Source: a virus. From it: a stretch of DNA of 64,000 nt. The notes beneath the pieces were generated by a model, which was not told the origin of the DNA, did no database searches, and saw only the letters and a program-made list of their open reading frames with translations. The stretch is taken from IMG/VR virus record IMGVR_UViG_3300038463_000227, positions 1 through 64,000 of that record; one strand, 5' to 3'. Numbering within the stretch: position 1 is the stretch's first letter; every line of letters starts with the position of its first letter. The position numbers were made by a program, and so were the translations under genes. Shown here in pieces: positions 1-64,000 of the stretch.

Positions 1-84
1 ATGGTTAAGGGCTAGATAATTACAACTCGCATCATTATCTATATCAAATTCGACATAGAAGGTTTCAATATATTCATCACTCAT
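1..84 (-). CDS. Partial unknown protein (N-terminus only)
   Basis: Reading leftward, ATG at 84-82 follows a good GGAGAATAAA ribosome binding site and opens a frame that runs off the window edge after 28 residues (starts MSDEYIETFYVEFDID). Acidic N-terminus. Too little remains to assign a function. The divergent promoter for the rightward gene at 244 lies just to its right. Confidence 0.6.
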   Translation of the reverse strand, partial: MSDEYIETFYVEFDIDNDASCNYLALNH

Positions 85-167
85 TTTATTCTCCAAATCA
101 TCAAGGGTATAACTACTATATAAAATTATACTACAATTTTATAGTGAAGTACATACTTAAATAAACT

Positions 168-211
168 GTTACAATTTAACTCTTTACTTTTAACTGAAAG
201 CTTGATATAAT
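168..211 (+). promoter_or_regulatory. Phage promoter, copy 1
   Basis: Contains GTTACAATTTAA, then TTTAC, then TATAAT starting exactly 38 nt after the first base of the box. The same layout occurs seven more times in the window. It drives the rightward gene at 244. Confidence 0.8.
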
Positions 212-243
212 CTTTACATACACTAATCACTTGGAGAAATAAA

Positions 244-471
244 ATGAATTTCCCTTCTTATGTTACTGAAATCTTTGCAAAAAAATTTACAGCAGAACAA
301 GTTGAGCAAATTAGTAAATATTGGTGGTTCTTTGCAGATCAGGGTTTCAGATTTAGTTCTTCTACAGAGAAAAAAATCCTCAAAGAAGGTACTTTGGTTT
401 TGGCATGTATTAAAGAGTCAAGTCCTAAAGAACTTGCTGATATGGATGAAAGTTTAAAATTAACTATCTAA
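244..471 (+). CDS. Small protein of unknown function
   Basis: 75 residues on the plus strand, one of very few rightward genes here. The start ATG follows TTGGAGAAATAAA, and the gene has its own consensus phage promoter at 168-211 and a terminator hairpin at 485-512. The sequence is soluble and mixed charge with a WW pair near residue 27. I recognise no family. Its isolated promoter-gene-terminator unit suggests an individually regulated early gene (inference). Confidence 0.75.
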   Translation: MNFPSYVTEIFAKKFTAEQVEQISKYWWFFADQGFRFSSSTEKKILKEGTLVLACIKESSPKELADMDESLKLTI

Positions 472-484
472 GCTTAAATTATTT

Positions 485-512
485 AAAATGGGAACCCTAG
501 GGTTCCCATTTT
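485..512. terminator. Bidirectional hairpin terminator
   Basis: Near-perfect inverted repeat: 12-bp arms AAAATGGGAACC / GGTTCCCATTTT around a CTAG centre, with A and T runs on both flanks. It sits between the convergent genes 244-471 and 516-1301. Confidence 0.8.
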
Positions 513-515
513 CTT

Positions 516-1301
516 TTAGGCTATTTCAAGTCCTGTACCACACTCAGTACAGAATTTAGCTTTAGCTTTATTAACTTTGCCACATGAAACACATTTAGGT
601 TTTGATTTAACAGTTACTGGTTGAAGGATTGGTTGTTCACCATTATATCCAACTAACTTAAATACCATTACATGCTTAACACCATCAGTTTGAAACCATC
701 CACCAACCGTAAACTGTTGATCTGAAACTGCTCCAGGCGCAGTTATACCAGCATCATTAATGGATTGTGCAGCTACTTGATTTACAAATGCAGTCTCTTG
801 TGAAAGGGAACTAGATGCTGAAGCTGAACGAGCTATATTACCACTACTGCCACCAGCAATACTGTTAGAACAGTAGGTTGTCCAATTAGGACCATTTGTA
901 TAACAGCGGGGATATGCACCAGGCCAAGCTGGAGCAATGTACGGTTTGAATAGTTCAAATTCAAATTCAACACGGATTAAACCGTCTTCTACTTGTACCC
1001 CACGATGTGCTTCCACACCTGCAGTACGTTCAATGAACTTAAATTTATTACCTTTTTTGAGATTACCTTCTTTGATAAAGCGTTCAATGTTAATTTCACC
1101 ATTAGCTGGTACAATGAAAGATGTTCCATCAGCAATGTCTTTACCATCGATCGATACATTAACAAGGCATTTTAGTGAATTGAGATTTTTTACGAATACT
1201 GAATATTCTGATCCGAATGGTAATGCAACTGTATCTTTGTTTTCGCGAAGAACTTTACCATTGGTTTTGATACAAGTTACCAGCATGTTGTTATACATCA
1301 T
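516..1301 (-). CDS. Zinc-ribbon protein of unknown function
   Basis: 261 residues; start ATG after AAAGGAGTATTAA. Residues 1-115 look like a beta-rich domain. The middle carries a Ser/Ala/Gly-rich stretch (about residues 145-170). The C-terminus holds a four-cysteine zinc ribbon (CVSCGK at about 237 and CTECG at about 252). Zinc ribbons of this type bind nucleic acid or proteins; the partner is unknown. It is followed by a terminator shared with the convergent gene. Confidence 0.75.
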   Translation of the reverse strand: MMYNNMLVTCIKTNGKVLRENKDTVALPFGSEYSVFVKNLNSLKCLVNVSIDGKDIADGTSFIVPANGEINIERFIKEGNLKKGNKFKFIERTAGVEAHRGVQVEDGLIRVEFEFELFKPYIAPAWPGAYPRCYTNGPNWTTYCSNSIAGGSSGNIARSASASSSLSQETAFVNQVAAQSINDAGITAPGAVSDQQFTVGGWFQTDGVKHVMVFKLVGYNGEQPILQPVTVKSKPKCVSCGKVNKAKAKFCTECGTGLEIA

Positions 1302-1389
1302 TTAATACTCCTTTATTTAACGGTCCACAGAGTAGGAACCCAAATTTTAACTCTGTTAAAGGTGTGTCTTTGTAGACACATACTTATTC

Positions 1390-1854
1390 TTACAATATCA
1401 ATTTTTCATGTTTCTCTTTATGAGATTTTATTGCTAATTGACGTTTTTCTTCTCGTTCTTCAGGAGTAAAATTTCCACGTAATTTCTGGACTTTTACTCC
1501 TGTTATTCTTTTTGATTTTTTAGTATCTTCAATTATATTAGAAAATTTATCTAATGAATAATTACTATCTATCGTGGGATATATTCTTGTATTAGGTGGG
1601 ATTGAATCAAAAACTGCTTGGGCTTCTTTTACTGAAAATTCAAACCACTCACCATTTATTCTGGAAGTAGCATAAATTTCATGTAAAGTTTTTTCCATCA
1701 AATGGTGATTATTAGCAGACCATACACCAACAATTTTGATTTTAAATGGTAATAAAATACCAAGATCTTTTATTCTAACTTCTGGTGTTATAGACTTTCC
1801 TATTTTATACCAACCAAAAGTGGAATTACCGATGAAATATACAAAACCAGACAA
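1390..1854 (-). CDS. T5orf172-type GIY-YIG-like nuclease
   Basis: 154 residues. The N-terminus (GFVYFIGNST, then YKIGKS) and the spaced motifs up to GEWFEF match the T5orf172 / GIY-YIG-like nuclease fold common in phages and in homing-type proteins. The only start with a binding site (AGGGAATAAAT) is a TTG codon. The C-terminal third is basic and probably binds DNA. A hairpin at about 1354-1374 follows the gene. Role could be recombination or a selfish element; not resolved. Confidence 0.7.
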   Translation of the reverse strand: MSGFVYFIGNSTFGWYKIGKSITPEVRIKDLGILLPFKIKIVGVWSANNHHLMEKTLHEIYATSRINGEWFEFSVKEAQAVFDSIPPNTRIYPTIDSNYSLDKFSNIIEDTKKSKRITGVKVQKLRGNFTPEEREEKRQLAIKSHKEKHEKLIL

Positions 1855-1926
1855 ATTTATTCCCTATAATATAAAAGTGTTATACTCTTATTTATAGAAT
1901 TAAAATGAATAAATTTTAAGAATTTA

Positions 1927-2148
1927 CTATTTTGGTAAATCATTTTTGGCTTTATTAAGCAAAGCTATATGTATTTTTTTTTTATTAAGCAACTCAAAAT
2001 AGATACCTAATGCTTCTGCAAAATTATCCAATGGACATGTTTCAACAATGATTTTAGCTGCAGTAGCTGCAACATCATAAAAAGAAACTTTAGTTTGTAG
2101 ACGAGCAATATCACATTCTATTTCAAGTTTATCAAGAATTTCAGCCAT
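1927..2148 (-). CDS. Small protein ending in tandem TAG-TAA
   Basis: 73 residues, start ATG after GAGGAACTAATT. Helical, no recognised domain. The gene ends LPK, TAG, TAA: an amber stop backed directly by an ochre stop. This matters because the phage carries a CTA-anticodon tRNA (9461-9538). Confidence 0.7.
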   Translation of the reverse strand: MAEILDKLEIECDIARLQTKVSFYDVAATAAKIIVETCPLDNFAEALGIYFELLNKKKIHIALLNKAKNDLPK

Positions 2149-2158
2149 AATTAGTTCC

Positions 2159-2334
2159 TCAGGTAAAATGTATAAGAATCATGCCAATGGCACAAATGGT
2201 TAATATAGTTCCTGCCATACAAACCATTCCTATTGGATTATAAATGGTTGCTGATATCAGTAAAATAATAATCCAAACCAAAGATATTTTGCTATCAATG
2301 GTTTGGATTTAAAGGTTTTATAGAAGTTCTTCAT
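2159..2334 (-). pseudogene. Small membrane protein, needs a -1 frameshift
   Basis: ATG at 2334 opens MKNFYKTFKSKPLIAK and hits TGA after 25 codons. The -1 frame then continues with two hydrophobic helices (VWIIILLISATIY, then ICAIGMILIHF) to TGA at 2159-2161. One -1 shift joins a basic N-terminus to a two-helix membrane protein of about 58 residues. It may be a decayed gene, a sequencing indel or programmed frameshifting; no classical slippery heptamer is visible. Confidence 0.4.
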
Positions 2335-2336
2335 GA

Positions 2337-2516
2337 TTATTTCACAAAGCAGGATTGTTCAACTGCAACACAATCGTCTTCGATATCTTTGCGAGTCATG
2401 TCAGCTTGGATTTCAACACCCATAACTTCAGTAGCAAATTTGTGCAGGGTTGGCATGTCCATAGTAGCCATATCTTCACGCAGAACTTTTTCAACAGTTT
2501 GGCAAGTAGTGTTCAT
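2337..2516 (-). CDS. Small protein of unknown function
   Basis: 59 residues starting at MNTTCQTVEK; this ATG is preferred over one upstream because AAGGAG stands 7 nt before it. It carries its own consensus phage promoter at 2551-2594 and follows the terminator at 2609-2633, so it is the first gene of a new leftward transcript. Acidic helical sequence with two cysteines; no family recognised. Confidence 0.75.
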   Translation of the reverse strand: MNTTCQTVEKVLREDMATMDMPTLHKFATEVMGVEIQADMTRKDIEDDCVAVEQSCFVK

Positions 2517-2550
2517 TTTTAACTCCTTCAGGTGATCAATCAATGAAAAG

Positions 2551-2594
2551 ATTATACCATGGAAATATCCATATGTATTGAATTAAATTGTAAC
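2551..2594 (-). promoter_or_regulatory. Phage promoter, copy 2
   Basis: GTTACAATTTAATTCAATAC at its 5' end, TATAAT at offset 38 on the minus strand. Drives the gene at 2337-2516. Confidence 0.8.
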
Positions 2595-2608
2595 AGTCAG
2601 TTAATAGT

Positions 2609-2633
2609 AAAAAAGGTCCCGAAGGACCTTTTA
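2609..2633 (-). terminator. Rho-independent terminator
   Basis: AAAAGGTCC, TTCG-type loop, GGACCTTTT on the minus strand, followed by a T run. Ends the transcript of 2653-3714. Confidence 0.85.
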
Positions 2634-2652
2634 TTATAAAATCATTAAGGTC

Positions 2653-3714
2653 TTATCCACCCCATAGTTTTGATGTTAATACTTTAATTTCTTTTGGAAT
2701 TGGTTTACCAGGATTTGCATCTTTCCATTTCTTAGTAAGGGTTTCCATTTCTTTCTTAAAGGTATCTTCATCAAAAGGACCTTCAGCTTCCGCATTCTTC
2801 TCTGCTGATTTTTCTGCTGCTGATTTGGCTAAATCTTTCTCAGCTTGCTTTACTGAATCTTTTGCATTGGCACCGGCAACTTTATCTTGTTGAATTTTAA
2901 GAAGGGCATCTTTTCTTGCTTCTTCTTTTGCAGCTGCATCTTTTTCTGCTTTAGTTTGATTGGCAGTTTGTTTAGCCATCTTAGCATTTTCGATAGATTC
3001 ATTCCATTCATTCTTAGCAGCAACAATTTCATTTTTAATTGTATACTGTTCAATCATATATGGGTTGAATGCTTTTATTAATGCTGGTTCATCATCTGCT
3101 AAATGAGCTTTATCCACGGCAGGTGCTGATGTTTTTGCTTTACCATTATCCAATGCCATAAAATAATTATTATGATCTAAGATATGTTTAAGTGCCTGCT
3201 TAGCAGCATTGACATCTTTGGCAGTCTTTAAATTTTCTAATAAAGATTTGCTTACATTGAATACTGCTGTAATTTGATTTGGTTTTGTACTGGACGTTAT
3301 TTGTTTCATTAAAGTTATTGGATCTTTAATTACTGTAATACCATCAACTTCAGATTCTCCATTTGCATCTAATGCTGCTTTGATCTGGTTAATATCATCA
3401 TCAGTCATTCCATCAACTTTCCCATGAGCACCATTTGGTTGGAGGAAGTTTTCGGTAAAATTAACTCGGGATAAATGCATTACCACACGGGCTTTACCTG
3501 ATGGAACAGTCAAGGTTCTACTAGCAATATGTGCTAGGAATGAGCGGGCTTCAGGTACATAATCAGGAACATCAGAAGCATCACCTTTCTTTTCCTTCTT
3601 TTGATAACCAAAAGCATTAGCAACTGCATCTAATGCGCCGGCTTCAGTCACTGATTTAATCAGATTGTAAGCTGGTGGTTCATTGATAATAAAAGCTCTA
3701 ACTATTTTTGTCAT
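2653..3714 (-). CDS. Unknown 353-residue protein with Lys/Ala-rich coiled coil
   Basis: Start ATG after CGGAAATGAC. Residues 1-215 look globular. Residues 225-320 are almost entirely Ala, Lys, Glu and Asp, a strong helical coiled-coil signal, and a short tail ends KLWGG. A globular head with a charged coiled-coil tail fits a structural or scaffold-like phage protein, but I see no diagnostic motif. Followed by a strong terminator at 2609-2633. Confidence 0.7.
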   Translation of the reverse strand: MTKIVRAFIINEPPAYNLIKSVTEAGALDAVANAFGYQKKEKKGDASDVPDYVPEARSFLAHIASRTLTVPSGKARVVMHLSRVNFTENFLQPNGAHGKVDGMTDDDINQIKAALDANGESEVDGITVIKDPITLMKQITSSTKPNQITAVFNVSKSLLENLKTAKDVNAAKQALKHILDHNNYFMALDNGKAKTSAPAVDKAHLADDEPALIKAFNPYMIEQYTIKNEIVAAKNEWNESIENAKMAKQTANQTKAEKDAAAKEEARKDALLKIQQDKVAGANAKDSVKQAEKDLAKSAAEKSAEKNAEAEGPFDEDTFKKEMETLTKKWKDANPGKPIPKEIKVLTSKLWGG

Positions 3715-3760
3715 GTCATTTCCGGATATATTATTAAGAGAATACTCAATATTTATACTT

Positions 3761-4057
3761 TTAACGTCTTCTCTTTGATTTTCTATGTTCCGAATCGTTA
3801 GATGAACTATAGAAATCTATTGCCTTTTTACTAACCCAGGCCACAAAAGCTTGGATATCGGGATGTTCTAATAGTCGTTCTATGGTGAAATAGTACTTGG
3901 CTAGTTCCCTTTCGGATAGTGTAGCATGGATCTTCCGATGACAAATTTTGTGTAATGGAATAGTTTCCTTACCTTTAAAGGTCTTAGGAAGTAGATGATG
4001 TTGATCAACATTAACTGTTCCCAGTTCCCGCTGACATAATTGACATTTCTCAGTCAT
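3761..4057 (-). CDS. HNH endonuclease-like protein
   Basis: 98 residues. CQLCQRELG provides a Cys pair, QHHLLPKTFKGKE matches the first His region of HNH nucleases, and LHKICHRKIHATL supplies the second His cluster. This is the HNH/His-Me fold, a DNA-nicking domain. The ATG overlaps the TGA of the upstream gene, so translation is coupled. The tail is Ser/Lys/Arg-rich. Confidence 0.7.
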   Translation of the reverse strand: MTEKCQLCQRELGTVNVDQHHLLPKTFKGKETIPLHKICHRKIHATLSERELAKYYFTIERLLEHPDIQAFVAWVSKKAIDFYSSSNDSEHRKSKRRR

Positions 4058-4422
4058 TTTTTATAGTGTTGTGTTCTTATTTCAATAATGGTATCATTGA
4101 TGGCCTGGATATAATCCCGGACTTGTTCTTCACTATCAAAGACAAAAGTTGAAGACATAGCCAACCTACCAGTAAAAGCTATTGAGCAAATTGCTTTTAC
4201 ACGAGACCAAATACGTTGGAATATATTACCATGCCATTCAGTCTGATAGGCACAGTATTCAATGTTGGTATCAAACGAGATGATGATATTTGGATTATCA
4301 TTCTCAATAGATACAGAAATGTCATGCATATGATCTGAATCACCACATGCACAGTTTGCTCTTAATACGGCCCAATCATGATGGAGGCCATACAGCTTAC
4401 AAATTTTGTTCGGTATTCTCAT
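4054..4422 (-). CDS. Unknown protein
   Basis: 122 residues. A CACGDSDH cluster lies near residue 28 and could hold a metal ion. No family recognised. It starts inside the end of the upstream gene and its TGA overlaps the next ATG, so it belongs to the tightly coupled block 3761-4962. Confidence 0.65.
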   Translation of the reverse strand: MRIPNKICKLYGLHHDWAVLRANCACGDSDHMHDISVSIENDNPNIIISFDTNIEYCAYQTEWHGNIFQRIWSRVKAICSIAFTGRLAMSSTFVFDSEEQVRDYIQAINDTIIEIRTQHYKK

Positions 4423-4678
4423 CTGGTTTTCTCATTATATCAATAACTGTTGCCCTTAAGCTATTTTCACATATTTGGTGATCATCAATTAAATATTGAC
4501 GTTCACTGTAATACTCAGCTCCCTCATTGTCAGTTGAATCCATCAGTAAAGCTTTCCAAAAGCCATATTCAACTAGAATGGCATTTTGCATAACACGTTG
4601 ATATAGTTCATCAATATTAAGTGTTGCCCACATTAATATGTCTATATCAACCTGTTGAATCTTTGTGTTTTGATCCAT
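4397..4678 (-). CDS. Unknown protein
   Basis: 93 residues, mostly helical and acidic; start ATG after CAGGAATA. Overlaps both neighbours by a few bases. No domain recognised. Confidence 0.65.
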   Translation of the reverse strand: MDQNTKIQQVDIDILMWATLNIDELYQRVMQNAILVEYGFWKALLMDSTDNEGAEYYSERQYLIDDHQICENSLRATVIDIMRKPDENTEQNL

Positions 4679-4962
4679 TATTCCTGTGCTTGTAGTCGAA
4701 AAATAAATGAGGGTACAGTTTCACTATCATCAACACCATAAGAGTATTTGTTCCAAGCAGTAATAGCTGCTTCTGGATTAATTTTCCAAAATCGATATAC
4801 CTGGTTTTCAAGAAGTTCTAACTCCTTATTACCTTTTGTAATTTTGCTAATATTTTCTGAAAATTCATAACTCCAATTAAATGCTTTCAAAGCATTAATT
4901 ACTTGGGCTTCATTGACAGTCTTAATATCATTACGTAGAATTTCAAATACCTTCATCATCAT
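4678..4962 (-). CDS. Unknown protein
   Basis: 94 residues; starts MMMKVFEILRND after CAGGAGC. The short MK-x-FE-x-L opening resembles several other small proteins in this genome. No domain recognised. First gene of the coupled block running down to 3761. Confidence 0.65.
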   Translation of the reverse strand: MMMKVFEILRNDIKTVNEAQVINALKAFNWSYEFSENISKITKGNKELELLENQVYRFWKINPEAAITAWNKYSYGVDDSETVPSFIFRLQAQE

Positions 4963-4997
4963 GCTCCTGAGAGTTTACATCATTTATTTATTGCTAA

Positions 4998-5333
4998 TTA
5001 GTTAGAATCCGGAACTATCTTATATTCGCCATTCTGCTGCTGGATAATCTTTGTAGGACCGGGTTTATTATCAGCTGTGTAAACTACCTTTTCATTGTTA
5101 AACTGTAAATGAACATTAACTGCTTTTCTCATTTCGCCATCAGTATAACTGTCATATACACTAATTTTTAATGCTGTTTCTTTTGCCAAATTTCTTGCTA
5201 AATCGGAAATTAAAGGATTAACAATTGACATAAGCTCTTGTTTTATAAGGGCTTCTAAATCTGTAGCAATACCTTTACGGATCAATTCCGCAATTTGTTC
5301 AGGGTTTGTTGATGTACTAAAATTCTGTGACAT
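4998..5333 (-). CDS. Unknown protein
   Basis: 111 residues; start ATG after TGGAGGATTAA. N-terminal half helical (LIRKGIATDLEALIKQEL), C-terminal half beta-rich. Preceded by TATAAT at about 5360, and by a hairpin at 5371-5400 that would end the upstream transcript. Confidence 0.65.
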   Translation of the reverse strand: MSQNFSTSTNPEQIAELIRKGIATDLEALIKQELMSIVNPLISDLARNLAKETALKISVYDSYTDGEMRKAVNVHLQFNNEKVVYTADNKPGPTKIIQQQNGEYKIVPDSN

Positions 5334-5370
5334 TTAATCCTCCATTAATAAGAACCATTATATCACATTT

Positions 5371-5400
5371 GGGCTAGGTTGTGTATTATTACCCCAGCCC
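5371..5400 (-). terminator. Hairpin, possible terminator
   Basis: GGGCT and AGCCC arms flank an AT-rich loop directly after the gene at 5411. No long T run, so termination is uncertain. Confidence 0.45.
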
Positions 5401-5410
5401 AAAATGTATA

Positions 5411-5731
5411 TTAAGCTGCTAATCTACTGGCTTCCCACTGCTTGCATGACTCGATTTTGGCTTTAGCAAGTTGTTCAAGCATTTGGTTTGCTATACGTTT
5501 TAGCTTATCTTTATTATTTTCTGCTGCTATAAGATCATTCCAAGCTTTTCTACGAAGTGCCATATCTTCGGCATTTTTTGGATTGTATGCTGGTGCTTTA
5601 GAATAGGCACTTGCTGCTGCTTTAAGATCATGTTTGCTTTTGACAATATCTTTGGTGAGCTGTTGGTATTCAGCTTTCCATTCAGCACGTTCTTCAAGAT
5701 AGGTTTCACGAGAGTTAAATACGAATATCAT
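5411..5731 (-). CDS. Unknown coiled-coil protein
   Basis: 106 residues; start ATG after AAAGGAAAATTATT. Almost wholly helical and rich in Lys, Ala and Glu, with heptad-like spacing, so probably a coiled coil. No family recognised. Confidence 0.65.
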   Translation of the reverse strand: MIFVFNSRETYLEERAEWKAEYQQLTKDIVKSKHDLKAAASAYSKAPAYNPKNAEDMALRRKAWNDLIAAENNKDKLKRIANQMLEQLAKAKIESCKQWEASRLAA

Positions 5732-5743
5732 AATAATTTTCCT

Positions 5744-6310
5744 TTAATTGTTAAGAAGTTTTTTACCGGCTTGAATAAGACGGGATCGTTTAATTTTATA
5801 GCTTTCAGAATCTATTCCACCAAAAGCTATTGCATTTGCATTAATCTCCGCCCAAGCAGTAAAATAAAGAATAGGTGCAAATGGTGATTTACATAAATGT
5901 AAAAGGTCATCACCCTTTAAAGTATGAAAATCCATATCCATAGAAATAAGTTTCGTAATAAAACATTCATCTGGAAATATCTTTGAAAATTGTGTTGCTG
6001 ATTCAGCAGCATGATTTGGGTAATGTCTACGGCCATTTTCATCGATGCAAAGACAAAGATGTTTACCACAATCATGATACACATGGTACTTTTTTAATAA
6101 CTCTATTGGTGGCAAGGTATGTTTATACCTCTCATACAATTTGCAGAGTTCGGGATGCTTTATAGTACCTGCATCGAGTTCCTGGATTAATTTAATATAC
6201 TCATCATGAACTGCTTGTCCATGTTGAAGCATGTTTAAAGTAGGTGTTTGTTGACATTGTTCCATCTGTTGATGGAGATGTTCAAATGTTGTTGAATATA
6301 TCTATGTCAT
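5744..6310 (-). CDS. HD-domain hydrolase with in-frame amber at codon 3
   Basis: The frame opens at ATG 6310-6308, directly after AAAGGAAATTAAC, and reads ATG ACA TAG ATA TAT TCA before continuing uninterrupted to TAA at 5744. The full product would be 188 residues with the amber position at residue 3. HD-superfamily signatures follow: a His at LQHGQAVHD, the HD pair in YHDCGKH, and His in YPNHAAESA. HD proteins hydrolyse phosphate esters or nucleotides; the substrate here is unknown. The next in-frame ATG (6265) lacks a ribosome binding site. Expression therefore seems to need TAG suppression, for which tRNA 9461-9538 is available. Confidence 0.7.
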
Positions 6311-6311
6311 G

Positions 6312-6902
6312 TTAATTTCCTTTAATAAAAGTTTCATTATAATTTACCAACCATTCATATGCAGTTTTTGCTTCTTCTTTCCAGCGTGGGGCATATGCTT
6401 CCCAGCCTTCCCAATCTGCTTTAGGATTATAATTATTCAATAATTCCAAAGCTTCATCCATTGTTCTTTCTTTCCAGGTATCACAATCTTTATATACAAA
6501 AGCACCTCTAATTTTACGTGCCATATGTTTACCAAGACCTGGAGTTGTATCAATACCAAGCAGGCTTTCCACATGACATTTAGTACAGGAGCAAGGGAAA
6601 CATGTACAGTCACCAGCATGCTCACATCGGAGCTCAGGAATATAATAATCATTCACGAGCATATTAACACGCTTGTCTATTCCACTGATACCATTCTCGT
6701 CTTCATTTAGAAAATATTCCAGGTCCAAGTCTTTCCTGGCAGTTTCCAGGTTAAAATATTTGCCATCTCTTAAATGGAAATATGCAGATGACAAAGATTC
6801 TTCAAGTTCTTCCACCTTTACTTTATACCAGAGGATTTCCCTTTCATGATCAGTCAGTTCTACTATTATATTCAGCGGGTTGGGTGTATAAGTAAATTTC
6901 AT
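6312..6902 (-). CDS. Cysteine-cluster protein of unknown function
   Basis: 196 residues starting MKFTYTPNPL. This ATG is chosen because GGAG precedes it and it forms an ATGA overlap with the PTH2-like gene upstream. A dense cysteine cluster (CEHAGDCTCFPCSCTKCH, residues about 95-113) should bind zinc or an iron-sulphur centre. The C-terminal half is Trp-rich (DWEGWEAY). Similar Cys-cluster proteins of unknown role occur in large phages. Confidence 0.7.
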   Translation of the reverse strand: MKFTYTPNPLNIIVELTDHEREILWYKVKVEELEESLSSAYFHLRDGKYFNLETARKDLDLEYFLNEDENGISGIDKRVNMLVNDYYIPELRCEHAGDCTCFPCSCTKCHVESLLGIDTTPGLGKHMARKIRGAFVYKDCDTWKERTMDEALELLNNYNPKADWEGWEAYAPRWKEEAKTAYEWLVNYNETFIKGN

Positions 6903-7225
6903 TTGACTCTCCATAATTGAAGGTGTGACAATAGATGCCTCTGATCTTCAGTAAGAAGACAGGCAATGGCAGTTAATCCCCAATCTTGATATGGCTCATG
7001 AAATTCAGATGTGTTAATACCGATTGAATTTAAAGTAGCACGTTGCTGCTCAAGTGATTGTTGACTATTAATTGTTACATGGATATAGGAAGGATGCCCA
7101 TCAGGAGGACGGCCATTTTCATAAGCATATTCTACGGCAGCATGACCGGCTTGAATAGCTTGTTGTGTGAGCGGAATGTCGCGGTGAGATATTGCATAAA
7201 GGTATGATTTAGAAATCTATTGCAT
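6899..7225 (-). CDS. PTH2-like peptidyl-tRNA hydrolase with in-frame amber at codon 3
   Basis: ATG at 7225-7223 follows ATGGAGTTTAAA and reads ATG CAA TAG ATT TCT AAA TCA; the frame then stays open for 105 more codons to TGA at 6899-6901, which overlaps the next ATG. The product matches the PTH2 family: IQAGHAAVEYAYE is the conserved Q-x-x-HAA helix and FHEP with LTAIACLL the second signature. PTH2 enzymes release peptides from peptidyl-tRNA. The intact downstream frame and good ribosome binding site argue against decay. No other plausible start exists after the TAG, so translation appears to depend on amber decoding. Confidence 0.75.
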
Positions 7226-7304
7226 TTTAAACTCCATTAGGTTAAGTTAAATTTGATCTATTTCTGGAAAGGTATAGATCAGACCTTGTACTTATTTATA
7301 GAAA

Positions 7305-7619
7305 TTAATTATGTGTTTCTTTAATTACTGCATTAAAAATCGGTTCAAATTCAGATTCAATTTTACAAGTAAATGTATTGCCAGTTTTACAACCTTCGTA
7401 GATATCAAAGAATAGTGGCCATTTCCAAAGTGAACCACCTTGTTTATGATAAAAGTCAAAAGCACAAGCCTCAGCCATGTTTTGTTTGATCATATCATTA
7501 ATATAGGCTTCTCCATCAGGATCGGTTTTCCAATCTGAATCTATTTTAAAAATTCTTGTTAACTGAGTATATTCACCATCTACTACATCACTAACTACAC
7601 AATATGCTATATGATTCAT
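7305..7619 (-). CDS. Unknown protein
   Basis: 104 residues, mixed alpha/beta, aromatic-rich (SLWKWPLFFDIY). It lies directly downstream of the chemoreceptor with only 2 nt between them, so it is probably co-transcribed. No domain recognised. A hairpin with GATCTA/TAGATC arms at about 7254-7281 follows it. Confidence 0.65.
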   Translation of the reverse strand: MNHIAYCVVSDVVDGEYTQLTRIFKIDSDWKTDPDGEAYINDMIKQNMAEACAFDFYHKQGGSLWKWPLFFDIYEGCKTGNTFTCKIESEFEPIFNAVIKETHN

Positions 7620-7621
7620 TG

Positions 7622-9172
7622 TTACTTTCCGATTTTGAATCCATCTACAGTATGGACTAATTCATTTGCTTGTTCATTTAGAGACTGTGCAGCAGCTGCC
7701 ATCTCTTCAACTAATGCAGCATTTTGTTGAGTAACATTATCCATATCATTAGCAGCTTGACCAATCTGAGAAATACTCAAAGTTTGTTCTTTGCTAGCTG
7801 TATCAATTTCATTCATGATATTGGTAACTTTATTAGCTACATCAACAATTTCATTCATTCGCTTACCAGCAGCATCAGCTTGGATAGTTCCTTGCTTGAC
7901 TTGATCAACACTAGTAAGAATTAACTGTTTAATCTCTTTTGCAGCGGTGGCAGAACGTTGTGCCAACTGTCTAACTTCACTTGCTACGACCGCAAATCCA
8001 CGACCTTGTTCACCAGCACGAGCCGCTTCAACAGCAGCATTCAATGCAAGAATATTAGTTTGGAATGCTATGCTATCAATAACAGTAATAATCTCTGTAA
8101 TCTTTTTGGATGATTCATTAATTTGTGTCATGGTAACCACAACATCACTAACAACATCACCACCTTTTAATGCCTCATTTGCCATTTGTTGTGCTAACTT
8201 ATTAGCAGCTGATGCAGCTTGAGCATTATCATTAACTGTAGAACCCATTTCTTGAATAGAAGCAACTGTTTCTTCAAGAGATGCAGCTTGACTTTCAGTA
8301 CGACCAGACAAATCCATATTACCTTGGGCAATTTGGTTGGATGCAGTCGCCACTTCATCAGCTCGAGATTTAACATCTTTCACTAATGAAATCAAACTTT
8401 GTTGCATGGTCTTAATAGAAGTTAATAACTTACCAACTTCATCATTACCACCTTCACTAACTTTTTGTGATAAATCACCATTAGCAATATAATCAGCAGC
8501 AGAAACAGCTTCTAGTACTGGTTTAGTTATTGCTTTTGTAATTACATATGTAAGGAAAGCTGATAAAAGTAATGATACAGCTATAGCACATGCAATAATT
8601 AATTTTGTTGTAACAAAAGCAGCTACAGTATTATTGCCTTGTTCACCTGCATATTTTTCATTAAAAACAAATTCTTCTTTTAATGAGTCTTGTATTTTGG
8701 AATATACTTTTCTATTCTCACCAAATAAAATAGTGGCACCAGCTTTAGTAGTAAATTCAGGTGAACCAACAAAGGCTAAAAGTTTATCATCTTCAGCAAA
8801 ATAAAGAGATGCATTTTCTTTTAGTTTATCAAAAATTATTTTTTCTTCTGCATTAGCAACAAAGGGTTCATATTTTTTAATATCATCACTTGTAACTGTT
8901 TTTAATTTTCCAATACGATCAATTAATGAAAGTCGTTCTTCATCAGAAACTTCCATCATTACTTGGCTTTCTAATCGACGGAGTGATCCTACATTTTCTT
9001 TAATACCATCCAAAATAATAATACTTGGGATAACATTGGTAACAAGCTCAGTACTTGCTGCATTCAGTTTTTGTAACTGGAATAACATCACCACACCCAT
9101 AGTGATAGTTAACAAAGTTATAACACTAAACCCTACCATGAGTTTATATGCGAGTCTGAGATTTTTGAACAT
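7622..9172 (-). CDS. Methyl-accepting chemotaxis protein
   Basis: 516 residues and apparently complete. Transmembrane helix 1 lies at residues 10-30 ([18 protein letters not shown]). A four-helix periplasmic sensor domain follows, then helix 2 at about 190-212 ([16 protein letters not shown]), a HAMP domain, methylation-helix segments ([13 protein letters not shown]) and the highly conserved hairpin tip [20 protein letters not shown] that contacts CheA and CheW. There is no C-terminal CheR-docking pentapeptide. In bacteria such proteins control swimming through CheA. A full-length chemoreceptor in a phage is very unusual; it could tune host motility. Gene acquired from a bacterium (inference). 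Confidence 0.95.
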
Positions 9173-9208
9173 GATTAGTACCCTTAGTGTGATACTATTA
9201 TTTATAGA

Positions 9209-9442
9209 TTATACATGGACAAAACAGCCAACAGCACCACAACTACAAGCATAAATGTTTCCATTTATTTTGCGCGCTGGTTGACCAATATATTCTATTG
9301 ATCGAGGTACTATTTCACCCCGTTTAACTTTGGTATTATATACAGCAGCATCATGTTTAATGATAGCCATATCTTTTTGAGTAATAAAACGACTAGTGCA
9401 ACCAAATGGTCGGGCTTTTTGTTCGAGTTGTGATAATTTCAT
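9209..9442 (-). CDS. Small protein with Cys-rich C-terminus
   Basis: 77 residues. The end CSCGAVGCF could bind a metal. Basic N-terminal part. Followed by 36 nt and then the chemoreceptor gene. No family recognised. Confidence 0.6.
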   Translation of the reverse strand: MKLSQLEQKARPFGCTSRFITQKDMAIIKHDAAVYNTKVKRGEIVPRSIEYIGQPARKINGNIYACSCGAVGCFVHV

Positions 9443-9460
9443 TTTATTACCCCTTTAAAT

Positions 9461-9538
9461 TGGTGCGTCCGGTGGGAGTCGAACCCACGACCGATAGGAT
9501 TTAGAATCCCCCGCTCTAACCAACTGAGCTACAGACGC
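9461..9538 (-). tRNA. tRNA with CTA anticodon (putative amber suppressor)
   Basis: Acceptor GCGTCTG pairs with CGGACGC, discriminator A, CCA encoded. D arm GCTC/GAGC and T arm GTGGG TTCGACT CCCAC are perfect. The anticodon stem GGGGA/TCCTA (27-43 mismatched) closes a loop TTCTAAA, which puts CTA at positions 34-36 with T at 33. The variable loop is 6 nt, one more than usual. CTA reads the amber codon UAG. The amino acid it carries cannot be told from sequence alone. Confidence 0.7.
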
Positions 9539-9541
9539 ATA

Positions 9542-10006
9542 TTATTTATACAGTCCAACTAGTGTATTATCACTAACATTCCAGGACTGTTTTAATTCAT
9601 CAAAATGAGATGAAACCTTTTTAAAAACCAAGTAATTGGGAATCCGCATTGGACTCATACTACTATCTTGAAATTCCCACCCTAAATCTATTAACAAAGA
9701 AACAATAGCACCTGATCGACAGACACCAGCATGACAGTTTACCCAAACATTCTTTTTGAAATGTTTAGCATCTTTAATAAATTCAGCAATTTCTAATGCT
9801 TGTGCATCAGTAATCCCATTTGCCATAGGATCAGTATTATTAGTATCTTGAAACTGCATGAATAAGACATTATTAAAAATGTCTTTTGTTTGCAAAAGAT
9901 TAACTCCACCCTTATCAGTAATAGAAATCAGCCAATCCTTTTCAGTCAAAGTAAAGGGAAAGTTCTTATTAACAAGTGTAGCACGTGGAAAGTTTGCAGT
10001 TTTCAT
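9542..10006 (-). CDS. Tyrosine / dual-specificity phosphatase-like protein
   Basis: 154 residues. The motif VNCHAGVCRSG (residues about 109-119) is the CX5R P-loop of cysteine phosphatases: catalytic Cys, phosphate-binding Arg and Ser. An upstream Asp-rich segment could provide the general acid. Such enzymes remove phosphate from Tyr/Ser/Thr or from RNA 5' ends. The start ATG overlaps the TGA of the upstream small gene. Confidence 0.8.
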   Translation of the reverse strand: MKTANFPRATLVNKNFPFTLTEKDWLISITDKGGVNLLQTKDIFNNVLFMQFQDTNNTDPMANGITDAQALEIAEFIKDAKHFKKNVWVNCHAGVCRSGAIVSLLIDLGWEFQDSSMSPMRIPNYLVFKKVSSHFDELKQSWNVSDNTLVGLYK

Positions 10007-10173
10007 TTATTCTTCATTACAGTTATTGATTCACTTAATGCTGCTATGACCATGAGTGCATCATGAGACAGCATAGTAGTATGCTTGATAATATCAAGCG
10101 CGTGTTCACATAAAGCAATTGCATTCTGCCTATCTTCTTCCGGCATAGTTAAGTGTATAGGTTCATCATCCAT
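10003..10173 (-). CDS. Small unknown protein
   Basis: 56 residues, start MDDEPIHLTMPEED after TTGGGGGTACT. Helical with several Met; its TGA overlaps the ATG of the phosphatase gene (ATGA), showing translational coupling. Confidence 0.65.
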   Translation of the reverse strand: MDDEPIHLTMPEEDRQNAIALCEHALDIIKHTTMLSHDALMVIAALSESITVMKNK

Positions 10174-10185
10174 AGTACCCCCAAA

Positions 10186-10386
10186 TTATAGAGTTTTTTC
10201 CAGTTGTTTAATTGCTCTATCAAATGCTTCTTGGAGTTCTGATGTGGTACCATGAGCTAACATGTTATGACAATAACGAAGCACTTCTTCAGTTTCAGCT
10301 CTTAATGAGCGAGCAGCTGAACCATGAACTTCACAATCTGGATCTTCCGCTATAAAAGGACCGCCAATTTGATAACATTCACACAT
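10186..10386 (-). CDS. Small unknown protein
   Basis: 66 residues starting MCECYQIGG. This ATG is chosen because AGGGGATCTATT precedes it. N-terminal CEC plus a later DPDC could form a metal site; the rest is helical and acidic. Confidence 0.6.
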   Translation of the reverse strand: MCECYQIGGPFIAEDPDCEVHGSAARSLRAETEEVLRYCHNMLAHGTTSELQEAFDRAIKQLEKTL

Positions 10387-10448
10387 AATAGATCCCCTAA
10401 AAATTAGATGATACAGTATTATATCACAAGTTATCAAATAAAAACAAA

Positions 10449-10751
10449 TTAATTTTTAATAATTTCCATTCCGTGGTTTTTATGAATAAAAGCTAATACC
10501 CGAAATGATGGTGGTATCCAAGTTACTTCAATTTTAAAAGTTAATACCATTATTCCGATAATTAAATCAAGTACCAACACCAATGGAAGAATGGTTATAA
10601 GCATAAAAGCTTTAAGGATACCATAATAAACATATGGTGGTATGTTTATTTTATATCGTTTATAAGTTTTTGGCGGAGTAGATAAAGTAACTCGTATAAA
10701 ACCATATACAATAAGAAGCATTAAAAATACCGTACTGAGTGCTAAAGTCAT
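10449..10751 (-). CDS. Small integral membrane protein
   Basis: 100 residues with three hydrophobic stretches: residues 3-22 (LSTVFLMLLIVYGFIRVTL), 42-60 and 62-76. Inner-membrane location is likely. Function unknown; holin-like or superinfection roles are possible but unsupported. Confidence 0.65.
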   Translation of the reverse strand: MTLALSTVFLMLLIVYGFIRVTLSTPPKTYKRYKINIPPYVYYGILKAFMLITILPLVLVLDLIIGIMVLTFKIEVTWIPPSFRVLAFIHKNHGMEIIKN

Positions 10752-10753
10752 GA

Positions 10754-10942
10754 TTACCCCTCTTTTTGAGCTGATGGTGGAAGACTTTCACTGATAATAA
10801 TATCAGCACCAGCAAATGATGGACCAACTGCACCATTTTGTGGATTTAATGCAAACATAACATCAATGTCTTGATAGACACCAAAATGTTCTTTTAATAC
10901 ACAAGCAACTTCTGCTGCAGAGAGTTTAAGTACTTTTTTCAT
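10754..10942 (-). CDS. Small unknown protein
   Basis: 62 residues, starts MKKVLKLSAAEVACVL. Separated from the membrane-protein gene downstream by 2 nt. Short, ordered-looking, no family recognised. Confidence 0.65.
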   Translation of the reverse strand: MKKVLKLSAAEVACVLKEHFGVYQDIDVMFALNPQNGAVGPSFAGADIIISESLPPSAQKEG

Positions 10943-10951
10943 GATTACCTC

Positions 10952-11167
10952 TTATAGGTGATTATATTGTGCTTTGTTACACACGGTACAATGACGAACT
11001 TGTGTTGGTCGATGGGTAAATTTTCCAGGAGGTGCTTTATCTTCAGTCCACTCCCATTGACCATAATTATGCCAACCCGACTCATTATCACAATCTTGGT
11101 CACGATGGGTTAGCCAATAAAATATTATACCAAAGCAAATTACACTTAAAATAATAGCGCCTATCAT
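10952..11167 (-). CDS. Single-pass membrane protein with zinc-like Cys/His tail
   Basis: 71 residues starting MIGAIILSVICFGIIFYWL; this ATG overlaps the TGA of the upstream gene and is preferred to an ATG 12 nt earlier. One transmembrane helix (3-19) leads to a soluble tail with HCTVC and Trp/His residues that may bind metal. Confidence 0.65.
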   Translation of the reverse strand: MIGAIILSVICFGIIFYWLTHRDQDCDNESGWHNYGQWEWTEDKAPPGKFTHRPTQVRHCTVCNKAQYNHL

Positions 11168-11322
11168 AATTGATCCCAATCTCTTTTGATGTGGTTATGC
11201 AAACTCTCTTTTTGTTTCTTGCGAGAGGGTTTGTAAGAATCATCATGACGTTCACTCCTCTTTGACATTAAAATGTCATTGAGGTGCTTAGCACGAGGTT
11301 TTGGTAATTTAATTGTTTTCAT
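11164..11322 (-). CDS. Small basic protein
   Basis: 52 residues, 30% Lys/Arg/His (MKTIKLPKPRAKHLND). Both ends overlap neighbours (ATGA junctions), which supports it being real. A basic short protein of this sort could bind nucleic acid. Confidence 0.65.
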   Translation of the reverse strand: MKTIKLPKPRAKHLNDILMSKRSERHDDSYKPSRKKQKESLHNHIKRDWDQL

Positions 11323-11582
11323 ATCGACTTCAGATTTTCCGAAGGATGTGCGAGAATGAAGTTTGCAATACCAAAAGCTAACTGCTTTTGAGATTTTGCA
11401 TTCATAATCATGCGGACTGCTTTGTTGACATTGGTATTATGTGCCGAAGGATGCTCAACAGTAAATTTTTCAACTTTATCTAAACACAACTGTTTGGCAC
11501 CTTGCAGGGTTGCTTGTTGAATAACCGCATTACAATCAGCCATATCGAAAAAGCCAGTTGGGATTTGTTTAGTATTTGTCAT
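11319..11582 (-). CDS. Small unknown protein
   Basis: 87 residues starting MTNTKQIPTGFFD; TGGAG lies 7 nt upstream of this ATG. It is the first gene after the phage promoter at 11626-11669. Helical with several Ala and Gln. No family recognised. Confidence 0.65.
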   Translation of the reverse strand: MTNTKQIPTGFFDMADCNAVIQQATLQGAKQLCLDKVEKFTVEHPSAHNTNVNKAVRMIMNAKSQKQLAFGIANFILAHPSENLKSI

Positions 11583-11625
11583 CGTCATGCTCCAGTTAGT
11601 TAACATCAGTAACTTCAATACAGTA

Positions 11626-11669
11626 ATTATACTTCTAATTAGAAGGGAAGTATACAACTAAATTGTAAC
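11626..11669 (-). promoter_or_regulatory. Phage promoter, copy 3
   Basis: GTTACAATTTAGTTGTATAC and TATAAT at offset 38. The spacer contains the palindrome CTTCTAATTAGAAG, a possible operator overlapping the -35/-10 spacer. Confidence 0.8.
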
Positions 11670-11672
11670 GGT

Positions 11673-12530
11673 TTATATCGTAATACAAATAGTTGGGAAA
11701 CTGAATCCTATCATTGTTAATACTCTCATACAAAAATCCATCATAATTGTCATTGGAAGTGCTAGCAAATTAGTATATAATATATTGATACCTTCCATCA
11801 AATTAATTTCAGGCATATTAAGCTTTGGAATTAATGGTTCTGGTAAGGCAGGAAATGCTGGAAACCCAGGAATAACTACTCTTGCCAATAAGGCATTCAA
11901 TGAGTATTTATTAAGTAGGGCAGTTATTGAGGTTGGAAAGGTAGGGATACTTCCCAAAATCATTCCCATAATTACATCCATTGTAGGGACAACTGGAATT
12001 GTTGGTAATCCAGGTAAATGTAATTTACCAATTACTTTATTAATTAAACTTTCAACAAGTAATATTAAAGTGTTCATGTAACCTTTAATAGCCATCTTCA
12101 CAGCAGTGGTTACTTGAATTGATGGAATATTAACAGCATAATATAAGGGAACTGGAAGTGCAGGGAATATACCAGGACCAAAATGAGCAAGTGCCTGTTG
12201 AATAGCTGTACTGATTTTATTTGGAATCAATGCCATTAAATCTAATAATGTTAGATCAGTCCCAGGAATTTTTGGTAATATTGCATCCAATGATAATCCA
12301 AGGAAACTTGTTAATGGTGTTAGGAATGACATGAAGGTTGTCATAAATTGATATGACTGTAACTCCTGTATAATCTGTAACAGTTCCACATTAGGTATTT
12401 TTAAATTTCCATAAATTGGATTTGGTAAAGATGGTAATGTAGGTACAGTAAATGGAATTTTAAATGCCGGCAAAGCGGCATTATAAAGTGTGTTAAAATC
12501 CGGAATCGGAATAGTTGCACAGAGTCTCAT
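11673..12530 (-). CDS. Pro/Leu/Ile-rich hydrophobic protein
   Basis: 285 residues, extremely rich in Pro, Leu, Ile and Met with recurring P-x-x-P-x-L-P blocks and several hydrophobic helices. There is almost no charge. Low-charge, Pro-Leu-periodic proteins of this kind in large phages are often virion or membrane-associated; no homologous family is certain. Its ATG overlaps the TGA of the HAD gene. Confidence 0.7.
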   Translation of the reverse strand: MRLCATIPIPDFNTLYNAALPAFKIPFTVPTLPSLPNPIYGNLKIPNVELLQIIQELQSYQFMTTFMSFLTPLTSFLGLSLDAILPKIPGTDLTLLDLMALIPNKISTAIQQALAHFGPGIFPALPVPLYYAVNIPSIQVTTAVKMAIKGYMNTLILLVESLINKVIGKLHLPGLPTIPVVPTMDVIMGMILGSIPTFPTSITALLNKYSLNALLARVVIPGFPAFPALPEPLIPKLNMPEINLMEGINILYTNLLALPMTIMMDFCMRVLTMIGFSFPTICITI

Positions 12531-13099
12531 GTTATAATTACCGATTCTTTAACTTTAAGTAATTTCAATATATCATGATAGTTATCAATACTTAAACCAT
12601 CTTTATTTTTAGTAAGAACAAAGTGATCTTTTAATTGGTGTGGAAGCATGTCTTGTGAATCATCTACAATAACATAATCAGGTGTTACATCTTTAACACC
12701 ATCTAGCCAATGTTGAATTTCTAAACCACGTAAACAAGACTCGGTTCCTGTTTTACCAGGAAGTCCCTTAACATCAGCTGTTGTCCAACCAATAACCCGT
12801 TGTCCATCCAAACCAAGGAATGTAAAGTATTCACGGAGTTGATATAGTTTATTATCAGTATCCGGGAAGTGTTTACGATGTGAAGATGATACCACTATAT
12901 AAACATTATGTTCACGGCAGATACGATTTATTAATTCACAAGCAATTGGATCAATTGTACATTTAGTAATCTTTTTGTAATAAGGATCACCATCGGAATT
13001 TGCAAAATCCTGAGTATATGTTTTTAGACGTAGTTGTCCAGCACGAAATGATCTTTCAGAATTAAGTACACCATCTACATCTAAAAATATTATTTTCAT
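12527..13099 (-). CDS. HAD-superfamily phosphatase (RNA-repair type)
   Basis: 190 residues. FLDVDGVLNS is HAD motif I (catalytic Asp and DxD), IVVSSSHRKH fits motif II (Ser), and YVIVDDSQDM gives the motif IV acidic pair. Closest in layout to HAD domains of phage/bacterial RNA-repair and 3'-phosphatase proteins. Likely removes phosphate from nucleotides or RNA ends. ATGA overlaps on both sides. Confidence 0.75.
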   Translation of the reverse strand: MKIIFLDVDGVLNSERSFRAGQLRLKTYTQDFANSDGDPYYKKITKCTIDPIACELINRICREHNVYIVVSSSHRKHFPDTDNKLYQLREYFTFLGLDGQRVIGWTTADVKGLPGKTGTESCLRGLEIQHWLDGVKDVTPDYVIVDDSQDMLPHQLKDHFVLTKNKDGLSIDNYHDILKLLKVKESVIIT

Positions 13100-13395
13100 T
13101 GGTTTTTTATTTCTGATTTAAATTTTTTAATAATCTTGCCACTAAGGTTATCAGGATGATCTAAGCTGTAATCAATTCCTTCTCTCATATCATGAGTTTC
13201 AGGGTTATCAAACCAGTTCTTAGTTAGTGGATTTTCTTTGTTCCACAGCTTATATTTATTACGAACAAACCGACCGAGTTCCATATCAATAAAAACTGAT
13301 TCAATAGAACCATCTTCAGCCACTAAAAGAGCTTGGTCTTTGTATGATACTACACTGTGTAAATCTTTAAGAATGTCTGATTCAGTTAAAAACAT
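13096..13395 (-). CDS. Unknown protein
   Basis: 99 residues. Beta-rich N-terminus and charged C-terminus ending KIIKKFKSEIKNQ. Translationally coupled to the HAD gene. A tRNA-Arg lies just upstream. Confidence 0.65.
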   Translation of the reverse strand: MFLTESDILKDLHSVVSYKDQALLVAEDGSIESVFIDMELGRFVRNKYKLWNKENPLTKNWFDNPETHDMREGIDYSLDHPDNLSGKIIKKFKSEIKNQ

Positions 13396-13408
13396 TTTAT
13401 ATCCTTAT

Positions 13409-13483
13409 TGGAACCACTAGTGGGAATCGAACCCACATTTAAGATTTAGGAAATCCTCGTTCTATCCATTGAACTATAGTGAT
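13409..13483 (-). tRNA. tRNA-Arg(CCT)
   Basis: Acceptor ATCACTA/TAGTGGT, D arm GTTC/GAAC, anticodon stem AGGAT/ATCTT with loop TTCCTAA (CCT), T arm GTGGG TTCGATT CCCAC, discriminator T and encoded CCA. Reads the AGG codon, rare in many proteobacteria. Confidence 0.85.
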
Positions 13484-13484
13484 A

Positions 13485-14393
13485 TTAGATTAAACCTGCT
13501 TGTTTAAGCATTTTGTGGGAAGCAGTATTTTTAGTTGCATGGTATTTAGTACCAACATGATGATAAACACCTTCACCAGCACTGAAGCTGTATTTGAAAG
13601 CATGAACAACACCTTTATTTTTATACATATGGTGGCCAGTGAAAAGATCACGGACCTTTTTACCTTCAAAACGGGAAGTTCCAAACATTCCACGACGGTG
13701 TTCAGGAATTTGTTCCCAAGTTACCAATTTTTCAGAGTAAGAACTGAGTTTGAAACGGTGATCATCAGGAACATTAGGACGATCATAAACAATTTTACCT
13801 TCAGGAATAGCTTCAAGAGTAAAGTGAAACCAGACACCATCAATAAGATGGAGAACATTGTTATCATCGATAACACGTTTTACTTTGAGTTGTTCACGTT
13901 CACGTTCAGCTTTACGTTCACGCTGGATGGATTTGTAATCTTTGTAGTGTTTGTTAAGTTTGATGATACCATCACGAGGATCAACATAGTATTCGACATT
14001 AGAACCACGGATAGGTTCTGCTTCTTGACAATAGCGACCACGAGTCATAACTACATTACCATCCATGAAAGTATGGATATCAACATAGTCATAGAGATGT
14101 TCAAGGATATGTTGGTTAACAACAGAACGGGTATCGAAAGTTTTCATGAGTTCACTGAAAAATTTGTCCCATTTGCGACCAACAGCAGTACGGATAATCC
14201 CTTTGAGGGGATTGAGATTTTCATTGAAGGTTTTACGATCATAACCATAACGAAATTTCATGCCTTCACGACCACCGACAAATTCATCGGCATTGCGAAC
14301 ACTGAATTTTTTAAGATTACGATAAGGCTTGAAACTGTCTCGGTGGCCGTGGCGTTCACGTTCACAAAGAAGTTTATTAAGATCTTCTTTCAT
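13485..14393 (-). CDS. Unknown 302-residue basic protein
   Basis: Start ATG after CCGGAGATAATA. Highly charged; a coiled-coil-like run of Arg/Glu/Lys at about 165-180 separates an N-terminal domain with many aromatic residues from a C-terminal beta-rich domain (VLHLIDGVWFHF onward). Basic throughout, so nucleic-acid or virion binding is plausible. No family recognised. Its antisense 317-codon frame is a composition shadow. Confidence 0.7.
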   Translation of the reverse strand: MKEDLNKLLCERERHGHRDSFKPYRNLKKFSVRNADEFVGGREGMKFRYGYDRKTFNENLNPLKGIIRTAVGRKWDKFFSELMKTFDTRSVVNQHILEHLYDYVDIHTFMDGNVVMTRGRYCQEAEPIRGSNVEYYVDPRDGIIKLNKHYKDYKSIQRERKAEREREQLKVKRVIDDNNVLHLIDGVWFHFTLEAIPEGKIVYDRPNVPDDHRFKLSSYSEKLVTWEQIPEHRRGMFGTSRFEGKKVRDLFTGHHMYKNKGVVHAFKYSFSAGEGVYHHVGTKYHATKNTASHKMLKQAGLI

Positions 14394-14426
14394 TATTATC
14401 TCCGGTTGGATATATCCAACAATTAT

Positions 14427-14636
14427 TTATCCGATTATGACTTTAAATATTAATACCATTGCTCCAAAAACTATGATTAATGGTAATGCAATTGTGATTA
14501 TTCCTAACATTAAGGCAATTCCACATAATACAACTGCTAAACCAAAAAGCCCCACAAGCACTGCTGCGGGTACCAGAATACAGATAGCACAAGCAATAAG
14601 TATTGCTTGTACACATTTAACAATAAAGTTAAACAT
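14427..14636 (-). CDS. Small two-helix membrane protein
   Basis: 69 residues; nearly all hydrophobic, two helices (AILIACAICILVPAAVLVGL and a second at 42-66). ATG overlaps the stop of the upstream gene. Inner-membrane peptide of unknown role. Confidence 0.65.
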   Translation of the reverse strand: MFNFIVKCVQAILIACAICILVPAAVLVGLFGLAVVLCGIALMLGIITIALPLIIVFGAMVLIFKVIIG

Positions 14637-14887
14637 TATTCAGCTACAGGTTCTGCAGCAGCAACAGCGAACTGTTTACCACTATCTTTCGCCTTAGCAT
14701 CTTTCTGTTTATTCTTGCCTTTCAGACTTGCCAAATATTCACGGTAAGTATCAAACAGTTGGAACCATGCTTTCTTCTTGCCATGGACTGTACCAGTCTT
14801 AGCTGGACCTTTTTGTCCATTTTTGTGCATCTGTGTTACAACTGCGGCTGCAGCACGATTGCGGGCATTCTTTGATTGACGTGACAT
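14636..14887 (-). CDS. Small basic protein with acidic tail
   Basis: 83 residues: MSRQSKNARNRAAAAVV opening, very Lys/Arg/Ala-rich to about residue 70, then AVAAAEPVAE. Suggests nucleic-acid binding. Its leftward promoter has TATAAT at about 14930. Confidence 0.65.
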   Translation of the reverse strand: MSRQSKNARNRAAAAVVTQMHKNGQKGPAKTGTVHGKKKAWFQLFDTYREYLASLKGKNKQKDAKAKDSGKQFAVAAAEPVAE

Positions 14888-14957
14888 ATTTATTTCCTTT
14901 TTAAATTAATTAAATTCAAGCTTTTATTATAACAAAATACAACCACAATGTATATCT

Positions 14958-15836
14958 TTATTCAAAAATAATTGGAGTTGTTTCTTTAAATTCACGATCA
15001 TTAATAAACCAGAATTTTCCAGTCTCAGGTTCAGTAACCGTTAATCCACACCAAGTATCTTTAATATAACCACCACCACGAGGATAGCTGCCATAAGCAC
15101 AAGTATCTAAACAGGTTTGGCCTTTATATGTAATCGGTCTTTGGACTACTGTATGACCAGAATATATATGAGACAAGTTGGGACCAAATTGTGCACCATA
15201 ATTATTATGTTCAATATGATTCAAAAATCTTGTTAATGCATCATTTGATAAAATCCGATTATATAATGGGTAGAAAATTTGTCTTCCCCATAATACTGTA
15301 TCTCCATCCATAACCTGTTGTGTTGCTATATATCTGAATGTATCTTCATCAGCAAATTCAGCATCTGTTAATTCAACAACACTATCTACTTCAGCATGGA
15401 ATACATGGAATACTCCACCGGATTTCTTTTCAACTGTCAACAGGAATGGTAAGTTTCTGAGTTTAGTTTCTACTAAGTCTCTTATCTGCATTGATTGCTC
15501 AGAAGCATCACTTCTATGTCTGACACCCCAGTCACCACCATTATTTTGCCAAATGAAACCAAGTGGTTTACCATCAAAATATGCAATCATAATTTCTTCA
15601 TGATTGCCTTTGACCATATAAAACCATGGTTCATAGAGAAGTTGCATGCAAGCTTCATTTTCAGGACCACGATCAACAAGATCACCAGCACAAATAAATC
15701 GATCAACTTCAAAATCAAAATTGATTTCTTGTAAGAATCGCATAACACAGGAATAGGAACCATGTATGTCTCCACATACAAAGTCCCGTCCTTTTAAGTT
15801 AGTAGGTAATCTTTTAATACAATCCATTTTTACCAA
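14958..15836 (-). CDS. PP-like metallophosphatase
   Basis: 292 residues. GDIHGSY (residue about 22), AGDLVDRG (about 46) and KGNHEE (about 76) are the metal-binding motifs of the phosphoprotein phosphatase family that includes lambda phosphatase; further His residues (YSGHT about 225) complete the dinuclear centre. Removes phosphate from Ser/Thr/Tyr residues or small phosphodiesters. Longer than lambda phosphatase (about 220), with a C-terminal extension. Confidence 0.9.
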   Translation of the reverse strand: MVKMDCIKRLPTNLKGRDFVCGDIHGSYSCVMRFLQEINFDFEVDRFICAGDLVDRGPENEACMQLLYEPWFYMVKGNHEEIMIAYFDGKPLGFIWQNNGGDWGVRHRSDASEQSMQIRDLVETKLRNLPFLLTVEKKSGGVFHVFHAEVDSVVELTDAEFADEDTFRYIATQQVMDGDTVLWGRQIFYPLYNRILSNDALTRFLNHIEHNNYGAQFGPNLSHIYSGHTVVQRPITYKGQTCLDTCAYGSYPRGGGYIKDTWCGLTVTEPETGKFWFINDREFKETTPIIFE

Positions 15837-16099
15837 TCATAATCTGTTAAATCAAGTTTTTCACCAGTATAAAATTCAACTATGGCGATCAGGCCAATAC
15901 TGGTTGGGGTAAAACTATATGTTAACCCGCCACCGATCGCACCTAAATATGGCATTTCATTACCATCTGCATCTTTCCAAATCATTGCAGCTGTATCTGG
16001 ATCAAGCTTTTGTTTTGCCACAATTGGTGGATAGACTACAGTCTTCAACCATGTGTTAATTTTATCATAATCACCAGGTTCTAATTTAAACATTCTCAT
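15830..16099 (-). CDS. Unknown protein
   Basis: 89 residues; ATG overlaps the end of the upstream gene and its stop overlaps the phosphatase start region. The Gly-rich centre GAIGGGLTYSF is distinctive but not a known motif. Confidence 0.65.
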   Translation of the reverse strand: MRMFKLEPGDYDKINTWLKTVVYPPIVAKQKLDPDTAAMIWKDADGNEMPYLGAIGGGLTYSFTPTSIGLIAIVEFYTGEKLDLTDYDW

Positions 16100-16463
16100 C
16101 TTTCAGTACACGAGATGGTAGTAATACTGAATTAGGATTTTTCCGTGGTCGTTTATGTTTTAATGCAACCACATCTTCAACAGCAGATGACAGTGCTTCC
16201 ATTCTATCAGCTTCTTCCTGTTCAATTGCAATTTTTGCTAATCGATTGGCTTCAGCATCTTCAATTACTTGTGCAGCTTCTTCAGTGTCAGCCAAACATT
16301 CTTCAGCTAAAGCCTGATTTGCTACTACGACAATTGCCGCAGCTTCTGCTTGTACAGCAGTTTTCTTATTACCAAAAATTCTTTCCCAACCATCACGGTA
16401 AGCATCAGATGCAGCTCCCGTGATTAGAAAATCACCAGTGATATCATTTTTTGTAGGTGACAT
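16086..16463 (-). CDS. Unknown Ala/Glu-rich helical protein
   Basis: 125 residues. Residues 35-95 are Ala/Glu-rich (NQALAEECLADTEEAAQVI) and probably coiled coil, followed by a basic stretch KHKRPRKNP. No family recognised. Confidence 0.65.
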   Translation of the reverse strand: MSPTKNDITGDFLITGAASDAYRDGWERIFGNKKTAVQAEAAAIVVVANQALAEECLADTEEAAQVIEDAEANRLAKIAIEQEEADRMEALSSAVEDVVALKHKRPRKNPNSVLLPSRVLKDENV

Positions 16464-16472
16464 TGTATTTCC

Positions 16473-16730
16473 TTATTTTGCTTCAATTATATTTGATACT
16501 CTGAAAGAGCGCCAGCCTTGTGCATTAACATCAAAAACACAAAGGGTTGTTTTAACTTCATTTGGATCATAGGCTTCTTCTACACCTGAATAATCCTTTG
16601 TTGGATGTTCATTTTTTGGAATCAATTCCAAATTTGTTGTACATTCCATTGTACGAACATCACCATTCATTTTTGTGAAGGTAACACTCATAACACGTTT
16701 GTTTAATTCTTTTTGTAAATCGCTGCTCAT
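16473..16730 (-). CDS. Unknown protein, possible SH3-like beta fold
   Basis: 85 residues; VTFTKMNGDVRTMECTT then CVFDVNAQGWRSFRVSNI resembles the small beta-barrel 'WYL-tail/SH3-like' proteins seen in T4-like phages, but I cannot assign it with confidence. Start ATG after AGGAGTATTAA. Confidence 0.6.
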   Translation of the reverse strand: MSSDLQKELNKRVMSVTFTKMNGDVRTMECTTNLELIPKNEHPTKDYSGVEEAYDPNEVKTTLCVFDVNAQGWRSFRVSNIIEAK

Positions 16731-16740
16731 TTAATACTCC

Positions 16741-17304
16741 TTAATGAAAATCATTCAATTTTTGAAAAACTTGATCAATCATCGCTTGCTGCTCATCATC
16801 AGAATACTCGCCATTGCCACTACGATGGGCATATGACCAACCACAAATCAAACCTATTAAGGTTTTTAATTTTTCATGATCCATTGTTACTTCAGCATTC
16901 ATTTGAATCTGATGCAACACTTTTTCATAAACTTCTAACTTTTCTAAACTGGAATATGTTTGAGATATTTTTTCCAACTTAGACAGTTTTGTTTTGTGAT
17001 CCGCTAAGGTTTTATTATAATACTTATCTGCAGCAGCTTGAGCTTGCTTTTTAGTATTAAAATGTTCCATCCAATAAACACTATTTTCTGCTCCACGTGA
17101 AACAATATAATGATTTAGAAGATCCATATCCGTCGCCTTTTTTGGAGGCTTCTTCTTTTTAGCTATTAAATCAACTGCCTTAATAGCTTTGAAAGTTCTA
17201 CAATCAAAAACCCATGCACCTTTGGCCGGTTCTTTTTTTGGAGGACAAGTGCAGCGACAATTACCACACTTATTACACATCATTTCAGAAGCATAGTGTC
17301 CCAT
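16741..17304 (-). CDS. Zinc-binding protein of unknown function
   Basis: 187 residues. N-terminal CNKCGNCRCTCPP offers five Cys for zinc. Basic segment KKKKPPKK follows, then a helical domain with coiled-coil character. Start ATG after AGGAGTAAAA. Confidence 0.65.
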   Translation of the reverse strand: MGHYASEMMCNKCGNCRCTCPPKKEPAKGAWVFDCRTFKAIKAVDLIAKKKKPPKKATDMDLLNHYIVSRGAENSVYWMEHFNTKKQAQAAADKYYNKTLADHKTKLSKLEKISQTYSSLEKLEVYEKVLHQIQMNAEVTMDHEKLKTLIGLICGWSYAHRSGNGEYSDDEQQAMIDQVFQKLNDFH

Positions 17305-17335
17305 TTTTACTCCTCATAAATAAAAGTTATACTTT

Positions 17336-17590
17336 TTAGATTACCGAAATTTTGCCATCTGGACACCGGACAACTGATTTTGCCGGAACGTCATTTGTTT
17401 TACCAATTTCAGGACAAACAGTTGGTACATAAACAATTGTTGGTTGAGTTTCTTGTGTTGGTTGATAATCACCAGTAGAATGTGATTTCTTACCTTGAAA
17501 AGCTGGTACTGCGATTGCTGCCAAGATACCCAGAATAGCAATAACAATCATTACTTCAATTAATGTAAAACCGTTTTTGATAACTTTCAT
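17336..17590 (-). CDS. Type IV pilin-like protein (prepilin motif)
   Basis: 84 residues. KNGFTLIEVMIVIAILGIL carries the class III prepilin signature: a short basic leader, Gly-1, Phe+1, Glu+5 and a hydrophobic N-terminal helix (residues 9-29). The remaining C-terminal part is only about 50 residues, with a pair of Cys (CPEIG, CPDG) able to form the pilin disulphide loop. Bacterial PilD would cleave it and the type IV pilus or type II secretion machine could incorporate it. Much shorter than true major pilins. Has its own -35/-10 promoter at 17616-17644. Confidence 0.75.
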   Translation of the reverse strand: MKVIKNGFTLIEVMIVIAILGILAAIAVPAFQGKKSHSTGDYQPTQETQPTIVYVPTVCPEIGKTNDVPAKSVVRCPDGKISVI

Positions 17591-17615
17591 AAAACCTCCT
17601 ATAGTTAGATTTTAC

Positions 17616-17644
17616 ATTATAACATGGTTAGGAAATAATGTACA
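17616..17644 (-). promoter_or_regulatory. Promoter TGTACA-17-TATAAT
   Basis: TGTACA, 17-nt spacer, TATAAT with the extended -10 context CATGT. Same -35/-10 spacing as the phage consensus but without the GTTACAATT box. Drives the pilin-like gene. Confidence 0.6.
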
Positions 17645-17673
17645 TTAGTGATCTTGAATTAGATCAAGTATCA

Positions 17674-17826
17674 CTATATCACTGTACCACCATAAGAATC
17701 AATAGTAATAATTTTAGAGTGCAACATAAGGATAACAAAAGATGGAGTACTTCCCTCTTGTATCAATGCTCCTTCAGAAAGGTATGCAGCGATTTTATGT
17801 CGCATTATCCGATTAACAATAACCAT
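17674..17826 (-). CDS. Small protein ending in tandem TAG-TGA
   Basis: 50 residues (MVIVNRIMRHKIAAYLSEGA...), beta-rich C-terminus. Starts through a TAATG overlap with the upstream gene. Stop is TAG immediately followed by TGA, a second example of a backed-up amber stop. Confidence 0.55.
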   Translation of the reverse strand: MVIVNRIMRHKIAAYLSEGALIQEGSTPSFVILMLHSKIITIDSYGGTVI

Positions 17827-18050
17827 TACTTAGTAATGAATGCTATTCGTAGACTTTTTAATTCTGGCTTAACTTGATGATAGGTTTTAAGTGCTTCTTT
17901 AGCTTCTTCATGAGAAAGAAGATTTGATTTGGCTAACTTTTTTCCTTGTAAAATAGCCCAGTACCCAATCGTCGGGGTTTTGTCTATTCTTGGAGATGTT
18001 TCAAGGGAGCGGACTGAAACCCGCTCTGCTAGGAGGTCATGTATTTTCAT
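17826..18050 (-). CDS. Small unknown protein
   Basis: 74 residues, starts MKIHDLLAERVSVRSLET. The MK-x-x-x-LLE opening recurs in other small genes of this genome (29019, 32796, 45895). No domain recognised. Confidence 0.65.
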   Translation of the reverse strand: MKIHDLLAERVSVRSLETSPRIDKTPTIGYWAILQGKKLAKSNLLSHEEAKEALKTYHQVKPELKSLRIAFITK

Positions 18051-18058
18051 ACATATAT

Positions 18059-18361
18059 TTATAGGAAAAGCGGCCGAGCTCTTCCATGATCAAGGTATTT
18101 TTGGAAATTTGATGGTAAATCTTTAACTAAATAGACCTGTTCATAATCAACAAAGTCATCAACTGCAACCATTCCCTCTTCTAATAACATCCATGCAACA
18201 GGTTCTTCTGCAGCTTGTTCTTTTAAAGCCACAAGGGCAGTCCCAATAAGATTACTTCTATCACAGGTCCCATCACTATTAGAACTGGATTCCCAATCAT
18301 CCACAGCAACTAAACCAGTTTTTAAAGCTTTTTCTATTAGATTAAATTTTTCTGCATTCAT
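18059..18361 (-). CDS. Unknown protein
   Basis: 100 residues starting MNAEKFNLIEKAL, chosen because this ATG overlaps the upstream TGA (ATGA). Acidic, with an internal near-repeat (LVAVDDW at 11 and MVAVDDF at 63). No family recognised. Confidence 0.65.
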   Translation of the reverse strand: MNAEKFNLIEKALKTGLVAVDDWESSSNSDGTCDRSNLIGTALVALKEQAAEEPVAWMLLEEGMVAVDDFVDYEQVYLVKDLPSNFQKYLDHGRARPLFL

Positions 18362-18837
18362 TTTGGTATAGGCATCCATTCAATTACATTATTAAAATCT
18401 ACCTGGAATTTATCATCATAACAAACCCATTCAGCTGGTTCATCATTAGTTTCACCTTCATAAGTTGGAGTACCATATTCACCTTTAAACCACCAGGCTT
18501 CAACAATTCCAGTATCAGTTTTAATCAATACCGGCTTGCCATCAAATGGGGCAACATTAGGTAAATCAAACTCATTTGAAAAAGATGGTAACTTTTTCCA
18601 TGATGTTGGTGTATCACAAACTGGAGATTCAAATAATTGATTTTGCCGTATTTTAAATGCAAATCTGACAAAATCAATATTGCTGAATCCATATTCTTCA
18701 TGTTCAATAAAGGCTTCTTCAGTTGGTGAAAACTGATTACCATTTTGATCAATAAAAGTTAAATCCCTTACATTTAAAGTATTGATGTGTCTACGCCATT
18801 CAGTATGGAATGTAAATTCATCATGAGTAATAATCAT
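18358..18837 (-). CDS. Unknown protein
   Basis: 159 residues, aromatic-rich. The C-terminal half (PFDGKPVLIKTDTGIVEAWW then EWVCYDDKF, ending EWMPIP) resembles the DUF551-like module found in many phage proteins; this is a family-level impression. ATGA overlaps at both ends. Confidence 0.65.
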   Translation of the reverse strand: MIITHDEFTFHTEWRRHINTLNVRDLTFIDQNGNQFSPTEEAFIEHEEYGFSNIDFVRFAFKIRQNQLFESPVCDTPTSWKKLPSFSNEFDLPNVAPFDGKPVLIKTDTGIVEAWWFKGEYGTPTYEGETNDEPAEWVCYDDKFQVDFNNVIEWMPIPK

Positions 18838-19304
18838 GATAAAGTAGTTAATACCGTATTAATTACAGTGGTTGCCAATTTACCATCATAAGTACCAGCA
18901 TGATTTTCCTTCAAGTATTTCTGAAGAATAGGCATAGTGCTTAATGGTTGGCTTTCAACATGGGCCTTAACAATAGCAATCAGGTCATCTTCGGAAAGTT
19001 GACGTGGTAGATAATTTTCAAGAACCATTCTTTCTGCTTTTAAACCAATCAATTGAAAATCCGGAAATGTTTTACCACCATTAAGATGGGCAAGAGTATC
19101 ATCAATATTCTTAATAAATTTTTTGACGATAGCAACAACTTCAGCATCGGTGGTTTCACGACTACCAGCATTCTTACCAACCATAACAGCTTCACCCAAA
19201 AGAGTAGTTAGCAGGTCAGCTTGTAATTTATTGGTTTCTGGATATTTAATAGCTGCTTTACGAGAAGCAAGTTGGTCAGCACGGATTTTTTCGATTAAAG
19301 ACAT
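18834..19304 (-). CDS. GatB/YqeY-like protein
   Basis: 156 residues. MSLIEKIRADQLASRK opening, then LKAERMVLENYLPRQLSEDDL and the long C-terminal helices match the YqeY family, which shares the tail domain of GatB, the amidotransferase subunit that corrects mischarged tRNA. Stand-alone YqeY proteins are thought to bind tRNA. Presence here fits the phage's heavy investment in translation. Confidence 0.75.
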   Translation of the reverse strand: MSLIEKIRADQLASRKAAIKYPETNKLQADLLTTLLGEAVMVGKNAGSRETTDAEVVAIVKKFIKNIDDTLAHLNGGKTFPDFQLIGLKAERMVLENYLPRQLSEDDLIAIVKAHVESQPLSTMPILQKYLKENHAGTYDGKLATTVINTVLTTLS

Positions 19305-19305
19305 A

Positions 19306-19476
19306 TTATTCCTTATGAGATTCTTTTAATTCTTTTTGTATTTCTTTCTTTGCTTCTTTGACCCGCTCACTCCATTTGGGATTGAACAGTGCACAGCAGC
19401 GACATGATAATAAGCAAGATAATTTTCCACGAAGTTTTGAATTAGCAGCGGCAGTTCCATGGTAAATACTTTTCAT
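19306..19476 (-). CDS. Small Cys-rich basic protein
   Basis: 56 residues. SCLLSCRCCALF gives four closely spaced Cys, followed by a Lys/Glu-rich helix. Start ATG after AGAGGTAGTA; the stop lies 1 nt before the YqeY-like gene's ribosome binding region. Proteins with this SKLRGKL...C.C pattern are seen in large phages, function unknown. Confidence 0.65.
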   Translation of the reverse strand: MKSIYHGTAAANSKLRGKLSCLLSCRCCALFNPKWSERVKEAKKEIQKELKESHKE

Positions 19477-19507
19477 TACTACCTCTAATTATATCATGTT
19501 ATCTAAA

Positions 19508-19535
19508 AAATAAATGCCCCGAAGGGCATTTATTT
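19508..19535 (-). terminator. Rho-independent terminator
   Basis: AAATAAATGCCC / GGGCATTTATTT hairpin with TTCG-type loop and a T run on the minus strand; ends the transcript of 19541-19777. Confidence 0.85.
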
Positions 19536-19540
19536 AAATC

Positions 19541-19777
19541 TTATTTCTTTGAAACGAACTTATAAAGTTCTTCAGCTTTTTTGGTGACTTCATCAAAAGT
19601 GTACATTTTTGGAACATACTGTTCCCACTTTTCCCAACCTACATGTTTTTCTGTAACTACTGTATCTTGTACTTTACGTGCAAATTCAAGATTAATTGCT
19701 GTTTGTTGATCAAGGTAATCTTTAGCAAGGGCTAAAAGATCAAAGCGAATTTCAAATGGGTTTTTACCTGTTGACAT
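19541..19777 (-). CDS. Small unknown protein
   Basis: 78 residues starting MSTGKNPFEIRFDLL after ACAGGAGTATTAAT. Helical, with a Trp/Tyr-rich centre (VGWEKWEQYVPKMY). Similar short helical proteins (PFEIRFDLLALA...) recur in T4-like phages as proteins of unknown function. Confidence 0.7.
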   Translation of the reverse strand: MSTGKNPFEIRFDLLALAKDYLDQQTAINLEFARKVQDTVVTEKHVGWEKWEQYVPKMYTFDEVTKKAEELYKFVSKK

Positions 19778-19841
19778 ATTAATACTCCTGTGTGTTTGTG
19801 TGGTCATCAATGAGCTCCTGCATCAAGGAACTATAAAACTT

Positions 19842-20216
19842 TTAAACTATCTTACAACGAATAATTGCATCTTCACTTAATTCATAAAGGGCGCACATTC
19901 TGTGGAAACCATCGGCAATTACAACCTTACCATGTACTGGATCACGAACTAATAATAGTGGTGAGAGTGGTTTGCCTGCTCTAATCTTTTCCAAATCTTT
20001 AACTACATGGGCATTACTAACGCCAGCCAGTGCCAAACCTGAAGCACGGAATACATCCTTGGCTTTAAATTCAACAATCTCATTAGTGTGTTTAAATTTA
20101 CTAATCAGTCCAAGTACTGCTTGGCGTTCATAAATTAAACTTAAATAAGATTCAGCTGCTGGATAATCATGTTCTTCAACTTCTTCAAGCCAGAGAAATT
20201 CTGTGTTATGTGACAT
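19842..20216 (-). CDS. ParB/sulfiredoxin-fold protein
   Basis: 124 residues. The C-terminal half KPLSPLLLVRDP then VIADGFHRMCALYE matches the ParB N-terminal/sulfiredoxin nucleotide-binding motif (G-x-H-R). In phages stand-alone copies act as DNA-binding or NTP-dependent regulators; specific role unknown. Confidence 0.75.
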   Translation of the reverse strand: MSHNTEFLWLEEVEEHDYPAAESYLSLIYERQAVLGLISKFKHTNEIVEFKAKDVFRASGLALAGVSNAHVVKDLEKIRAGKPLSPLLLVRDPVHGKVVIADGFHRMCALYELSEDAIIRCKIV

Positions 20217-20225
20217 GGTAATTCC

Positions 20226-20573
20226 TTAGGTGATTTTTACTGAATACTTACTACGCAAATTAATGAGAGTAATAATATCTTGTAAAAATTCATGAGTCAT
20301 TTTTAGTTGAACCATACCATCACCAAGTTCTTCAACCGGAATTGTAATTTCTCTTTTATTATCTGGTGGTTCAATTGTAATATCTGTGAATTTTACTGAA
20401 ATTATTTTCATGTTACTTGGCTCCGTCTCGTACAAATCTAATGCTGCTGCAAATTCTGTTTTCTTCTCATCTGACCATTCATAGAATTTTGGTTCTCTCA
20501 AACCTTCATTAATCATTCTACATGGACACATTGGATCATCACCTTGTGGTCCCATACATGCGCATAAACTCAT
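20226..20573 (-). CDS. Unknown protein with N-terminal Cys motifs
   Basis: 115 residues. MSLCACMGPQGDDPMCPCRM places four Cys in two pairs. C-terminal part alternates beta strands and one helix. TGA overlaps the next ATG. Confidence 0.65.
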   Translation of the reverse strand: MSLCACMGPQGDDPMCPCRMINEGLREPKFYEWSDEKKTEFAAALDLYETEPSNMKIISVKFTDITIEPPDNKREITIPVEELGDGMVQLKMTHEFLQDIITLINLRSKYSVKIT

Positions 20574-20773
20574 TTTGAATATCTTTCTTTGTGAATTTCT
20601 TTTATAATTTCCAGCATTCTGGCACCAACAATTTGAATAAATTCCGCTTCAGCTTCTTCTTTTTCAAGAACCACTATAAGATCATAAAGTGTATGTTCAG
20701 GCATGGCAATAGTAAGAACATCTAATGGCTGAAAAGTATCAGCAATATCTAATCTATACTCAAGCAGTTTCAT
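20570..20773 (-). CDS. Small acidic helical protein
   Basis: 67 residues. Start overlaps the upstream stop (TAATG type). No motif recognised. Confidence 0.6.
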   Translation of the reverse strand: MKLLEYRLDIADTFQPLDVLTIAMPEHTLYDLIVVLEKEEAEAEFIQIVGARMLEIIKEIHKERYSK

Positions 20774-21009
20774 TATTTATTATCTCTATTCTTTCCTAGA
20801 TGGTAACCATCACAGTGTAAGCATTTATAAGGATTGAAGTGTTTCTTGTATTTCTTCGACATTGAAATCGCACCTTTAACGGCCGTTTCCTTTGTGTTAT
20901 AATTTACTTTTGGATTTAGTGTTCTTTGATTGATGTGAGAGTTTACATGAAATAAACCCCAAGCATTACGGGTGATAAGGAAATTTTTGATAAATCTCTT
21001 GAGTGGCAT
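20773..21009 (-). CDS. Small protein with CxxC motif
   Basis: 78 residues starting MPLKRFIKNFLI, preferred over an ATG 39 nt upstream because AAGGATCAA precedes it. Basic; the C-terminus KCLHCDGYHLG looks like a half zinc finger, a pattern common in small phage proteins. Lies at the left edge of the RNA island. Confidence 0.6.
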   Translation of the reverse strand: MPLKRFIKNFLITRNAWGLFHVNSHINQRTLNPKVNYNTKETAVKGAISMSKKYKKHFNPYKCLHCDGYHLGKNRDNK

Positions 21010-21089
21010 TTGATCCTTGATGACAAGGATGATATTTCTAATCTTCATTATAACTTAAACTTTTTAAATGGTATTTACTACTGGATGGG

Positions 21090-21230
21090 TTTAATTGGTT
21101 GGTCCATATAGCGTGAGAGTCGAACCCACCTGGAGCCAAATACTATATAAAGGCGTCACCCGTTGCAACAGGATCTTCCCGATCGGCCGATCTGACCTGT
21201 ATGTCTCGCTAAAGACATACACCAACTAAA
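21090..21230 (-). ncRNA. Structured RNA with T-arm, AU-closed (element 1)
   Basis: TTTAATTGGT (21090) and ACCAACTAAA (21221) can pair with one mismatch and close the element. Inside, ATATAGT and GCTATAT form a 7-bp acceptor-like stem around a T arm GTGGG TTCGACT CTCAC, with no D or anticodon arm, and TGTATGTC/GACATACA forms an 8-bp hairpin. Not a complete tRNA. Confidence 0.5.
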
Positions 21231-21233
21231 TTT

Positions 21234-21324
21234 TGGCGGAGGACCAGGGAATCGAACCCTGCAGGCGGCTTACGCCACCTTACAGCTTAGCAGGCTGCTG
21301 TCTTTGCCACATGACTCGCCCTCC
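21234..21324 (-). tRNA. tRNA-Ser(GCT), copy 1
   Basis: Acceptor GGAGGGC/GTCCTCC, anticodon arm GCAGC CTGCTAA GCTGT, long variable arm GGTGGCGTAAGCCGCC, T arm CAGGG TTCGATT CCCTG, discriminator G and CCA. Confidence 0.9.
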
Positions 21325-21562
21325 ATATTCTGATAGGCATTCCACCTAAACGGAATATACAATACGCTTTAAACGCTTTTAAATATATTCTTAGATATTT
21401 CCTTAACCGCAACGCCGGCTCAGATTCATTTCAAGGATACCAGCCAGAGTACCTTTCGGTAACATCCTTCGTATTTATCTACCTCTATTGGGTGATCAGT
21501 CCCACGCTATTCTTTAAAATAAAGTCTTAGGTAACTAGGAAGTCCAACGCCCCTTTATTTTA
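21325..21562 (-). other. Gene-free stretch with hairpins
   Basis: No reading frame with a ribosome binding site. Hairpins visible: ATTCC/GGAAT at 21340, GTACC/GGTAAC near 21450 inside AAGGAT/ATCCTT arms. Probably transcribed as part of the RNA island; function unknown. Confidence 0.4.
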
Positions 21563-21838
21563 TTACACTTTTGGTTGAGCAGCTACTACTTCTGGTTGTG
21601 CTTCAACCACAGCAACTACTGGTGCAAGTTCAGCTTCTACTACTTTAGCAGCAGCTTCTACTTCTGCAATAACAGGAGTTGCCATCGGTACTTTTGCTTC
21701 CAATTTCTTTTTGAAGAAATTCCATAACATTATCCAGAATGGTGTAAACATTGCACCAAGAACAATACCCATGTAAAAATGGATATCAAACAAACCAGAT
21801 AATAACTGGTTAAAAATTGTTGATACGAGTGATGACAT
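21563..21838 (-). CDS. Membrane protein with Ala/Val/Glu/Pro-rich tail
   Basis: 91 residues. One or two hydrophobic segments (residues 8-20 and 22-40, FYMGIVLGAMFTPFWIMLW), a basic KKKLEAK junction, then a long Ala-Val-Glu-Pro tail. Topology like a small holin-type protein, but charge pattern alone does not prove it. Confidence 0.65.
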   Translation of the reverse strand: MSSLVSTIFNQLLSGLFDIHFYMGIVLGAMFTPFWIMLWNFFKKKLEAKVPMATPVIAEVEAAAKVVEAELAPVVAVVEAQPEVVAAQPKV

Positions 21839-22051
21839 AATAAGATCCTTAAAGAGTTAATTACCTATTATTTATCACTTTTACTTTAATATAAACTTTT
21901 TATTTTGTGGACGGATTCCCGATTCTCCACCGTCAATTGGCTGCTGAATGTCCACAATATCATTCGTTAGGGATTAAACTGATACCAGCAACAGAACTGC
22001 TAACTACATCCAATCATTTTTATTGATCGTTCTAGATCACAAAATAACCGT

Positions 22052-22144
22052 TTAACGCTTGTAAATGTCTTTAATTTCAGATACTAGCATTGTTATAACT
22101 TGTGCACCGAGTAAAATCATCGGTACTATTAATAATTGTTCCAT
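22052..22144 (-). CDS. 30-residue membrane peptide
   Basis: MEQLLIVPMILLGAQVITML followed by VSEIKDIYKR. ATG follows TAGGAAATAAA. One transmembrane helix with a short charged tail. One of several tiny membrane peptides in this genome. Confidence 0.55.
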   Translation of the reverse strand: MEQLLIVPMILLGAQVITMLVSEIKDIYKR

Positions 22145-22237
22145 TTTATTTCCTATTTTTTGTGTGTGTAAATTCTCGACAGGTGTTGTTTATCAAGTCT
22201 TTATCACTTGTTGGCAGAATCCTGCAACTGCACATTT

Positions 22238-22328
22238 TGGCGGAAGCGGTGGGATTCGAACCCACGTGCCCTTTTCAGAACGCACTCCTTAGCAGGGAGG
22301 CCAAATAAACCAGCTCTAGCACGCTTCC
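22238..22328 (-). tRNA. tRNA-Ser(GCT), copy 2
   Basis: Acceptor GGAAGCG/CGCTTCC, loop CTGCTAA (GCT), long variable arm, T arm GTGGG TTCGAAT CCCAC, G73, CCA. Sequence differs strongly from copy 1. Its 5' end overlaps the 3' end of the protein gene at 22316. Confidence 0.9.
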
Positions 22329-22834
22329 ATAACTTGATTCCAAAGTTCTTCTTCTCTTCCGAAGTACTCTGGATATAATTTTCGTAACTCGCTCTCAGGG
22401 AGTTTTGCAGGATTTCCACCAAGGACTTCTCGTCCATCAGTATCATTCCAAACCTCAATAATGAGGTCTCTTAGATCATTTACCGTTCCACCTTTTGGCT
22501 GGATTATGATGTCGCATCGACCTAAAATCCAATCAAAGTGCTTGCGGGAAAAATCTACCTCTTCCATTAGATCATGATCACGGGCTTGACCCATGGTAAC
22601 CATGATGATATGAGTTAGGAGCTGAGGATTTTCTTCTTTGAGTTTTTTCGCGTTAATGTACGCGCGAACTGTTTTGCCTAGCTTCTTAGCCGCGGCGAGA
22701 GCGCCTGCGACCTGTGCTTCGACTTGATCAGTTTGTAAGCAGTAGACTTGAAGTAAACCTGCTCTGACGTGTTCTCTATCTCCGACACCAAGTCGGCGAG
22801 ATACTTCCCAACCGTTTCTTTCAAGAGTAATCAT
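22316..22834 (-). CDS. Unknown 172-residue protein ending inside a tRNA
   Basis: Start ATG after AAGGGAAAC. Visibly richer in G+C than its neighbours (Ala-, Arg- and Gly-rich codons), suggesting later acquisition. Hydrophobic strand THIIMVTMGQARDHDLM and IIIQPKGG hint at a Rossmann-like fold, but no family is recognised. The last codons MEAC-TAG lie within the acceptor and first bases of tRNA-Ser copy 2, so gene and tRNA overlap by 13 nt. TAG is the stop. Confidence 0.7.
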   Translation of the reverse strand: MITLERNGWEVSRRLGVGDREHVRAGLLQVYCLQTDQVEAQVAGALAAAKKLGKTVRAYINAKKLKEENPQLLTHIIMVTMGQARDHDLMEEVDFSRKHFDWILGRCDIIIQPKGGTVNDLRDLIIEVWNDTDGREVLGGNPAKLPESELRKLYPEYFGREEELWNQVMEAC

Positions 22835-22847
22835 GTTTCCCTTTAAC

Positions 22848-22939
22848 TGGCGGAAGTGGTAGGATTTGAACCCACGGGCCGATTTCTCGACCTTCAGTTT
22901 TCAAGACTGACGCAATAAACCAGGCTCTGCCACACTTCC
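22848..22939 (-). tRNA. tRNA-Ser(TGA)
   Basis: Acceptor GGAAGTG/CACTTCC, anticodon arm TCAGT CTTGAAA ACTGA, long variable arm, T loop TTCAAAT, G73, CCA. Confidence 0.9.
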
Positions 22940-22949
22940 AAATTTGAAT

Positions 22950-23095
22950 TTTAAAATCCTCTAACAGTAACGACAGTACCTTAATGATACCGGAATTTTT
23001 CCTGTTCCTACGGCAATAGGCTGTGGGTTAGATGGTGTCCCTTGCCGGGGTAATACCATTATGTTATCCACTCTTTCTATTTAAAGGATTTTAAA
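22950..23095 (-). ncRNA. Structured RNA closed by 11-bp AU stem (element 2)
   Basis: TTTAAAATCCT at 22950 and AGGATTTTAAA at 23085 are perfect inverted repeats, extendable outward. No ORF, no T arm. Starts directly after tRNA-Ser(TGA). Confidence 0.55.
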
Positions 23096-23107
23096 GTTAA
23101 AACTTCC

Positions 23108-23239
23108 AAAAATTAATACACAACAAAAATGATATCGTAGATTTGTCCTCTGGGCCACCTGACGTACGGGAATCGAACCCGGTAGAGTTTTATTCAAAGT
23201 AAAGGATAAACAATATTCGACGGTAATGTATTAATTTTT
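23108..23239 (-). ncRNA. Structured RNA with T-like arm, 13-bp AU stem (element 3)
   Basis: AAAAATTAATACA (23108) and TGTATTAATTTTT (23227) are a perfect 13-bp inverted repeat. Inside is a T-arm-like hairpin CCGGG TTCGATT CCCGT but no matching 5' tRNA half. Confidence 0.6.
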
Positions 23240-23299
23240 AAAAGCTTTATTTAAAGCCATTAACTGCTTTTTACTTCATAATGGCTTTATTTAAAACCA

Positions 23300-23452
23300 T
23301 TATAACGAATTGTAAACTGCAGCTTTATATGCTGCTAATGCAATTTCACGAGTTATAAATCTTGATGGATTTTTAACTTCTACTGGAAATTTTTTATTAA
23401 ACCAAGCATCAAATTGAGCTTGTTGAATCAATGTTAAATCAAAATCATCCAT
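23300..23452 (-). CDS. Small unknown protein
   Basis: 50 residues starting MDDFDLTLIQQAQFDAWF, with TTGGAG upstream. The helical pattern (FDAWFNKKFP...AYKAAVYNS) resembles short phage helical proteins of unknown role. Confidence 0.65.
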   Translation of the reverse strand: MDDFDLTLIQQAQFDAWFNKKFPVEVKNPSRFITREIALAAYKAAVYNSL

Positions 23453-23524
23453 TATAAAACTCCAATATAATTTTCTATAATTCATTATACTACAGTTAAC
23501 AATTTTTGTACATCTATTTATAAA

Positions 23525-23641
23525 ATGATCAGGCCTTCCAAACCAGTCACCACCTGGTCGATATTGTGTGGTTGGATATCTCCACTAACTCAGTATATCT
23601 ACTGATGCACAATTCGATGACCGCCAACCTAGTCACTTCGG
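23525..23641 (-). ncRNA. Possible structured RNA
   Basis: GGTTGG/CCAACC arms (about 23570 and 23626) enclose a TCAGTA/TACTGA hairpin; a TCAC-TTCG-GTGA hairpin follows. No tRNA arms and no ORF. Evidence is base pairing only. Confidence 0.35.
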
Positions 23642-23644
23642 TGA

Positions 23645-23839
23645 TTATTTTATAGTTGGTTTACCAAAAATATATTCGGTGGCATTATGTCCATTAATCG
23701 GTCGAACATAAGAACCATCCTCATTAACTTTAGTAATCGATGGGAAAATCTCTTTCAAAAGTTTCTCATCGCAGACATTTCGCAATGACCTAATGTTCCA
23801 CCAGCGGAATAACATCTTATAACAAAACTTGGTACCCAT
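23645..23839 (-). CDS. Small unknown protein overlapping tRNA-Leu 3' end
   Basis: Up to 64 residues; the first ATG lies in the acceptor end of tRNA-Leu(CAA) and lacks a clear ribosome binding site, so the second ATG (MLFRWWNIRSL, at 23815) may be the real start. Central part VNEDGSYVRPINGHN looks folded. No family recognised. Confidence 0.5.
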   Translation of the reverse strand: MGTKFCYKMLFRWWNIRSLRNVCDEKLLKEIFPSITKVNEDGSYVRPINGHNATEYIFGKPTIK

Positions 23840-23910
23840 GGTCAGAGTCGAACTGACAGATATCCACTCCCTTTTGAGGAGAGCCGCTTTACCAAATTGC
23901 GTACATGGGC
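23830..23910 (-). tRNA. tRNA-Leu(CAA)
   Basis: Acceptor GCCCATG/CATGGGT, anticodon arm CTCTC CTCAAAA GGGAG, 9-nt variable region (short for class II), T arm GTCAG TTCGACT CTGAC, A73, CCA. Confidence 0.85.
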
Positions 23911-24041
23911 ATTGTTAGGGTGCGGGTGAAAATACAACTCATCATTATAAAAATCATCCCGCAGTTATTTATTTTAATACTTCCTCCCACAACTATAGTG
24001 TGCAGTGATACTCATATGACAAATAAACAAACTTTAAAAAT

Positions 24042-24170
24042 TGGTGTAGACGTTAGGATTCGAACCTAAGACAAGCTGTTTGAGATAACCATTATATAGC
24101 GGTCACCTTACGGTAACAAAAATCATAAAACGATGTTTTGACGGCTGTTCTACCACTGAACTACATCTAC
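24042..24170 (-). tRNA. tRNA with about 54-nt insertion in the anticodon loop (Glu-CTC if spliced)
   Basis: Acceptor GTAGATG/CGTCTAC, D arm GTTC/GAAC, T arm TTAGG TTCGAAT CCTAA, A73 and CCA are normal. The anticodon region holds 54 extra nt. If they were removed after position 32, stem GCCGT/ACAGC and loop CTCTCAA (anticodon CTC, Glu) would form. Too small for a self-splicing group I intron. It contains GGTGACCGCTATATAATGG, related to a segment of element 1. Confidence 0.6.
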
Positions 24171-24229
24171 ATTGCAAGACTTTATTGCTAAAGTCTGCGC
24201 TTAACTCTCGAAAGAATTAAGGGGGTTTC

Positions 24230-24415
24230 TTATTTCCAATCACTATCCCTCAGGCCTAGCTTTCGAAAAAGTATTCTTTTGGCAACTTCTAAAGGTAACT
24301 CCGAATCAATTAAGAGTTTTAAAGCAGAATCAAGATCACCCCACAACTTAATAGCAGCTAGTGCTTGTTGTACAGCTTGGTCCTGATTCATATTTAATCG
24401 TCTAGTATCATCCAT
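24230..24415 (-). CDS. Small unknown protein
   Basis: 61 residues, possibly starting at the internal MNQDQAV. Helical, Ala/Leu-rich; ends FRKLGLRDSDWK. Short helical design suggests protein binding. No family recognised. Confidence 0.55.
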   Translation of the reverse strand: MDDTRRLNMNQDQAVQQALAAIKLWGDLDSALKLLIDSELPLEVAKRILFRKLGLRDSDWK

Positions 24416-24456
24416 CCTATTACCTACTACTTAAAGTAGTATTTATTGATAAATGT

Positions 24457-24603
24457 ATTTATTTGTCAGAGTCGAGATTGAGAGACCTCTCCCTAGTGTC
24501 CAGGTTCTTTACCCTGTTGGACCCCGCCTCTATAGTGGCCACACTCAATTATGGTCACCTCATATGCAGATAACTAGATGCCTTACGGCACGAGCAAATA
24601 AAT
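24457..24603 (-). ncRNA. Structured RNA at a promoter start site (element 4)
   Basis: ATTTATTTG (24457) and CAAATAAAT (24595) close it. Inside: a GTCC...GGAC hairpin and GTGCCGTAAGGCAT. It begins about 15 nt after the -10 box of the promoter at 24618-24661, so it is the first thing transcribed. Confidence 0.6.
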
Positions 24604-24617
24604 TCTTCAATACAGGT

Positions 24618-24661
24618 ATTATAAGTCAGTTTCAACCTAATGTATACCTTTTAATTGTAAC
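24618..24661 (-). promoter_or_regulatory. Phage promoter, copy 4 (inside RNA island)
   Basis: GTTACAATTAAAAGGTATAC and TATAAT at offset 38. It faces the structured RNA 24457-24603 and the tRNAs further left. Confidence 0.75.
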
Positions 24662-24827
24662 AAACGGAAATTAATATGAGCAAACCTGTTATTAACTTTT
24701 TGAATATATTCAAGGAACGTGGCATTGTGCTCAATCCTATATTCTCCTAAAACTTGGTGCTATATATTTATTCAAAACCATAAATACTATTTTAAAATTC
24801 TTTATTTAAAGTTCGAATATATGATAA

Positions 24828-24913
24828 TGGTGCTGGTTGTAGGATTTGAACCCACGAGGAATTTCTTCGCTTGATTACAAGTCAAGTGCCGTCGACCGCT
24901 TGGCTAAACCAGC
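24828..24913 (-). tRNA. Class II tRNA with Thr anticodon TGT
   Basis: Acceptor GCTGGTT/AACCAGC, anticodon arm CTTGA CTTGTAA TCAAG (TGT), T arm GTGGG TTCAAAT CCTAC, A73, CCA. It also has a 14-nt variable arm and a Leu/Ser/Tyr-style D arm (GCC...GGC). Normal tRNA-Thr has a short variable loop, so the charging identity is uncertain. Confidence 0.75.
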
Positions 24914-25180
24914 CTATTTATTACCGAAAATGTTGTCTAACCACCAATGTGGAAATAATCCATCTTCATACAATTCTTTTTCTCTGAGGAGACCTAACTT
25001 GATATCCTCTTTCCACATCTTTTCGTGGACATTCAAATATGTTTTACCAACACTGAAACCATTCTTACTTGATACTGATGTACCATAGCTTTCAGAGTTA
25101 TACAACTCAATTAACATCTCATCACTGTAATCCAAAACATGATCCCAACTTCGGGAAAATATTCGATATACTTCAGCCAT
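24914..25180 (-). CDS. Unknown protein, 5' end probably frameshifted
   Basis: 88 residues from MAEVYRIFSRSWDH, but coding-like sequence in the same frame extends 27 codons upstream (SAKRPVKGSNLGTPKRSIHK). That extension lacks a start; an ATG with a perfect AGGAGG site at 25266 is in the other frame and one -1 shift would join them. Stop is TAG, directly abutting the 5' end of the class II tRNA. Helical, basic N-terminus. No family recognised. Confidence 0.5.
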   Translation of the reverse strand: MAEVYRIFSRSWDHVLDYSDEMLIELYNSESYGTSVSSKNGFSVGKTYLNVHEKMWKEDIKLGLLREKELYEDGLFPHWWLDNIFGNK

Positions 25181-25275
25181 TCTTTTAAACTTCTGACTTA
25201 CTTTATGGATACTGCGTTTTGGTGTTCCTAAATTACTACCCTTAACTGGGCGTTTAGCTGAGTCATGCTAGCCTC

Positions 25276-25557
25276 CTATATATGTGTTATGTAAAATTTA
25301 CCACCGGGTTCATATTTACTACTATCTTCATAATACTCGATTTTTACTCTATGATGTTGGTCAATATCATGTATATCACCAAAATCAACTGACTGAAAAA
25401 ACATAACATCACTTAATACTTGATCATCAAGCCTTACAGTAAATGGTTCTTCCTGTTTAGGATTGGAAGTATAATGTTGCTTTTCAATAATGCCTTGAAT
25501 TATTATTAATGCTTCTTCAGAAGGATTAATTAAAGTTATAACTCGTTTAGATATCAT
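25276..25557 (-). CDS. Unknown protein ending in TAG
   Basis: 93 residues, beta-rich (VRLDDQVLSDVMFFQSVDF). Ends YITHI-TAG. The downstream ribosome binding site AGGAGG overlaps the stop. Read-through would add 12 residues up to a second TAG. No family recognised. Confidence 0.65.
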   Translation of the reverse strand: MISKRVITLINPSEEALIIIQGIIEKQHYTSNPKQEEPFTVRLDDQVLSDVMFFQSVDFGDIHDIDQHHRVKIEYYEDSSKYEPGGKFYITHI

Positions 25558-25586
25558 TTTATAGCCTTATATTTATAGAATTTAAT

Positions 25587-25672
25587 TGGTCGGCGAGGAG
25601 GGACTTGAACCCTCAATCCCTCACGGGCGGCAGATTTTAAGTCTGCAGTGTATACCATTCCACCACTCGCCG
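25587..25672 (-). tRNA. tRNA-Leu(TAA), copy 1
   Basis: Acceptor CGGCGAG/CTCGCCG, anticodon arm GCAGA CTTAAAA TCTGC, long variable arm, T arm GAGGG TTCAAGT CCCTC, A73, CCA. Confidence 0.92.
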
Positions 25673-25801
25673 ATGGATCTAAGATTCTCTGATACTGCAT
25701 TAAAGTAAAGTAAACCTTAGCAATCTTTAATGGGACAACTCTGATGGGTGTTCAGTCATCTTTAGTATTTTTAATCCAACCTATTTATAGGTTCTAAATC
25801 T

Positions 25802-25890
25802 TGGTCCGGCGCGTGAGATTCGAACTCACAGCCCTTTCGGGGTCAACACGTTTTAAGCGTGCTCGGTCTACCAATTCCCTGCACCGCCGG
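25802..25890 (-). tRNA. tRNA-Leu(TAA), copy 2
   Basis: Acceptor CCGGCGG/GCGCCGG, anticodon arm GCACG CTTAAAA CGTGT, long variable arm, T arm GTGAG TTCGAAT CTCAC, A73, CCA. An ORF across it is an artefact. Confidence 0.9.
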
Positions 25891-26099
25891 ATAATTCTTG
25901 TTATGACATTTATGCGGTTACTGTAACTAAGTCGTTTATCAAATGTTGCCGCACCTTCTTGATAACACATCGGCTCTGTTAAAGCTGTCATATTTAAATA
26001 TGCCTCATGGAGGGAACATAAATGTCTGAACCTACCCTAGCTTATAAACTGTCTGAAATTGTTGCTATCAGATTCAATAAACAAGATGACTGCATAATT

Positions 26100-26203
26100 T
26101 GGTGAAGTTTCAGGGAATCGAACCACTGGGATATCTAGCGCTGCAGCACTAATAATATATCCGTCTCACTGACGGACCGGTCTCCATAACCGTCTAAAAC
26201 TTC
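26100..26203 (-). tRNA. tRNA-like gene with an extra arm
   Basis: Perfect acceptor GAAGTTT/AAACTTC with A73 and CCA. Internal hairpins in order: CGGT/ACCG, CCGTC/GACGG (5-nt loop), TAGTG/CGCTA (loop CTGCAG), then a weak T arm with loop TTCGATT. No standard anticodon loop with T33. Aberrant or degenerate. Confidence 0.45.
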
Positions 26204-26209
26204 ATATTC

Positions 26210-26300
26210 TGGCGGAGAAAGGAGGAATTGAACCCCTGGGATCTTTCGACCCCAACTTGTTTTCCAAACAAGCGTCAGAACCATCTGATCACCATTCTCC
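26210..26300 (-). tRNA. tRNA-Ser(GGA)
   Basis: Acceptor GGAGAAT/TTTCTCC, anticodon arm CTTGT TTGGAAA ACAAG, long variable arm, T loop TTCAATT, G73, CCA. Confidence 0.88.
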
Positions 26301-26308
26301 AAATTTTT

Positions 26309-26468
26309 TTTGATGTGTATTAGATTTGAACCTAACTTGAACAACCTATAAACGTTCATGACCACTTATAGTTTATGCCGTGTTTCATCAGCCCGACATT
26401 GCATCTGACAGTTCCCGCCCAGATTTCGAGGCCCGAGGTGTGCATCAAACTGCACTATTCACATCAAA
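26309..26468 (-). ncRNA. Structured RNA with T-like arm (element 5)
   Basis: TTTGATGTG (26309) and CACATCAAA (26460) pair perfectly. A T-arm-like TTAGG TTCAAA TCTAA lies next to the left arm. No matching tRNA halves. Confidence 0.45.
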
Positions 26469-26475
26469 TTCTAGC

Positions 26476-26548
26476 AAGCGCCACTGGGAATCGAACCCGA
26501 CAGCCGTGCACAGCATCCTAGTGTTACTCTACGCCATAGGACGACGCT
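26476..26548 (-). tRNA. Atypical tRNA-like gene
   Basis: Acceptor AGCGTCG/TGGCGCT pairs and the spacing up to the T loop TTCGATT is normal for a tRNA, but the D and anticodon arms are poorly paired and no CCA is encoded. Anticodon not assignable. Confidence 0.4.
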
Positions 26549-26557
26549 CTTTTTATT

Positions 26558-26643
26558 TGGTACGCGCGGGGAGACTTGAACTCCCAATCCCTCACGGGCG
26601 CTGGCTTCTAAGACCAGAGCGTATGCCATTCCGCCACGCGCGC
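26558..26643 (-). tRNA. tRNA-Leu(TAG)
   Basis: Acceptor GCGCGCG/CGCGCGT, anticodon arm CTGGT CTTAGAA GCCAG, long variable arm, T arm GGGAG TTCAAGT CTCCC, A73, CCA. Confidence 0.9.
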
Positions 26644-26745
26644 ATAATTCCTTCGATACAGGTCACTGAGTTCCTTTGGGAAGGTCCCCTCAGATCGTCA
26701 TGATGCTTCCAACCACTCTCATGAACCCTTTGGGTAGGGTATCGA

Positions 26746-26922
26746 TTATTCTTTAATTACTGTTGGTTCTTCTAAAGGTTCAATAATATAATCTTTAGCA
26801 GTACCTTTAGGTATATGTTTATCACAATTGTGTCCTAAATAGTTCTTATTCATATTTTTTAAGACTGCAGTTGCTTCTGATGTACACTTCGGAAAACAAG
26901 GTGAGGTGCAAAGTATTGACAT
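26746..26922 (-). CDS. Small Cys-rich protein
   Basis: 58 residues, start MSILCTSPCFPKCTSE after AAAGGAAATAT. Four Cys (three within the first 13 residues plus one near 33) suggest metal binding. Gene sits alone between tRNAs. Confidence 0.65.
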   Translation of the reverse strand: MSILCTSPCFPKCTSEATAVLKNMNKNYLGHNCDKHIPKGTAKDYIIEPLEEPTVIKE

Positions 26923-27048
26923 ATATTTCCTTTTAGATTCTTCCTAAGGTTTCCCCCATCGAGAGTCGTGATGCTACTTAGGACTCGATTTATTCAATAA
27001 AAGATGGTGCTAGCCTCTATGACTAATCTTATCAACCATATAAATTTT

Positions 27049-27143
27049 TGGTCCTTCTCCACGGTTACGATCCGTGCCGTTGTAGCCAATCTAGCCACTC
27101 TCCCAAGTTTATAAAACTTAGCCGCTCGCCAAAGCTGAGAAGG
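27049..27143 (-). tRNA. Class II tRNA with TAT anticodon
   Basis: Acceptor CCTTCTC/GAGAAGG, A73, CCA. Anticodon arm TAAGT TTTATAA ACTTG (TAT would read AUA, Ile). Long variable arm with GTGGC/GCTAC hairpin, T arm CACGG ATCGTAA CCGTG with A54. A long variable arm is not expected for tRNA-Ile. Confidence 0.65.
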
Positions 27144-27153
27144 ATAACGATAG

Positions 27154-27175
27154 CTAGTGGATTTCTCCACTAGCA
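27154..27175 (-). terminator. Hairpin after the DUF932 gene
   Basis: CTAGTGGA/TCCACTAG inverted repeat 12 nt downstream of the stop of 27185-28153. No long T run. Confidence 0.5.
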
Positions 27176-27184
27176 GTTTTGATA

Positions 27185-28153
27185 TTAAGCAGTTGCCAAT
27201 AAACGTTGCAGTGTCAGTGATTTCAAATCATCACCTTTACCAAACCATGCATTTGCCATACGATGGCTGTTTGTTTTTGCTGTTGCATGATGATCAATGT
27301 ATTCTGTAACACTGTTCAGCAGACCCCAAGCAGTACCTTCAGCAGATTGCATTTCGCTGCCAATTCCGCCACCTTGAAACAAGTCCATGATTTTCATGTA
27401 CTGTTTTGATTTTGAAACATCATCGGCATAAATCATTTTTGAATCACGCAGCAAGTTTTCAACAAATTCTTCAGCATGACGTGTTGACATTGAAGTTGCA
27501 GCCAACTGACGAGCAGCTCCAAGAAAGTCACCAAAGTTACCACGCGCAATTCCCAATTGGTTTTTAACTTTGTTTGCATCAAATGCTGTACGATGACTAA
27601 TAACAACTTCACGTGCTTTACCTTGCAAAGCCATACCCAAAGTGTTATTACAAACAACACGCACTGTTGTGAAACGTGCTGTAGTTGCTAATGTACCATC
27701 ACAGCTTGATGACAATAACAAGTAACCATCAACTTTGTCATCACCAACGATACAAGCAGATTCACCGATTGATGCAAGTGCCCAAAAACGGCGGCCATCA
27801 AATAGAGTTCCAGCAGTATCCAAGGTGAAACCATTTGCATCAGTCAAGTCATGGAAAAAATCCAAAACTTCACCAGGTTGAACAATTTTATATTTAGAAG
27901 ACACAATTGACAGTGCTTCTTTTGTATCTGAACGATATAAAACGTTACTATCTGGAATTGTACCAACTTCACCATCAACACCGAAAGTTACAGGACTTGT
28001 TTTGATATTCCAATCCATACCAGCAGCTTCTTTCCATGTTGCCATGTCAGCACCGGCTTCAAGAGATTGACCTAAACCATGCCAAGGCTTTTCAGTACCA
28101 ACATAAGCCATTTCAGCAAGACCATTTTTACGGATTGTGATTGCGTGTGCCAT
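27185..28153 (-). CDS. DUF932 / TIGR03299 phage-plasmid protein
   Basis: 322 residues. The opening with TEKPWHGLG, the central FWALASIGE and VRVVCNNTL, and the overall length match the DUF932 family found in phages, plasmids and mobile elements. Biochemical role unknown; often associated with replication or gene-transfer elements. Has its own promoter (28199-28251), a terminator hairpin and clear AAGGAAAATATA ribosome binding site, so it is expressed separately from the tRNAs around it. Confidence 0.88.
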   Translation of the reverse strand: MAHAITIRKNGLAEMAYVGTEKPWHGLGQSLEAGADMATWKEAAGMDWNIKTSPVTFGVDGEVGTIPDSNVLYRSDTKEALSIVSSKYKIVQPGEVLDFFHDLTDANGFTLDTAGTLFDGRRFWALASIGESACIVGDDKVDGYLLLSSSCDGTLATTARFTTVRVVCNNTLGMALQGKAREVVISHRTAFDANKVKNQLGIARGNFGDFLGAARQLAATSMSTRHAEEFVENLLRDSKMIYADDVSKSKQYMKIMDLFQGGGIGSEMQSAEGTAWGLLNSVTEYIDHHATAKTNSHRMANAWFGKGDDLKSLTLQRLLATA

Positions 28154-28198
28154 TATATTTTCCTTTAAAATCAGATTCAGGTTTGAATCAATGAAGTA

Positions 28199-28251
28199 AT
28201 TATAGGCTTATATCTGGAAGTTGTACACTTTTATTTAAAAATAATTGTAAC
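28199..28251 (-). promoter_or_regulatory. Phage promoter, copy 5 (9 nt longer)
   Basis: GTTACAATTA, then GTGTAC and TATAAT displaced together by 9 nt relative to the other copies, so the -35/-10 spacing is unchanged while the upstream box is moved. Confidence 0.65.
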
Positions 28252-28258
28252 GAGATTT

Positions 28259-28331
28259 TGGTGTCGAGGGTAGGATTTAAACCTACATGGTTCAGCTAAG
28301 GCCTATGCTTTTTGCATTAAGATACCTCGAC
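28259..28331 (-). tRNA. Atypical tRNA-like gene
   Basis: Perfect acceptor GTCGAGG/CCTCGAC, T arm GTAGG TTTAAAT CCTAC, A73, CCA. Between them an ATGC-AAAAA-GCAT hairpin and an 11-nt loop replace normal D and anticodon arms; 73 nt with CCA. Anticodon not assignable. Confidence 0.45.
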
Positions 28332-28413
28332 ATTGTTTAGACGTGAAATGAGTATTTAAACTACATCTTTTTTAATACACGAGATATTAAAAAAGAAGAT
28401 TCCACGATTTTTC

Positions 28414-28620
28414 TTAAGTATCCAAATCAATAAGCTTTGGACCTTCAGCAATCATATACCATGAAGGAACTACTTTTGCAGTATTCTTGGAATTAAATTC
28501 CTTAATATGTGCTTTGGCATCTTCAAGAGCTGTATTACCATCAAAATCTCGATGACCATCAGGGCGTGAACCCCAACCGGCTTCATATTCTATATAATAC
28601 ACTCGATAGACTGGTTTCAT
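28414..28620 (-). CDS. Small unknown protein
   Basis: 68 residues, MKPVYRVYYIEYEAGWGSRP opening, beta then helix. Resembles short 'phage host-interaction' type proteins only in size. No family recognised. Confidence 0.65.
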   Translation of the reverse strand: MKPVYRVYYIEYEAGWGSRPDGHRDFDGNTALEDAKAHIKEFNSKNTAKVVPSWYMIAEGPKLIDLDT

Positions 28621-28636
28621 GATGTGCTTTCAAAAT

Positions 28637-28712
28637 TGGAGCGGAATGGGGAACTTGAATCCCCGACATCTTGCTTGGCAAGCAAGTGCTCTACCAACTG
28701 AGCTAATCCCGC
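28637..28712 (-). tRNA. tRNA-Gly(GCC)
   Basis: Acceptor GCGGGAT/ATTCCGC, D arm GCTC/GAGC, anticodon arm CTTGC TTGCCAA GCAAG, T arm GGGGA TTCAAGT TCCCC, T73, CCA. Confidence 0.93.
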
Positions 28713-28721
28713 ATTATAATA

Positions 28722-28784
28722 TAAAAGTATTAACATGAGAATTGGACGGCTGCTCTGTTTTGATCTGAGAGGTCAATACTTTTA
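28722..28784 (-). ncRNA. Short AU-closed structured spacer (element 6)
   Basis: TAAAAGTATT (28722) and AATACTTTTA (28775), perfect 10-bp inverted repeat between tRNA-Gly and tRNA-Gln. Confidence 0.5.
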
Positions 28785-28788
28785 AATC

Positions 28789-28863
28789 TGGTGCAGATAG
28801 ATGGAATTGAACCACCGACACCCCTCATCAAAGAAGGCGCTCTAGGCACTGAGCTATATCCGC
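28789..28863 (-). tRNA. tRNA-Gln(TTG)
   Basis: Acceptor GCGGATA/TATCTGC, D arm GCTC/GAGC, T arm GGTGG TTCAATT CCATC, A73, CCA. Anticodon stem CCTTC/GAGGG leaves a 6-nt loop TTTGAT, one base short; TTG is the likely anticodon. Confidence 0.65.
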
Positions 28864-28871
28864 ATTGTTAG

Positions 28872-28942
28872 TGGTGGAGAAGGAGAGACTCGAACTCACC
28901 GGGAATTCTTTGCAAAAGACTTCTGTACCCTGTACCATCCCC
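28872..28942 (-). tRNA. tRNA-Ala(TGC), short D arm
   Basis: Acceptor GGGGATG/CTTCTCC includes the G3:U70 pair that marks alanine tRNA. Loop TTTGCAA (TGC), T loop TTCGAGT, A73, CCA. Only 71 nt; the D arm is shortened. Confidence 0.6.
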
Positions 28943-29018
28943 ATTATATTGCTAGGTTAATTTTGTTGTGTAAAGAGTAGGTTTACCTCATTCTCTTTGT
29001 GCAATTTTAGTAGCCACA

Positions 29019-29489
29019 TTAACCTAATTTTGGTGCCCCAGGGTAGGATTTAAACCTACCGCCACGCTCCCTCAACGGAAGCTGCTCTAACACTGAGCTA
29101 CTGGGACATTGTTCTTTATATATATATTTTAAACCTGATATAACTTCGGCAATATCAATATCTTGTTTCCAATAAGAAAGTAAAATTTCTTTATTTAATT
29201 TTACCCAATCTATTATATCCAACATATCATCTTTTTTTATTTTTTTAGTATCACCAATAACTCTTGGCTCTGCATCTATTGTAATAGTAAAACTACTTCC
29301 CGACCATGTATTTCCATATTCAGAATTTACTTTAATTCTTGGTCCATGATTAACACCCCGATTATCAGAGATATAAATTATAACTGGTAATTTGGTAGTA
29401 TTTTTACCAAGATTAACCATCTCATTTATTACTCGATCATCAAATACAGAATATTCTCTTTCAAGAAGAAACTGCTGCATTATCTTCAT
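29019..29489 (-). CDS. Small phage protein whose frame runs through a tRNA
   Basis: 156 residues from MKIMQQFLLEREYSVF (ATG after AATGGATTAAT). Residues 1-125 are similar to the gene at 32796 (same MKIxxxLL start, ARIKV/PRIKV strand, IxDWVxLN helix), so the two are paralogues. The last about 30 residues are the translation of the tRNA at 29031-29107, because no stop occurs before it. A stop may have been lost when the tRNA arrived. Function unknown. Confidence 0.55.
   Translation of the reverse strand: MKIMQQFLLEREYSVFDDRVINEMVNLGKNTTKLPVIIYISDNRGVNHGPRIKVNSEYGNTWSGSSFTITIDAEPRVIGDTKKIKKDDMLDIIDWVKLNKEILLSYWKQDIDIAEVISGLKYIYKEQCPSSSVLEQLPLRERGGRFKSYPGAPKLG
29031..29107 (-). tRNA. tRNA with atypical anticodon loop (Gln-TTG?)
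   Basis: Acceptor GTCCCAG/CTGGGGC, D arm GCTC/GAGC, 6-bp T stem, A73, CCA. Anticodon stem GCTTC/GGAGC is perfect but the loop CGTTGAG has G instead of T at 33; TTG sits at 34-36. Confidence 0.6.
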
Positions 29490-29490
29490 A

Positions 29491-30033
29491 TTAATCCATT
29501 CCATTCATCATAAAGGCCATTTCTAAATTACCTTTAATTCCATCTAAGTCTTCTTTTGATAATTTTTTCTTAGAAGCAATTACCGCTGAACCATGCTTGG
29601 TTGTTATATCACTATCAAACTTCCAAGGAGCTAATAAACTCGATGATATTATCTTCTTGTAAGTCAAAAATCTTTTATGTTCTGTTGTAATAGCAACAAA
29701 TATTAATGCTTTGATATCATACTCAGTATTAAGTTTTGGTATTTTATCTTTTAATTCATTGGCGATCGCACCAAAAATCTTCATTGCACTTTTAGGTTTA
29801 TCACCTATTAAATCTTGTTCTGGTTTTCCATCAACCATTCTAATAAAGGCGATATTTAACCAGCTAAATGGATCTTGTTCACCATCAAAATTAAAGGGTT
29901 GAATCAATATTTTATATTCATTACCATCTAATTCACCGGTACCAGCAATTGCACCATAAAATGTTCCCCATTTGACTGAATCAAACTTGGAATCTAATGA
30001 TTCTGTTAACTGTAGTAAATTATCCATCTTCAT
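29491..30033 (-). CDS. Unknown 180-residue protein
   Basis: Starts MKMDNLLQLTESLDSKF after a TATAATG junction. Beta-rich core, Lys-rich C-terminus (ASKKKLSKEDL). Its TAA overlaps the ribosome binding region of the paralogue downstream. No family recognised. Confidence 0.65.
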   Translation of the reverse strand: MKMDNLLQLTESLDSKFDSVKWGTFYGAIAGTGELDGNEYKILIQPFNFDGEQDPFSWLNIAFIRMVDGKPEQDLIGDKPKSAMKIFGAIANELKDKIPKLNTEYDIKALIFVAITTEHKRFLTYKKIISSSLLAPWKFDSDITTKHGSAVIASKKKLSKEDLDGIKGNLEMAFMMNGMD

Positions 30034-30079
30034 ACATTATACCTTATTATTTGAATTAAGTACATGTATTTATAAAACT

Positions 30080-30156
30080 TGGTGGTCCCACCGAGGAGAC
30101 GATCCCGGAATGCTCGATTATGAGTCGAGGGTTATAACCATTTTAACTACAGGACC
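30080..30156 (-). tRNA. tRNA-Met or Ile2 (CAT), copy 1
   Basis: Acceptor GGTCCTG/TGGGACC, D arm GTTA/TAAC, anticodon arm CTCGA CTCATAA TCGAG (CAT), T arm CCGGG ATCGTCT CTCGG with unusual T loop, A73, CCA. Confidence 0.8.
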
Positions 30157-30176
30157 AAAACCGAAATACCTAAAGA

Positions 30177-30261
30177 AGCGGGACTTGGATTTGAACCAAG
30201 ACTTGCATTATATGTTTCAGGGTTATGAGCCCCGCGTGTTAACCGGATTACACTATCCCGC
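30177..30261 (-). tRNA. tRNA (CAT), copy 2, CCA not encoded
   Basis: Acceptor GCGGGAT/GTCCCGC, anticodon arm CGGGG CTCATAA CCCTG, T arm CTTGG TTCAAAT CCAAG. The variable region is about 17 nt. No CCA; instead CCTAAAGA/TCTTTAGG flanks extend the acceptor helix by 8 bp. Confidence 0.7.
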
Positions 30262-30470
30262 ATCTTTAGGTACTTCTTTAAACTGGGCGGCCATGAATCC
30301 ATTAAGATAGGAGGTACCCATGGCCATATGCAAGCTTTTAACAGCGTCACTAGGGACTGTGCATTCAGTAACCCCTAATCACCCATAAAGTCCTACCAAG
30401 CCTTTACAGGAAGGTCATTATCTGGATAGCAAAACCTCTATTCTGGTTTTGGTATTTATCAGATCAATAC
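30262..30470 (-). other. Gene-free stretch in RNA island
   Basis: No credible ORF or complete tRNA. Several short palindromes are visible (for example near 30320 CCATGG/CCATATG). Nothing further can be supported. Confidence 0.3.
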
Positions 30471-30555
30471 TGGTGCGGATGATAGGACTTGAACCTACAC
30501 GCCTCTCGGCACGAGCTTCTTAGACTCGCATGGCTACCAATTACATCACATCCGC
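30471..30555 (-). tRNA. tRNA-Leu(AAG)
   Basis: Acceptor GCGGATG/CATCCGC, anticodon arm CGAGT CTAAGAA GCTCG, long variable arm, T arm GTAGG TTCAAGT CCTAT, A73, CCA. Confidence 0.85.
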
Positions 30556-30562
30556 ATAATTC

Positions 30563-30760
30563 TTATAAAACAATTCTTTCAAAAGTAATTCCAAAAGAAT
30601 TTCTTCTTTCTATTTCTAACTGTAACTTATTACCAGTATCTTCAGTTATATGATGAATAATAACCACATCATCACTTGTATTTCCAGGTATTAAATAATG
30701 TATTTGTTTCAATAATAATTGTTGCATCCGACTACATTGAATTCCAGGTTTATTTATCAT
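30563..30760 (-). CDS. Small unknown protein
   Basis: 65 residues; MQQLLLKQIHYLIPG may be the true start region. Overlaps the upstream gene stop. C-terminal beta strands. No family recognised. Confidence 0.55.
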   Translation of the reverse strand: MINKPGIQCSRMQQLLLKQIHYLIPGNTSDDVVIIHHITEDTGNKLQLEIERRNSFGITFERIVL

Positions 30761-31086
30761 AATGATTTTCTATTATAGGTTGGATAACTCACAGTATCAT
30801 TTGGCTCTGCTGGACATTTACCAACATATAATAATTTAAAATCATGTGATGGTTTCATATTAATAGTATCACCCTGATAAAACAAAGTTAATGTAAAAGT
30901 AACTAAACTTAATTCATATGCATTAAAATGTGTAAGTTCCCATTGTCTAATAATAAAATTTACATGTTTTTGTAAAACATGTAATGTTGTATCATTACAC
31001 TGTGGTTCCATTAAAAGAATATCACTAATATATTCTTGTATTCTTACATATAATTCTTTAGCAATTTCTTTTTGTTTTACAGGCAT
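30757..31086 (-). CDS. Unknown protein
   Basis: 109 residues, helical N-terminus (IAKELYVRIQEYISDILL). Starts 3 nt after the stop of the gene at 31089. No family recognised. Confidence 0.6.
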   Translation of the reverse strand: MPVKQKEIAKELYVRIQEYISDILLMEPQCNDTTLHVLQKHVNFIIRQWELTHFNAYELSLVTFTLTLFYQGDTINMKPSHDFKLLYVGKCPAEPNDTVSYPTYNRKSL

Positions 31087-31088
31087 AT

Positions 31089-31304
31089 TTAATATGCGAT
31101 TGCATAAGCAGTAAAGCCTTCAACCTTATTTCCATAAGTTTCCCAACAGACTCGGCGATTTCCACATTCACAGCGACGATCCTGACGATCCTGACCATCC
31201 CAACCTGCACAGTCATCACAATTCTGACCATCAAACTCAATTAAACTACCATCAAGTTGTGCCTTAGCAGCTTCAATAGCTTCTTGCTCAGTTAAATATT
31301 TCAT
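31089..31304 (-). CDS. Small Cys/Asp-rich protein (internal start)
   Basis: ATG at 31304 follows AAGGAAAAGATA and gives 71 residues (MKYLTEQEAIEAAKAQLDG). NCDDCAGWDGQD and CECGNRRVC supply five Cys for a metal site. The same frame continues from the GIY-YIG gene upstream, so either separate translation or a fused protein is possible. Confidence 0.6.
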   Translation of the reverse strand: MKYLTEQEAIEAAKAQLDGSLIEFDGQNCDDCAGWDGQDRQDRRCECGNRRVCWETYGNKVEGFTAYAIAY

Positions 31305-38026: not shown

Positions 38027-38920
38027 TTATACCGCGTTTGAGAATGCGTGTTTCAGGTTTTCTTTGATTTCTGATTCTTTAAGAATCGTTTTAATATCAG
38101 CGCCTTTTGCAATTTTCAAAGTGGCAACAATGATTTCTGCCAAATCTTTATGATTCTTCATCATAATTACATTTGGTCCTAACAAATCAACCCAAGCCTG
38201 TTGAACACTAGGCAAACGATAGCCACGGCAATAGCTACCTTCTTCAGCAATGATATGGAATACTTGGTAACGTTTTTGAACTTCTTCAAGTAATTGTTTA
38301 GTAGTACCAGCAGCAATATGTTGACCTTCACCGAAAGTACGTTTCAAATCACGAGCTGACAAACCGTCTTTATGTGGTGGCATTTCATCACCAAATGTAA
38401 AGATAAAACCTTTTTCCCCACGTTTGTCAAATGAATCAATTGCTGTTTTATGTGCAGCAAAATACCATGGCAAGTCATATGATTCTGTGTTGTTTCCACC
38501 ACCATGACCTTCAAGCCATAATGTGCGGAGCTGTTCAATCAATGTTACAGCACCAGCTTCAAACTGGGAAACTTGCAATGGTGCCTGATCATCATAAACA
38601 TCACCAATTCCCATAAACATAACATGGGGATCAGTAACTGGAAGTTCTTCATAGATACGTTCAACAACATCAGGAAGTCCTTCTTTTGCAACATATTCTG
38701 GAATAAATCCCATTGAACCTGTTACATCCAAACCAAAAATGATTGGTGTGGATTGTGGATTTAATGCTGAATCACAAGATTCACGCAACAGGATCTTTTT
38801 AGGATCAAGTGCTTGTGGAATATTTCGTGAAGTAAACACTTCTTCACGGCTTGATGATCGTAGACTGGTTGTTGTCGCATATGTTTCATAAGCGGCACGT
38901 GTAAAGCGTTCTGAACCCAT
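38027..38920 (-). CDS. von Willebrand factor A-domain protein
   Basis: 297 residues. FGLDVTGSMG (residue about 65) is the metal-ion-dependent adhesion site DxTxS, with further acidic residues GDVYDD and GDEMPPH completing the Rossmann-like vWA fold. Such domains mediate protein-protein contact, often with MoxR-like ATPases. Acts probably with the Met/Gly-rich protein encoded immediately downstream. Start ATG after AAGGAGAATACC. Confidence 0.8.
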   Translation of the reverse strand: MGSERFTRAAYETYATTTSLRSSSREEVFTSRNIPQALDPKKILLRESCDSALNPQSTPIIFGLDVTGSMGFIPEYVAKEGLPDVVERIYEELPVTDPHVMFMGIGDVYDDQAPLQVSQFEAGAVTLIEQLRTLWLEGHGGGNNTESYDLPWYFAAHKTAIDSFDKRGEKGFIFTFGDEMPPHKDGLSARDLKRTFGEGQHIAAGTTKQLLEEVQKRYQVFHIIAEEGSYCRGYRLPSVQQAWVDLLGPNVIMMKNHKDLAEIIVATLKIAKGADIKTILKESEIKENLKHAFSNAV

Positions 38921-38949
38921 GGTATTCTCCTTATTGAGTTATGGTTATA

Positions 38950-39657
38950 TTAACCTTTGAATGGGGATTTAGTAGATGATCCGCCAAACATGTTGCCGAA
39001 ACCACCAGTGTCACCACCCATCATTTTCATCATCATCATGGTTTGCATCATACCGCCCATTGGATTTGCACCAGCTGCACCACCATTACCCATTTGCATC
39101 ATCAACATTAATGGCAACATTTTTTCGATATTACCATCTTCGCCACCACCCATCAGGATCATTGGCATAATCATACCTTGAAGACCAGCCAAACCAGATT
39201 CACCACCTGGAAGCATTGTCATCAAGCTGCGGACAACCAATACACCAGATTCCAAACCGAACATTGAAACTTTTGGTGGAATCCATGTGGTAACTGAACC
39301 ACTGGCGCGCATCAGACGGAAAGACTTTTTGCCACCATCAGATGTTTTTGTTTTTGGTGTTACTTTGATTTCTGTAATCCAACCTGGTGTGTCACCATTT
39401 GTGTAGATTAAGTCACCAACTTTAACTGAATCAAATGGAGTTGACTGAGCAAATGCTGGCAGTGCAACACCGAAATCTTCAAATGGATTAATTGTGAGTC
39501 GTGCATCATCGCCTTCACCTTCGAAGGTTACAATTTCACCATCACTATTGCGGACGCCAAGTTTACCTGACATTAAATCCCAGACAACGGTATCAACACG
39601 TTTAAACATGCGACCCATCATTTTTTCCATTGACATACCCATACCTGTGCTTTTCAT
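38950..39657 (-). CDS. Met/Gly-rich protein paired with the vWA gene
   Basis: 235 residues. N-terminus Met/Gly-rich (GMGMSMEKMMGRMF), residues 30-140 a beta-rich domain (VKVGDLIYTNGDTPGWITEI), then a C-terminal half made largely of Met, Gly and Leu (IMPMILMGGGEDG, MMQTMMMMKMMGG). The tail could be hydrophobic or amyloid/condensate-like. No known family. Confidence 0.7.
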   Translation of the reverse strand: MKSTGMGMSMEKMMGRMFKRVDTVVWDLMSGKLGVRNSDGEIVTFEGEGDDARLTINPFEDFGVALPAFAQSTPFDSVKVGDLIYTNGDTPGWITEIKVTPKTKTSDGGKKSFRLMRASGSVTTWIPPKVSMFGLESGVLVVRSLMTMLPGGESGLAGLQGMIMPMILMGGGEDGNIEKMLPLMLMMQMGNGGAAGANPMGGMMQTMMMMKMMGGDTGGFGNMFGGSSTKSPFKG

Positions 39658-39722
39658 AATAATACCTCTTCTAGTTTATGTATGATCTTTATATACTGGA
39701 TCATACTTCAGTATAAAACTTT

Positions 39723-40025
39723 TTAACCGTGTTCTTGATAACGGCTGGAACGCCAAACACCACTTGGCTGTTGTTCACTTTCAAACTTTGCTTTCAGCCG
39801 CTGATATTCTTGATATTCAGTGTCTTTTTCTTTCTTGAATTGTTGCCATAGAGAATCAAGAGAAGCTGGAATTATTCCGAGAACACCACCATCATAAGCC
39901 ATAATGGTATCTTCTAGGCGTCCAGCACCACCATCATCCATGCGGCCATTATGCCCTGCATCATCACGCATGGATTCAGCAACATTTTTAACATATTCAA
40001 CAAACGCTTTATGATTTTCTCTCAT
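39723..40025 (-). CDS. Unknown protein
   Basis: 100 residues, helical with GHNGRMDDGGAGRLED in the centre and a charged coiled-coil end. Lies downstream of nadV and 9 nt from it. No family recognised. Confidence 0.65.
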   Translation of the reverse strand: MRENHKAFVEYVKNVAESMRDDAGHNGRMDDGGAGRLEDTIMAYDGGVLGIIPASLDSLWQQFKKEKDTEYQEYQRLKAKFESEQQPSGVWRSSRYQEHG

Positions 40026-40034
40026 AATTATTCC

Positions 40035-41528
40035 TTAGATGGAAACCCGATAGCGAACTTCAGCCAATGTGGTTTCATTATACAATTTACCTTGATGATA
40101 AACGACTTGCATAATATCTTCAAAGTCTTCCGAGATTGGACCTAAGTCAAGACGACCAACACTCAATTCACCGGTCATTTTGCTGCGGACCACTGTCAAT
40201 ACACCTTCTTTAGATTTTTTACCACTATCAGTGATAGGATCTTTTGCAATACCTTTCCAGTAAAGATCTTCACTTCCTGGCGATACTTCAACCAAAATCG
40301 CACAAGCTTTTTGTGCAAATTTCAAAGTATCACGATTACATTTTTGTAACAATGCACCACCAGAACCAAACAATACAACATCAGCAGCATAACCATAGCT
40401 GTAAATCAATTTACCAAGCAGTGTGTTAATTGCTAAACGATCAACACCATCACCTTGCAATACACCGACGTGGTTAATTTTTTTGTAACCTTTGCTGGTC
40501 ATTGTATAACCAAAGGCAGTTTCTTGCAAAGCAAGGATACGTGGAACAACTTCCAACATATCACCAGAGTCTGGACGGAATACAACCTTTGCTTTAGATG
40601 CAATGATTTCGTCTTTCAATGGGCTGGTGCAAAGCAATTCAGCTTCACGGTATACATTATAGCCGTCAATTACGATCGATACAATGGTTCCTGGTTCTGC
40701 TAAGGAAAGCATTTTACGCAAATACTTAATAGCATTTTCATTACCATTACCAAAAGAACATTCAACCGCATGTTCAGAAGCGACAACAGAATATGCTGCC
40801 ATGTCTTCTTTGTAGTAGAAGTTTGCAGCCAAGATACCTTCAATTGTATCCGAACCCATGAAGCTAACTGTATGAGCAGCTCCACCAATTTCTGCTTGTT
40901 CTGCACAAGTTACACCCCGGCCACCAAAGTCATGTAGTGCGAAAGGTAACAGATTCATGTCTGCACCAGTTTGTTCATAGTAACGTTTGAGTTCTTGTTT
41001 GACTTCAAAGTCTTGAGTAGCAATGGTAGTTGGATACCATACACCACGTTGAATCATTGTTTCAAATGCAGCTGACATCCATGCCAATACATCATCAATA
41101 ACTGTGACTGTATAAAGTGGTTGACCACCGCGCATTTGGGTACCTTCAGGTACTGCACGAATAGTTAATGGCAGATAGCCATCATAATTAGTAACGACTT
41201 TTTCCCATGCGGCACGAGCAAACAATTTGCGGCCCAGGTGTTTGAATGCAAAGGCTTCTGCATTGTCGATATCTTTAAAGGTGATATGTTGTGTCAAATA
41301 ACGTTTGATCAACAGTTGCATACCAAATGGGATAATATTTTGGCTGTGTGCAACACGTGCTTCACCGTAGGATGTCATTCCTTTAATACCATCTGGGTAC
41401 AAGAAAGGATGAGAAATTTTGTATGAGTCCATACGAAGAATCAAACTGATAACAAGTTGTTCATCTTGTGTATATTGGATATCAGAGGCGGTTGGTGCAA
41501 TTGCTTTTAAATAGTCTGCGAGTTTCAT
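40035..41528 (-). CDS. nadV: Nicotinamide phosphoribosyltransferase
   Basis: 497 residues, the usual length. SYKISHPFLYPDG and TSYGEAR near the N-terminus, the dimer active site LPFALHDFGGRGV, HTVSFMGSDTIEG and the phosphate-binding RPDSGD then GDGVDRLAI are all diagnostic of NAMPT/NadV. It makes NMN from nicotinamide and PRPP. The next gene upstream encodes the NMN adenylyltransferase, so the pair rebuilds NAD+ from nicotinamide in two steps. Phages use this route (NARP2 type) to survive NAD-depleting defence systems. Confidence 0.95.
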   Translation of the reverse strand: MKLADYLKAIAPTASDIQYTQDEQLVISLILRMDSYKISHPFLYPDGIKGMTSYGEARVAHSQNIIPFGMQLLIKRYLTQHITFKDIDNAEAFAFKHLGRKLFARAAWEKVVTNYDGYLPLTIRAVPEGTQMRGGQPLYTVTVIDDVLAWMSAAFETMIQRGVWYPTTIATQDFEVKQELKRYYEQTGADMNLLPFALHDFGGRGVTCAEQAEIGGAAHTVSFMGSDTIEGILAANFYYKEDMAAYSVVASEHAVECSFGNGNENAIKYLRKMLSLAEPGTIVSIVIDGYNVYREAELLCTSPLKDEIIASKAKVVFRPDSGDMLEVVPRILALQETAFGYTMTSKGYKKINHVGVLQGDGVDRLAINTLLGKLIYSYGYAADVVLFGSGGALLQKCNRDTLKFAQKACAILVEVSPGSEDLYWKGIAKDPITDSGKKSKEGVLTVVRSKMTGELSVGRLDLGPISEDFEDIMQVVYHQGKLYNETTLAEVRYRVSI

Positions 41529-41579
41529 AGTAAGCTCCTTACGTTTGTTAAAATATGCCTTGAGTCTATCTCGTGGCAG

Positions 41580-42752
41580 TTAAAGTCTTCCGACCATTGT
41601 TACAACAACATGATAGTGATCTTCAAACCAGTTTTGAGGATTTTTCAGGGCCTCATTGATTGGCAACCACATTGTCCGAATAACTTCACCTTTTTGAGGT
41701 TTCAGTTTTGGTAGTGGTTTACTATCATCTAATTTCAACAGGAAGCAGGTGGTAATAGTACGACCACGTAAGCTGCGAGTTGGGTAATCAAAAATTTCTT
41801 TACTTTTTACAGAACCATATAATTGGGCTTTTGAAAGTCCAATGCTGGTTTCTTCAATTAATTCACGGATTGCACCATCAAGTAATGTTTCATCTTGTTC
41901 AAGGAATCCACCAGGAAGTGCCCAAAGGCCAACACCTGGAAAATCACCACGAACATTAACTAATATATGACCTGACTGAATAACAACAGTATCGACTGTT
42001 GAAAAGATCGGTGCATAAGGAACCCCTATTTTACCACGTAATTCCTGTAATTCGTTAATTAATTGTTGATTAGTTTTAGTTGTGTCATCTTTAAAACAAA
42101 TTGGTTTGTTAGTTTTGATTTTCCAAGCTGTTTTATAGCCTTCAACGAATTCATATTCTTTAACTAATGCAGTATACATTTCTGTTTTTCTGAACTGTGA
42201 TAAGAAGTGAACTGTTTGTGCGGGAACAATATCTTCAATTTCAACTAAAGAATCAGCTCTTGCATGTTGATCAAAAAACATATGACGAACTTTAGTTGCA
42301 CTTAATTCAACTTCAACAGGATGTTGTTCAATCAAGTCAAGTTTGAAAAAGTCACCAAACATTTTAAGGTAATATGTTGATTTATCACGATCAGAACCGG
42401 AAAGATATGTTTCTGGATTTAAGCCAATGATATCAGCCAAATCAGTTTTTGTTTTATCAACTGCATCTTGAACTTCACGAATCCATGCTTGATCATTATA
42501 AGGATGATCATGTAATGGCAAAATTCTAACAGTTGCAATGTTATGACCAGCCCATGTATAATCACGGATTAGTTGTTCACGTTCTAAATAGGTAAAGGGG
42601 TTTTTTGTATTGCGGGCTTGATCAGCACTGCCTATTAGTATAAGGACAGCTTTTGATGTTTTCAAAGCACGTTGGATTAATTCGCAATGTCCATTATGTA
42701 ATGGTGAGAATCGACCGATGATGACTGTTAAGTCTTTTTTACTGGTTTCCAT
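41580..42752 (-). CDS. Bifunctional NMN adenylyltransferase / Nudix hydrolase
   Basis: 390 residues in two domains. Residues 8-180: IIGRFSPLHNGHCELI (the HxGH nucleotidyl-transfer site) and the later SATKVR, as in NadM-type NMN adenylyltransferases, which make NAD+ from NMN and ATP. Residues 235-385: a Nudix box GGFLEQDETLLDGAIRELIE, hydrolysing ADP-ribose or similar. Same fusion as in cyanobacterial and several phage proteins. Upstream of nadV and probably co-transcribed with it, from a promoter with TATAAT near 42825. Confidence 0.93.
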   Translation of the reverse strand: METSKKDLTVIIGRFSPLHNGHCELIQRALKTSKAVLILIGSADQARNTKNPFTYLEREQLIRDYTWAGHNIATVRILPLHDHPYNDQAWIREVQDAVDKTKTDLADIIGLNPETYLSGSDRDKSTYYLKMFGDFFKLDLIEQHPVEVELSATKVRHMFFDQHARADSLVEIEDIVPAQTVHFLSQFRKTEMYTALVKEYEFVEGYKTAWKIKTNKPICFKDDTTKTNQQLINELQELRGKIGVPYAPIFSTVDTVVIQSGHILVNVRGDFPGVGLWALPGGFLEQDETLLDGAIRELIEETSIGLSKAQLYGSVKSKEIFDYPTRSLRGRTITTCFLLKLDDSKPLPKLKPQKGEVIRTMWLPINEALKNPQNWFEDHYHVVVTMVGRL

Positions 42753-42850
42753 GTTAGCTCCTAAATGGATTATTGTGTACAGAGGTATCTATTACCTCTG
42801 TCTTTATTTATGATAATTATACCATAGTTACTCTAAAAAGTGTAGAGTAT

Positions 42851-43306
42851 TTACCCTATAATACAAAGCACATCAAGTTCTGTCATTGTGACATACTCAA
42901 CACCTTCAATTTTGACTGCATGACCACTATACTTCCCAAACAAGATTTGGTCTCCAATTTTGACTTCAAGTGGAACTAAATGTCCATCTCTGTGGTATTT
43001 ACCAGGACCAACTGCTACAACCACACCTTGATCAGGTTTTTCAGCTGCTTGAGCTGTATCAGGGATGATAATACCACTTTTTGATTTTACTTCGTTTTCA
43101 TCACGAATAACGATAACGCGATCATGTAATGCTCTTAATTTAAGTTGTTTCATGTTTTCCTTATTTAAAGTTTCTTGTTCATGTCTAGCAAAGACCCCAT
43201 CCATATAGGCATCAAGATTGTTTTTGAATTCTTCATTACTTAGCTTACCAAGTCTTGTAAAAACAGTATCTATAGCTTCTTTTAGTTGAGGATCAATATT
43301 TGACAT
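42851..43306 (-). CDS. groES: GroES co-chaperonin with N-terminal extension
   Basis: 151 residues. From residue 53 (MKQLKLRALHDRVIV) the sequence is a standard GroES: SKSGIIIPDTA with the mobile loop, VVVAVGPGKY, and GDQILFGKYSG. It caps GroEL to fold proteins. The first 52 residues are extra and helical (MSNIDPQLKEAIDTVF). An internal ATG at 43153 with AAGGAAAAC upstream gives the normal about 100-residue GroES, whereas the first ATG has a poor site; both products may be made. Confidence 0.9.
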   Translation of the reverse strand: MSNIDPQLKEAIDTVFTRLGKLSNEEFKNNLDAYMDGVFARHEQETLNKENMKQLKLRALHDRVIVIRDENEVKSKSGIIIPDTAQAAEKPDQGVVVAVGPGKYHRDGHLVPLEVKIGDQILFGKYSGHAVKIEGVEYVTMTELDVLCIIG

Positions 43307-43307
43307 A

Positions 43308-43700
43308 TTAGGTAGAGATACGTGAACCAGCTGGTGCTAATGCAAGACCACTAGTTTGTTGGATATATTCACGTTCAACATTTGCTGAAGGTGAAAATGG
43401 TAAAATGACAGCAGATGCTGGGATTTCAAGACGTTCAATAGTTGGATTTGAAAGTGTCCATGGAACAAATGCAAGTCCTAACTGACCATTACCCATTGGC
43501 TGGAATTGGAGAATATGTGGACGACGAACTGTATAAGAAAGAATCTCACCAGTTTCTTTAGCAGCAGGTTTCTTAGCTTTTGGTGCTTCACTTTCATTCA
43601 AAAGGGTTTTTGTTGCTTTGACCGCTTTACGATTTACTGACAAAACTTCAGCGACGATTTCATCACCACCAAGAAGTTTAAAAGATGTAATTTCTGACAT
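43308..43700 (-). CDS. Unknown protein, possible Sm-like barrel
   Basis: 130 residues. TSFKLLGGDEIVAEVLSV followed after a Lys/Ala linker by VRRPHILQFQPMGNGQLG and the strand IPASAVILPFSPSANV resembles the Hfq/Sm-like small barrel proteins of cyanophage-type T4 relatives. Assignment is tentative. Next to groES. Confidence 0.6.
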   Translation of the reverse strand: MSEITSFKLLGGDEIVAEVLSVNRKAVKATKTLLNESEAPKAKKPAAKETGEILSYTVRRPHILQFQPMGNGQLGLAFVPWTLSNPTIERLEIPASAVILPFSPSANVEREYIQQTSGLALAPAGSRIST

Positions 43701-43723
43701 TGTATATATATGTTCCTTATTGA

Positions 43724-44044
43724 TTATAGATTGGGGGTTGTGGTTTTTGGTTTTGGAGGACCACGTTTTTTACGAGGTGCTTTATCTGGTCCACGGAGTG
43801 GGATAGGTTTTGGTGCAGTGAATGCTTTAGTCTTAATCACATCAACTTCTTTAAGTAATGCAATTTCCGCCTGAAGTTGTCTGATTGCTAAGACAGCTTT
43901 GTATTCATTTGTTAATTTATATAAATCTGGATTCTGTGGTTTATCAGACCACTTATAAGATGCATTAATTGTATCAGCAACTTGTGAAGCCTTCATTTCT
44001 AAATCTTGAACAATCAGTTCAATTTGTCTATCTGTAAAATTCAT
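43724..44044 (-). CDS. Unknown coiled-coil protein with basic tail
   Basis: 106 residues. Helical to about residue 75, then Pro/Lys/Arg-rich tail (KAPRKKRGPPKPKT). TAATG overlap with the gene upstream. Nucleic-acid binding is plausible. Confidence 0.65.
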   Translation of the reverse strand: MNFTDRQIELIVQDLEMKASQVADTINASYKWSDKPQNPDLYKLTNEYKAVLAIRQLQAEIALLKEVDVIKTKAFTAPKPIPLRGPDKAPRKKRGPPKPKTTTPNL

Positions 44045-44550
44045 TATATTCCTGTATCAATATTAATTATGGAACCTGTCACATGAAGATCAGTCCATAC
44101 AAAATGCTCATTTATTACAACATCATCTAAAAGAGCAACCTTAGTTTCTACTCCGGTTGTCGACCATGTTTTTTTGTGACGATTAAACATAGTCAATCGG
44201 AATGCTTGATGCTTATTCCAAAAGTCACTCATGTCTTTAAAATCAACTTTAGATTTGTGGAGTTTCATTACATCACAACATGCTGGAATAATATCTTGAT
44301 CAACCCGCAGCACGATATTTAATTCACGATCCAGGAACTGTTCAATCATTGGACGAGTTCCTTCATTAAATTTTCTGAGTTGGTCATCATCCCAAATTGC
44401 AAAGGAAAAGATGTTAATATGATCAGGTTGGAAACCTTCAATAAAACCTTTTATCTTGTTAGTATTAACGAGATGAGTATTCCACCAACCATCTAATACA
44501 GGAGTAATGATAGTTGATTCTAAATCTAACCAGAGGTGTCTTTGTTCCAT
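44044..44550 (-). CDS. HAD-like protein
   Basis: 168 residues. LWLDLESTIITP at the N-terminus looks like HAD motif I with DxE in place of DxD, and KVALLDDVV like motif IV. The changed second Asp may mean a different reaction or no activity. Promoter TGTACT-17-TATAAT at 44576-44604. Confidence 0.55.
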   Translation of the reverse strand: MEQRHLWLDLESTIITPVLDGWWNTHLVNTNKIKGFIEGFQPDHINIFSFAIWDDDQLRKFNEGTRPMIEQFLDRELNIVLRVDQDIIPACCDVMKLHKSKVDFKDMSDFWNKHQAFRLTMFNRHKKTWSTTGVETKVALLDDVVINEHFVWTDLHVTGSIINIDTGI

Positions 44551-44575
44551 ATAATAACCATAATTTAATTAAACA

Positions 44576-44604
44576 ATTATAACATGATTGCTAATAAAAG
44601 TACA
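44576..44604 (-). promoter_or_regulatory. Promoter TGTACT-17-TATAAT
   Basis: Minus strand; -10 in the ATGTTATAAT context shared by several other genes here. Lies between 44608 and 44550. Confidence 0.6.
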
Positions 44605-44607
44605 TGG

Positions 44608-45159
44608 CTATGTAAAGAACCGTTTTGGCTTGTTATCATTTTCTGGTGGAATTGCCAATGGCTGGGCATATGGACGATCATCCACTTCTTCATCATCAGA
44701 GACTTTAGCTTTAAGTGGACCACAGGCAATAAAGCCTGCCACTTGATTAACTATACCTTTAGGGTCTTTGCTGTTTTTATTATCTAAGCCACTAATTGTA
44801 TTGATATAATTAAGCTTATCATCAAAATTACGTTGTTCGATTATATTGGTTTCCATTGTCTTACAGTTAACTGTAATTCTGGTAAATGCAGTTTTTGCCA
44901 TCCCACCTAATTCAGTTTCAAACCAGATAATATTATCACGACGAACCCAGAAAGTTGCAGTATCTTTAGTTAATGTTATGGTATCTTTACTGTATTGGAA
45001 ATCAAATCCTTCAGCAGTATAGTAGGTGATATAAGCACCACCTGGAATTGGATCAGGATAAATTTCTTTTAGAATGGTGGATGATAGGAACACACCGATA
45101 AAAAAAGAGATGATAATACCGACTAAGAAAAATGTTCTAGAAATTTGGGTATTATACAT
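44608..45159 (-). CDS. Membrane-anchored protein ending in TAG
   Basis: 183 residues; signal-anchor helix at residues 10-28 (FFLVGIIISFFIGVFLSS), the rest extracytoplasmic and beta-rich. Stops at TAG; read-through would add 12 residues to a TAA. Function unknown. Confidence 0.65.
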   Translation of the reverse strand: MYNTQISRTFFLVGIIISFFIGVFLSSTILKEIYPDPIPGGAYITYYTAEGFDFQYSKDTITLTKDTATFWVRRDNIIWFETELGGMAKTAFTRITVNCKTMETNIIEQRNFDDKLNYINTISGLDNKNSKDPKGIVNQVAGFIACGPLKAKVSDDEEVDDRPYAQPLAIPPENDNKPKRFFT

Positions 45160-45202
45160 TATAGTTCCAGTCAGGAGAATATTGATATGATGTGTTACAG
45201 TA

Positions 45203-45457
45203 CTATTTATAGATTTTTTTACTCAAGTTTTCAAAGTTTAATATTTCTCTGGTATCAACTAAATCAGTGTATTCAATTAAAATATCAATGTGTTCTTGTT
45301 TTAAAGTGAAGGGAATATTTGGGATACTAACACCCATGTTAGTGAAGGCCCAATCTTTTGCTGCAGGAATATCAACAACACCAAATTGATCAGAATAAGA
45401 ATAGAACACTAATAGTAATTGTATTTCAAGTGGATGAATACCGTCTGGTTTTTCCAT
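45203..45457 (-). CDS. Small unknown protein ending in TAG
   Basis: 84 residues, starts MEKPDGIHPLEIQLLL. Compact alpha/beta. Ends KKIYK-TAG. Placed right after the tmRNA terminator. Confidence 0.65.
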   Translation of the reverse strand: MEKPDGIHPLEIQLLLVFYSYSDQFGVVDIPAAKDWAFTNMGVSIPNIPFTLKQEHIDILIEYTDLVDTREILNFENLSKKIYK

Positions 45458-45493
45458 ATTATCCTTATGTGTTTATGGTATTTATACACAAAT

Positions 45494-45525
45494 AATAATA
45501 CCTCCTTTTTAGGGGAGGTATTATT
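45494..45525 (-). terminator. Terminator after the tmRNA gene
   Basis: AATAATACCTCC / GGAGGTATTATT, 12-bp hairpin on the minus strand with an A-rich loop. Confidence 0.75.
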
Positions 45526-45534
45526 TTGCCGTTT

Positions 45535-45893
45535 TGTTATAAGGTGGTTAACCTCAATGGACTAGGCCGCTAGGCGTAGGTCTCCATAGAATGCGTCATT
45601 GCTTGCATTTAAAGTTTTTGCTATCTTTACGTCATTCGCCTGACGAGCGCGTTAATCGTTACTAATCTGTTAGTCGATACCATTTCAGGCCCATCAAAAG
45701 TATTCTGTATCCAGCTGCTCATGTCTGGGTGGGAGAGAAAGTATTACATTGGCCTAACTAACCATCTCCTCAACTAGCCAAATCATCATGTACTAGCACT
45801 ATACACATCTACAAAATACTTTTGGTGGACCTGGCGGGAGTCGAACCCGCGTGTTAACAACCTTTCTCAACCACCGTTTACGCTGTTTTAAAA
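45535..45893 (-). ncRNA. ssrA: Circularly permuted two-piece tmRNA
   Basis: In transcription order: acceptor piece first (about 45893-45823), with T arm GCGGG TTCGACT CCCGC and acceptor CAGGTCC-A-CCA; then an intervening segment closed by a 14-bp stem (13 pairs) at 45696-45709/45810-45823; then the coding piece from 45692 (GGGCCTGAAATGGTATCGAC, like the conserved tmRNA 5' end). GGGCCTG pairs with CAGGTCC and keeps the G3:U70 alanine identity. The tag frame 45621-45562 reads AKTLNASNDAFYGDLRLAA then TAG; it ends in the LAA degron. GGTGGTT and AACCACC rejoin the two pieces. tmRNA rescues stalled ribosomes. Confidence 0.87.
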
Positions 45894-45894
45894 C

Positions 45895-46266
45895 TTATGC
45901 CTTCTCATCTACATATTTTTCAAAATCCTTCCAAAGCTTATCCGTATAACCAGGAAGATCTTCTACCTTAGTACCAGCTGGATAAGTTTTAACAATTTCT
46001 TGACCATCCTCATCATATAAACCAAAAGGTTTTGTTGTTTTAACACTTTTTACATCAGTTTCAACCCAATCAGGTTCTTGTGCATGACCTTGACCATATG
46101 GGTGCCATTCACCTGCACCACCATCTATGGTATATTCAATCTCAAGATCAAGTGGTTCCATCCATTTACCATCTTTGGCTTGAGGCATTTCATACTCTTT
46201 ATAAACCATTGAACGTGTAGATGGGTGAGGATGTGGACGTGCTTCTAATAATTCTGCTACTTTCAT
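45895..46266 (-). CDS. Unknown acidic protein
   Basis: 123 residues, starts MKVAELLEARPHPHPS. Tyr/Trp/Glu-rich, with a KAEDLPGYTDKLW-like end. Directly upstream of the tmRNA with no gap, so possibly co-transcribed. No family recognised. Confidence 0.7.
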   Translation of the reverse strand: MKVAELLEARPHPHPSTRSMVYKEYEMPQAKDGKWMEPLDLEIEYTIDGGAGEWHPYGQGHAQEPDWVETDVKSVKTTKPFGLYDEDGQEIVKTYPAGTKVEDLPGYTDKLWKDFEKYVDEKA

Positions 46267-46290
46267 AATATTTCCTTTAAAATCAACTAG

Positions 46291-46482
46291 TTACTTAGTA
46301 TAAATAACTTCAATTAATGAAGAACTGGCTTCACGGTAGTATTGAACCCAACCAGCTAAAACAGCATCACCTTCAGGATCACCAACAACTGTTGATGGAT
46401 CATAAGAAACAGTACAAACCTGAGTACCAGATTCTACTAAAGTTTCTAATGCTTGTTTCATTGTAAGTGTAAAATTGTTCAT
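46291..46482 (-). CDS. Small unknown protein
   Basis: 63 residues; MNNFTLTMKQALETLVESG opening, then a beta-rich end with WVQYYREASSS. Start after GGAGCTTAA. No family recognised. Confidence 0.65.
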   Translation of the reverse strand: MNNFTLTMKQALETLVESGTQVCTVSYDPSTVVGDPEGDAVLAGWVQYYREASSSLIEVIYTK

Positions 46483-46603
46483 TTAAGCTCCATGTTTATC
46501 AGTTATTTATATAAATACAGTATATTAGTGCTGATTAAAAACACAAGTTATATCAGTAATTAATAAATAATATTACTATTTCTTATCCTTATGGAACCAA
46601 TAC

Positions 46604-47197
46604 ATGAAAGTTACATTCAAACAATTCAATAAATTCGTTGAAACTGAAGATGATCAACTAGCAGAACAACAGCTAGATGAAATATGGCCATTCACGGACC
46701 CCAAGAAAAAAGCTGAAGATGAAAAGAATAAACGTGATGCACTTGCTAAACTTCGTCAAAAACAAATTGATGATAGAAAAGCTCTTTCAGCAGCTAAAGA
46801 TAAACAAATGCAAGATACAAAAGATAAAATTGCAAAAGCCGCCGGGATTGCTGCCCAACCAAATAATGTAAAAAAAGCCGGACCAATGAATGCAGCAACT
46901 GCTCGAGCAGCTGAACAAGATTGGGTACGTGGAATGGCTAATGAAAGTGTTATGAATGATACTGTTATTAGTAAAATGGTACAAGGTTTAATTACCGGTT
47001 TAAGTCCAGCACAAAAACGTGCAATAATTAAAAATTATAATCAACCAGAACCACTTCATTTTGGTAAGTTTGAAGCAGATAGAGCAAAGGTTATGCGGGA
47101 TGTTTATGATGTGGTTACTAAAAATAACCCAAATAAAACAGACAACAGAATTCATAATGCTTTACTCAAGCATTTTAATGAAAAAGAAAAAGTATAA
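46604..47197 (+). CDS. Unknown rightward protein, coiled-coil rich
   Basis: 197 residues, one of three plus-strand genes. MKVTFKQFNKFVE then acidic linker with PFTDPKKKAEDE, a Lys/Asp/Ala-rich coiled coil (residues 30-85), and a C-terminal helical domain (AAEQDWVRGM onward). Followed at once by a good terminator (47199). Scaffold-like composition, but no family recognised. Confidence 0.75.
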   Translation: MKVTFKQFNKFVETEDDQLAEQQLDEIWPFTDPKKKAEDEKNKRDALAKLRQKQIDDRKALSAAKDKQMQDTKDKIAKAAGIAAQPNNVKKAGPMNAATARAAEQDWVRGMANESVMNDTVISKMVQGLITGLSPAQKRAIIKNYNQPEPLHFGKFEADRAKVMRDVYDVVTKNNPNKTDNRIHNALLKHFNEKEKV

Positions 47198-47198
47198 T

Positions 47199-47225
47199 AA
47201 AAGGAACCTTCGGGTTCCTTTTTTA
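47199..47225 (+). terminator. Rho-independent terminator
   Basis: AAAAGGAACC-TTCG-GGTTCCTTTT plus T run, immediately after the stop of 46604-47197. Confidence 0.9.
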
Positions 47226-47368
47226 TTAACTGTGCAAAAATGCTAAAAAGCTGTACCAAGTATATTTCACACAGAATTCTGTTGTAAAAATAATACGGTT
47301 AACTAAGCTCTTTGCATGTATAATGCCAATTTCAAGTTTACTAAGATCGATATACATGATTATTCCAA

Positions 47369-47611
47369 TCAAATTTTACCAGCTTTCCAGCTGCGGATTA
47401 AAATTGCGGCCCCAATGGTATTTATCACGGGACACAATCCCACGATAGTTAAACCAATGACTTCATACCACTTTGGTTTCATCCATGGGTCTTTACTTAC
47501 TTCCAAAGCACGTCGAGCCATAATAGCAATCGACATTAAATAGACAAGGGCTAAGGCTGCCCAAAGATAGTTATTCATAGAAATCCCTAAAGGTGGAAAG
47601 TTATCGGGCAT
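47369..47611 (-). CDS. Small two-helix membrane protein
   Basis: 80 residues; helices at about 10-25 (YLWAALALVYLMSIAIM) and 50-72 (VIGLTIVGLCPVINTIGAAI). Inner-membrane location likely. Downstream of the promoter at 47723. Confidence 0.65.
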   Translation of the reverse strand: MPDNFPPLGISMNNYLWAALALVYLMSIAIMARRALEVSKDPWMKPKWYEVIGLTIVGLCPVINTIGAAILIRSWKAGKI

Positions 47612-47613
47612 GA

Positions 47614-47691
47614 TTAAACCGGAACCAAAATGACATTACCACGATCAGTGATACCCATGTCGCCATCAATCGCATACATGTAAACACCCAT
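47614..47691 (-). CDS. 25-residue peptide
   Basis: MGVYMYAIDGDMGITDRGN then VILVPV. ATG after TTGGAGATAATC, first frame after promoter 47723-47766. Small but with a strong binding site. Confidence 0.5.
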   Translation of the reverse strand: MGVYMYAIDGDMGITDRGNVILVPV

Positions 47692-47722
47692 GATTATCTC
47701 CAAGAAGTAATTCAATGAAGAT

Positions 47723-47766
47723 ATAATATCATGGGTTAAATTATATGTATATAACTAAATTGTAAC
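47723..47766 (-). promoter_or_regulatory. Phage promoter, copy 7
   Basis: GTTACAATTTAGTTATATAC with TATTAT at offset 38. Drives 47691 leftward. Confidence 0.7.
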
Positions 47767-47768
47767 AG

Positions 47769-47873
47769 TTAGAAATCCCGACCACGGCCATCACCGCCAC
47801 CTGGTGGTGAATTAACTACCAAATATATAAGAACAACGAAAAATATTACAAATAATCCAATTATCAACCACAT
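47769..47873 (-). CDS. 34-residue membrane peptide
   Basis: MWLIIGLFVIFFVVLIYLVV then a Gly/Arg-rich tail (NSPPGGGDGRGRDF). Start after AGAGGTAGCTTAAT. One transmembrane helix. Confidence 0.6.
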   Translation of the reverse strand: MWLIIGLFVIFFVVLIYLVVNSPPGGGDGRGRDF

Positions 47874-47874
47874 A

Positions 47875-48933
47875 TTAAGCTACCTCTCTTTTATTTGTTT
47901 CAACTTTAGTAATCATATGACCACAACCATTGCAGTGACTACATTCGGCAACACCAGCATTAATGATGTTCATTAAATTATCCAAATAGTAATCTATCTG
48001 TTCTTTCATTTCTGAAAGTGAATTTGCTGACCATCCTTCAATTGGTGTATATCCTTGATAACCATCAGGTCGTTGGTTATATCCACGATATGTCATTTCA
48101 AACAGTTCAACTTCTTTGGTTGATACTGTTGCCTTTTTATACTTTGAATATTTGTGTTTATTACCCTTAGCAGTTCTTTCTTCATACATATAATCATAAG
48201 GTTTGATTTTGACAATCCGTTTTACGGTAAAACAAAAATCATGATTGGATGTAATCTTAGCCACTTTAGGATTGATATTTTCAATAACATGCTGTCTAAC
48301 AATACGGAAAACCTGATTTGAAGTTAAATGGCATGGACGTTCATGCATCAAAAATTCAGGAGTTAACAGTTTTTGAATATCTTCATAGTAGACAATAGAG
48401 GATAAATCTTGTTCATCCACTTTGTTATCATCCCACATATCCCGACGTGCTAACTTAACTTTCATTTGAATTGGCTTTTCATATGACTCAATTTCAAATT
48501 CACGTAATACTACCACTTCCCAATTTTCATGGGGTTTCCAACCTGCTTCGGTAGTTGTATGGACAGCTTCATATAGTGGCTGAATATTGGTATAATTCTG
48601 CCATACATCATAGCCATCACCATTCCGGTTAGTTTCAACATATTGATTGTTGACTTCTTCAGGAAACAGTTCTAAAGGAATTGATGGGAAATTATGTAAA
48701 GTCGCATCCTTGAGTTTATATTTTACAATAACATTTTTTGGATATGTTTTTTCTTCAACAGTTGTAATTTCGGTTGCACCAGGAATAAAGACAAACCCAT
48801 TATTAACAGGTAAGTCTTCTATGCCATTAACTTTATAATGCCATTGCTGACTGGTACCCCAAAGACTTTTGATAAAAATACCAAGGTTGGTCTTATAGAT
48901 TTCAAGTTTGGTTACTCTAATATTACTCATCAT
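47875..48933 (-). CDS. Unknown 352-residue protein with C-terminal Cys motif
   Basis: Start at MMSNIRVTKLEIYKTNLG. Beta-rich, many charged and aromatic residues; the end ECSHCNGCGHMITK offers a C-x2-C-x2-C metal site. Size and low similarity suggest a virion-associated or regulatory phage protein; not recognised. Confidence 0.7.
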   Translation of the reverse strand: MMSNIRVTKLEIYKTNLGIFIKSLWGTSQQWHYKVNGIEDLPVNNGFVFIPGATEITTVEEKTYPKNVIVKYKLKDATLHNFPSIPLELFPEEVNNQYVETNRNGDGYDVWQNYTNIQPLYEAVHTTTEAGWKPHENWEVVVLREFEIESYEKPIQMKVKLARRDMWDDNKVDEQDLSSIVYYEDIQKLLTPEFLMHERPCHLTSNQVFRIVRQHVIENINPKVAKITSNHDFCFTVKRIVKIKPYDYMYEERTAKGNKHKYSKYKKATVSTKEVELFEMTYRGYNQRPDGYQGYTPIEGWSANSLSEMKEQIDYYLDNLMNIINAGVAECSHCNGCGHMITKVETNKREVA

Positions 48934-48941
48934 TATTCCTA

Positions 48942-49235
48942 TCAGAACATCGGTTTTACATCACACATTATCATTTTGAAGTCGGCTTTTTTCTTACCCG
49001 GAACATCTTCTTCACCTAAATGAAAATGAATATATTCACCATTAACTAATAAAGCATATCCGTGTTCACGGAGTCTACGTTGCAATTCCGTAATAGCCTT
49101 CATTGCATTTTTTGAATTATTGTAAAAGACACAAGTACCAAAAGGGCCAAACTGGCCTTTTTGAGAACTACACCAAGTATTTGTAGTAGCTTCCTTAATA
49201 ACAAATACTTGGCGGGTTTGGTTTACATATGTCAT
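48942..49235 (-). CDS. Unknown protein
   Basis: 97 residues from MTYVNQTRQVFVIKEA. Compact beta-alpha-beta look with FGPFGTCVFYNN and helix NAMKAITELQRRL. Start lies 2 nt after the LemA-like stop. Confidence 0.6.
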   Translation of the reverse strand: MTYVNQTRQVFVIKEATTNTWCSSQKGQFGPFGTCVFYNNSKNAMKAITELQRRLREHGYALLVNGEYIHFHLGEEDVPGKKKADFKMIMCDVKPMF

Positions 49236-49236
49236 A

Positions 49237-49824
49237 TTACTTAGCACGCAATTGCAGTGGTGCTTCTTTTTTGGTTTTGAATGCATCATCAGCACGACCA
49301 GTTGATACAATATCAAAGTCTTTCAAATTCAGCTTTGGATAGCCGGCAACATGCATCCACATACCTTGCCAAAATGAACCCAATGCAGTTTCATACTGAC
49401 GTTTCAAATCAATTTGACGAGTCTGACCATTTTGGAAGTCATTACGACCAGCTTCAATGATTTGTTGGATTTGTTTGTAAACCGAAATATCCAAGTTTGG
49501 ATTTTGTTCTTTGATCCATTGCATACCTGCTTTGGAACCATCAGGACCATAACGTCCACCGATCGCTGCTTTAGTAAGTTCAATCAAATCAGCTTTGTAC
49601 ATATCAGGAACCTGAACTGATTCTTGAACTTTTTGACCATACTGAGCAAGCAAGTTTCGGTTGTTATCTTGTACAGCAGTCAATTGTTGTTCCATTGAGT
49701 TACCATAATTGTAAGCTGACACATAAGAACTTGCCACCACAATACCGACAATAATCAGAAAGCCCAAAAATGCCAAGACGGCAATCAATGCGCCTGAAAC
49801 TGCACCACGTTGTTTAGTATACAT
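49237..49824 (-). CDS. LemA-like membrane protein
   Basis: 195 residues from MYTKQRGAVSG after AAGGAAATATT. One transmembrane helix (residues 12-32, LIAVLAFLGFLIIVGIVVAS), then a helical domain with YGNSMEQQLTAVQDNNRNLL and VQVPDMYKADLIELTKAAI, as in LemA proteins, anchored with an extracytoplasmic helical bundle. The next gene upstream encodes its usual type of membrane partner. Confidence 0.75.
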   Translation of the reverse strand: MYTKQRGAVSGALIAVLAFLGFLIIVGIVVASSYVSAYNYGNSMEQQLTAVQDNNRNLLAQYGQKVQESVQVPDMYKADLIELTKAAIGGRYGPDGSKAGMQWIKEQNPNLDISVYKQIQQIIEAGRNDFQNGQTRQIDLKRQYETALGSFWQGMWMHVAGYPKLNLKDFDIVSTGRADDAFKTKKEAPLQLRAK

Positions 49825-49852
49825 AATATTTCCTTGTAAAATTAAAATTAAA

Positions 49853-50977
49853 TTAGTTTGATTCTTTATACACTTGATAAGTAAAAAACAAATAACCAGC
49901 AACAATTAAAACCATTGCCAACACCATCATCCACATAGGTGGATCAATCTCTGCATCTAAATAAGCCATATCTTTCATATGCTTACGTTTAAATGTTTTT
50001 GCGGTTTCCAATAACAATGCTTGAGTAACATTATCAGCAGTCAAGTCATCTAATGCTAAGATATCATCTCGCATTTTAACTTGGAAGATTGCATCCTGAG
50101 CAAATGCCATAACATTAACCCATGCAGCTTTCTTCGGATATTCTGGTGCACCAATGACAATTACCACATCATTTTTCTTACCATTTATCCATGCATTTTG
50201 GAGTGCATAGAAATAATTTGGATCAGCACTTTTGGTGATAACAATAACCGCATTTGCTTGTTTAGCAGGTCCTAAGACTTTTAAGACATTTGATAATTTA
50301 TCATTCCATTCAGTAAGGTTTGGAATTACCACACCAACTGGAACTACACGATTAATACGGTAAATGTCATAAACATCGCCGGGATATGGTGGGATCATAC
50401 CAACAAATTGATTCTTTAAAGACTCTTGTGCAGGTTGGAATAGACTTTCCGGCACCGCTTTAATATAATTTGTATAGTGATGTGATTCAGAAACGGGATC
50501 ACCTTTTTTGATGATAGTAAATCGTTGTGGATCGGGCAATGCATAAACTGCACGACTTGTCCAATCAGCACTATCAATGCGGAAATCGCCGATATTAGAA
50601 TTACAATCCCATTTTACAGTGTAGTGGTCTCGATAACAAGTATCACAAACTGTTGAGGAGGTTTGATTTTTACCAGAACCAGAGGTTACAGTTCGGCAAT
50701 TACAAGAATAGCTTTCTATATAAGAACCATGAGTTCGAGCTTTGGCGGTAACTTCCCCATTCCAAATTTCTGTATCATCTGTCTTTAATCCCTTACCTGC
50801 CCAAAACATAGCTGAGAGTACAAGGATACTAATTACAAAACCAATACCCATAACAAAACAGGCACCTTTGGTATCATAGCCACGCCAGTTACCAGAGATT
50901 CGTGGAATTATAAAAATGCCTAAGCAGGAAAGAAAAGCAGGTACAAGGAACATCCACAGCAAATCAATATTAATCAT
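49853..50977 (-). CDS. Membrane protein, partner of the LemA-like protein
   Basis: 374 residues. Helices at 8-25 and 42-64, a Cys-rich extracytoplasmic region (CNCRTVTSG, VCDTCYRDH; four Cys), a TPM-like alpha/beta domain (NAVIVITKSADPNYFY, DVVIVIGAPEYP), and a C-terminal helix (MMVLAMVLIVAGYLFF). TPM-domain proteins often accompany LemA. Role in the phage unknown; may modify the host envelope. Confidence 0.7.
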   Translation of the reverse strand: MINIDLLWMFLVPAFLSCLGIFIIPRISGNWRGYDTKGACFVMGIGFVISILVLSAMFWAGKGLKTDDTEIWNGEVTAKARTHGSYIESYSCNCRTVTSGSGKNQTSSTVCDTCYRDHYTVKWDCNSNIGDFRIDSADWTSRAVYALPDPQRFTIIKKGDPVSESHHYTNYIKAVPESLFQPAQESLKNQFVGMIPPYPGDVYDIYRINRVVPVGVVIPNLTEWNDKLSNVLKVLGPAKQANAVIVITKSADPNYFYALQNAWINGKKNDVVIVIGAPEYPKKAAWVNVMAFAQDAIFQVKMRDDILALDDLTADNVTQALLLETAKTFKRKHMKDMAYLDAEIDPPMWMMVLAMVLIVAGYLFFTYQVYKESN

Positions 50978-51062
50978 CGTAATTCCTTAAAGTATTAAAT
51001 GTATTTCAGAGGAGATTATAACACACTTATTTTAAAATGTGTTATAAATCTTTTGTAATAGC

Positions 51063-51347
51063 TTAATATTCTAGTTCGTCGTGTTCTTCGTCTTCTTCAT
51101 CAGTATCAGGTCTTGTGAAAGCATGAGTTCCTTCAGCTTCCATACGATGTAGATAATACCAGATTGTTTCCAATTGGTATATACGTTTTACCCTACGGTA
51201 AACTTTATGACCAACAATTCCAAGAACAATAGAAGCAAGCCCTAATACCATTGCTGCTATTATAAAGCCACCAGCCAGTCCTAACATATAGCCAATGTAA
51301 GTAAAGGATTGAACTGTAAGCATTACTTCTGGTGTAGGCGCTATCAT
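51063..51347 (-). CDS. Small membrane protein
   Basis: 94 residues with a helix at 13-46 (IGYMLGLAGGFIIAAMVLGL), a basic loop and an acidic tail (DTDEEDEEHDELEY). TGA-ATG overlap with the gene upstream. Confidence 0.65.
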   Translation of the reverse strand: MIAPTPEVMLTVQSFTYIGYMLGLAGGFIIAAMVLGLASIVLGIVGHKVYRRVKRIYQLETIWYYLHRMEAEGTHAFTRPDTDEEDEEHDELEY

Positions 51348-51604
51348 TTTGCAGCCCTTGGAACTCTATGTTGTGGACGGAATGGTTCTGAAATTTGTAC
51401 ATCAGATTTTGATAAGTCAATACTTAGTTCAACCAATGTTTCTTCAGGACGTAATTTGATATCATATTTGTTTGTAAAGATCTTTGCTTCGATTGGGCGC
51501 TCTACAAAACTTGCTTGCTGCTTTGCAGTATCAAAGCCGGCGAAATAGGTTCCATTTGCAGTTTTGACAACATACAAAGAGATAGTAGTTTTATTTTCAG
51601 ACAT
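51344..51604 (-). CDS. Unknown protein
   Basis: 86 residues, beta-rich N-terminus with FAGFDTAKQQASFVE. Ends in basic residues RPQHRVPRAAK. No family recognised. Confidence 0.65.
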   Translation of the reverse strand: MSENKTTISLYVVKTANGTYFAGFDTAKQQASFVERPIEAKIFTNKYDIKLRPEETLVELSIDLSKSDVQISEPFRPQHRVPRAAK

Positions 51605-51618
51605 TGTGTTTCTCCGGG

Positions 51619-52062
51619 TTAATAATTAAGACTTTTTGTGGTTTTTAGAAAACTGAGATAGATAAGAATATTAAGAGCGCGAGCTAAATATTCTGTATGC
51701 ATTAATGGTATTGTGTATGCTTTTGAGATATCAAACATTGTTGTTACAAATGATACAGACCATTGTGGTTGTTTACTAAAATGTATAACACTGACATTAA
51801 TTACAAGTTGTAATTTCTGTTCAACTATAGATAATGCATTCAGATCATTTATATAATCGATTCCCCTAGCACCACGAGCCAATGGTGGAATCTTACTTGT
51901 AAAATAATCATTTAGTTTGTTATTTTTTGCTGCCAAACTCCACTCTGATAATGTATCAGAACTCACCTCATTAAAGATATTATTAAGTAATTCTTCAGTG
52001 ACTACTGGTCTAATATCTTTTTTGATCTTAGCTTCTTTGAATTGTAAGATTTCTGCTGTCAT
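51619..52062 (-). CDS. Unknown protein
   Basis: 147 residues, alpha-helical with a hydrophobic C-terminus (ALNILIYLSFL). Start overlaps the TGA of the metallophosphoesterase gene (ATGA). No family recognised. Confidence 0.65.
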   Translation of the reverse strand: MTAEILQFKEAKIKKDIRPVVTEELLNNIFNEVSSDTLSEWSLAAKNNKLNDYFTSKIPPLARGARGIDYINDLNALSIVEQKLQLVINVSVIHFSKQPQWSVSFVTTMFDISKAYTIPLMHTEYLARALNILIYLSFLKTTKSLNY

Positions 52063-52934
52063 ACTTGATATACAGTTTTGGTATCATAGGAATTGTTATA
52101 TACAGTTGGTTCATTAGGATATCCCAATGGATTACAATGTAATTCACTATCACCAACTTTACCATGGTATGCAGTATGAGTATGACCAAAGAAAAGCATG
52201 GCTGGTTTATGTTTTAAAATAAACTCATTCAGGTGTGTACCAAATGCATGATTAAGCAATCGAGTGGTATGATCTTTCATATACTGAGGATCAACTGCAT
52301 CCATACTTGGCATGTGATGAGTAACAATAACAGTTCTACTATTATCTTTACCATTCATCCACTTTTCAAACTTAGCAATAGTCGTATTAAATATTGCTGC
52401 CATATCCGCAGGTGGCATCTTACTAATAGTATCATTAGAATTTGTTTTATAGATATGTCGATGGTCAGCAATGCAACGGGCTACTATGGCATGAACTTCT
52501 TCATTACCTTTCGCATAATCAGTCCACATGGTTCCACATAGGAATGTGACACCATCAATTTTAACTTTCTTTGGATCATTACCAGCGACCGTCATCTTAG
52601 AATAATCTAATGAAGCAGCTTGTAGTGTTGATTCGATTTTCGGAAGTGTTTCAGTCATATGCATACCATAATGTTCATGGTTGCCAATAACATAAATTAC
52701 ATGTTTAAATCGAGGTACAACTAATTCAAAGAAGGTAGCAATACGCTGTGGTTGTTTAGCAGTAGCTAAATCGCCGGCAACTATAAGTACAGTATCTTTA
52801 TCAGTTGGAAGATGGGGTAAAAGTTTTAAAGCATGATCTTGTACTTTTGCATTACTGGAGTCATACAGATCATAATAAAACTCAAGATGTAAATCTGAGC
52901 ATTCACGAATATTCAACATAATTTCTTTCATCAA
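52059..52934 (-). CDS. Metallophosphoesterase (calcineurin-like)
   Basis: 291 residues. CSDLHLEF, VAGDLA, VIGNHEHYG, VTHHMPS and FFGHTHT are in order and spacing the five metal-binding blocks of the calcineurin-like phosphoesterase fold. Likely a phosphodiesterase or phosphatase acting on nucleotides or nucleic acid. Second metallophosphatase in the window besides 14958. Confidence 0.9.
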   Translation of the reverse strand: MMKEIMLNIRECSDLHLEFYYDLYDSSNAKVQDHALKLLPHLPTDKDTVLIVAGDLATAKQPQRIATFFELVVPRFKHVIYVIGNHEHYGMHMTETLPKIESTLQAASLDYSKMTVAGNDPKKVKIDGVTFLCGTMWTDYAKGNEEVHAIVARCIADHRHIYKTNSNDTISKMPPADMAAIFNTTIAKFEKWMNGKDNSRTVIVTHHMPSMDAVDPQYMKDHTTRLLNHAFGTHLNEFILKHKPAMLFFGHTHTAYHGKVGDSELHCNPLGYPNEPTVYNNSYDTKTVYQV

Positions 52935-52972
52935 TATATTTTATAATTATAACATGGATATGACTTTAACAG

Positions 52973-53119
52973 TTAAGCTATTAAGAGCCATTTTTTGAAA
53001 CAAACTTTAATTTCACGGACTACACCAGTATCATTGGAACCTGTTAGTTCAATAATTCGTTTCTCAAGTAGAGCTTTGTCCCTACGCAGAATATATGGTT
53101 GTAAATCTATGACTTTCAT
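52973..53119 (-). CDS. Small protein, in frame with the upstream TAG-ended gene
   Basis: 48 residues, MKVIDLQPYILRRDKALLEK. Its ATG lies two codons after the TAG that ends 53126-53410 and in the same frame, so amber read-through would make one fused membrane protein. It also has its own AGTAGG upstream. Confidence 0.6.
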   Translation of the reverse strand: MKVIDLQPYILRRDKALLEKRIIELTGSNDTGVVREIKVCFKKWLLIA

Positions 53120-53125
53120 TTTAAC

Positions 53126-53410
53126 CTACTGTTTTTTGCTACTATAGTATTTATTCAACTTTTTGAATGGGTTGTTTAAAATAAGCCATTTAACAACAGA
53201 ATATCTTTCTAACCAATTAAAAAATCTACGAAGAAAATACTGGCGTATAATGGATACTGTTGTGTAAACAACAACCATTATAAAGTTTTGGGTGTGTGTG
53301 ATTTGAAAGCCGAGCATTGGTAATACTGTAGCATTCAGGGTTAAAGATGTAGCTAGTCCTACAATAGTATTGGTGCCTGTTTCAAAGGCGGAGCCAAGTT
53401 TTGATTGCAC
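53126..53410 (-). CDS. Small membrane protein ending in TAG
   Basis: 94 residues: two hydrophobic helices (VGLATSLTLNATVLPML and FIMVVVYTTVSIIRQYFL), a basic C-terminus (KKLNKYYSSKKQ). Typical of a family of two-helix phage/prophage membrane proteins of unknown role. Stop codon TAG with the next gene in frame behind it. Confidence 0.7.
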   Translation of the reverse strand: MQSKLGSAFETGTNTIVGLATSLTLNATVLPMLGFQITHTQNFIMVVVYTTVSIIRQYFLRRFFNWLERYSVVKWLILNNPFKKLNKYYSSKKQ

Positions 53411-53419
53411 TTACTTCCT

Positions 53420-53737
53420 TTATTCATTTTGGAGAACGGGAATTCCGTTAAGGATATGTTGTGGGCCATATAATTTAATCAAATAAAATGATTGATTTTT
53501 ATGATACATTTCATATGTTTTAATGACTTTTGATAAGTCATATGATATATCATTAATCATAATAGCAGGATTACAATAAAAATCATTACTACACATTTTA
53601 AAAATTGTGGTGTTATCTTGTTTGGATAGTTCATCAACTTCAACAAAAAATCCTAATTTTCTAAACTTCTTTGCTCGCTTGTAGGTTGCCTTCATATCCT
53701 GATGAGTACCAAAGGCATAATTCCAAAGAACATCCAT
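53420..53737 (-). CDS. Unknown protein
   Basis: 105 residues, mixed alpha/beta; TYKRAKKFRKLGFFVEVDE. TAATG overlaps with upstream gene. No family recognised. Confidence 0.6.
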   Translation of the reverse strand: MDVLWNYAFGTHQDMKATYKRAKKFRKLGFFVEVDELSKQDNTTIFKMCSNDFYCNPAIMINDISYDLSKVIKTYEMYHKNQSFYLIKLYGPQHILNGIPVLQNE

Positions 53738-53937
53738 TATTTTCCCATTAGAAAATTATAAAACATTAACAAATTAAGTTCAAGTAAAAACATTATTTCA
53801 ACTGTTTGGATCCAGGATTTAGTTCGTTTGTACCATTTGGCACCAACAAAAGAAGCAACTGCTCCAATAAAAAATCCAGCTATGACGGGAATAGAGCCAT
53901 GAATTAATTTGATTAATTCAGCAGTGAATTCATCCAT
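53737..53937 (-). CDS. Small membrane protein
   Basis: 66 residues with helices at 14-30 (IPVIAGFFIGAVASFVG) and 46-63. Coupled by overlap to both neighbours. Unknown function. Confidence 0.65.
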   Translation of the reverse strand: MDEFTAELIKLIHGSIPVIAGFFIGAVASFVGAKWYKRTKSWIQTVEIMFLLELNLLMFYNFLMGK

Positions 53938-53938
53938 A

Positions 53939-54376
53939 TTAATCCTTAAAGAAATCTGATGTTACATTTTGGATTTCAATTGGATGTGGAACATATTCAA
54001 CTTTAACACTTTCAGCGACTCGGGTATAAAACTCACCTTCCCCTATCCATTTAGACATAAGTTGTAGCTCAAAAGCAAATTCTAATAGTTGATCAACTGT
54101 ATATGGTGCATGTGGGAAATGCTTTTCACCAAGTTCAACTAGAGCTTCCTGAAATTCTTCTTTTTGATAGTCACGAGGATCATACATATTACCAAAACCA
54201 GGACCTTGGTTTTTACTTTCAAAGAGTTTACAAAATTCAATAAGAAATTTTACTTTCTCTATGAATAAACCTTCCATCATACCGGTTTTATAATTATCAG
54301 CATCATTTTCCCAAGAGGTAACAGTTAAACGATATCCTGCAGGTATTACCATATCACCTTCAACATTTTGCATCAT
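53939..54376 (-). CDS. Unknown protein
   Basis: 145 residues, acidic, from MMQNVEGDMVIPAGY. A tiny coupled frame (about 16 codons, MTDTKICLKSYGVKTK) immediately upstream ends in ATGA on its start and may be a leader peptide. No family recognised. Confidence 0.65.
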   Translation of the reverse strand: MMQNVEGDMVIPAGYRLTVTSWENDADNYKTGMMEGLFIEKVKFLIEFCKLFESKNQGPGFGNMYDPRDYQKEEFQEALVELGEKHFPHAPYTVDQLLEFAFELQLMSKWIGEGEFYTRVAESVKVEYVPHPIEIQNVTSDFFKD

Positions 54377-54422
54377 TTTGTTTTTACTCCATAGGATTTA
54401 AGACAGATTTTGGTATCAGTCA

Positions 54423-54596
54423 TTAGAATGTTTCCACATAATTTATTATGCCTAATATGATAGATAAGGCAATGATAAGGGCAATTGCTTGTAGCCTACA
54501 TTCTTCTTTGCTGTGGCCATTTCTACGAAGATCCCTATAAAGAATCCTCGCATAAAATAGGCCAAATGCTGTATAGAAAATATTGTAGCTGAGCAT
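54423..54596 (-). CDS. Small membrane protein
   Basis: 57 residues: MLSYNIFYTAFGLFYARILY, basic loop with RRNGHSKEE, then helix ALIIALSIILGIIN. Starts 1 nt after the DNA ligase stop. Confidence 0.6.
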   Translation of the reverse strand: MLSYNIFYTAFGLFYARILYRDLRRNGHSKEECRLQAIALIIALSIILGIINYVETF

Positions 54597-54597
54597 C

Positions 54598-55905
54598 TTA
54601 GTCGATTACTACAACTTTGTCATCACGTTCGCGGACAAATGTTGGAAAGCGTAAAGATGAGACTTCTTTAGATTTTGAACGAGTGACATCTTGGTATTTG
54701 ATAACAACTGTTTTACCAATCCAATCAGTCATGGCACGATGTTCATCACTGAATCCTGAACCACAACGTGCTTCAACACGTTCACCTGATTCAGTAAATC
54801 CAACAACTTCAATACCACCCATCAAATCAGCAAGACGTGATTTTGGTTTACCTTTGTATGTACCAACAACAAGACAGTCCACATCAAAGAATCGTTTTAC
54901 TTTACACCAAGTAATTTTACGATCCCATTCATAAACGGCATTCCATTCTTTCAGAATCAAGCCTTCAATCTTACGGGCTTTGTTTTCTGGTTTGTCAATG
55001 GCTTCATTACAGAAATCTGCCATGTCTTGGTAGTTCATTACTTCACGACCTTCAGACAGGATGATTTTTTCACAGCGATTAATCTTAAGCATTTCAGTTA
55101 AGATTGAACGTGTATCACGCATAGTGATATTTGTTTTTTGAACCAACCAGTGACGCAATGGCATCAAGAAGAATGCACGGAAACGAAGATTTGCTTTGGC
55201 TTCATCATTACCTGCTTTCTTAGCATTTACTGTATCAGTAAATCCAAGATCAGAACAACGTTCACCATCAAGTACAAAGTCTTCACCATATGCACCACGA
55301 ATTCTTTGGAGTTCTTCATCAAACAAACCATTCACATGAGTGGCTTCTTTACCTGAACGGCTGAAATAAGTTACACTGTCTTTTTTAACAATGGCAATTG
55401 TACGTTCACCATCATATTTAAAATCTGCTTGACAAGGGAATGTGATATATTTTTCAAAGTCTTCAAATTCATCACACTTATCAGCCAACATAACTTCAAA
55501 TGATGGAACGAGATTAGGAAATACTTTATTGACTGTATCAGCAGAGAATCCGCCTTTTAAGTCTTTGTCGAAGATACGAGCAATTATTGGTTGAGCATAA
55601 TGATTGAATGTACCAATTATATGAGTAACAGCTGCACGAGCTGCATCACCGGTAAGTTCACGAGATGCTAATTGATCCAATACCAAGAACAGTGCATTAT
55701 AATCATGCTGTTCTTCCATACACTTTGAGGCATGTTGTGGCATGTCATATTTCTTAACACCAAAAATCCGATATGGATCAAGGGCTTCTTTGATTAATCG
55801 CTGTGCGACTGAATCGGCTTTTGCAAGATGTGCTTGGATTTCTTTTTTAGAACCAGCACCAGTTGCATTTTCACATGCTAAAATTACTTCAGTAAAATTA
55901 CTCAT
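54598..55905 (-). CDS. ATP-dependent DNA ligase
   Basis: 435 residues. DFKYDGERT (residue about 157) is motif I with the adenylated Lys; FVLDGERCSD is motif III, IEGLILKEW motif IV and WCKVKRFFD motif V. An N-terminal helical DNA-binding domain (1-140) precedes the nucleotidyltransferase and OB-fold domains, as in T4-type phage ligases. It seals nicks during phage replication. Start ATG after AAAAGGAATATA. Confidence 0.93.
   Translation of the reverse strand: MSNFTEVILACENATGAGSKKEIQAHLAKADSVAQRLIKEALDPYRIFGVKKYDMPQHASKCMEEQHDYNALFLVLDQLASRELTGDAARAAVTHIIGTFNHYAQPIIARIFDKDLKGGFSADTVNKVFPNLVPSFEVMLADKCDEFEDFEKYITFPCQADFKYDGERTIAIVKKDSVTYFSRSGKEATHVNGLFDEELQRIRGAYGEDFVLDGERCSDLGFTDTVNAKKAGNDEAKANLRFRAFFLMPLRHWLVQKTNITMRDTRSILTEMLKINRCEKIILSEGREVMNYQDMADFCNEAIDKPENKARKIEGLILKEWNAVYEWDRKITWCKVKRFFDVDCLVVGTYKGKPKSRLADLMGGIEVVGFTESGERVEARCGSGFSDEHRAMTDWIGKTVVIKYQDVTRSKSKEVSSLRFPTFVRERDDKVVVID

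Positions 55906-64000: not shown

What the first reader, a model, noticed from the sequence alone, without database searches (positions are those of the whole stretch)
9461..9538. tRNA with CTA anticodon
All four arms and CCA are present and the anticodon reads UAG, yet TAG still ends about ten genes. It may give partial suppression late in infection rather than full code change.
Basis: seen in the sequence. Interest (0 to 1): 0.75.

Follow-up and report, generated by a model that had tools for sequence, protein, structure and literature searches.

The report
Phage amber tRNA unlocking two genes
A giant phage carries a tRNA that reads the stop codon UAG, and two of its own genes (a peptidyl-tRNA-hydrolase-like protein and a tRNA-enzyme-like HD protein) have a UAG right after their start codon, an arrangement kept across most of about 80 diverse phage loci, so the tRNA probably acts as a key that lets just these genes be translated.

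Summary
The tRNA at 9461-9538(-) is real: ARAGORN and Rfam agree, 61.6 bits, loop UU-CUA-AA, encoded CCA. The genome is not recoded. A PTH2-fold gene (6899-7225) starts SD-ATG-CAA-TAG. An HD-domain gene (5744-6310) starts SD-ATG-ACA-TAG. Both stay in frame and have no alternative start before conserved residues.

In 81 dereplicated phage loci the PTH2-like gene has an early in-frame stop in most: strictly UAG 55, UGA 1, UAA 0. A CUA tRNA was found for 52 of the 55 UAG loci; the other three are short contigs. Every suppressor tRNA within a UAG/UGA locus lies on the gene's strand (70/70). Three UGA loci come with UCA tRNAs instead: codon-anticodon covariation. The base after the UAG is a purine in 58/59 (ordinary UAG ends 73/137). 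HD genes either have their own stop codon or overlap the PTH2-like gene's end.

Best reading: a phage suppressor tRNA gates translation of a small tRNA-maintenance module. Decoding is strongly supported by comparison. The purpose, the inserted amino acid and the timing are inferred or unknown. XacN1, reported as having CUA tRNAs without a target, has this target.

The parts
9461..9538 (-). tRNA with CUA anticodon (amber-decoding), encoded CCA
   Evidence: ARAGORN; Rfam RF00005 61.6 bits; anticodon loop UUCUAAA read from the sequence
6899..7225 (-). PTH2-like (peptidyl-tRNA hydrolase 2 fold) gene with in-frame UAG at codon 3: M Q UAG ISKSYLYAISHRDIPL...
   Evidence: Sequence; homologues with the same early stop; AlphaFold model pLDDT 92.4, best PDB match archaeal PTH2 3erj Z 14.3
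7217..7219 (-). start-proximal amber codon of the PTH2-like gene (UAG followed by A)
7232..7235 (-). Shine-Dalgarno GGAG, 6 nt before the ATG that precedes the UAG
   Evidence: read from sequence
5744..6310 (-). HD-domain gene with in-frame UAG at codon 3: M T UAG IYSTTFEHLHQQMEQC...QHG...YHDCGKH...; the standard-code ORF 5744-6265 lacks its N-terminus
   Evidence: phrog_14850 E 6.9e-58; AlphaFold model pLDDT 95.8, best PDB match HD region of tRNA-processing enzyme 3wfr Z 14.0
6302..6304 (-). start-proximal amber codon of the HD gene (UAG followed by A)
6318..6322 (-). Shine-Dalgarno AAGGA before the HD gene's ATG
   Evidence: read from sequence
58833..60002 (-). tRNA nucleotidyltransferase (context: the HD protein resembles the HD region of this enzyme class)
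   Evidence: phrog_2244 E 4.2e-97 and Pfam PolyA_pol

Best explanation
The tRNA is a UAG-decoding suppressor with a small set of dedicated targets. Two genes on the same strand, the PTH2-like gene (6899-7225) and the HD-domain gene (5744-6310), start with SD-ATG-one codon-UAG and continue in frame. Where the tRNA is absent or uncharged, release factor 1 ends translation after two codons. When the phage tRNA has been transcribed, given its CCA end and charged, it competes with RF1 and full-length protein is made. Supported by comparative sequence: the conserved early stop, the linked suppressor tRNA, UAG/CUA versus UGA/UCA covariation, the readthrough-favouring +4 base, and the stop-or-overlap rule for the HD gene. 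Inferred: that readthrough really happens, its level, and which amino acid is inserted (it falls in a variable N-terminal tail). More speculative, about 0.35: the purpose is to tie production of two tRNA-3'-end enzymes to the supply of working phage tRNA, as a lock-and-key or feedback switch that stays off until phage tRNAs are made.
For: (1) In 81 dereplicated phage loci the PTH2-like gene is interrupted by UAG in 55 and UGA in 1, never UAA, under a strict rule: ATG before the stop and no ATG/GTG/TTG between the stop and the conserved body. The stop is mostly codon 3 (27) or 4 (19) (anchors). (2) A CUA tRNA is in the held locus for 48 of the 55 UAG loci. It is also found for L015, for L075 and L089 elsewhere on the contig, and for relatives of L126. 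The three left are on 7.9-14.6 kb contigs. Every suppressor tRNA in UAG/UGA loci is on the gene's strand, 70/70. (3) Covariation: L046 and L047 have UGA in the PTH2-like gene, and the L046 HD gene has UGA too; both loci carry UCA tRNAs and no CUA. The L091 HD gene has UGA and its contig has two UCA tRNAs. Fisher 52:0 versus 0:3, p = 3.8e-5. On the tree the two UGA rows need two separate changes. (4) Base after the UAG: A 36, G 22, C 1, T 0, against A 47, T 39, G 26, C 25 at ordinary UAG ends; purine p = 1e-11. (5) The best-SD ATG of any frame is in frame with the body in 60 of 64 loci. (6) Outside the PTH2-like genes, SD-ATG-stop-ORF hits are TAG 34, TGA 13, TAA 12, and most of the TAG excess is the HD family. 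(7) HD genes: 20 of 20 standing apart from the PTH2-like gene carry their own stop; 8 of 8 without one overlap its 3' end by 4-20 nt; p = 9e-5. (8) The fused HD-PTH2 gene of XacN1 has UAG at codon 3 (one TAG inside the match). (9) The suppressor tRNA bodies differ widely (median pairwise identity 0.64, discriminator A, G or U) yet keep the stop-reading anticodon.
Against: No protein or reporter data. The window tRNA's anticodon stem has two weak pairs. Some members have a nearby CUA tRNA but no early stop in the PTH2-like gene (L098, L103, L104, L106, L108). Tenacibaculum phage pT24 has a tRNA-Sup but an uninterrupted HD gene. Atu_ph07 (UCA tRNA), Astolliot (CUA tRNA) and PQ287642 gave no convincing PTH2-like or HD homologue, so this is not the target of every phage suppressor tRNA. 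Loci share ancestry, so the Fisher values overstate independence. Only three UGA loci exist, and L047 has a GTG after its stop.
Confidence: 0.88

Rival explanations
1. The early stop is a regulatory mini-ORF or attenuator: ATG-X-UAG ends for real, and the main protein starts by re-initiation at a codon after the UAG, so the tRNA is irrelevant.
For: The 2-4 codon ORF with a good SD looks like a minigene, and termination-reinitiation is common in bacteria (general knowledge).
Against: Strict members have no ATG/GTG/TTG between the stop and the conserved body and the codon after UAG is not constant. The best-SD ATG keeps frame with the body in 60/64, which re-initiation would not need. It explains neither the CUA/UCA match nor the purine at +4.
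Confidence: 0.06
2. The gene is broken by a nonsense mutation or sequencing error, and the CUA tRNA is a bystander or a general suppressor without specific targets.
For: Single in-frame UAG; UAG is a common mutation; XacN1 and Summit papers found no target (PMC5852040, PMC9022506).
Against: The same early stop recurs in dozens of independent assemblies and isolates at the same place with a conserved body. It is never UAA, switches to UGA only together with a UCA tRNA, and is above the background of early stops in other ORFs.
Confidence: 0.02
3. The phage is recoded (UAG as sense genome-wide, code 15) and these are ordinary sense UAGs.
For: A CUA tRNA is the hallmark of code-15 phages (PMC13037316).
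Against: UAG ends 11 of 123 genes in the window, with extensions that are short or non-coding, and 137 of 1221 ordinary long ORFs in the related loci. In the window only the two genes have UAG inside conserved coding sequence.
Confidence: 0.02
4. The tRNA mainly does something else, for example acting as a decoy against host anticodon nucleases or providing broad readthrough of host and phage UAG stops, and the two genes merely exploit it.
For: Phage tRNAs can counter anticodon nucleases (general knowledge); some loci have two or three CUA tRNAs; pT24 and a few members have the tRNA without an early stop in these genes.
Against: The tRNA is linked to these genes on the same strand (70/70) at a median distance of 1.6 kb, and its anticodon changes together with their stop codon.
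Confidence: 0.15

Closest known systems
Phage suppressor tRNAs in standard-code jumbo phages (XacN1, RsoM2USA, Eneladusvirus BF, CBB, GAP32, Atu_ph07)
   Same: CUA or UCA tRNA within a large tRNA set and an unreassigned code; the XacN1, BF, CBB and GAP32 loci carry the same interrupted genes
   Different: The published accounts give no target (XacN1 PMC5852040: none identified; RsoM2USA PMC8504454 and Atu_ph07 PMC6102473: only stop-codon counts). Here specific conserved targets are found.
Stop-codon-reassigned phages (code 15, crAss-like, jumbo)
   Same: CUA tRNA reads UAG as sense
   Different: There UAG is spread through many genes; here it sits in one or two genes near the start and remains a terminator elsewhere
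Pyrrolysine (UAG/tRNA-Pyl) and selenocysteine (UGA/tRNA-Sec) decoding
   Same: A dedicated tRNA reads a stop codon in a few genes
   Different: Ordinary tRNA architecture, unrelated tRNA bodies in different phages, codon in a variable N-terminal tail rather than an active site, no sign that a special amino acid matters
Autoregulated recoding (RF2 +1 frameshift at an early UGA)
   Same: An early in-frame stop makes output depend on competition between termination and a recoding event
   Different: Here the recoder is a separate tRNA gene encoded nearby and the products are PTH2-like and HD proteins
PTH2 peptidyl-tRNA hydrolase in jumbo phages (PMC7824862)
   Same: PTH2 fold, found in jumbo phages
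   Different: That overview does not mention suppressor tRNAs; GenBank leaves this gene unannotated or truncated in BF, GAP32, CBB, XbC2, Kaldavass and ME3

Membership tests
Amber suppressor tRNA | Cloverleaf tRNA with CUA anticodon in a 7-nt loop | tested here: met
Amber suppressor tRNA | Is aminoacylated and inserts an amino acid at UAG | not testable with these tools
   needs charging assay or reporter; comparative covariation supports decoding
tRNA-Pyl | Unusual architecture (3-nt variable loop, small D loop, 6-bp anticodon stem) as known from general knowledge | tested here: not met
   variable loop 6 nt, D loop 9 nt, 5-position anticodon stem; ARAGORN's label 'Pyl' only reflects the anticodon
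Programmed stop-codon readthrough gene | In-frame stop conserved across diverged homologues with conserved coding sequence after it | tested here: met
Programmed stop-codon readthrough gene | Measured readthrough product | not testable with these tools
   no proteomic or reporter data available
UAG-recoded (code 15) phage | UAG used as sense in many genes and avoided as terminator | tested here: not met
   11 of 123 genes end in UAG; extensions short or non-coding
PTH2 peptidyl-tRNA hydrolase | PTH2 fold | tested here: met
   model pLDDT 92.4; 3erj Z 14.3 over 103 residues, next unrelated fold Z 4.2
PTH2 peptidyl-tRNA hydrolase | Scores above the Pfam PF01981 cut-off | tested here: inconclusive
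   XacN1 and LR756511 members pass (25.3 and 28.0 against 23); the window member gives no Pfam hit
PTH2 peptidyl-tRNA hydrolase | Hydrolyses peptidyl-tRNA | not testable with these tools
   needs an enzyme assay
HD domain of tRNA nucleotidyltransferase / A-adding enzyme | HD fold with invariant H and HD motif residues | tested here: met
   invariant H30, H79, D80, D125 in 32 sequences; 3wfr Z 14.0 over 157 residues, next HD folds Z 10.5; profile hit to poly A polymerase 3wfo E 4e-4
HD domain of tRNA nucleotidyltransferase / A-adding enzyme | Acts on tRNA 3' ends | not testable with these tools
   inference from nearest fold only

The most novel reading that the evidence does not exclude
Jumbo phages carry a gene-specific translational switch: one or two tRNA-maintenance genes are locked by a start-proximal stop codon and opened only by a phage-encoded suppressor tRNA. 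The tRNA can be recruited from almost any tRNA body, and its anticodon co-evolves with the lock (UAG/CUA or UGA/UCA). The lock makes the enzymes appear only when phage tRNAs are being made, matured and charged, a feedback on tRNA supply.
Probability: 0.6. Interest if true: 0.93.

Novelty: new variant of a known kind. Interest (0 to 1): 0.9.

Why it matters
Suppressor tRNAs in standard-code phages have been reported repeatedly with no known purpose. Two papers looked for target genes and found none (PMC5852040, PMC9022506). This work names specific, conserved targets, including in XacN1, one of those phages, so the question can now be tested with a plasmid reporter. It also shows that annotation pipelines lose these genes: in Serratia phage BF the PTH2-like gene is unannotated and the HD gene is split in two. 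And it describes a way to regulate a gene by supplying the one tRNA that can read it.

Tried and rejected
Arg-UCU register of the anticodon loop: fits worse (position 26 lost, G.A at 31-39). Readthrough extensions of ordinary UAG-ended genes in the window: 0-16 codons, non-coding, except 53126-53410, where 50 coding-like codons follow but begin with their own ATG two codons later; treated as a separate gene. Scans for relatives of the MCP-like protein and the phosphatase next to the tRNA found none. Bacterial and archaeal genome contigs: no relatives of the PTH2-like family with two alignments. Atu_ph07, Astolliot and PQ287642: no convincing PTH2-like or HD homologue, so no extra opal test there. 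The amino acid carried by the tRNA could not be inferred: suppressor bodies and discriminator bases vary.

Full report
Observation. ARAGORN finds a tRNA with anticodon CTA at exactly 9461-9538 on the minus strand. Rfam scores it 61.6 bits, well above the gathering score. The loop is UU-CUA-AA and CCA is encoded. The anticodon stem has two weak pairs (G28-U42, G27.A43) and the variable loop has 6 nt. The window is part of a 71,919-base IMG/VR virus record with about 123 genes, nearly all on the minus strand, ending TAA 93, TGA 19, TAG 11.

Targets. A gap in the gene map at 6915-7304 holds, on the tRNA's strand, SD-GGAG, ATG, CAA, TAG and then 105 codons with coding-like composition: MQ-UAG-ISKSYLYAISHRDIPLTQQAIQAGHAAVEY... 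A second gene nearby, 5744-6310, reads SD, ATG, ACA, TAG, IYSTTFEHLHQQMEQC...YHDCGKH.... The tRNA lies 2.3 kb upstream of the first gene.

What the proteins are. The readthrough protein of the first gene folds confidently (pLDDT 92.4) as PTH2: archaeal peptidyl-tRNA hydrolase 3erj Z 14.3, human Bit1 13.8, then a drop to 4.2 for unrelated folds. Several homologues pass or approach the Pfam PTH2 cut-off. The second is an HD-domain protein (pLDDT 95.8). Its nearest solved structures are the HD regions of a tRNA-processing A-adding enzyme (Z 14.0 against 10.5 for the next HD folds; profile E 4e-4). Both functions are inferred from fold.

Conservation of the lock. Relatives of the PTH2-like gene were collected from phage records and IMG/VR. 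After merging at 90% nucleotide identity, 104 loci give 81. Under a strict rule (ATG shortly before the stop, no ATG, GTG or TTG between stop and body) 55 have UAG, one has UGA and none has UAA, mostly at codon 3 or 4. Looser cases add more: GTG start, fused genes, or a possible start after the stop. They include isolates infecting Acinetobacter, Serratia, Erwinia, Xanthomonas, Cronobacter, Pectobacterium and Salmonella and metagenomic phages of 595 and 735 kb. In GenBank the gene is unannotated or starts at an internal codon.

Link to the tRNA. A CUA tRNA lies in the held stretch of 48 of the 55 UAG loci, on the same strand in every case. Four of the remaining seven are accounted for: L015 by Rfam 254 nt upstream of the gene, L075 and L089 farther along their contigs, L126 through its near-identical relatives. 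L034, L045 and L073 are contigs of 7.9-14.6 kb. The tRNA bodies are diverse (median pairwise identity 0.64; discriminator A, G or U): what is kept is the anticodon.

Covariation. Two PTH2-like genes have UGA. Their loci carry UCA tRNAs (L046: two, L047: one) and no CUA; the HD gene of L046 also has UGA. An HD gene with UGA (L091) lies on a contig with two UCA tRNAs. In the protein tree the two UGA rows need two separate changes and sit among UAG rows. Matched pairs are 52 UAG/CUA and 3 UGA/UCA with no mismatch (p = 3.8e-5; relatedness makes this optimistic).

Signs of selection for readthrough. The base after the early UAG is A or G in 58 of 59; ordinary UAG ends in the same loci give 73 of 137 (p = 1e-11). 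A purine there is known to favour suppression (general knowledge). The best SD-ATG of any frame is in frame with the body in 60 of 64 loci. As a background, SD-ATG-stop-ORF arrangements elsewhere in 2.5 Mb are TAG 34, TGA 13, TAA 12, and much of the TAG excess is the HD family itself.

The HD gene obeys the same lock. Of 37 loci with an HD homologue, 24 have an early UAG, 2 UGA, 3 a UAG in a mid-gene loop (Serratia phage BF, Kaldavass, L064) and 8 none. All 8 without a stop overlap the 3' end of the locked PTH2-like gene by 4-20 nt, where translational coupling can apply, while all 20 standing apart have their own stop (p = 9e-5). In XacN1, RAS14 and L110 the two domains are fused behind one early UAG; L111 has a second UAG at the junction. 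A 634-kb phage with only the HD gene in view also has UAG at codon 4.

Mechanism. Supported by comparison: these genes are built to need decoding of a stop codon that a neighbouring tRNA can decode. Inferred: RF1 and the charged suppressor compete at the UAG, so the proteins appear only when the phage tRNA is made and charged. Speculative: since both products look like tRNA 3'-end enzymes, and permuted tmRNA genes often lie close by, the lock may couple tRNA upkeep to tRNA supply. Very short start-stop ORFs also favour peptidyl-tRNA drop-off, the substrate of PTH (general knowledge), which would suit a feedback loop.

Limits. No expression data. A few members have the tRNA but no early stop in the PTH2-like gene (L098, L103, L104, L106, L108), and pT24 has a tRNA-Sup with an open HD gene. 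Phages such as Atu_ph07, Astolliot and PQ287642 gave no convincing homologue, so other suppressor tRNAs must serve other ends. Families were collected by similarity to locked members, which could bias the share that is locked. The host is unknown.

Literature. Open-access searches found suppressor tRNAs in XacN1 (PMC5852040), RsoM2USA (PMC8504454), Atu_ph07 (PMC6102473) and Summit (PMC9022506) with no target named, and PTH2 in jumbo phages (PMC7824862) without mention of suppressor tRNAs. Subscription papers and preprints could not be searched.

Noticed in passing
window 45471-45916 (-); also L009, L010, L015, L018, L040, L046, L087: Permuted (two-piece) tmRNA gene, RF04321 96.3 bits in the window; similar tmRNA genes lie within a few kb of the tRNA/PTH2-like module in several related phages.
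   Followed up: partly
window 7622-9172 (-): Complete chemoreceptor-like protein (4HB_MCP, HAMP, MCP signalling domain; phrog_8572) lying between the CUA tRNA and the PTH2-like gene; unusual for a phage.
   Followed up: no
window 47875-48933 (-): Gad1-family anti-Gabija protein (PF25705, E 6.6e-47).
   Followed up: no
window 40035-42752 (-): NAMPT-like protein followed by a nucleotidyltransferase-Nudix protein: a phage NAD salvage pair.
   Followed up: no
window 21234-35387 (-): Cluster of two dozen tRNA-like genes, several unusually long (for example 24045-24170 and 27049-27143), possibly decayed or intron-bearing.
   Followed up: no
L076 9960 and L083 9569 (+): A third gene family of about 150 codons with UAG at codon 3 and no alternative start nearby, in phages that also carry the locked PTH2-like gene.
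   Followed up: no
window 52973-53410 (-): DUF7220 gene ending in UAG, followed in frame by 50 coding-like codons that begin with an ATG two codons later; probably a separate gene.
   Followed up: partly
L177 (Tenacibaculum phage pT24) 1051-1125 and 3749-4567: CUA tRNA annotated tRNA-Sup about 3 kb from an uninterrupted HD homologue: an exception to the lock.
   Followed up: partly

What the first reader, a model, noticed from the sequence alone, without database searches (positions are those of the whole stretch)
45535..45893. Phage-encoded circularly permuted two-piece tmRNA
Acceptor segment with T arm and CCA precedes the coding segment; a 14-position stem (13 pairs) closes the intervening piece; the 5' GGGCCTG pairs with 3' CAGGTCC and keeps G3:U70; the tag ends LAA. 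Permuted tmRNAs are established in some bacterial lineages; I know of tmRNA in a few phages, but not of this permuted form.
Basis: partly seen in the sequence, partly recalled or inferred. Interest (0 to 1): 0.9.

Follow-up and report, generated by a model that had tools for sequence, protein, structure and literature searches.

The report
Permuted two-piece tmRNA in a phage
A large phage carries its own ribosome-rescue RNA (tmRNA) in the rearranged, two-piece form; the gene is real, but many phages turn out to have it, and the unexpected part is that in some relatives the throw-away piece between the two halves encodes a small protein.

Summary
Window 45,562-45,884 (minus strand) is a circularly permuted tmRNA gene: Rfam RF04321 (tmRNA_permuted) 96.3 bits against a cut-off of 47, E 2e-17; ARAGORN reads it as permuted with tag ASNDAFYGDLRLAA. 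The intervening piece, 45,693-45,822, is closed by a fully paired 15-position stem (one G-U), and the acceptor stem keeps G3:U70. The carrier is a phage: a 140.8-kb IMG/VR contig continues it at 100% identity and encodes a T4-type terminase. SmpB was not found in either contig, so the host must supply it. The novelty claim fails: Buchholz et al. 2022 reported 53 two-piece tmRNAs among phages, and I found 128 more, including unannotated ones in phages DLP_6, X1 and XacN1. Across 64 distinct stems the intervening stem covaries (91% paired; 65% with shuffled partners). Most likely it is a working two-piece tmRNA that uses host SmpB to rescue ribosomes during infection (inferred). The surprise lies in relatives: 14 of 80 intervening segments hold ORFs beyond chance, one family under purifying selection (dN/dS about 0.1) at a fixed position. 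I found no report of such nested genes. The window's own segment has none.

The parts
45823..45890 (-). acceptor piece of the tmRNA (P2 5' side, T arm, acceptor 3' strand CAGGTCC, A73, encoded CCA); its 5' end is uncertain
   Evidence: RF04321 alignment, ARAGORN, coordinates
45827..45833 (-). 3' strand of the acceptor stem (CAGGTCC), pairs with 45692-45686, G3:U70 kept
45693..45822 (-). intervening segment (130 nt), predicted to be removed during processing; no ORF of note in it
45810..45824 (-). 5' arm of the intervening stem (CAAAAGTATTTTGTA; its first two bases belong to CCA)
   Evidence: fold; covariation in 64 relatives
45695..45709 (-). 3' arm of the intervening stem (TACAGAATACTTTTG)
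45526..45692 (-). coding piece (acceptor 5' strand GGGCCTG, D-loop analogue, resume codon, tag); 3' end uncertain
45562..45606 (-). tag reading frame GCA...GCC TAG = ASNDAFYGDLRLAA*
45494..45525 (-). terminator-like hairpin (12 pairs), weak T tail
   Evidence: also the 3' end of the beta_tmRNA alignment
45895..46266 (-). upstream gene (123 aa, no Pfam match); its stop codon lies just before the acceptor piece, so co-transcription is likely (inferred)
45203..45457 (-). downstream gene (84 aa); a homologue (45%) also follows the permuted tmRNA of IMG/VR locus L009
46291..46482 (-). gene two places upstream (63 aa); a homologue (54%) lies two places upstream of the tmRNA in L009

Best explanation
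A phage gene for a working two-piece tmRNA. The precursor is probably made as the tail of a minus-strand gene cluster and ends at the hairpin near 45,500. The 15-pair stem folds the intervening segment out; host tRNA-processing enzymes cut before G45692 and after CCA45823 and leave an acceptor piece and a coding piece held together by the acceptor stem and P2. Host AlaRS charges it through G3:U70, host SmpB brings it to ribosomes stalled on broken mRNA, and the tag ...LAA sends the stalled product to a ClpXP-type protease. During infection this would keep ribosomes available when host or defence nucleases cut mRNA. The gene, its anatomy, its covariation and its spread in phages are shown; processing, charging, activity and benefit are inferred.
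For: RF04321 96.3 bits, E 2e-17; permuted by ARAGORN. Acceptor stem with G3:U70, T loop GGTTCGA, CCA, resume motif TAAATGCA and tag ending LAA all intact. The intervening stem covaries across 64 distinct stems: pairs 4-13 are 91% paired against 65% (maximum 70%) with shuffled partners and at most 68% with slid partners. Of 130 permuted tmRNAs (the window, 128 others from viral records, one from a genome contig), 128 encode CCA and 102 tags end LAA. Conserved neighbourhood in L009. Near-identical tag ANDAFYGEDRLAA in two other viral contigs. The window also encodes many tRNAs, a CCA-adding enzyme, NAD salvage and Gad1, in keeping with a phage that supplies its own translation and counter-defence tools.
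Against: No RNA or infection data. SmpB was not found in the record or its 140.8-kb continuation, so it depends on the host. The score is below the betaproteobacterial subtype cut-off (67.7 against 84), so it is divergent. The tag stop is TAG while the same phage encodes a CTA-anticodon tRNA (9461-9538) that might read through it. No sigma-70-type promoter match was seen nearby on the minus strand.
Confidence: 0.78

Rival explanations
1. It is an inhibitor or decoy: the tRNA-like domain titrates host SmpB or blocks host trans-translation, as proposed for the tRNA-domain-only RNA of mycobacteriophage DS6A.
For: Phages without SmpB but with a tmRNA would draw on the host pool. PMC4131195 notes that a TLD-only RNA inhibits tmRNA.
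Against: The tag frame, resume motif and degron-like end are all kept, and 102 of 130 tags end LAA; a decoy would not need them.
Confidence: 0.1
2. It is a captured host gene fragment or an integration-site remnant without function.
For: Bacterial ssrA genes are common integration sites (PMC9004378), and the phage collection holds such fragments in temperate phages (matches at ssrA ends).
Against: The gene is complete and structurally intact, stems are kept by compensatory changes, it lies in conserved phage synteny, and the phage has a T4-type terminase typical of virulent phages. No integrase turned up among the ORFs scanned, but no dedicated search was made.
Confidence: 0.05
3. It is a working tmRNA whose main job is to change what gets tagged, for example to recycle host proteins for amino acids, as speculated for phage Melnitz.
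For: Tag ASNDAFYGDLRLAA resembles ANDAFYGEDRLAA and ANDSDFYGDNVLPMAA of other viral contigs, so the phage tag may be kept for its own sake.
Against: Most viral tags are ordinary (ANDxxxALAA), and no host was identified for comparison.
Confidence: 0.07

Closest known systems
Rfam RF04321 tmRNA_permuted (alpha, beta and cyanobacterial two-piece tmRNA; PMC11915505)
   Same: gene order acceptor piece, intervening segment, coding piece; tRNA domain; tag; passes the gathering score
   Different: in a phage; below the cut-off of the nearest subtype RF01850; long 130-nt intervening segment
Two-piece tmRNA of Methylophilales phage Melnitz and other marine phages (PMC9004378)
   Same: phage-encoded, permuted, two-piece prediction
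   Different: Melnitz ssrA groups with alphaproteobacterial genes and carries a glutamine riboswitch; here the best subtype is beta-like and no riboswitch was found
Permuted tmRNAs found here, unannotated, in Stenotrophomonas phage DLP_6 and Xanthomonas phages X1 and XacN1
   Same: permuted gene, same junction TGAT|GGG, same stem layout; XacN1 has the closest terminase in the phage collection, 49%
   Different: tags ANDDSFAPMAIAA, VAANDADYSVARYA, ANANTFDYALAA; the three phages infect Xanthomonadaceae, whose own ssrA I recall as one-piece (memory, not tested)
One-piece tmRNA of mycobacteriophages Bxz1 and Wildcat, Bacillus phage G; TLD-only RNA of DS6A (PMC4131195)
   Same: phage-encoded tmRNA
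   Different: not the permuted form

Membership tests
tmRNA_permuted (RF04321) | covariance score above the gathering score | tested here: met
   96.3 bits against 47
tmRNA_permuted (RF04321) | acceptor piece upstream of the coding piece, with an intervening segment | tested here: met
tmRNA_permuted (RF04321) | alanine identity pair G3:U70 in a 7-pair acceptor stem, CCA end | tested here: met
tmRNA_permuted (RF04321) | resume codon and short tag frame with a degron-like end | tested here: met
   GCA resume, ASNDAFYGDLRLAA
tmRNA_permuted (RF04321) | processed into two RNAs held together by pairing | not testable with these tools
   needs RNA data; the covarying intervening stem is in keeping with it
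tmRNA_permuted (RF04321) | charging with alanine and binding to SmpB | not testable with these tools
   needs biochemistry; SmpB not found in the phage records
beta_tmRNA (RF01850) | score above the subtype's gathering score | tested here: not met
   67.7 bits against 84, though the whole model aligns
standard one-piece tmRNA (RF00023) | coding part upstream of the acceptor part in one RNA | tested here: not met
   the order is reversed; no RF00023 match was listed

The most novel reading that the evidence does not exclude
In phages the piece cut out of the permuted tmRNA precursor is an exchangeable cassette that can house a translated small gene. In one type the ribosome-binding site lies in or next to the 5' arm of the processing stem and the stop codon is the TGA of the conserved TTGAT|GGG junction, so that making the tmRNA and making the peptide are physically coupled. 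The window's tmRNA belongs to this class but its own segment carries no such gene.
Probability: 0.6. Interest if true: 0.68.

Novelty: new member of a known kind. Interest (0 to 1): 0.45.

Why it matters
It adds a clear, divergent phage member to a kind that annotation pipelines miss: the permuted tmRNAs of DLP_6, X1 and XacN1 are unannotated in their records. It also supplies a large comparative set that supports the processing stem by covariation. If the nested small genes in relatives are real, the spacer of a split RNA gene is a new place for phages to keep protein genes, and one could test whether translation of the spacer affects tmRNA processing.

Tried and rejected
Integration-site remnant: rejected because the gene is complete and constrained. 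Phage-encoded SmpB: none found. Genome-wide TAG recoding because of the CTA tRNA: not supported, TAG still ends about 10 of 100 called genes. A closest bacterial relative: two genome scans for the junction plus D-loop motif found 0 and 3 stretches, of which one (L192, labelled uncultured Prochlorococcus) reads as a permuted tmRNA and two do not by ARAGORN; the patterns were narrow, so this does not show that bacteria lack it. A very close DNA relative of the window tmRNA in viral contigs: none with the pattern used. Relatives of the gene next to the tmRNA (45895-46266): none in phages or viral contigs. Host: not identified.

Full report
What is there. On the minus strand of the window, ARAGORN finds one permuted tmRNA and Rfam finds RF04321, tmRNA_permuted, at 45,884-45,562 with 96.3 bits (cut-off 47, E 2e-17, full-length model match). 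The nearest subtype model, beta_tmRNA, aligns over its whole length but scores 67.7, below its cut-off of 84. The acceptor piece comes first and ends with an encoded CCA at 45,823. The intervening segment is 45,693-45,822. The coding piece starts with GGGCCTG at 45,692. The tag is ASNDAFYGDLRLAA, and a terminator-like hairpin lies at 45,525-45,494. The one correction is that the intervening stem has 15 positions, all paired, with one G-U; it starts in the CCA itself.

More than chance. The precursor folds better than all 100 shuffles (z -3.28). The stronger evidence is comparative. Pattern scans gave 130 permuted tmRNAs by ARAGORN: the window, 128 others from viral records (three of them GenBank phages) and one from a genome contig. 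In the first 64 distinct intervening stems, pairs 4 to 13 are 91% paired, against a mean of 65% and a maximum of 70% when partners are shuffled, and at most 68% when slid. Pairs 1 to 3 are left out because most loci were found with a pattern that fixes TTG; ARAGORN, to my knowledge, does not ask for this stem. The acceptor stem also varies in step and keeps G3:U70 in 74 of 74, but ARAGORN selects for acceptor pairing, so that counts less. A caveat on the sample: short IMG/VR contigs may include stray host DNA, and related sequences are not independent, but permuted tmRNAs over the cut-off also sit in contigs of 163 to 282 kb.

The carrier. The window is part of an IMG/VR virus record of 71,919 bases. 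A second contig of 140,766 bases overlaps it from about 59,112 on at 100% identity, so this phage population probably has a genome of about 200 kb or more. That contig encodes a T4-type terminase whose best matches are Xanthomonas phage XacN1 (49%), Pseudomonas phage PA5oct and Sinorhizobium phage Phosso. SmpB was not found in either contig or in eleven other tmRNA-bearing virus records, so host SmpB is assumed; some of these records are fragments.

Neighbourhood. The stop codon of gene 45,895-46,266 lies a few bases before the acceptor piece, and the next gene on the same strand follows the hairpin, so the tmRNA probably rides in a minus-strand operon (inference). IMG/VR locus L009 has the same layout: homologues of 46,291-46,482 (54%) and 45,203-45,457 (45%) on the two sides of a permuted tmRNA. 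Two other viral contigs carry the tag ANDAFYGEDRLAA and a third ANDSDFYGDNVLPMAA, so the window's unusual tag has relatives.

How it probably works. The covarying stem closes the spacer and presents both ends for tRNA-processing enzymes; the two pieces stay paired; alanine is charged through G3:U70; host SmpB delivers it to stalled ribosomes; the LAA end targets the product to a protease. These steps are established knowledge for bacterial tmRNA but none was tested here. The phage encodes some two dozen tRNAs, a CCA-adding enzyme, NAD salvage enzymes and Gad1, which fits a phage that supports translation and counters defences; the link to tmRNA is inference.

Prior art. PMC9004378 reports a two-piece tmRNA in phage Melnitz and 53 two-piece forms among 133 phage tmRNA structures. 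PMC11915505 built RF04321 and lists 79 phage tmRNA sequences. PMC4131195 lists earlier phage tmRNAs. The class is therefore known; this is a new, divergent member. DLP_6, X1 and XacN1 carry permuted tmRNAs that their records do not annotate.

What was not expected. In a subset of relatives the spacer encodes a small protein. Of 80 distinct spacers of at least 60 nt, 14 have an ATG reading frame longer than 99% of dinucleotide shuffles, where 0.8 are expected. Many of these frames start just after the 5' arm of the stem, often with a Shine-Dalgarno-like AAAGGAG in that arm, and stop at the TGA of the junction TTGAT|GGG. One family of 50 residues sits at offset 10 in 175-nt spacers of several phages; its pairwise dN/dS is about 0.1 among diverged copies, a free-standing copy exists (L213), and in L222 the frame persists where the tmRNA is no longer recognised. 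The spacer frame of L180 belongs to phrog_13558 (E 1e-12) and has relatives in cyanophages and Stenotrophomonas phages. A 62-residue frame is identical in L223 and L224 although the tmRNAs around it differ in acceptor and tag, as if spacers are exchanged as cassettes. I found no paper that reports this in the open-access library searched, which misses most subscription journals. The window's own spacer has no such frame, so this raises the interest of the class more than of this copy.

Noticed in passing
L085, L207-L212, L215-L221 (IMG/VR); free-standing L213-L214; decayed tmRNA L222: A 50-aa protein (MKYKIVVK...) is encoded inside the 175-nt intervening segment of permuted tmRNAs, under purifying selection (dN/dS about 0.1).
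   Followed up: yes
L083, L099, L106, L117, L121, L125, L147, L199, L201, L202 and others: 22 to 26-residue hydrophobic peptides, many ending ..HVFF, encoded in the tmRNA intervening segment and stopping at the TGA of the conserved junction TTGAT|GGG, often with a ribosome-binding site in the stem's 5' arm.
   Followed up: partly
L180, L130/L223-L226, L189/L193, L122/L149, L145: Further unrelated small proteins in tmRNA intervening segments, one of phrog_13558; identical spacers occur in different tmRNAs, as if exchanged as cassettes.
   Followed up: partly
L067 (DLP_6), L068 (X1), L069 (XacN1): Unannotated permuted tmRNA genes in published Stenotrophomonas and Xanthomonas phages.
   Followed up: partly
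L083, L091, L098, L117, L122, L141, L149, L173, L174, L180, L189: Unusually long predicted tags of about 27 to 33 residues, several with a second tag-like motif (..AANDSRFALAA) near the end.
   Followed up: no
window 9461-9538 and 45562-45564: The phage encodes a tRNA with anticodon CTA while its tmRNA tag ends in TAG, so read-through of the tag is conceivable; TAG is otherwise a normal stop here.
   Followed up: partly
window 47875-48933: Gad1 family (Gabija anti-defence 1), Pfam PF25705, E 6.6e-47.
   Followed up: no
window 40035-42752: NAMPT and a cytidylyltransferase-NUDIX protein: an NAD salvage pair of the kind that counters NAD-depleting defences.
   Followed up: no
window 7622-9172: A whole methyl-accepting chemotaxis protein (4HB sensor, HAMP, signalling domain) in a phage; also matches phrog_8572.
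   Followed up: no
window 36711-38000: Adenylosuccinate synthetase of the phage PurZ-like family (phrog_1211), which might point to altered adenine in the DNA.
   Followed up: no
window 42851-43306: GroES-like co-chaperonin (Cpn10).
   Followed up: no
L005 1267-2151 (140.8-kb contig): The terminase reading frame ends in a stretch (CLSASTSINAC...) that may be the start of an intein or an insertion.
   Followed up: no
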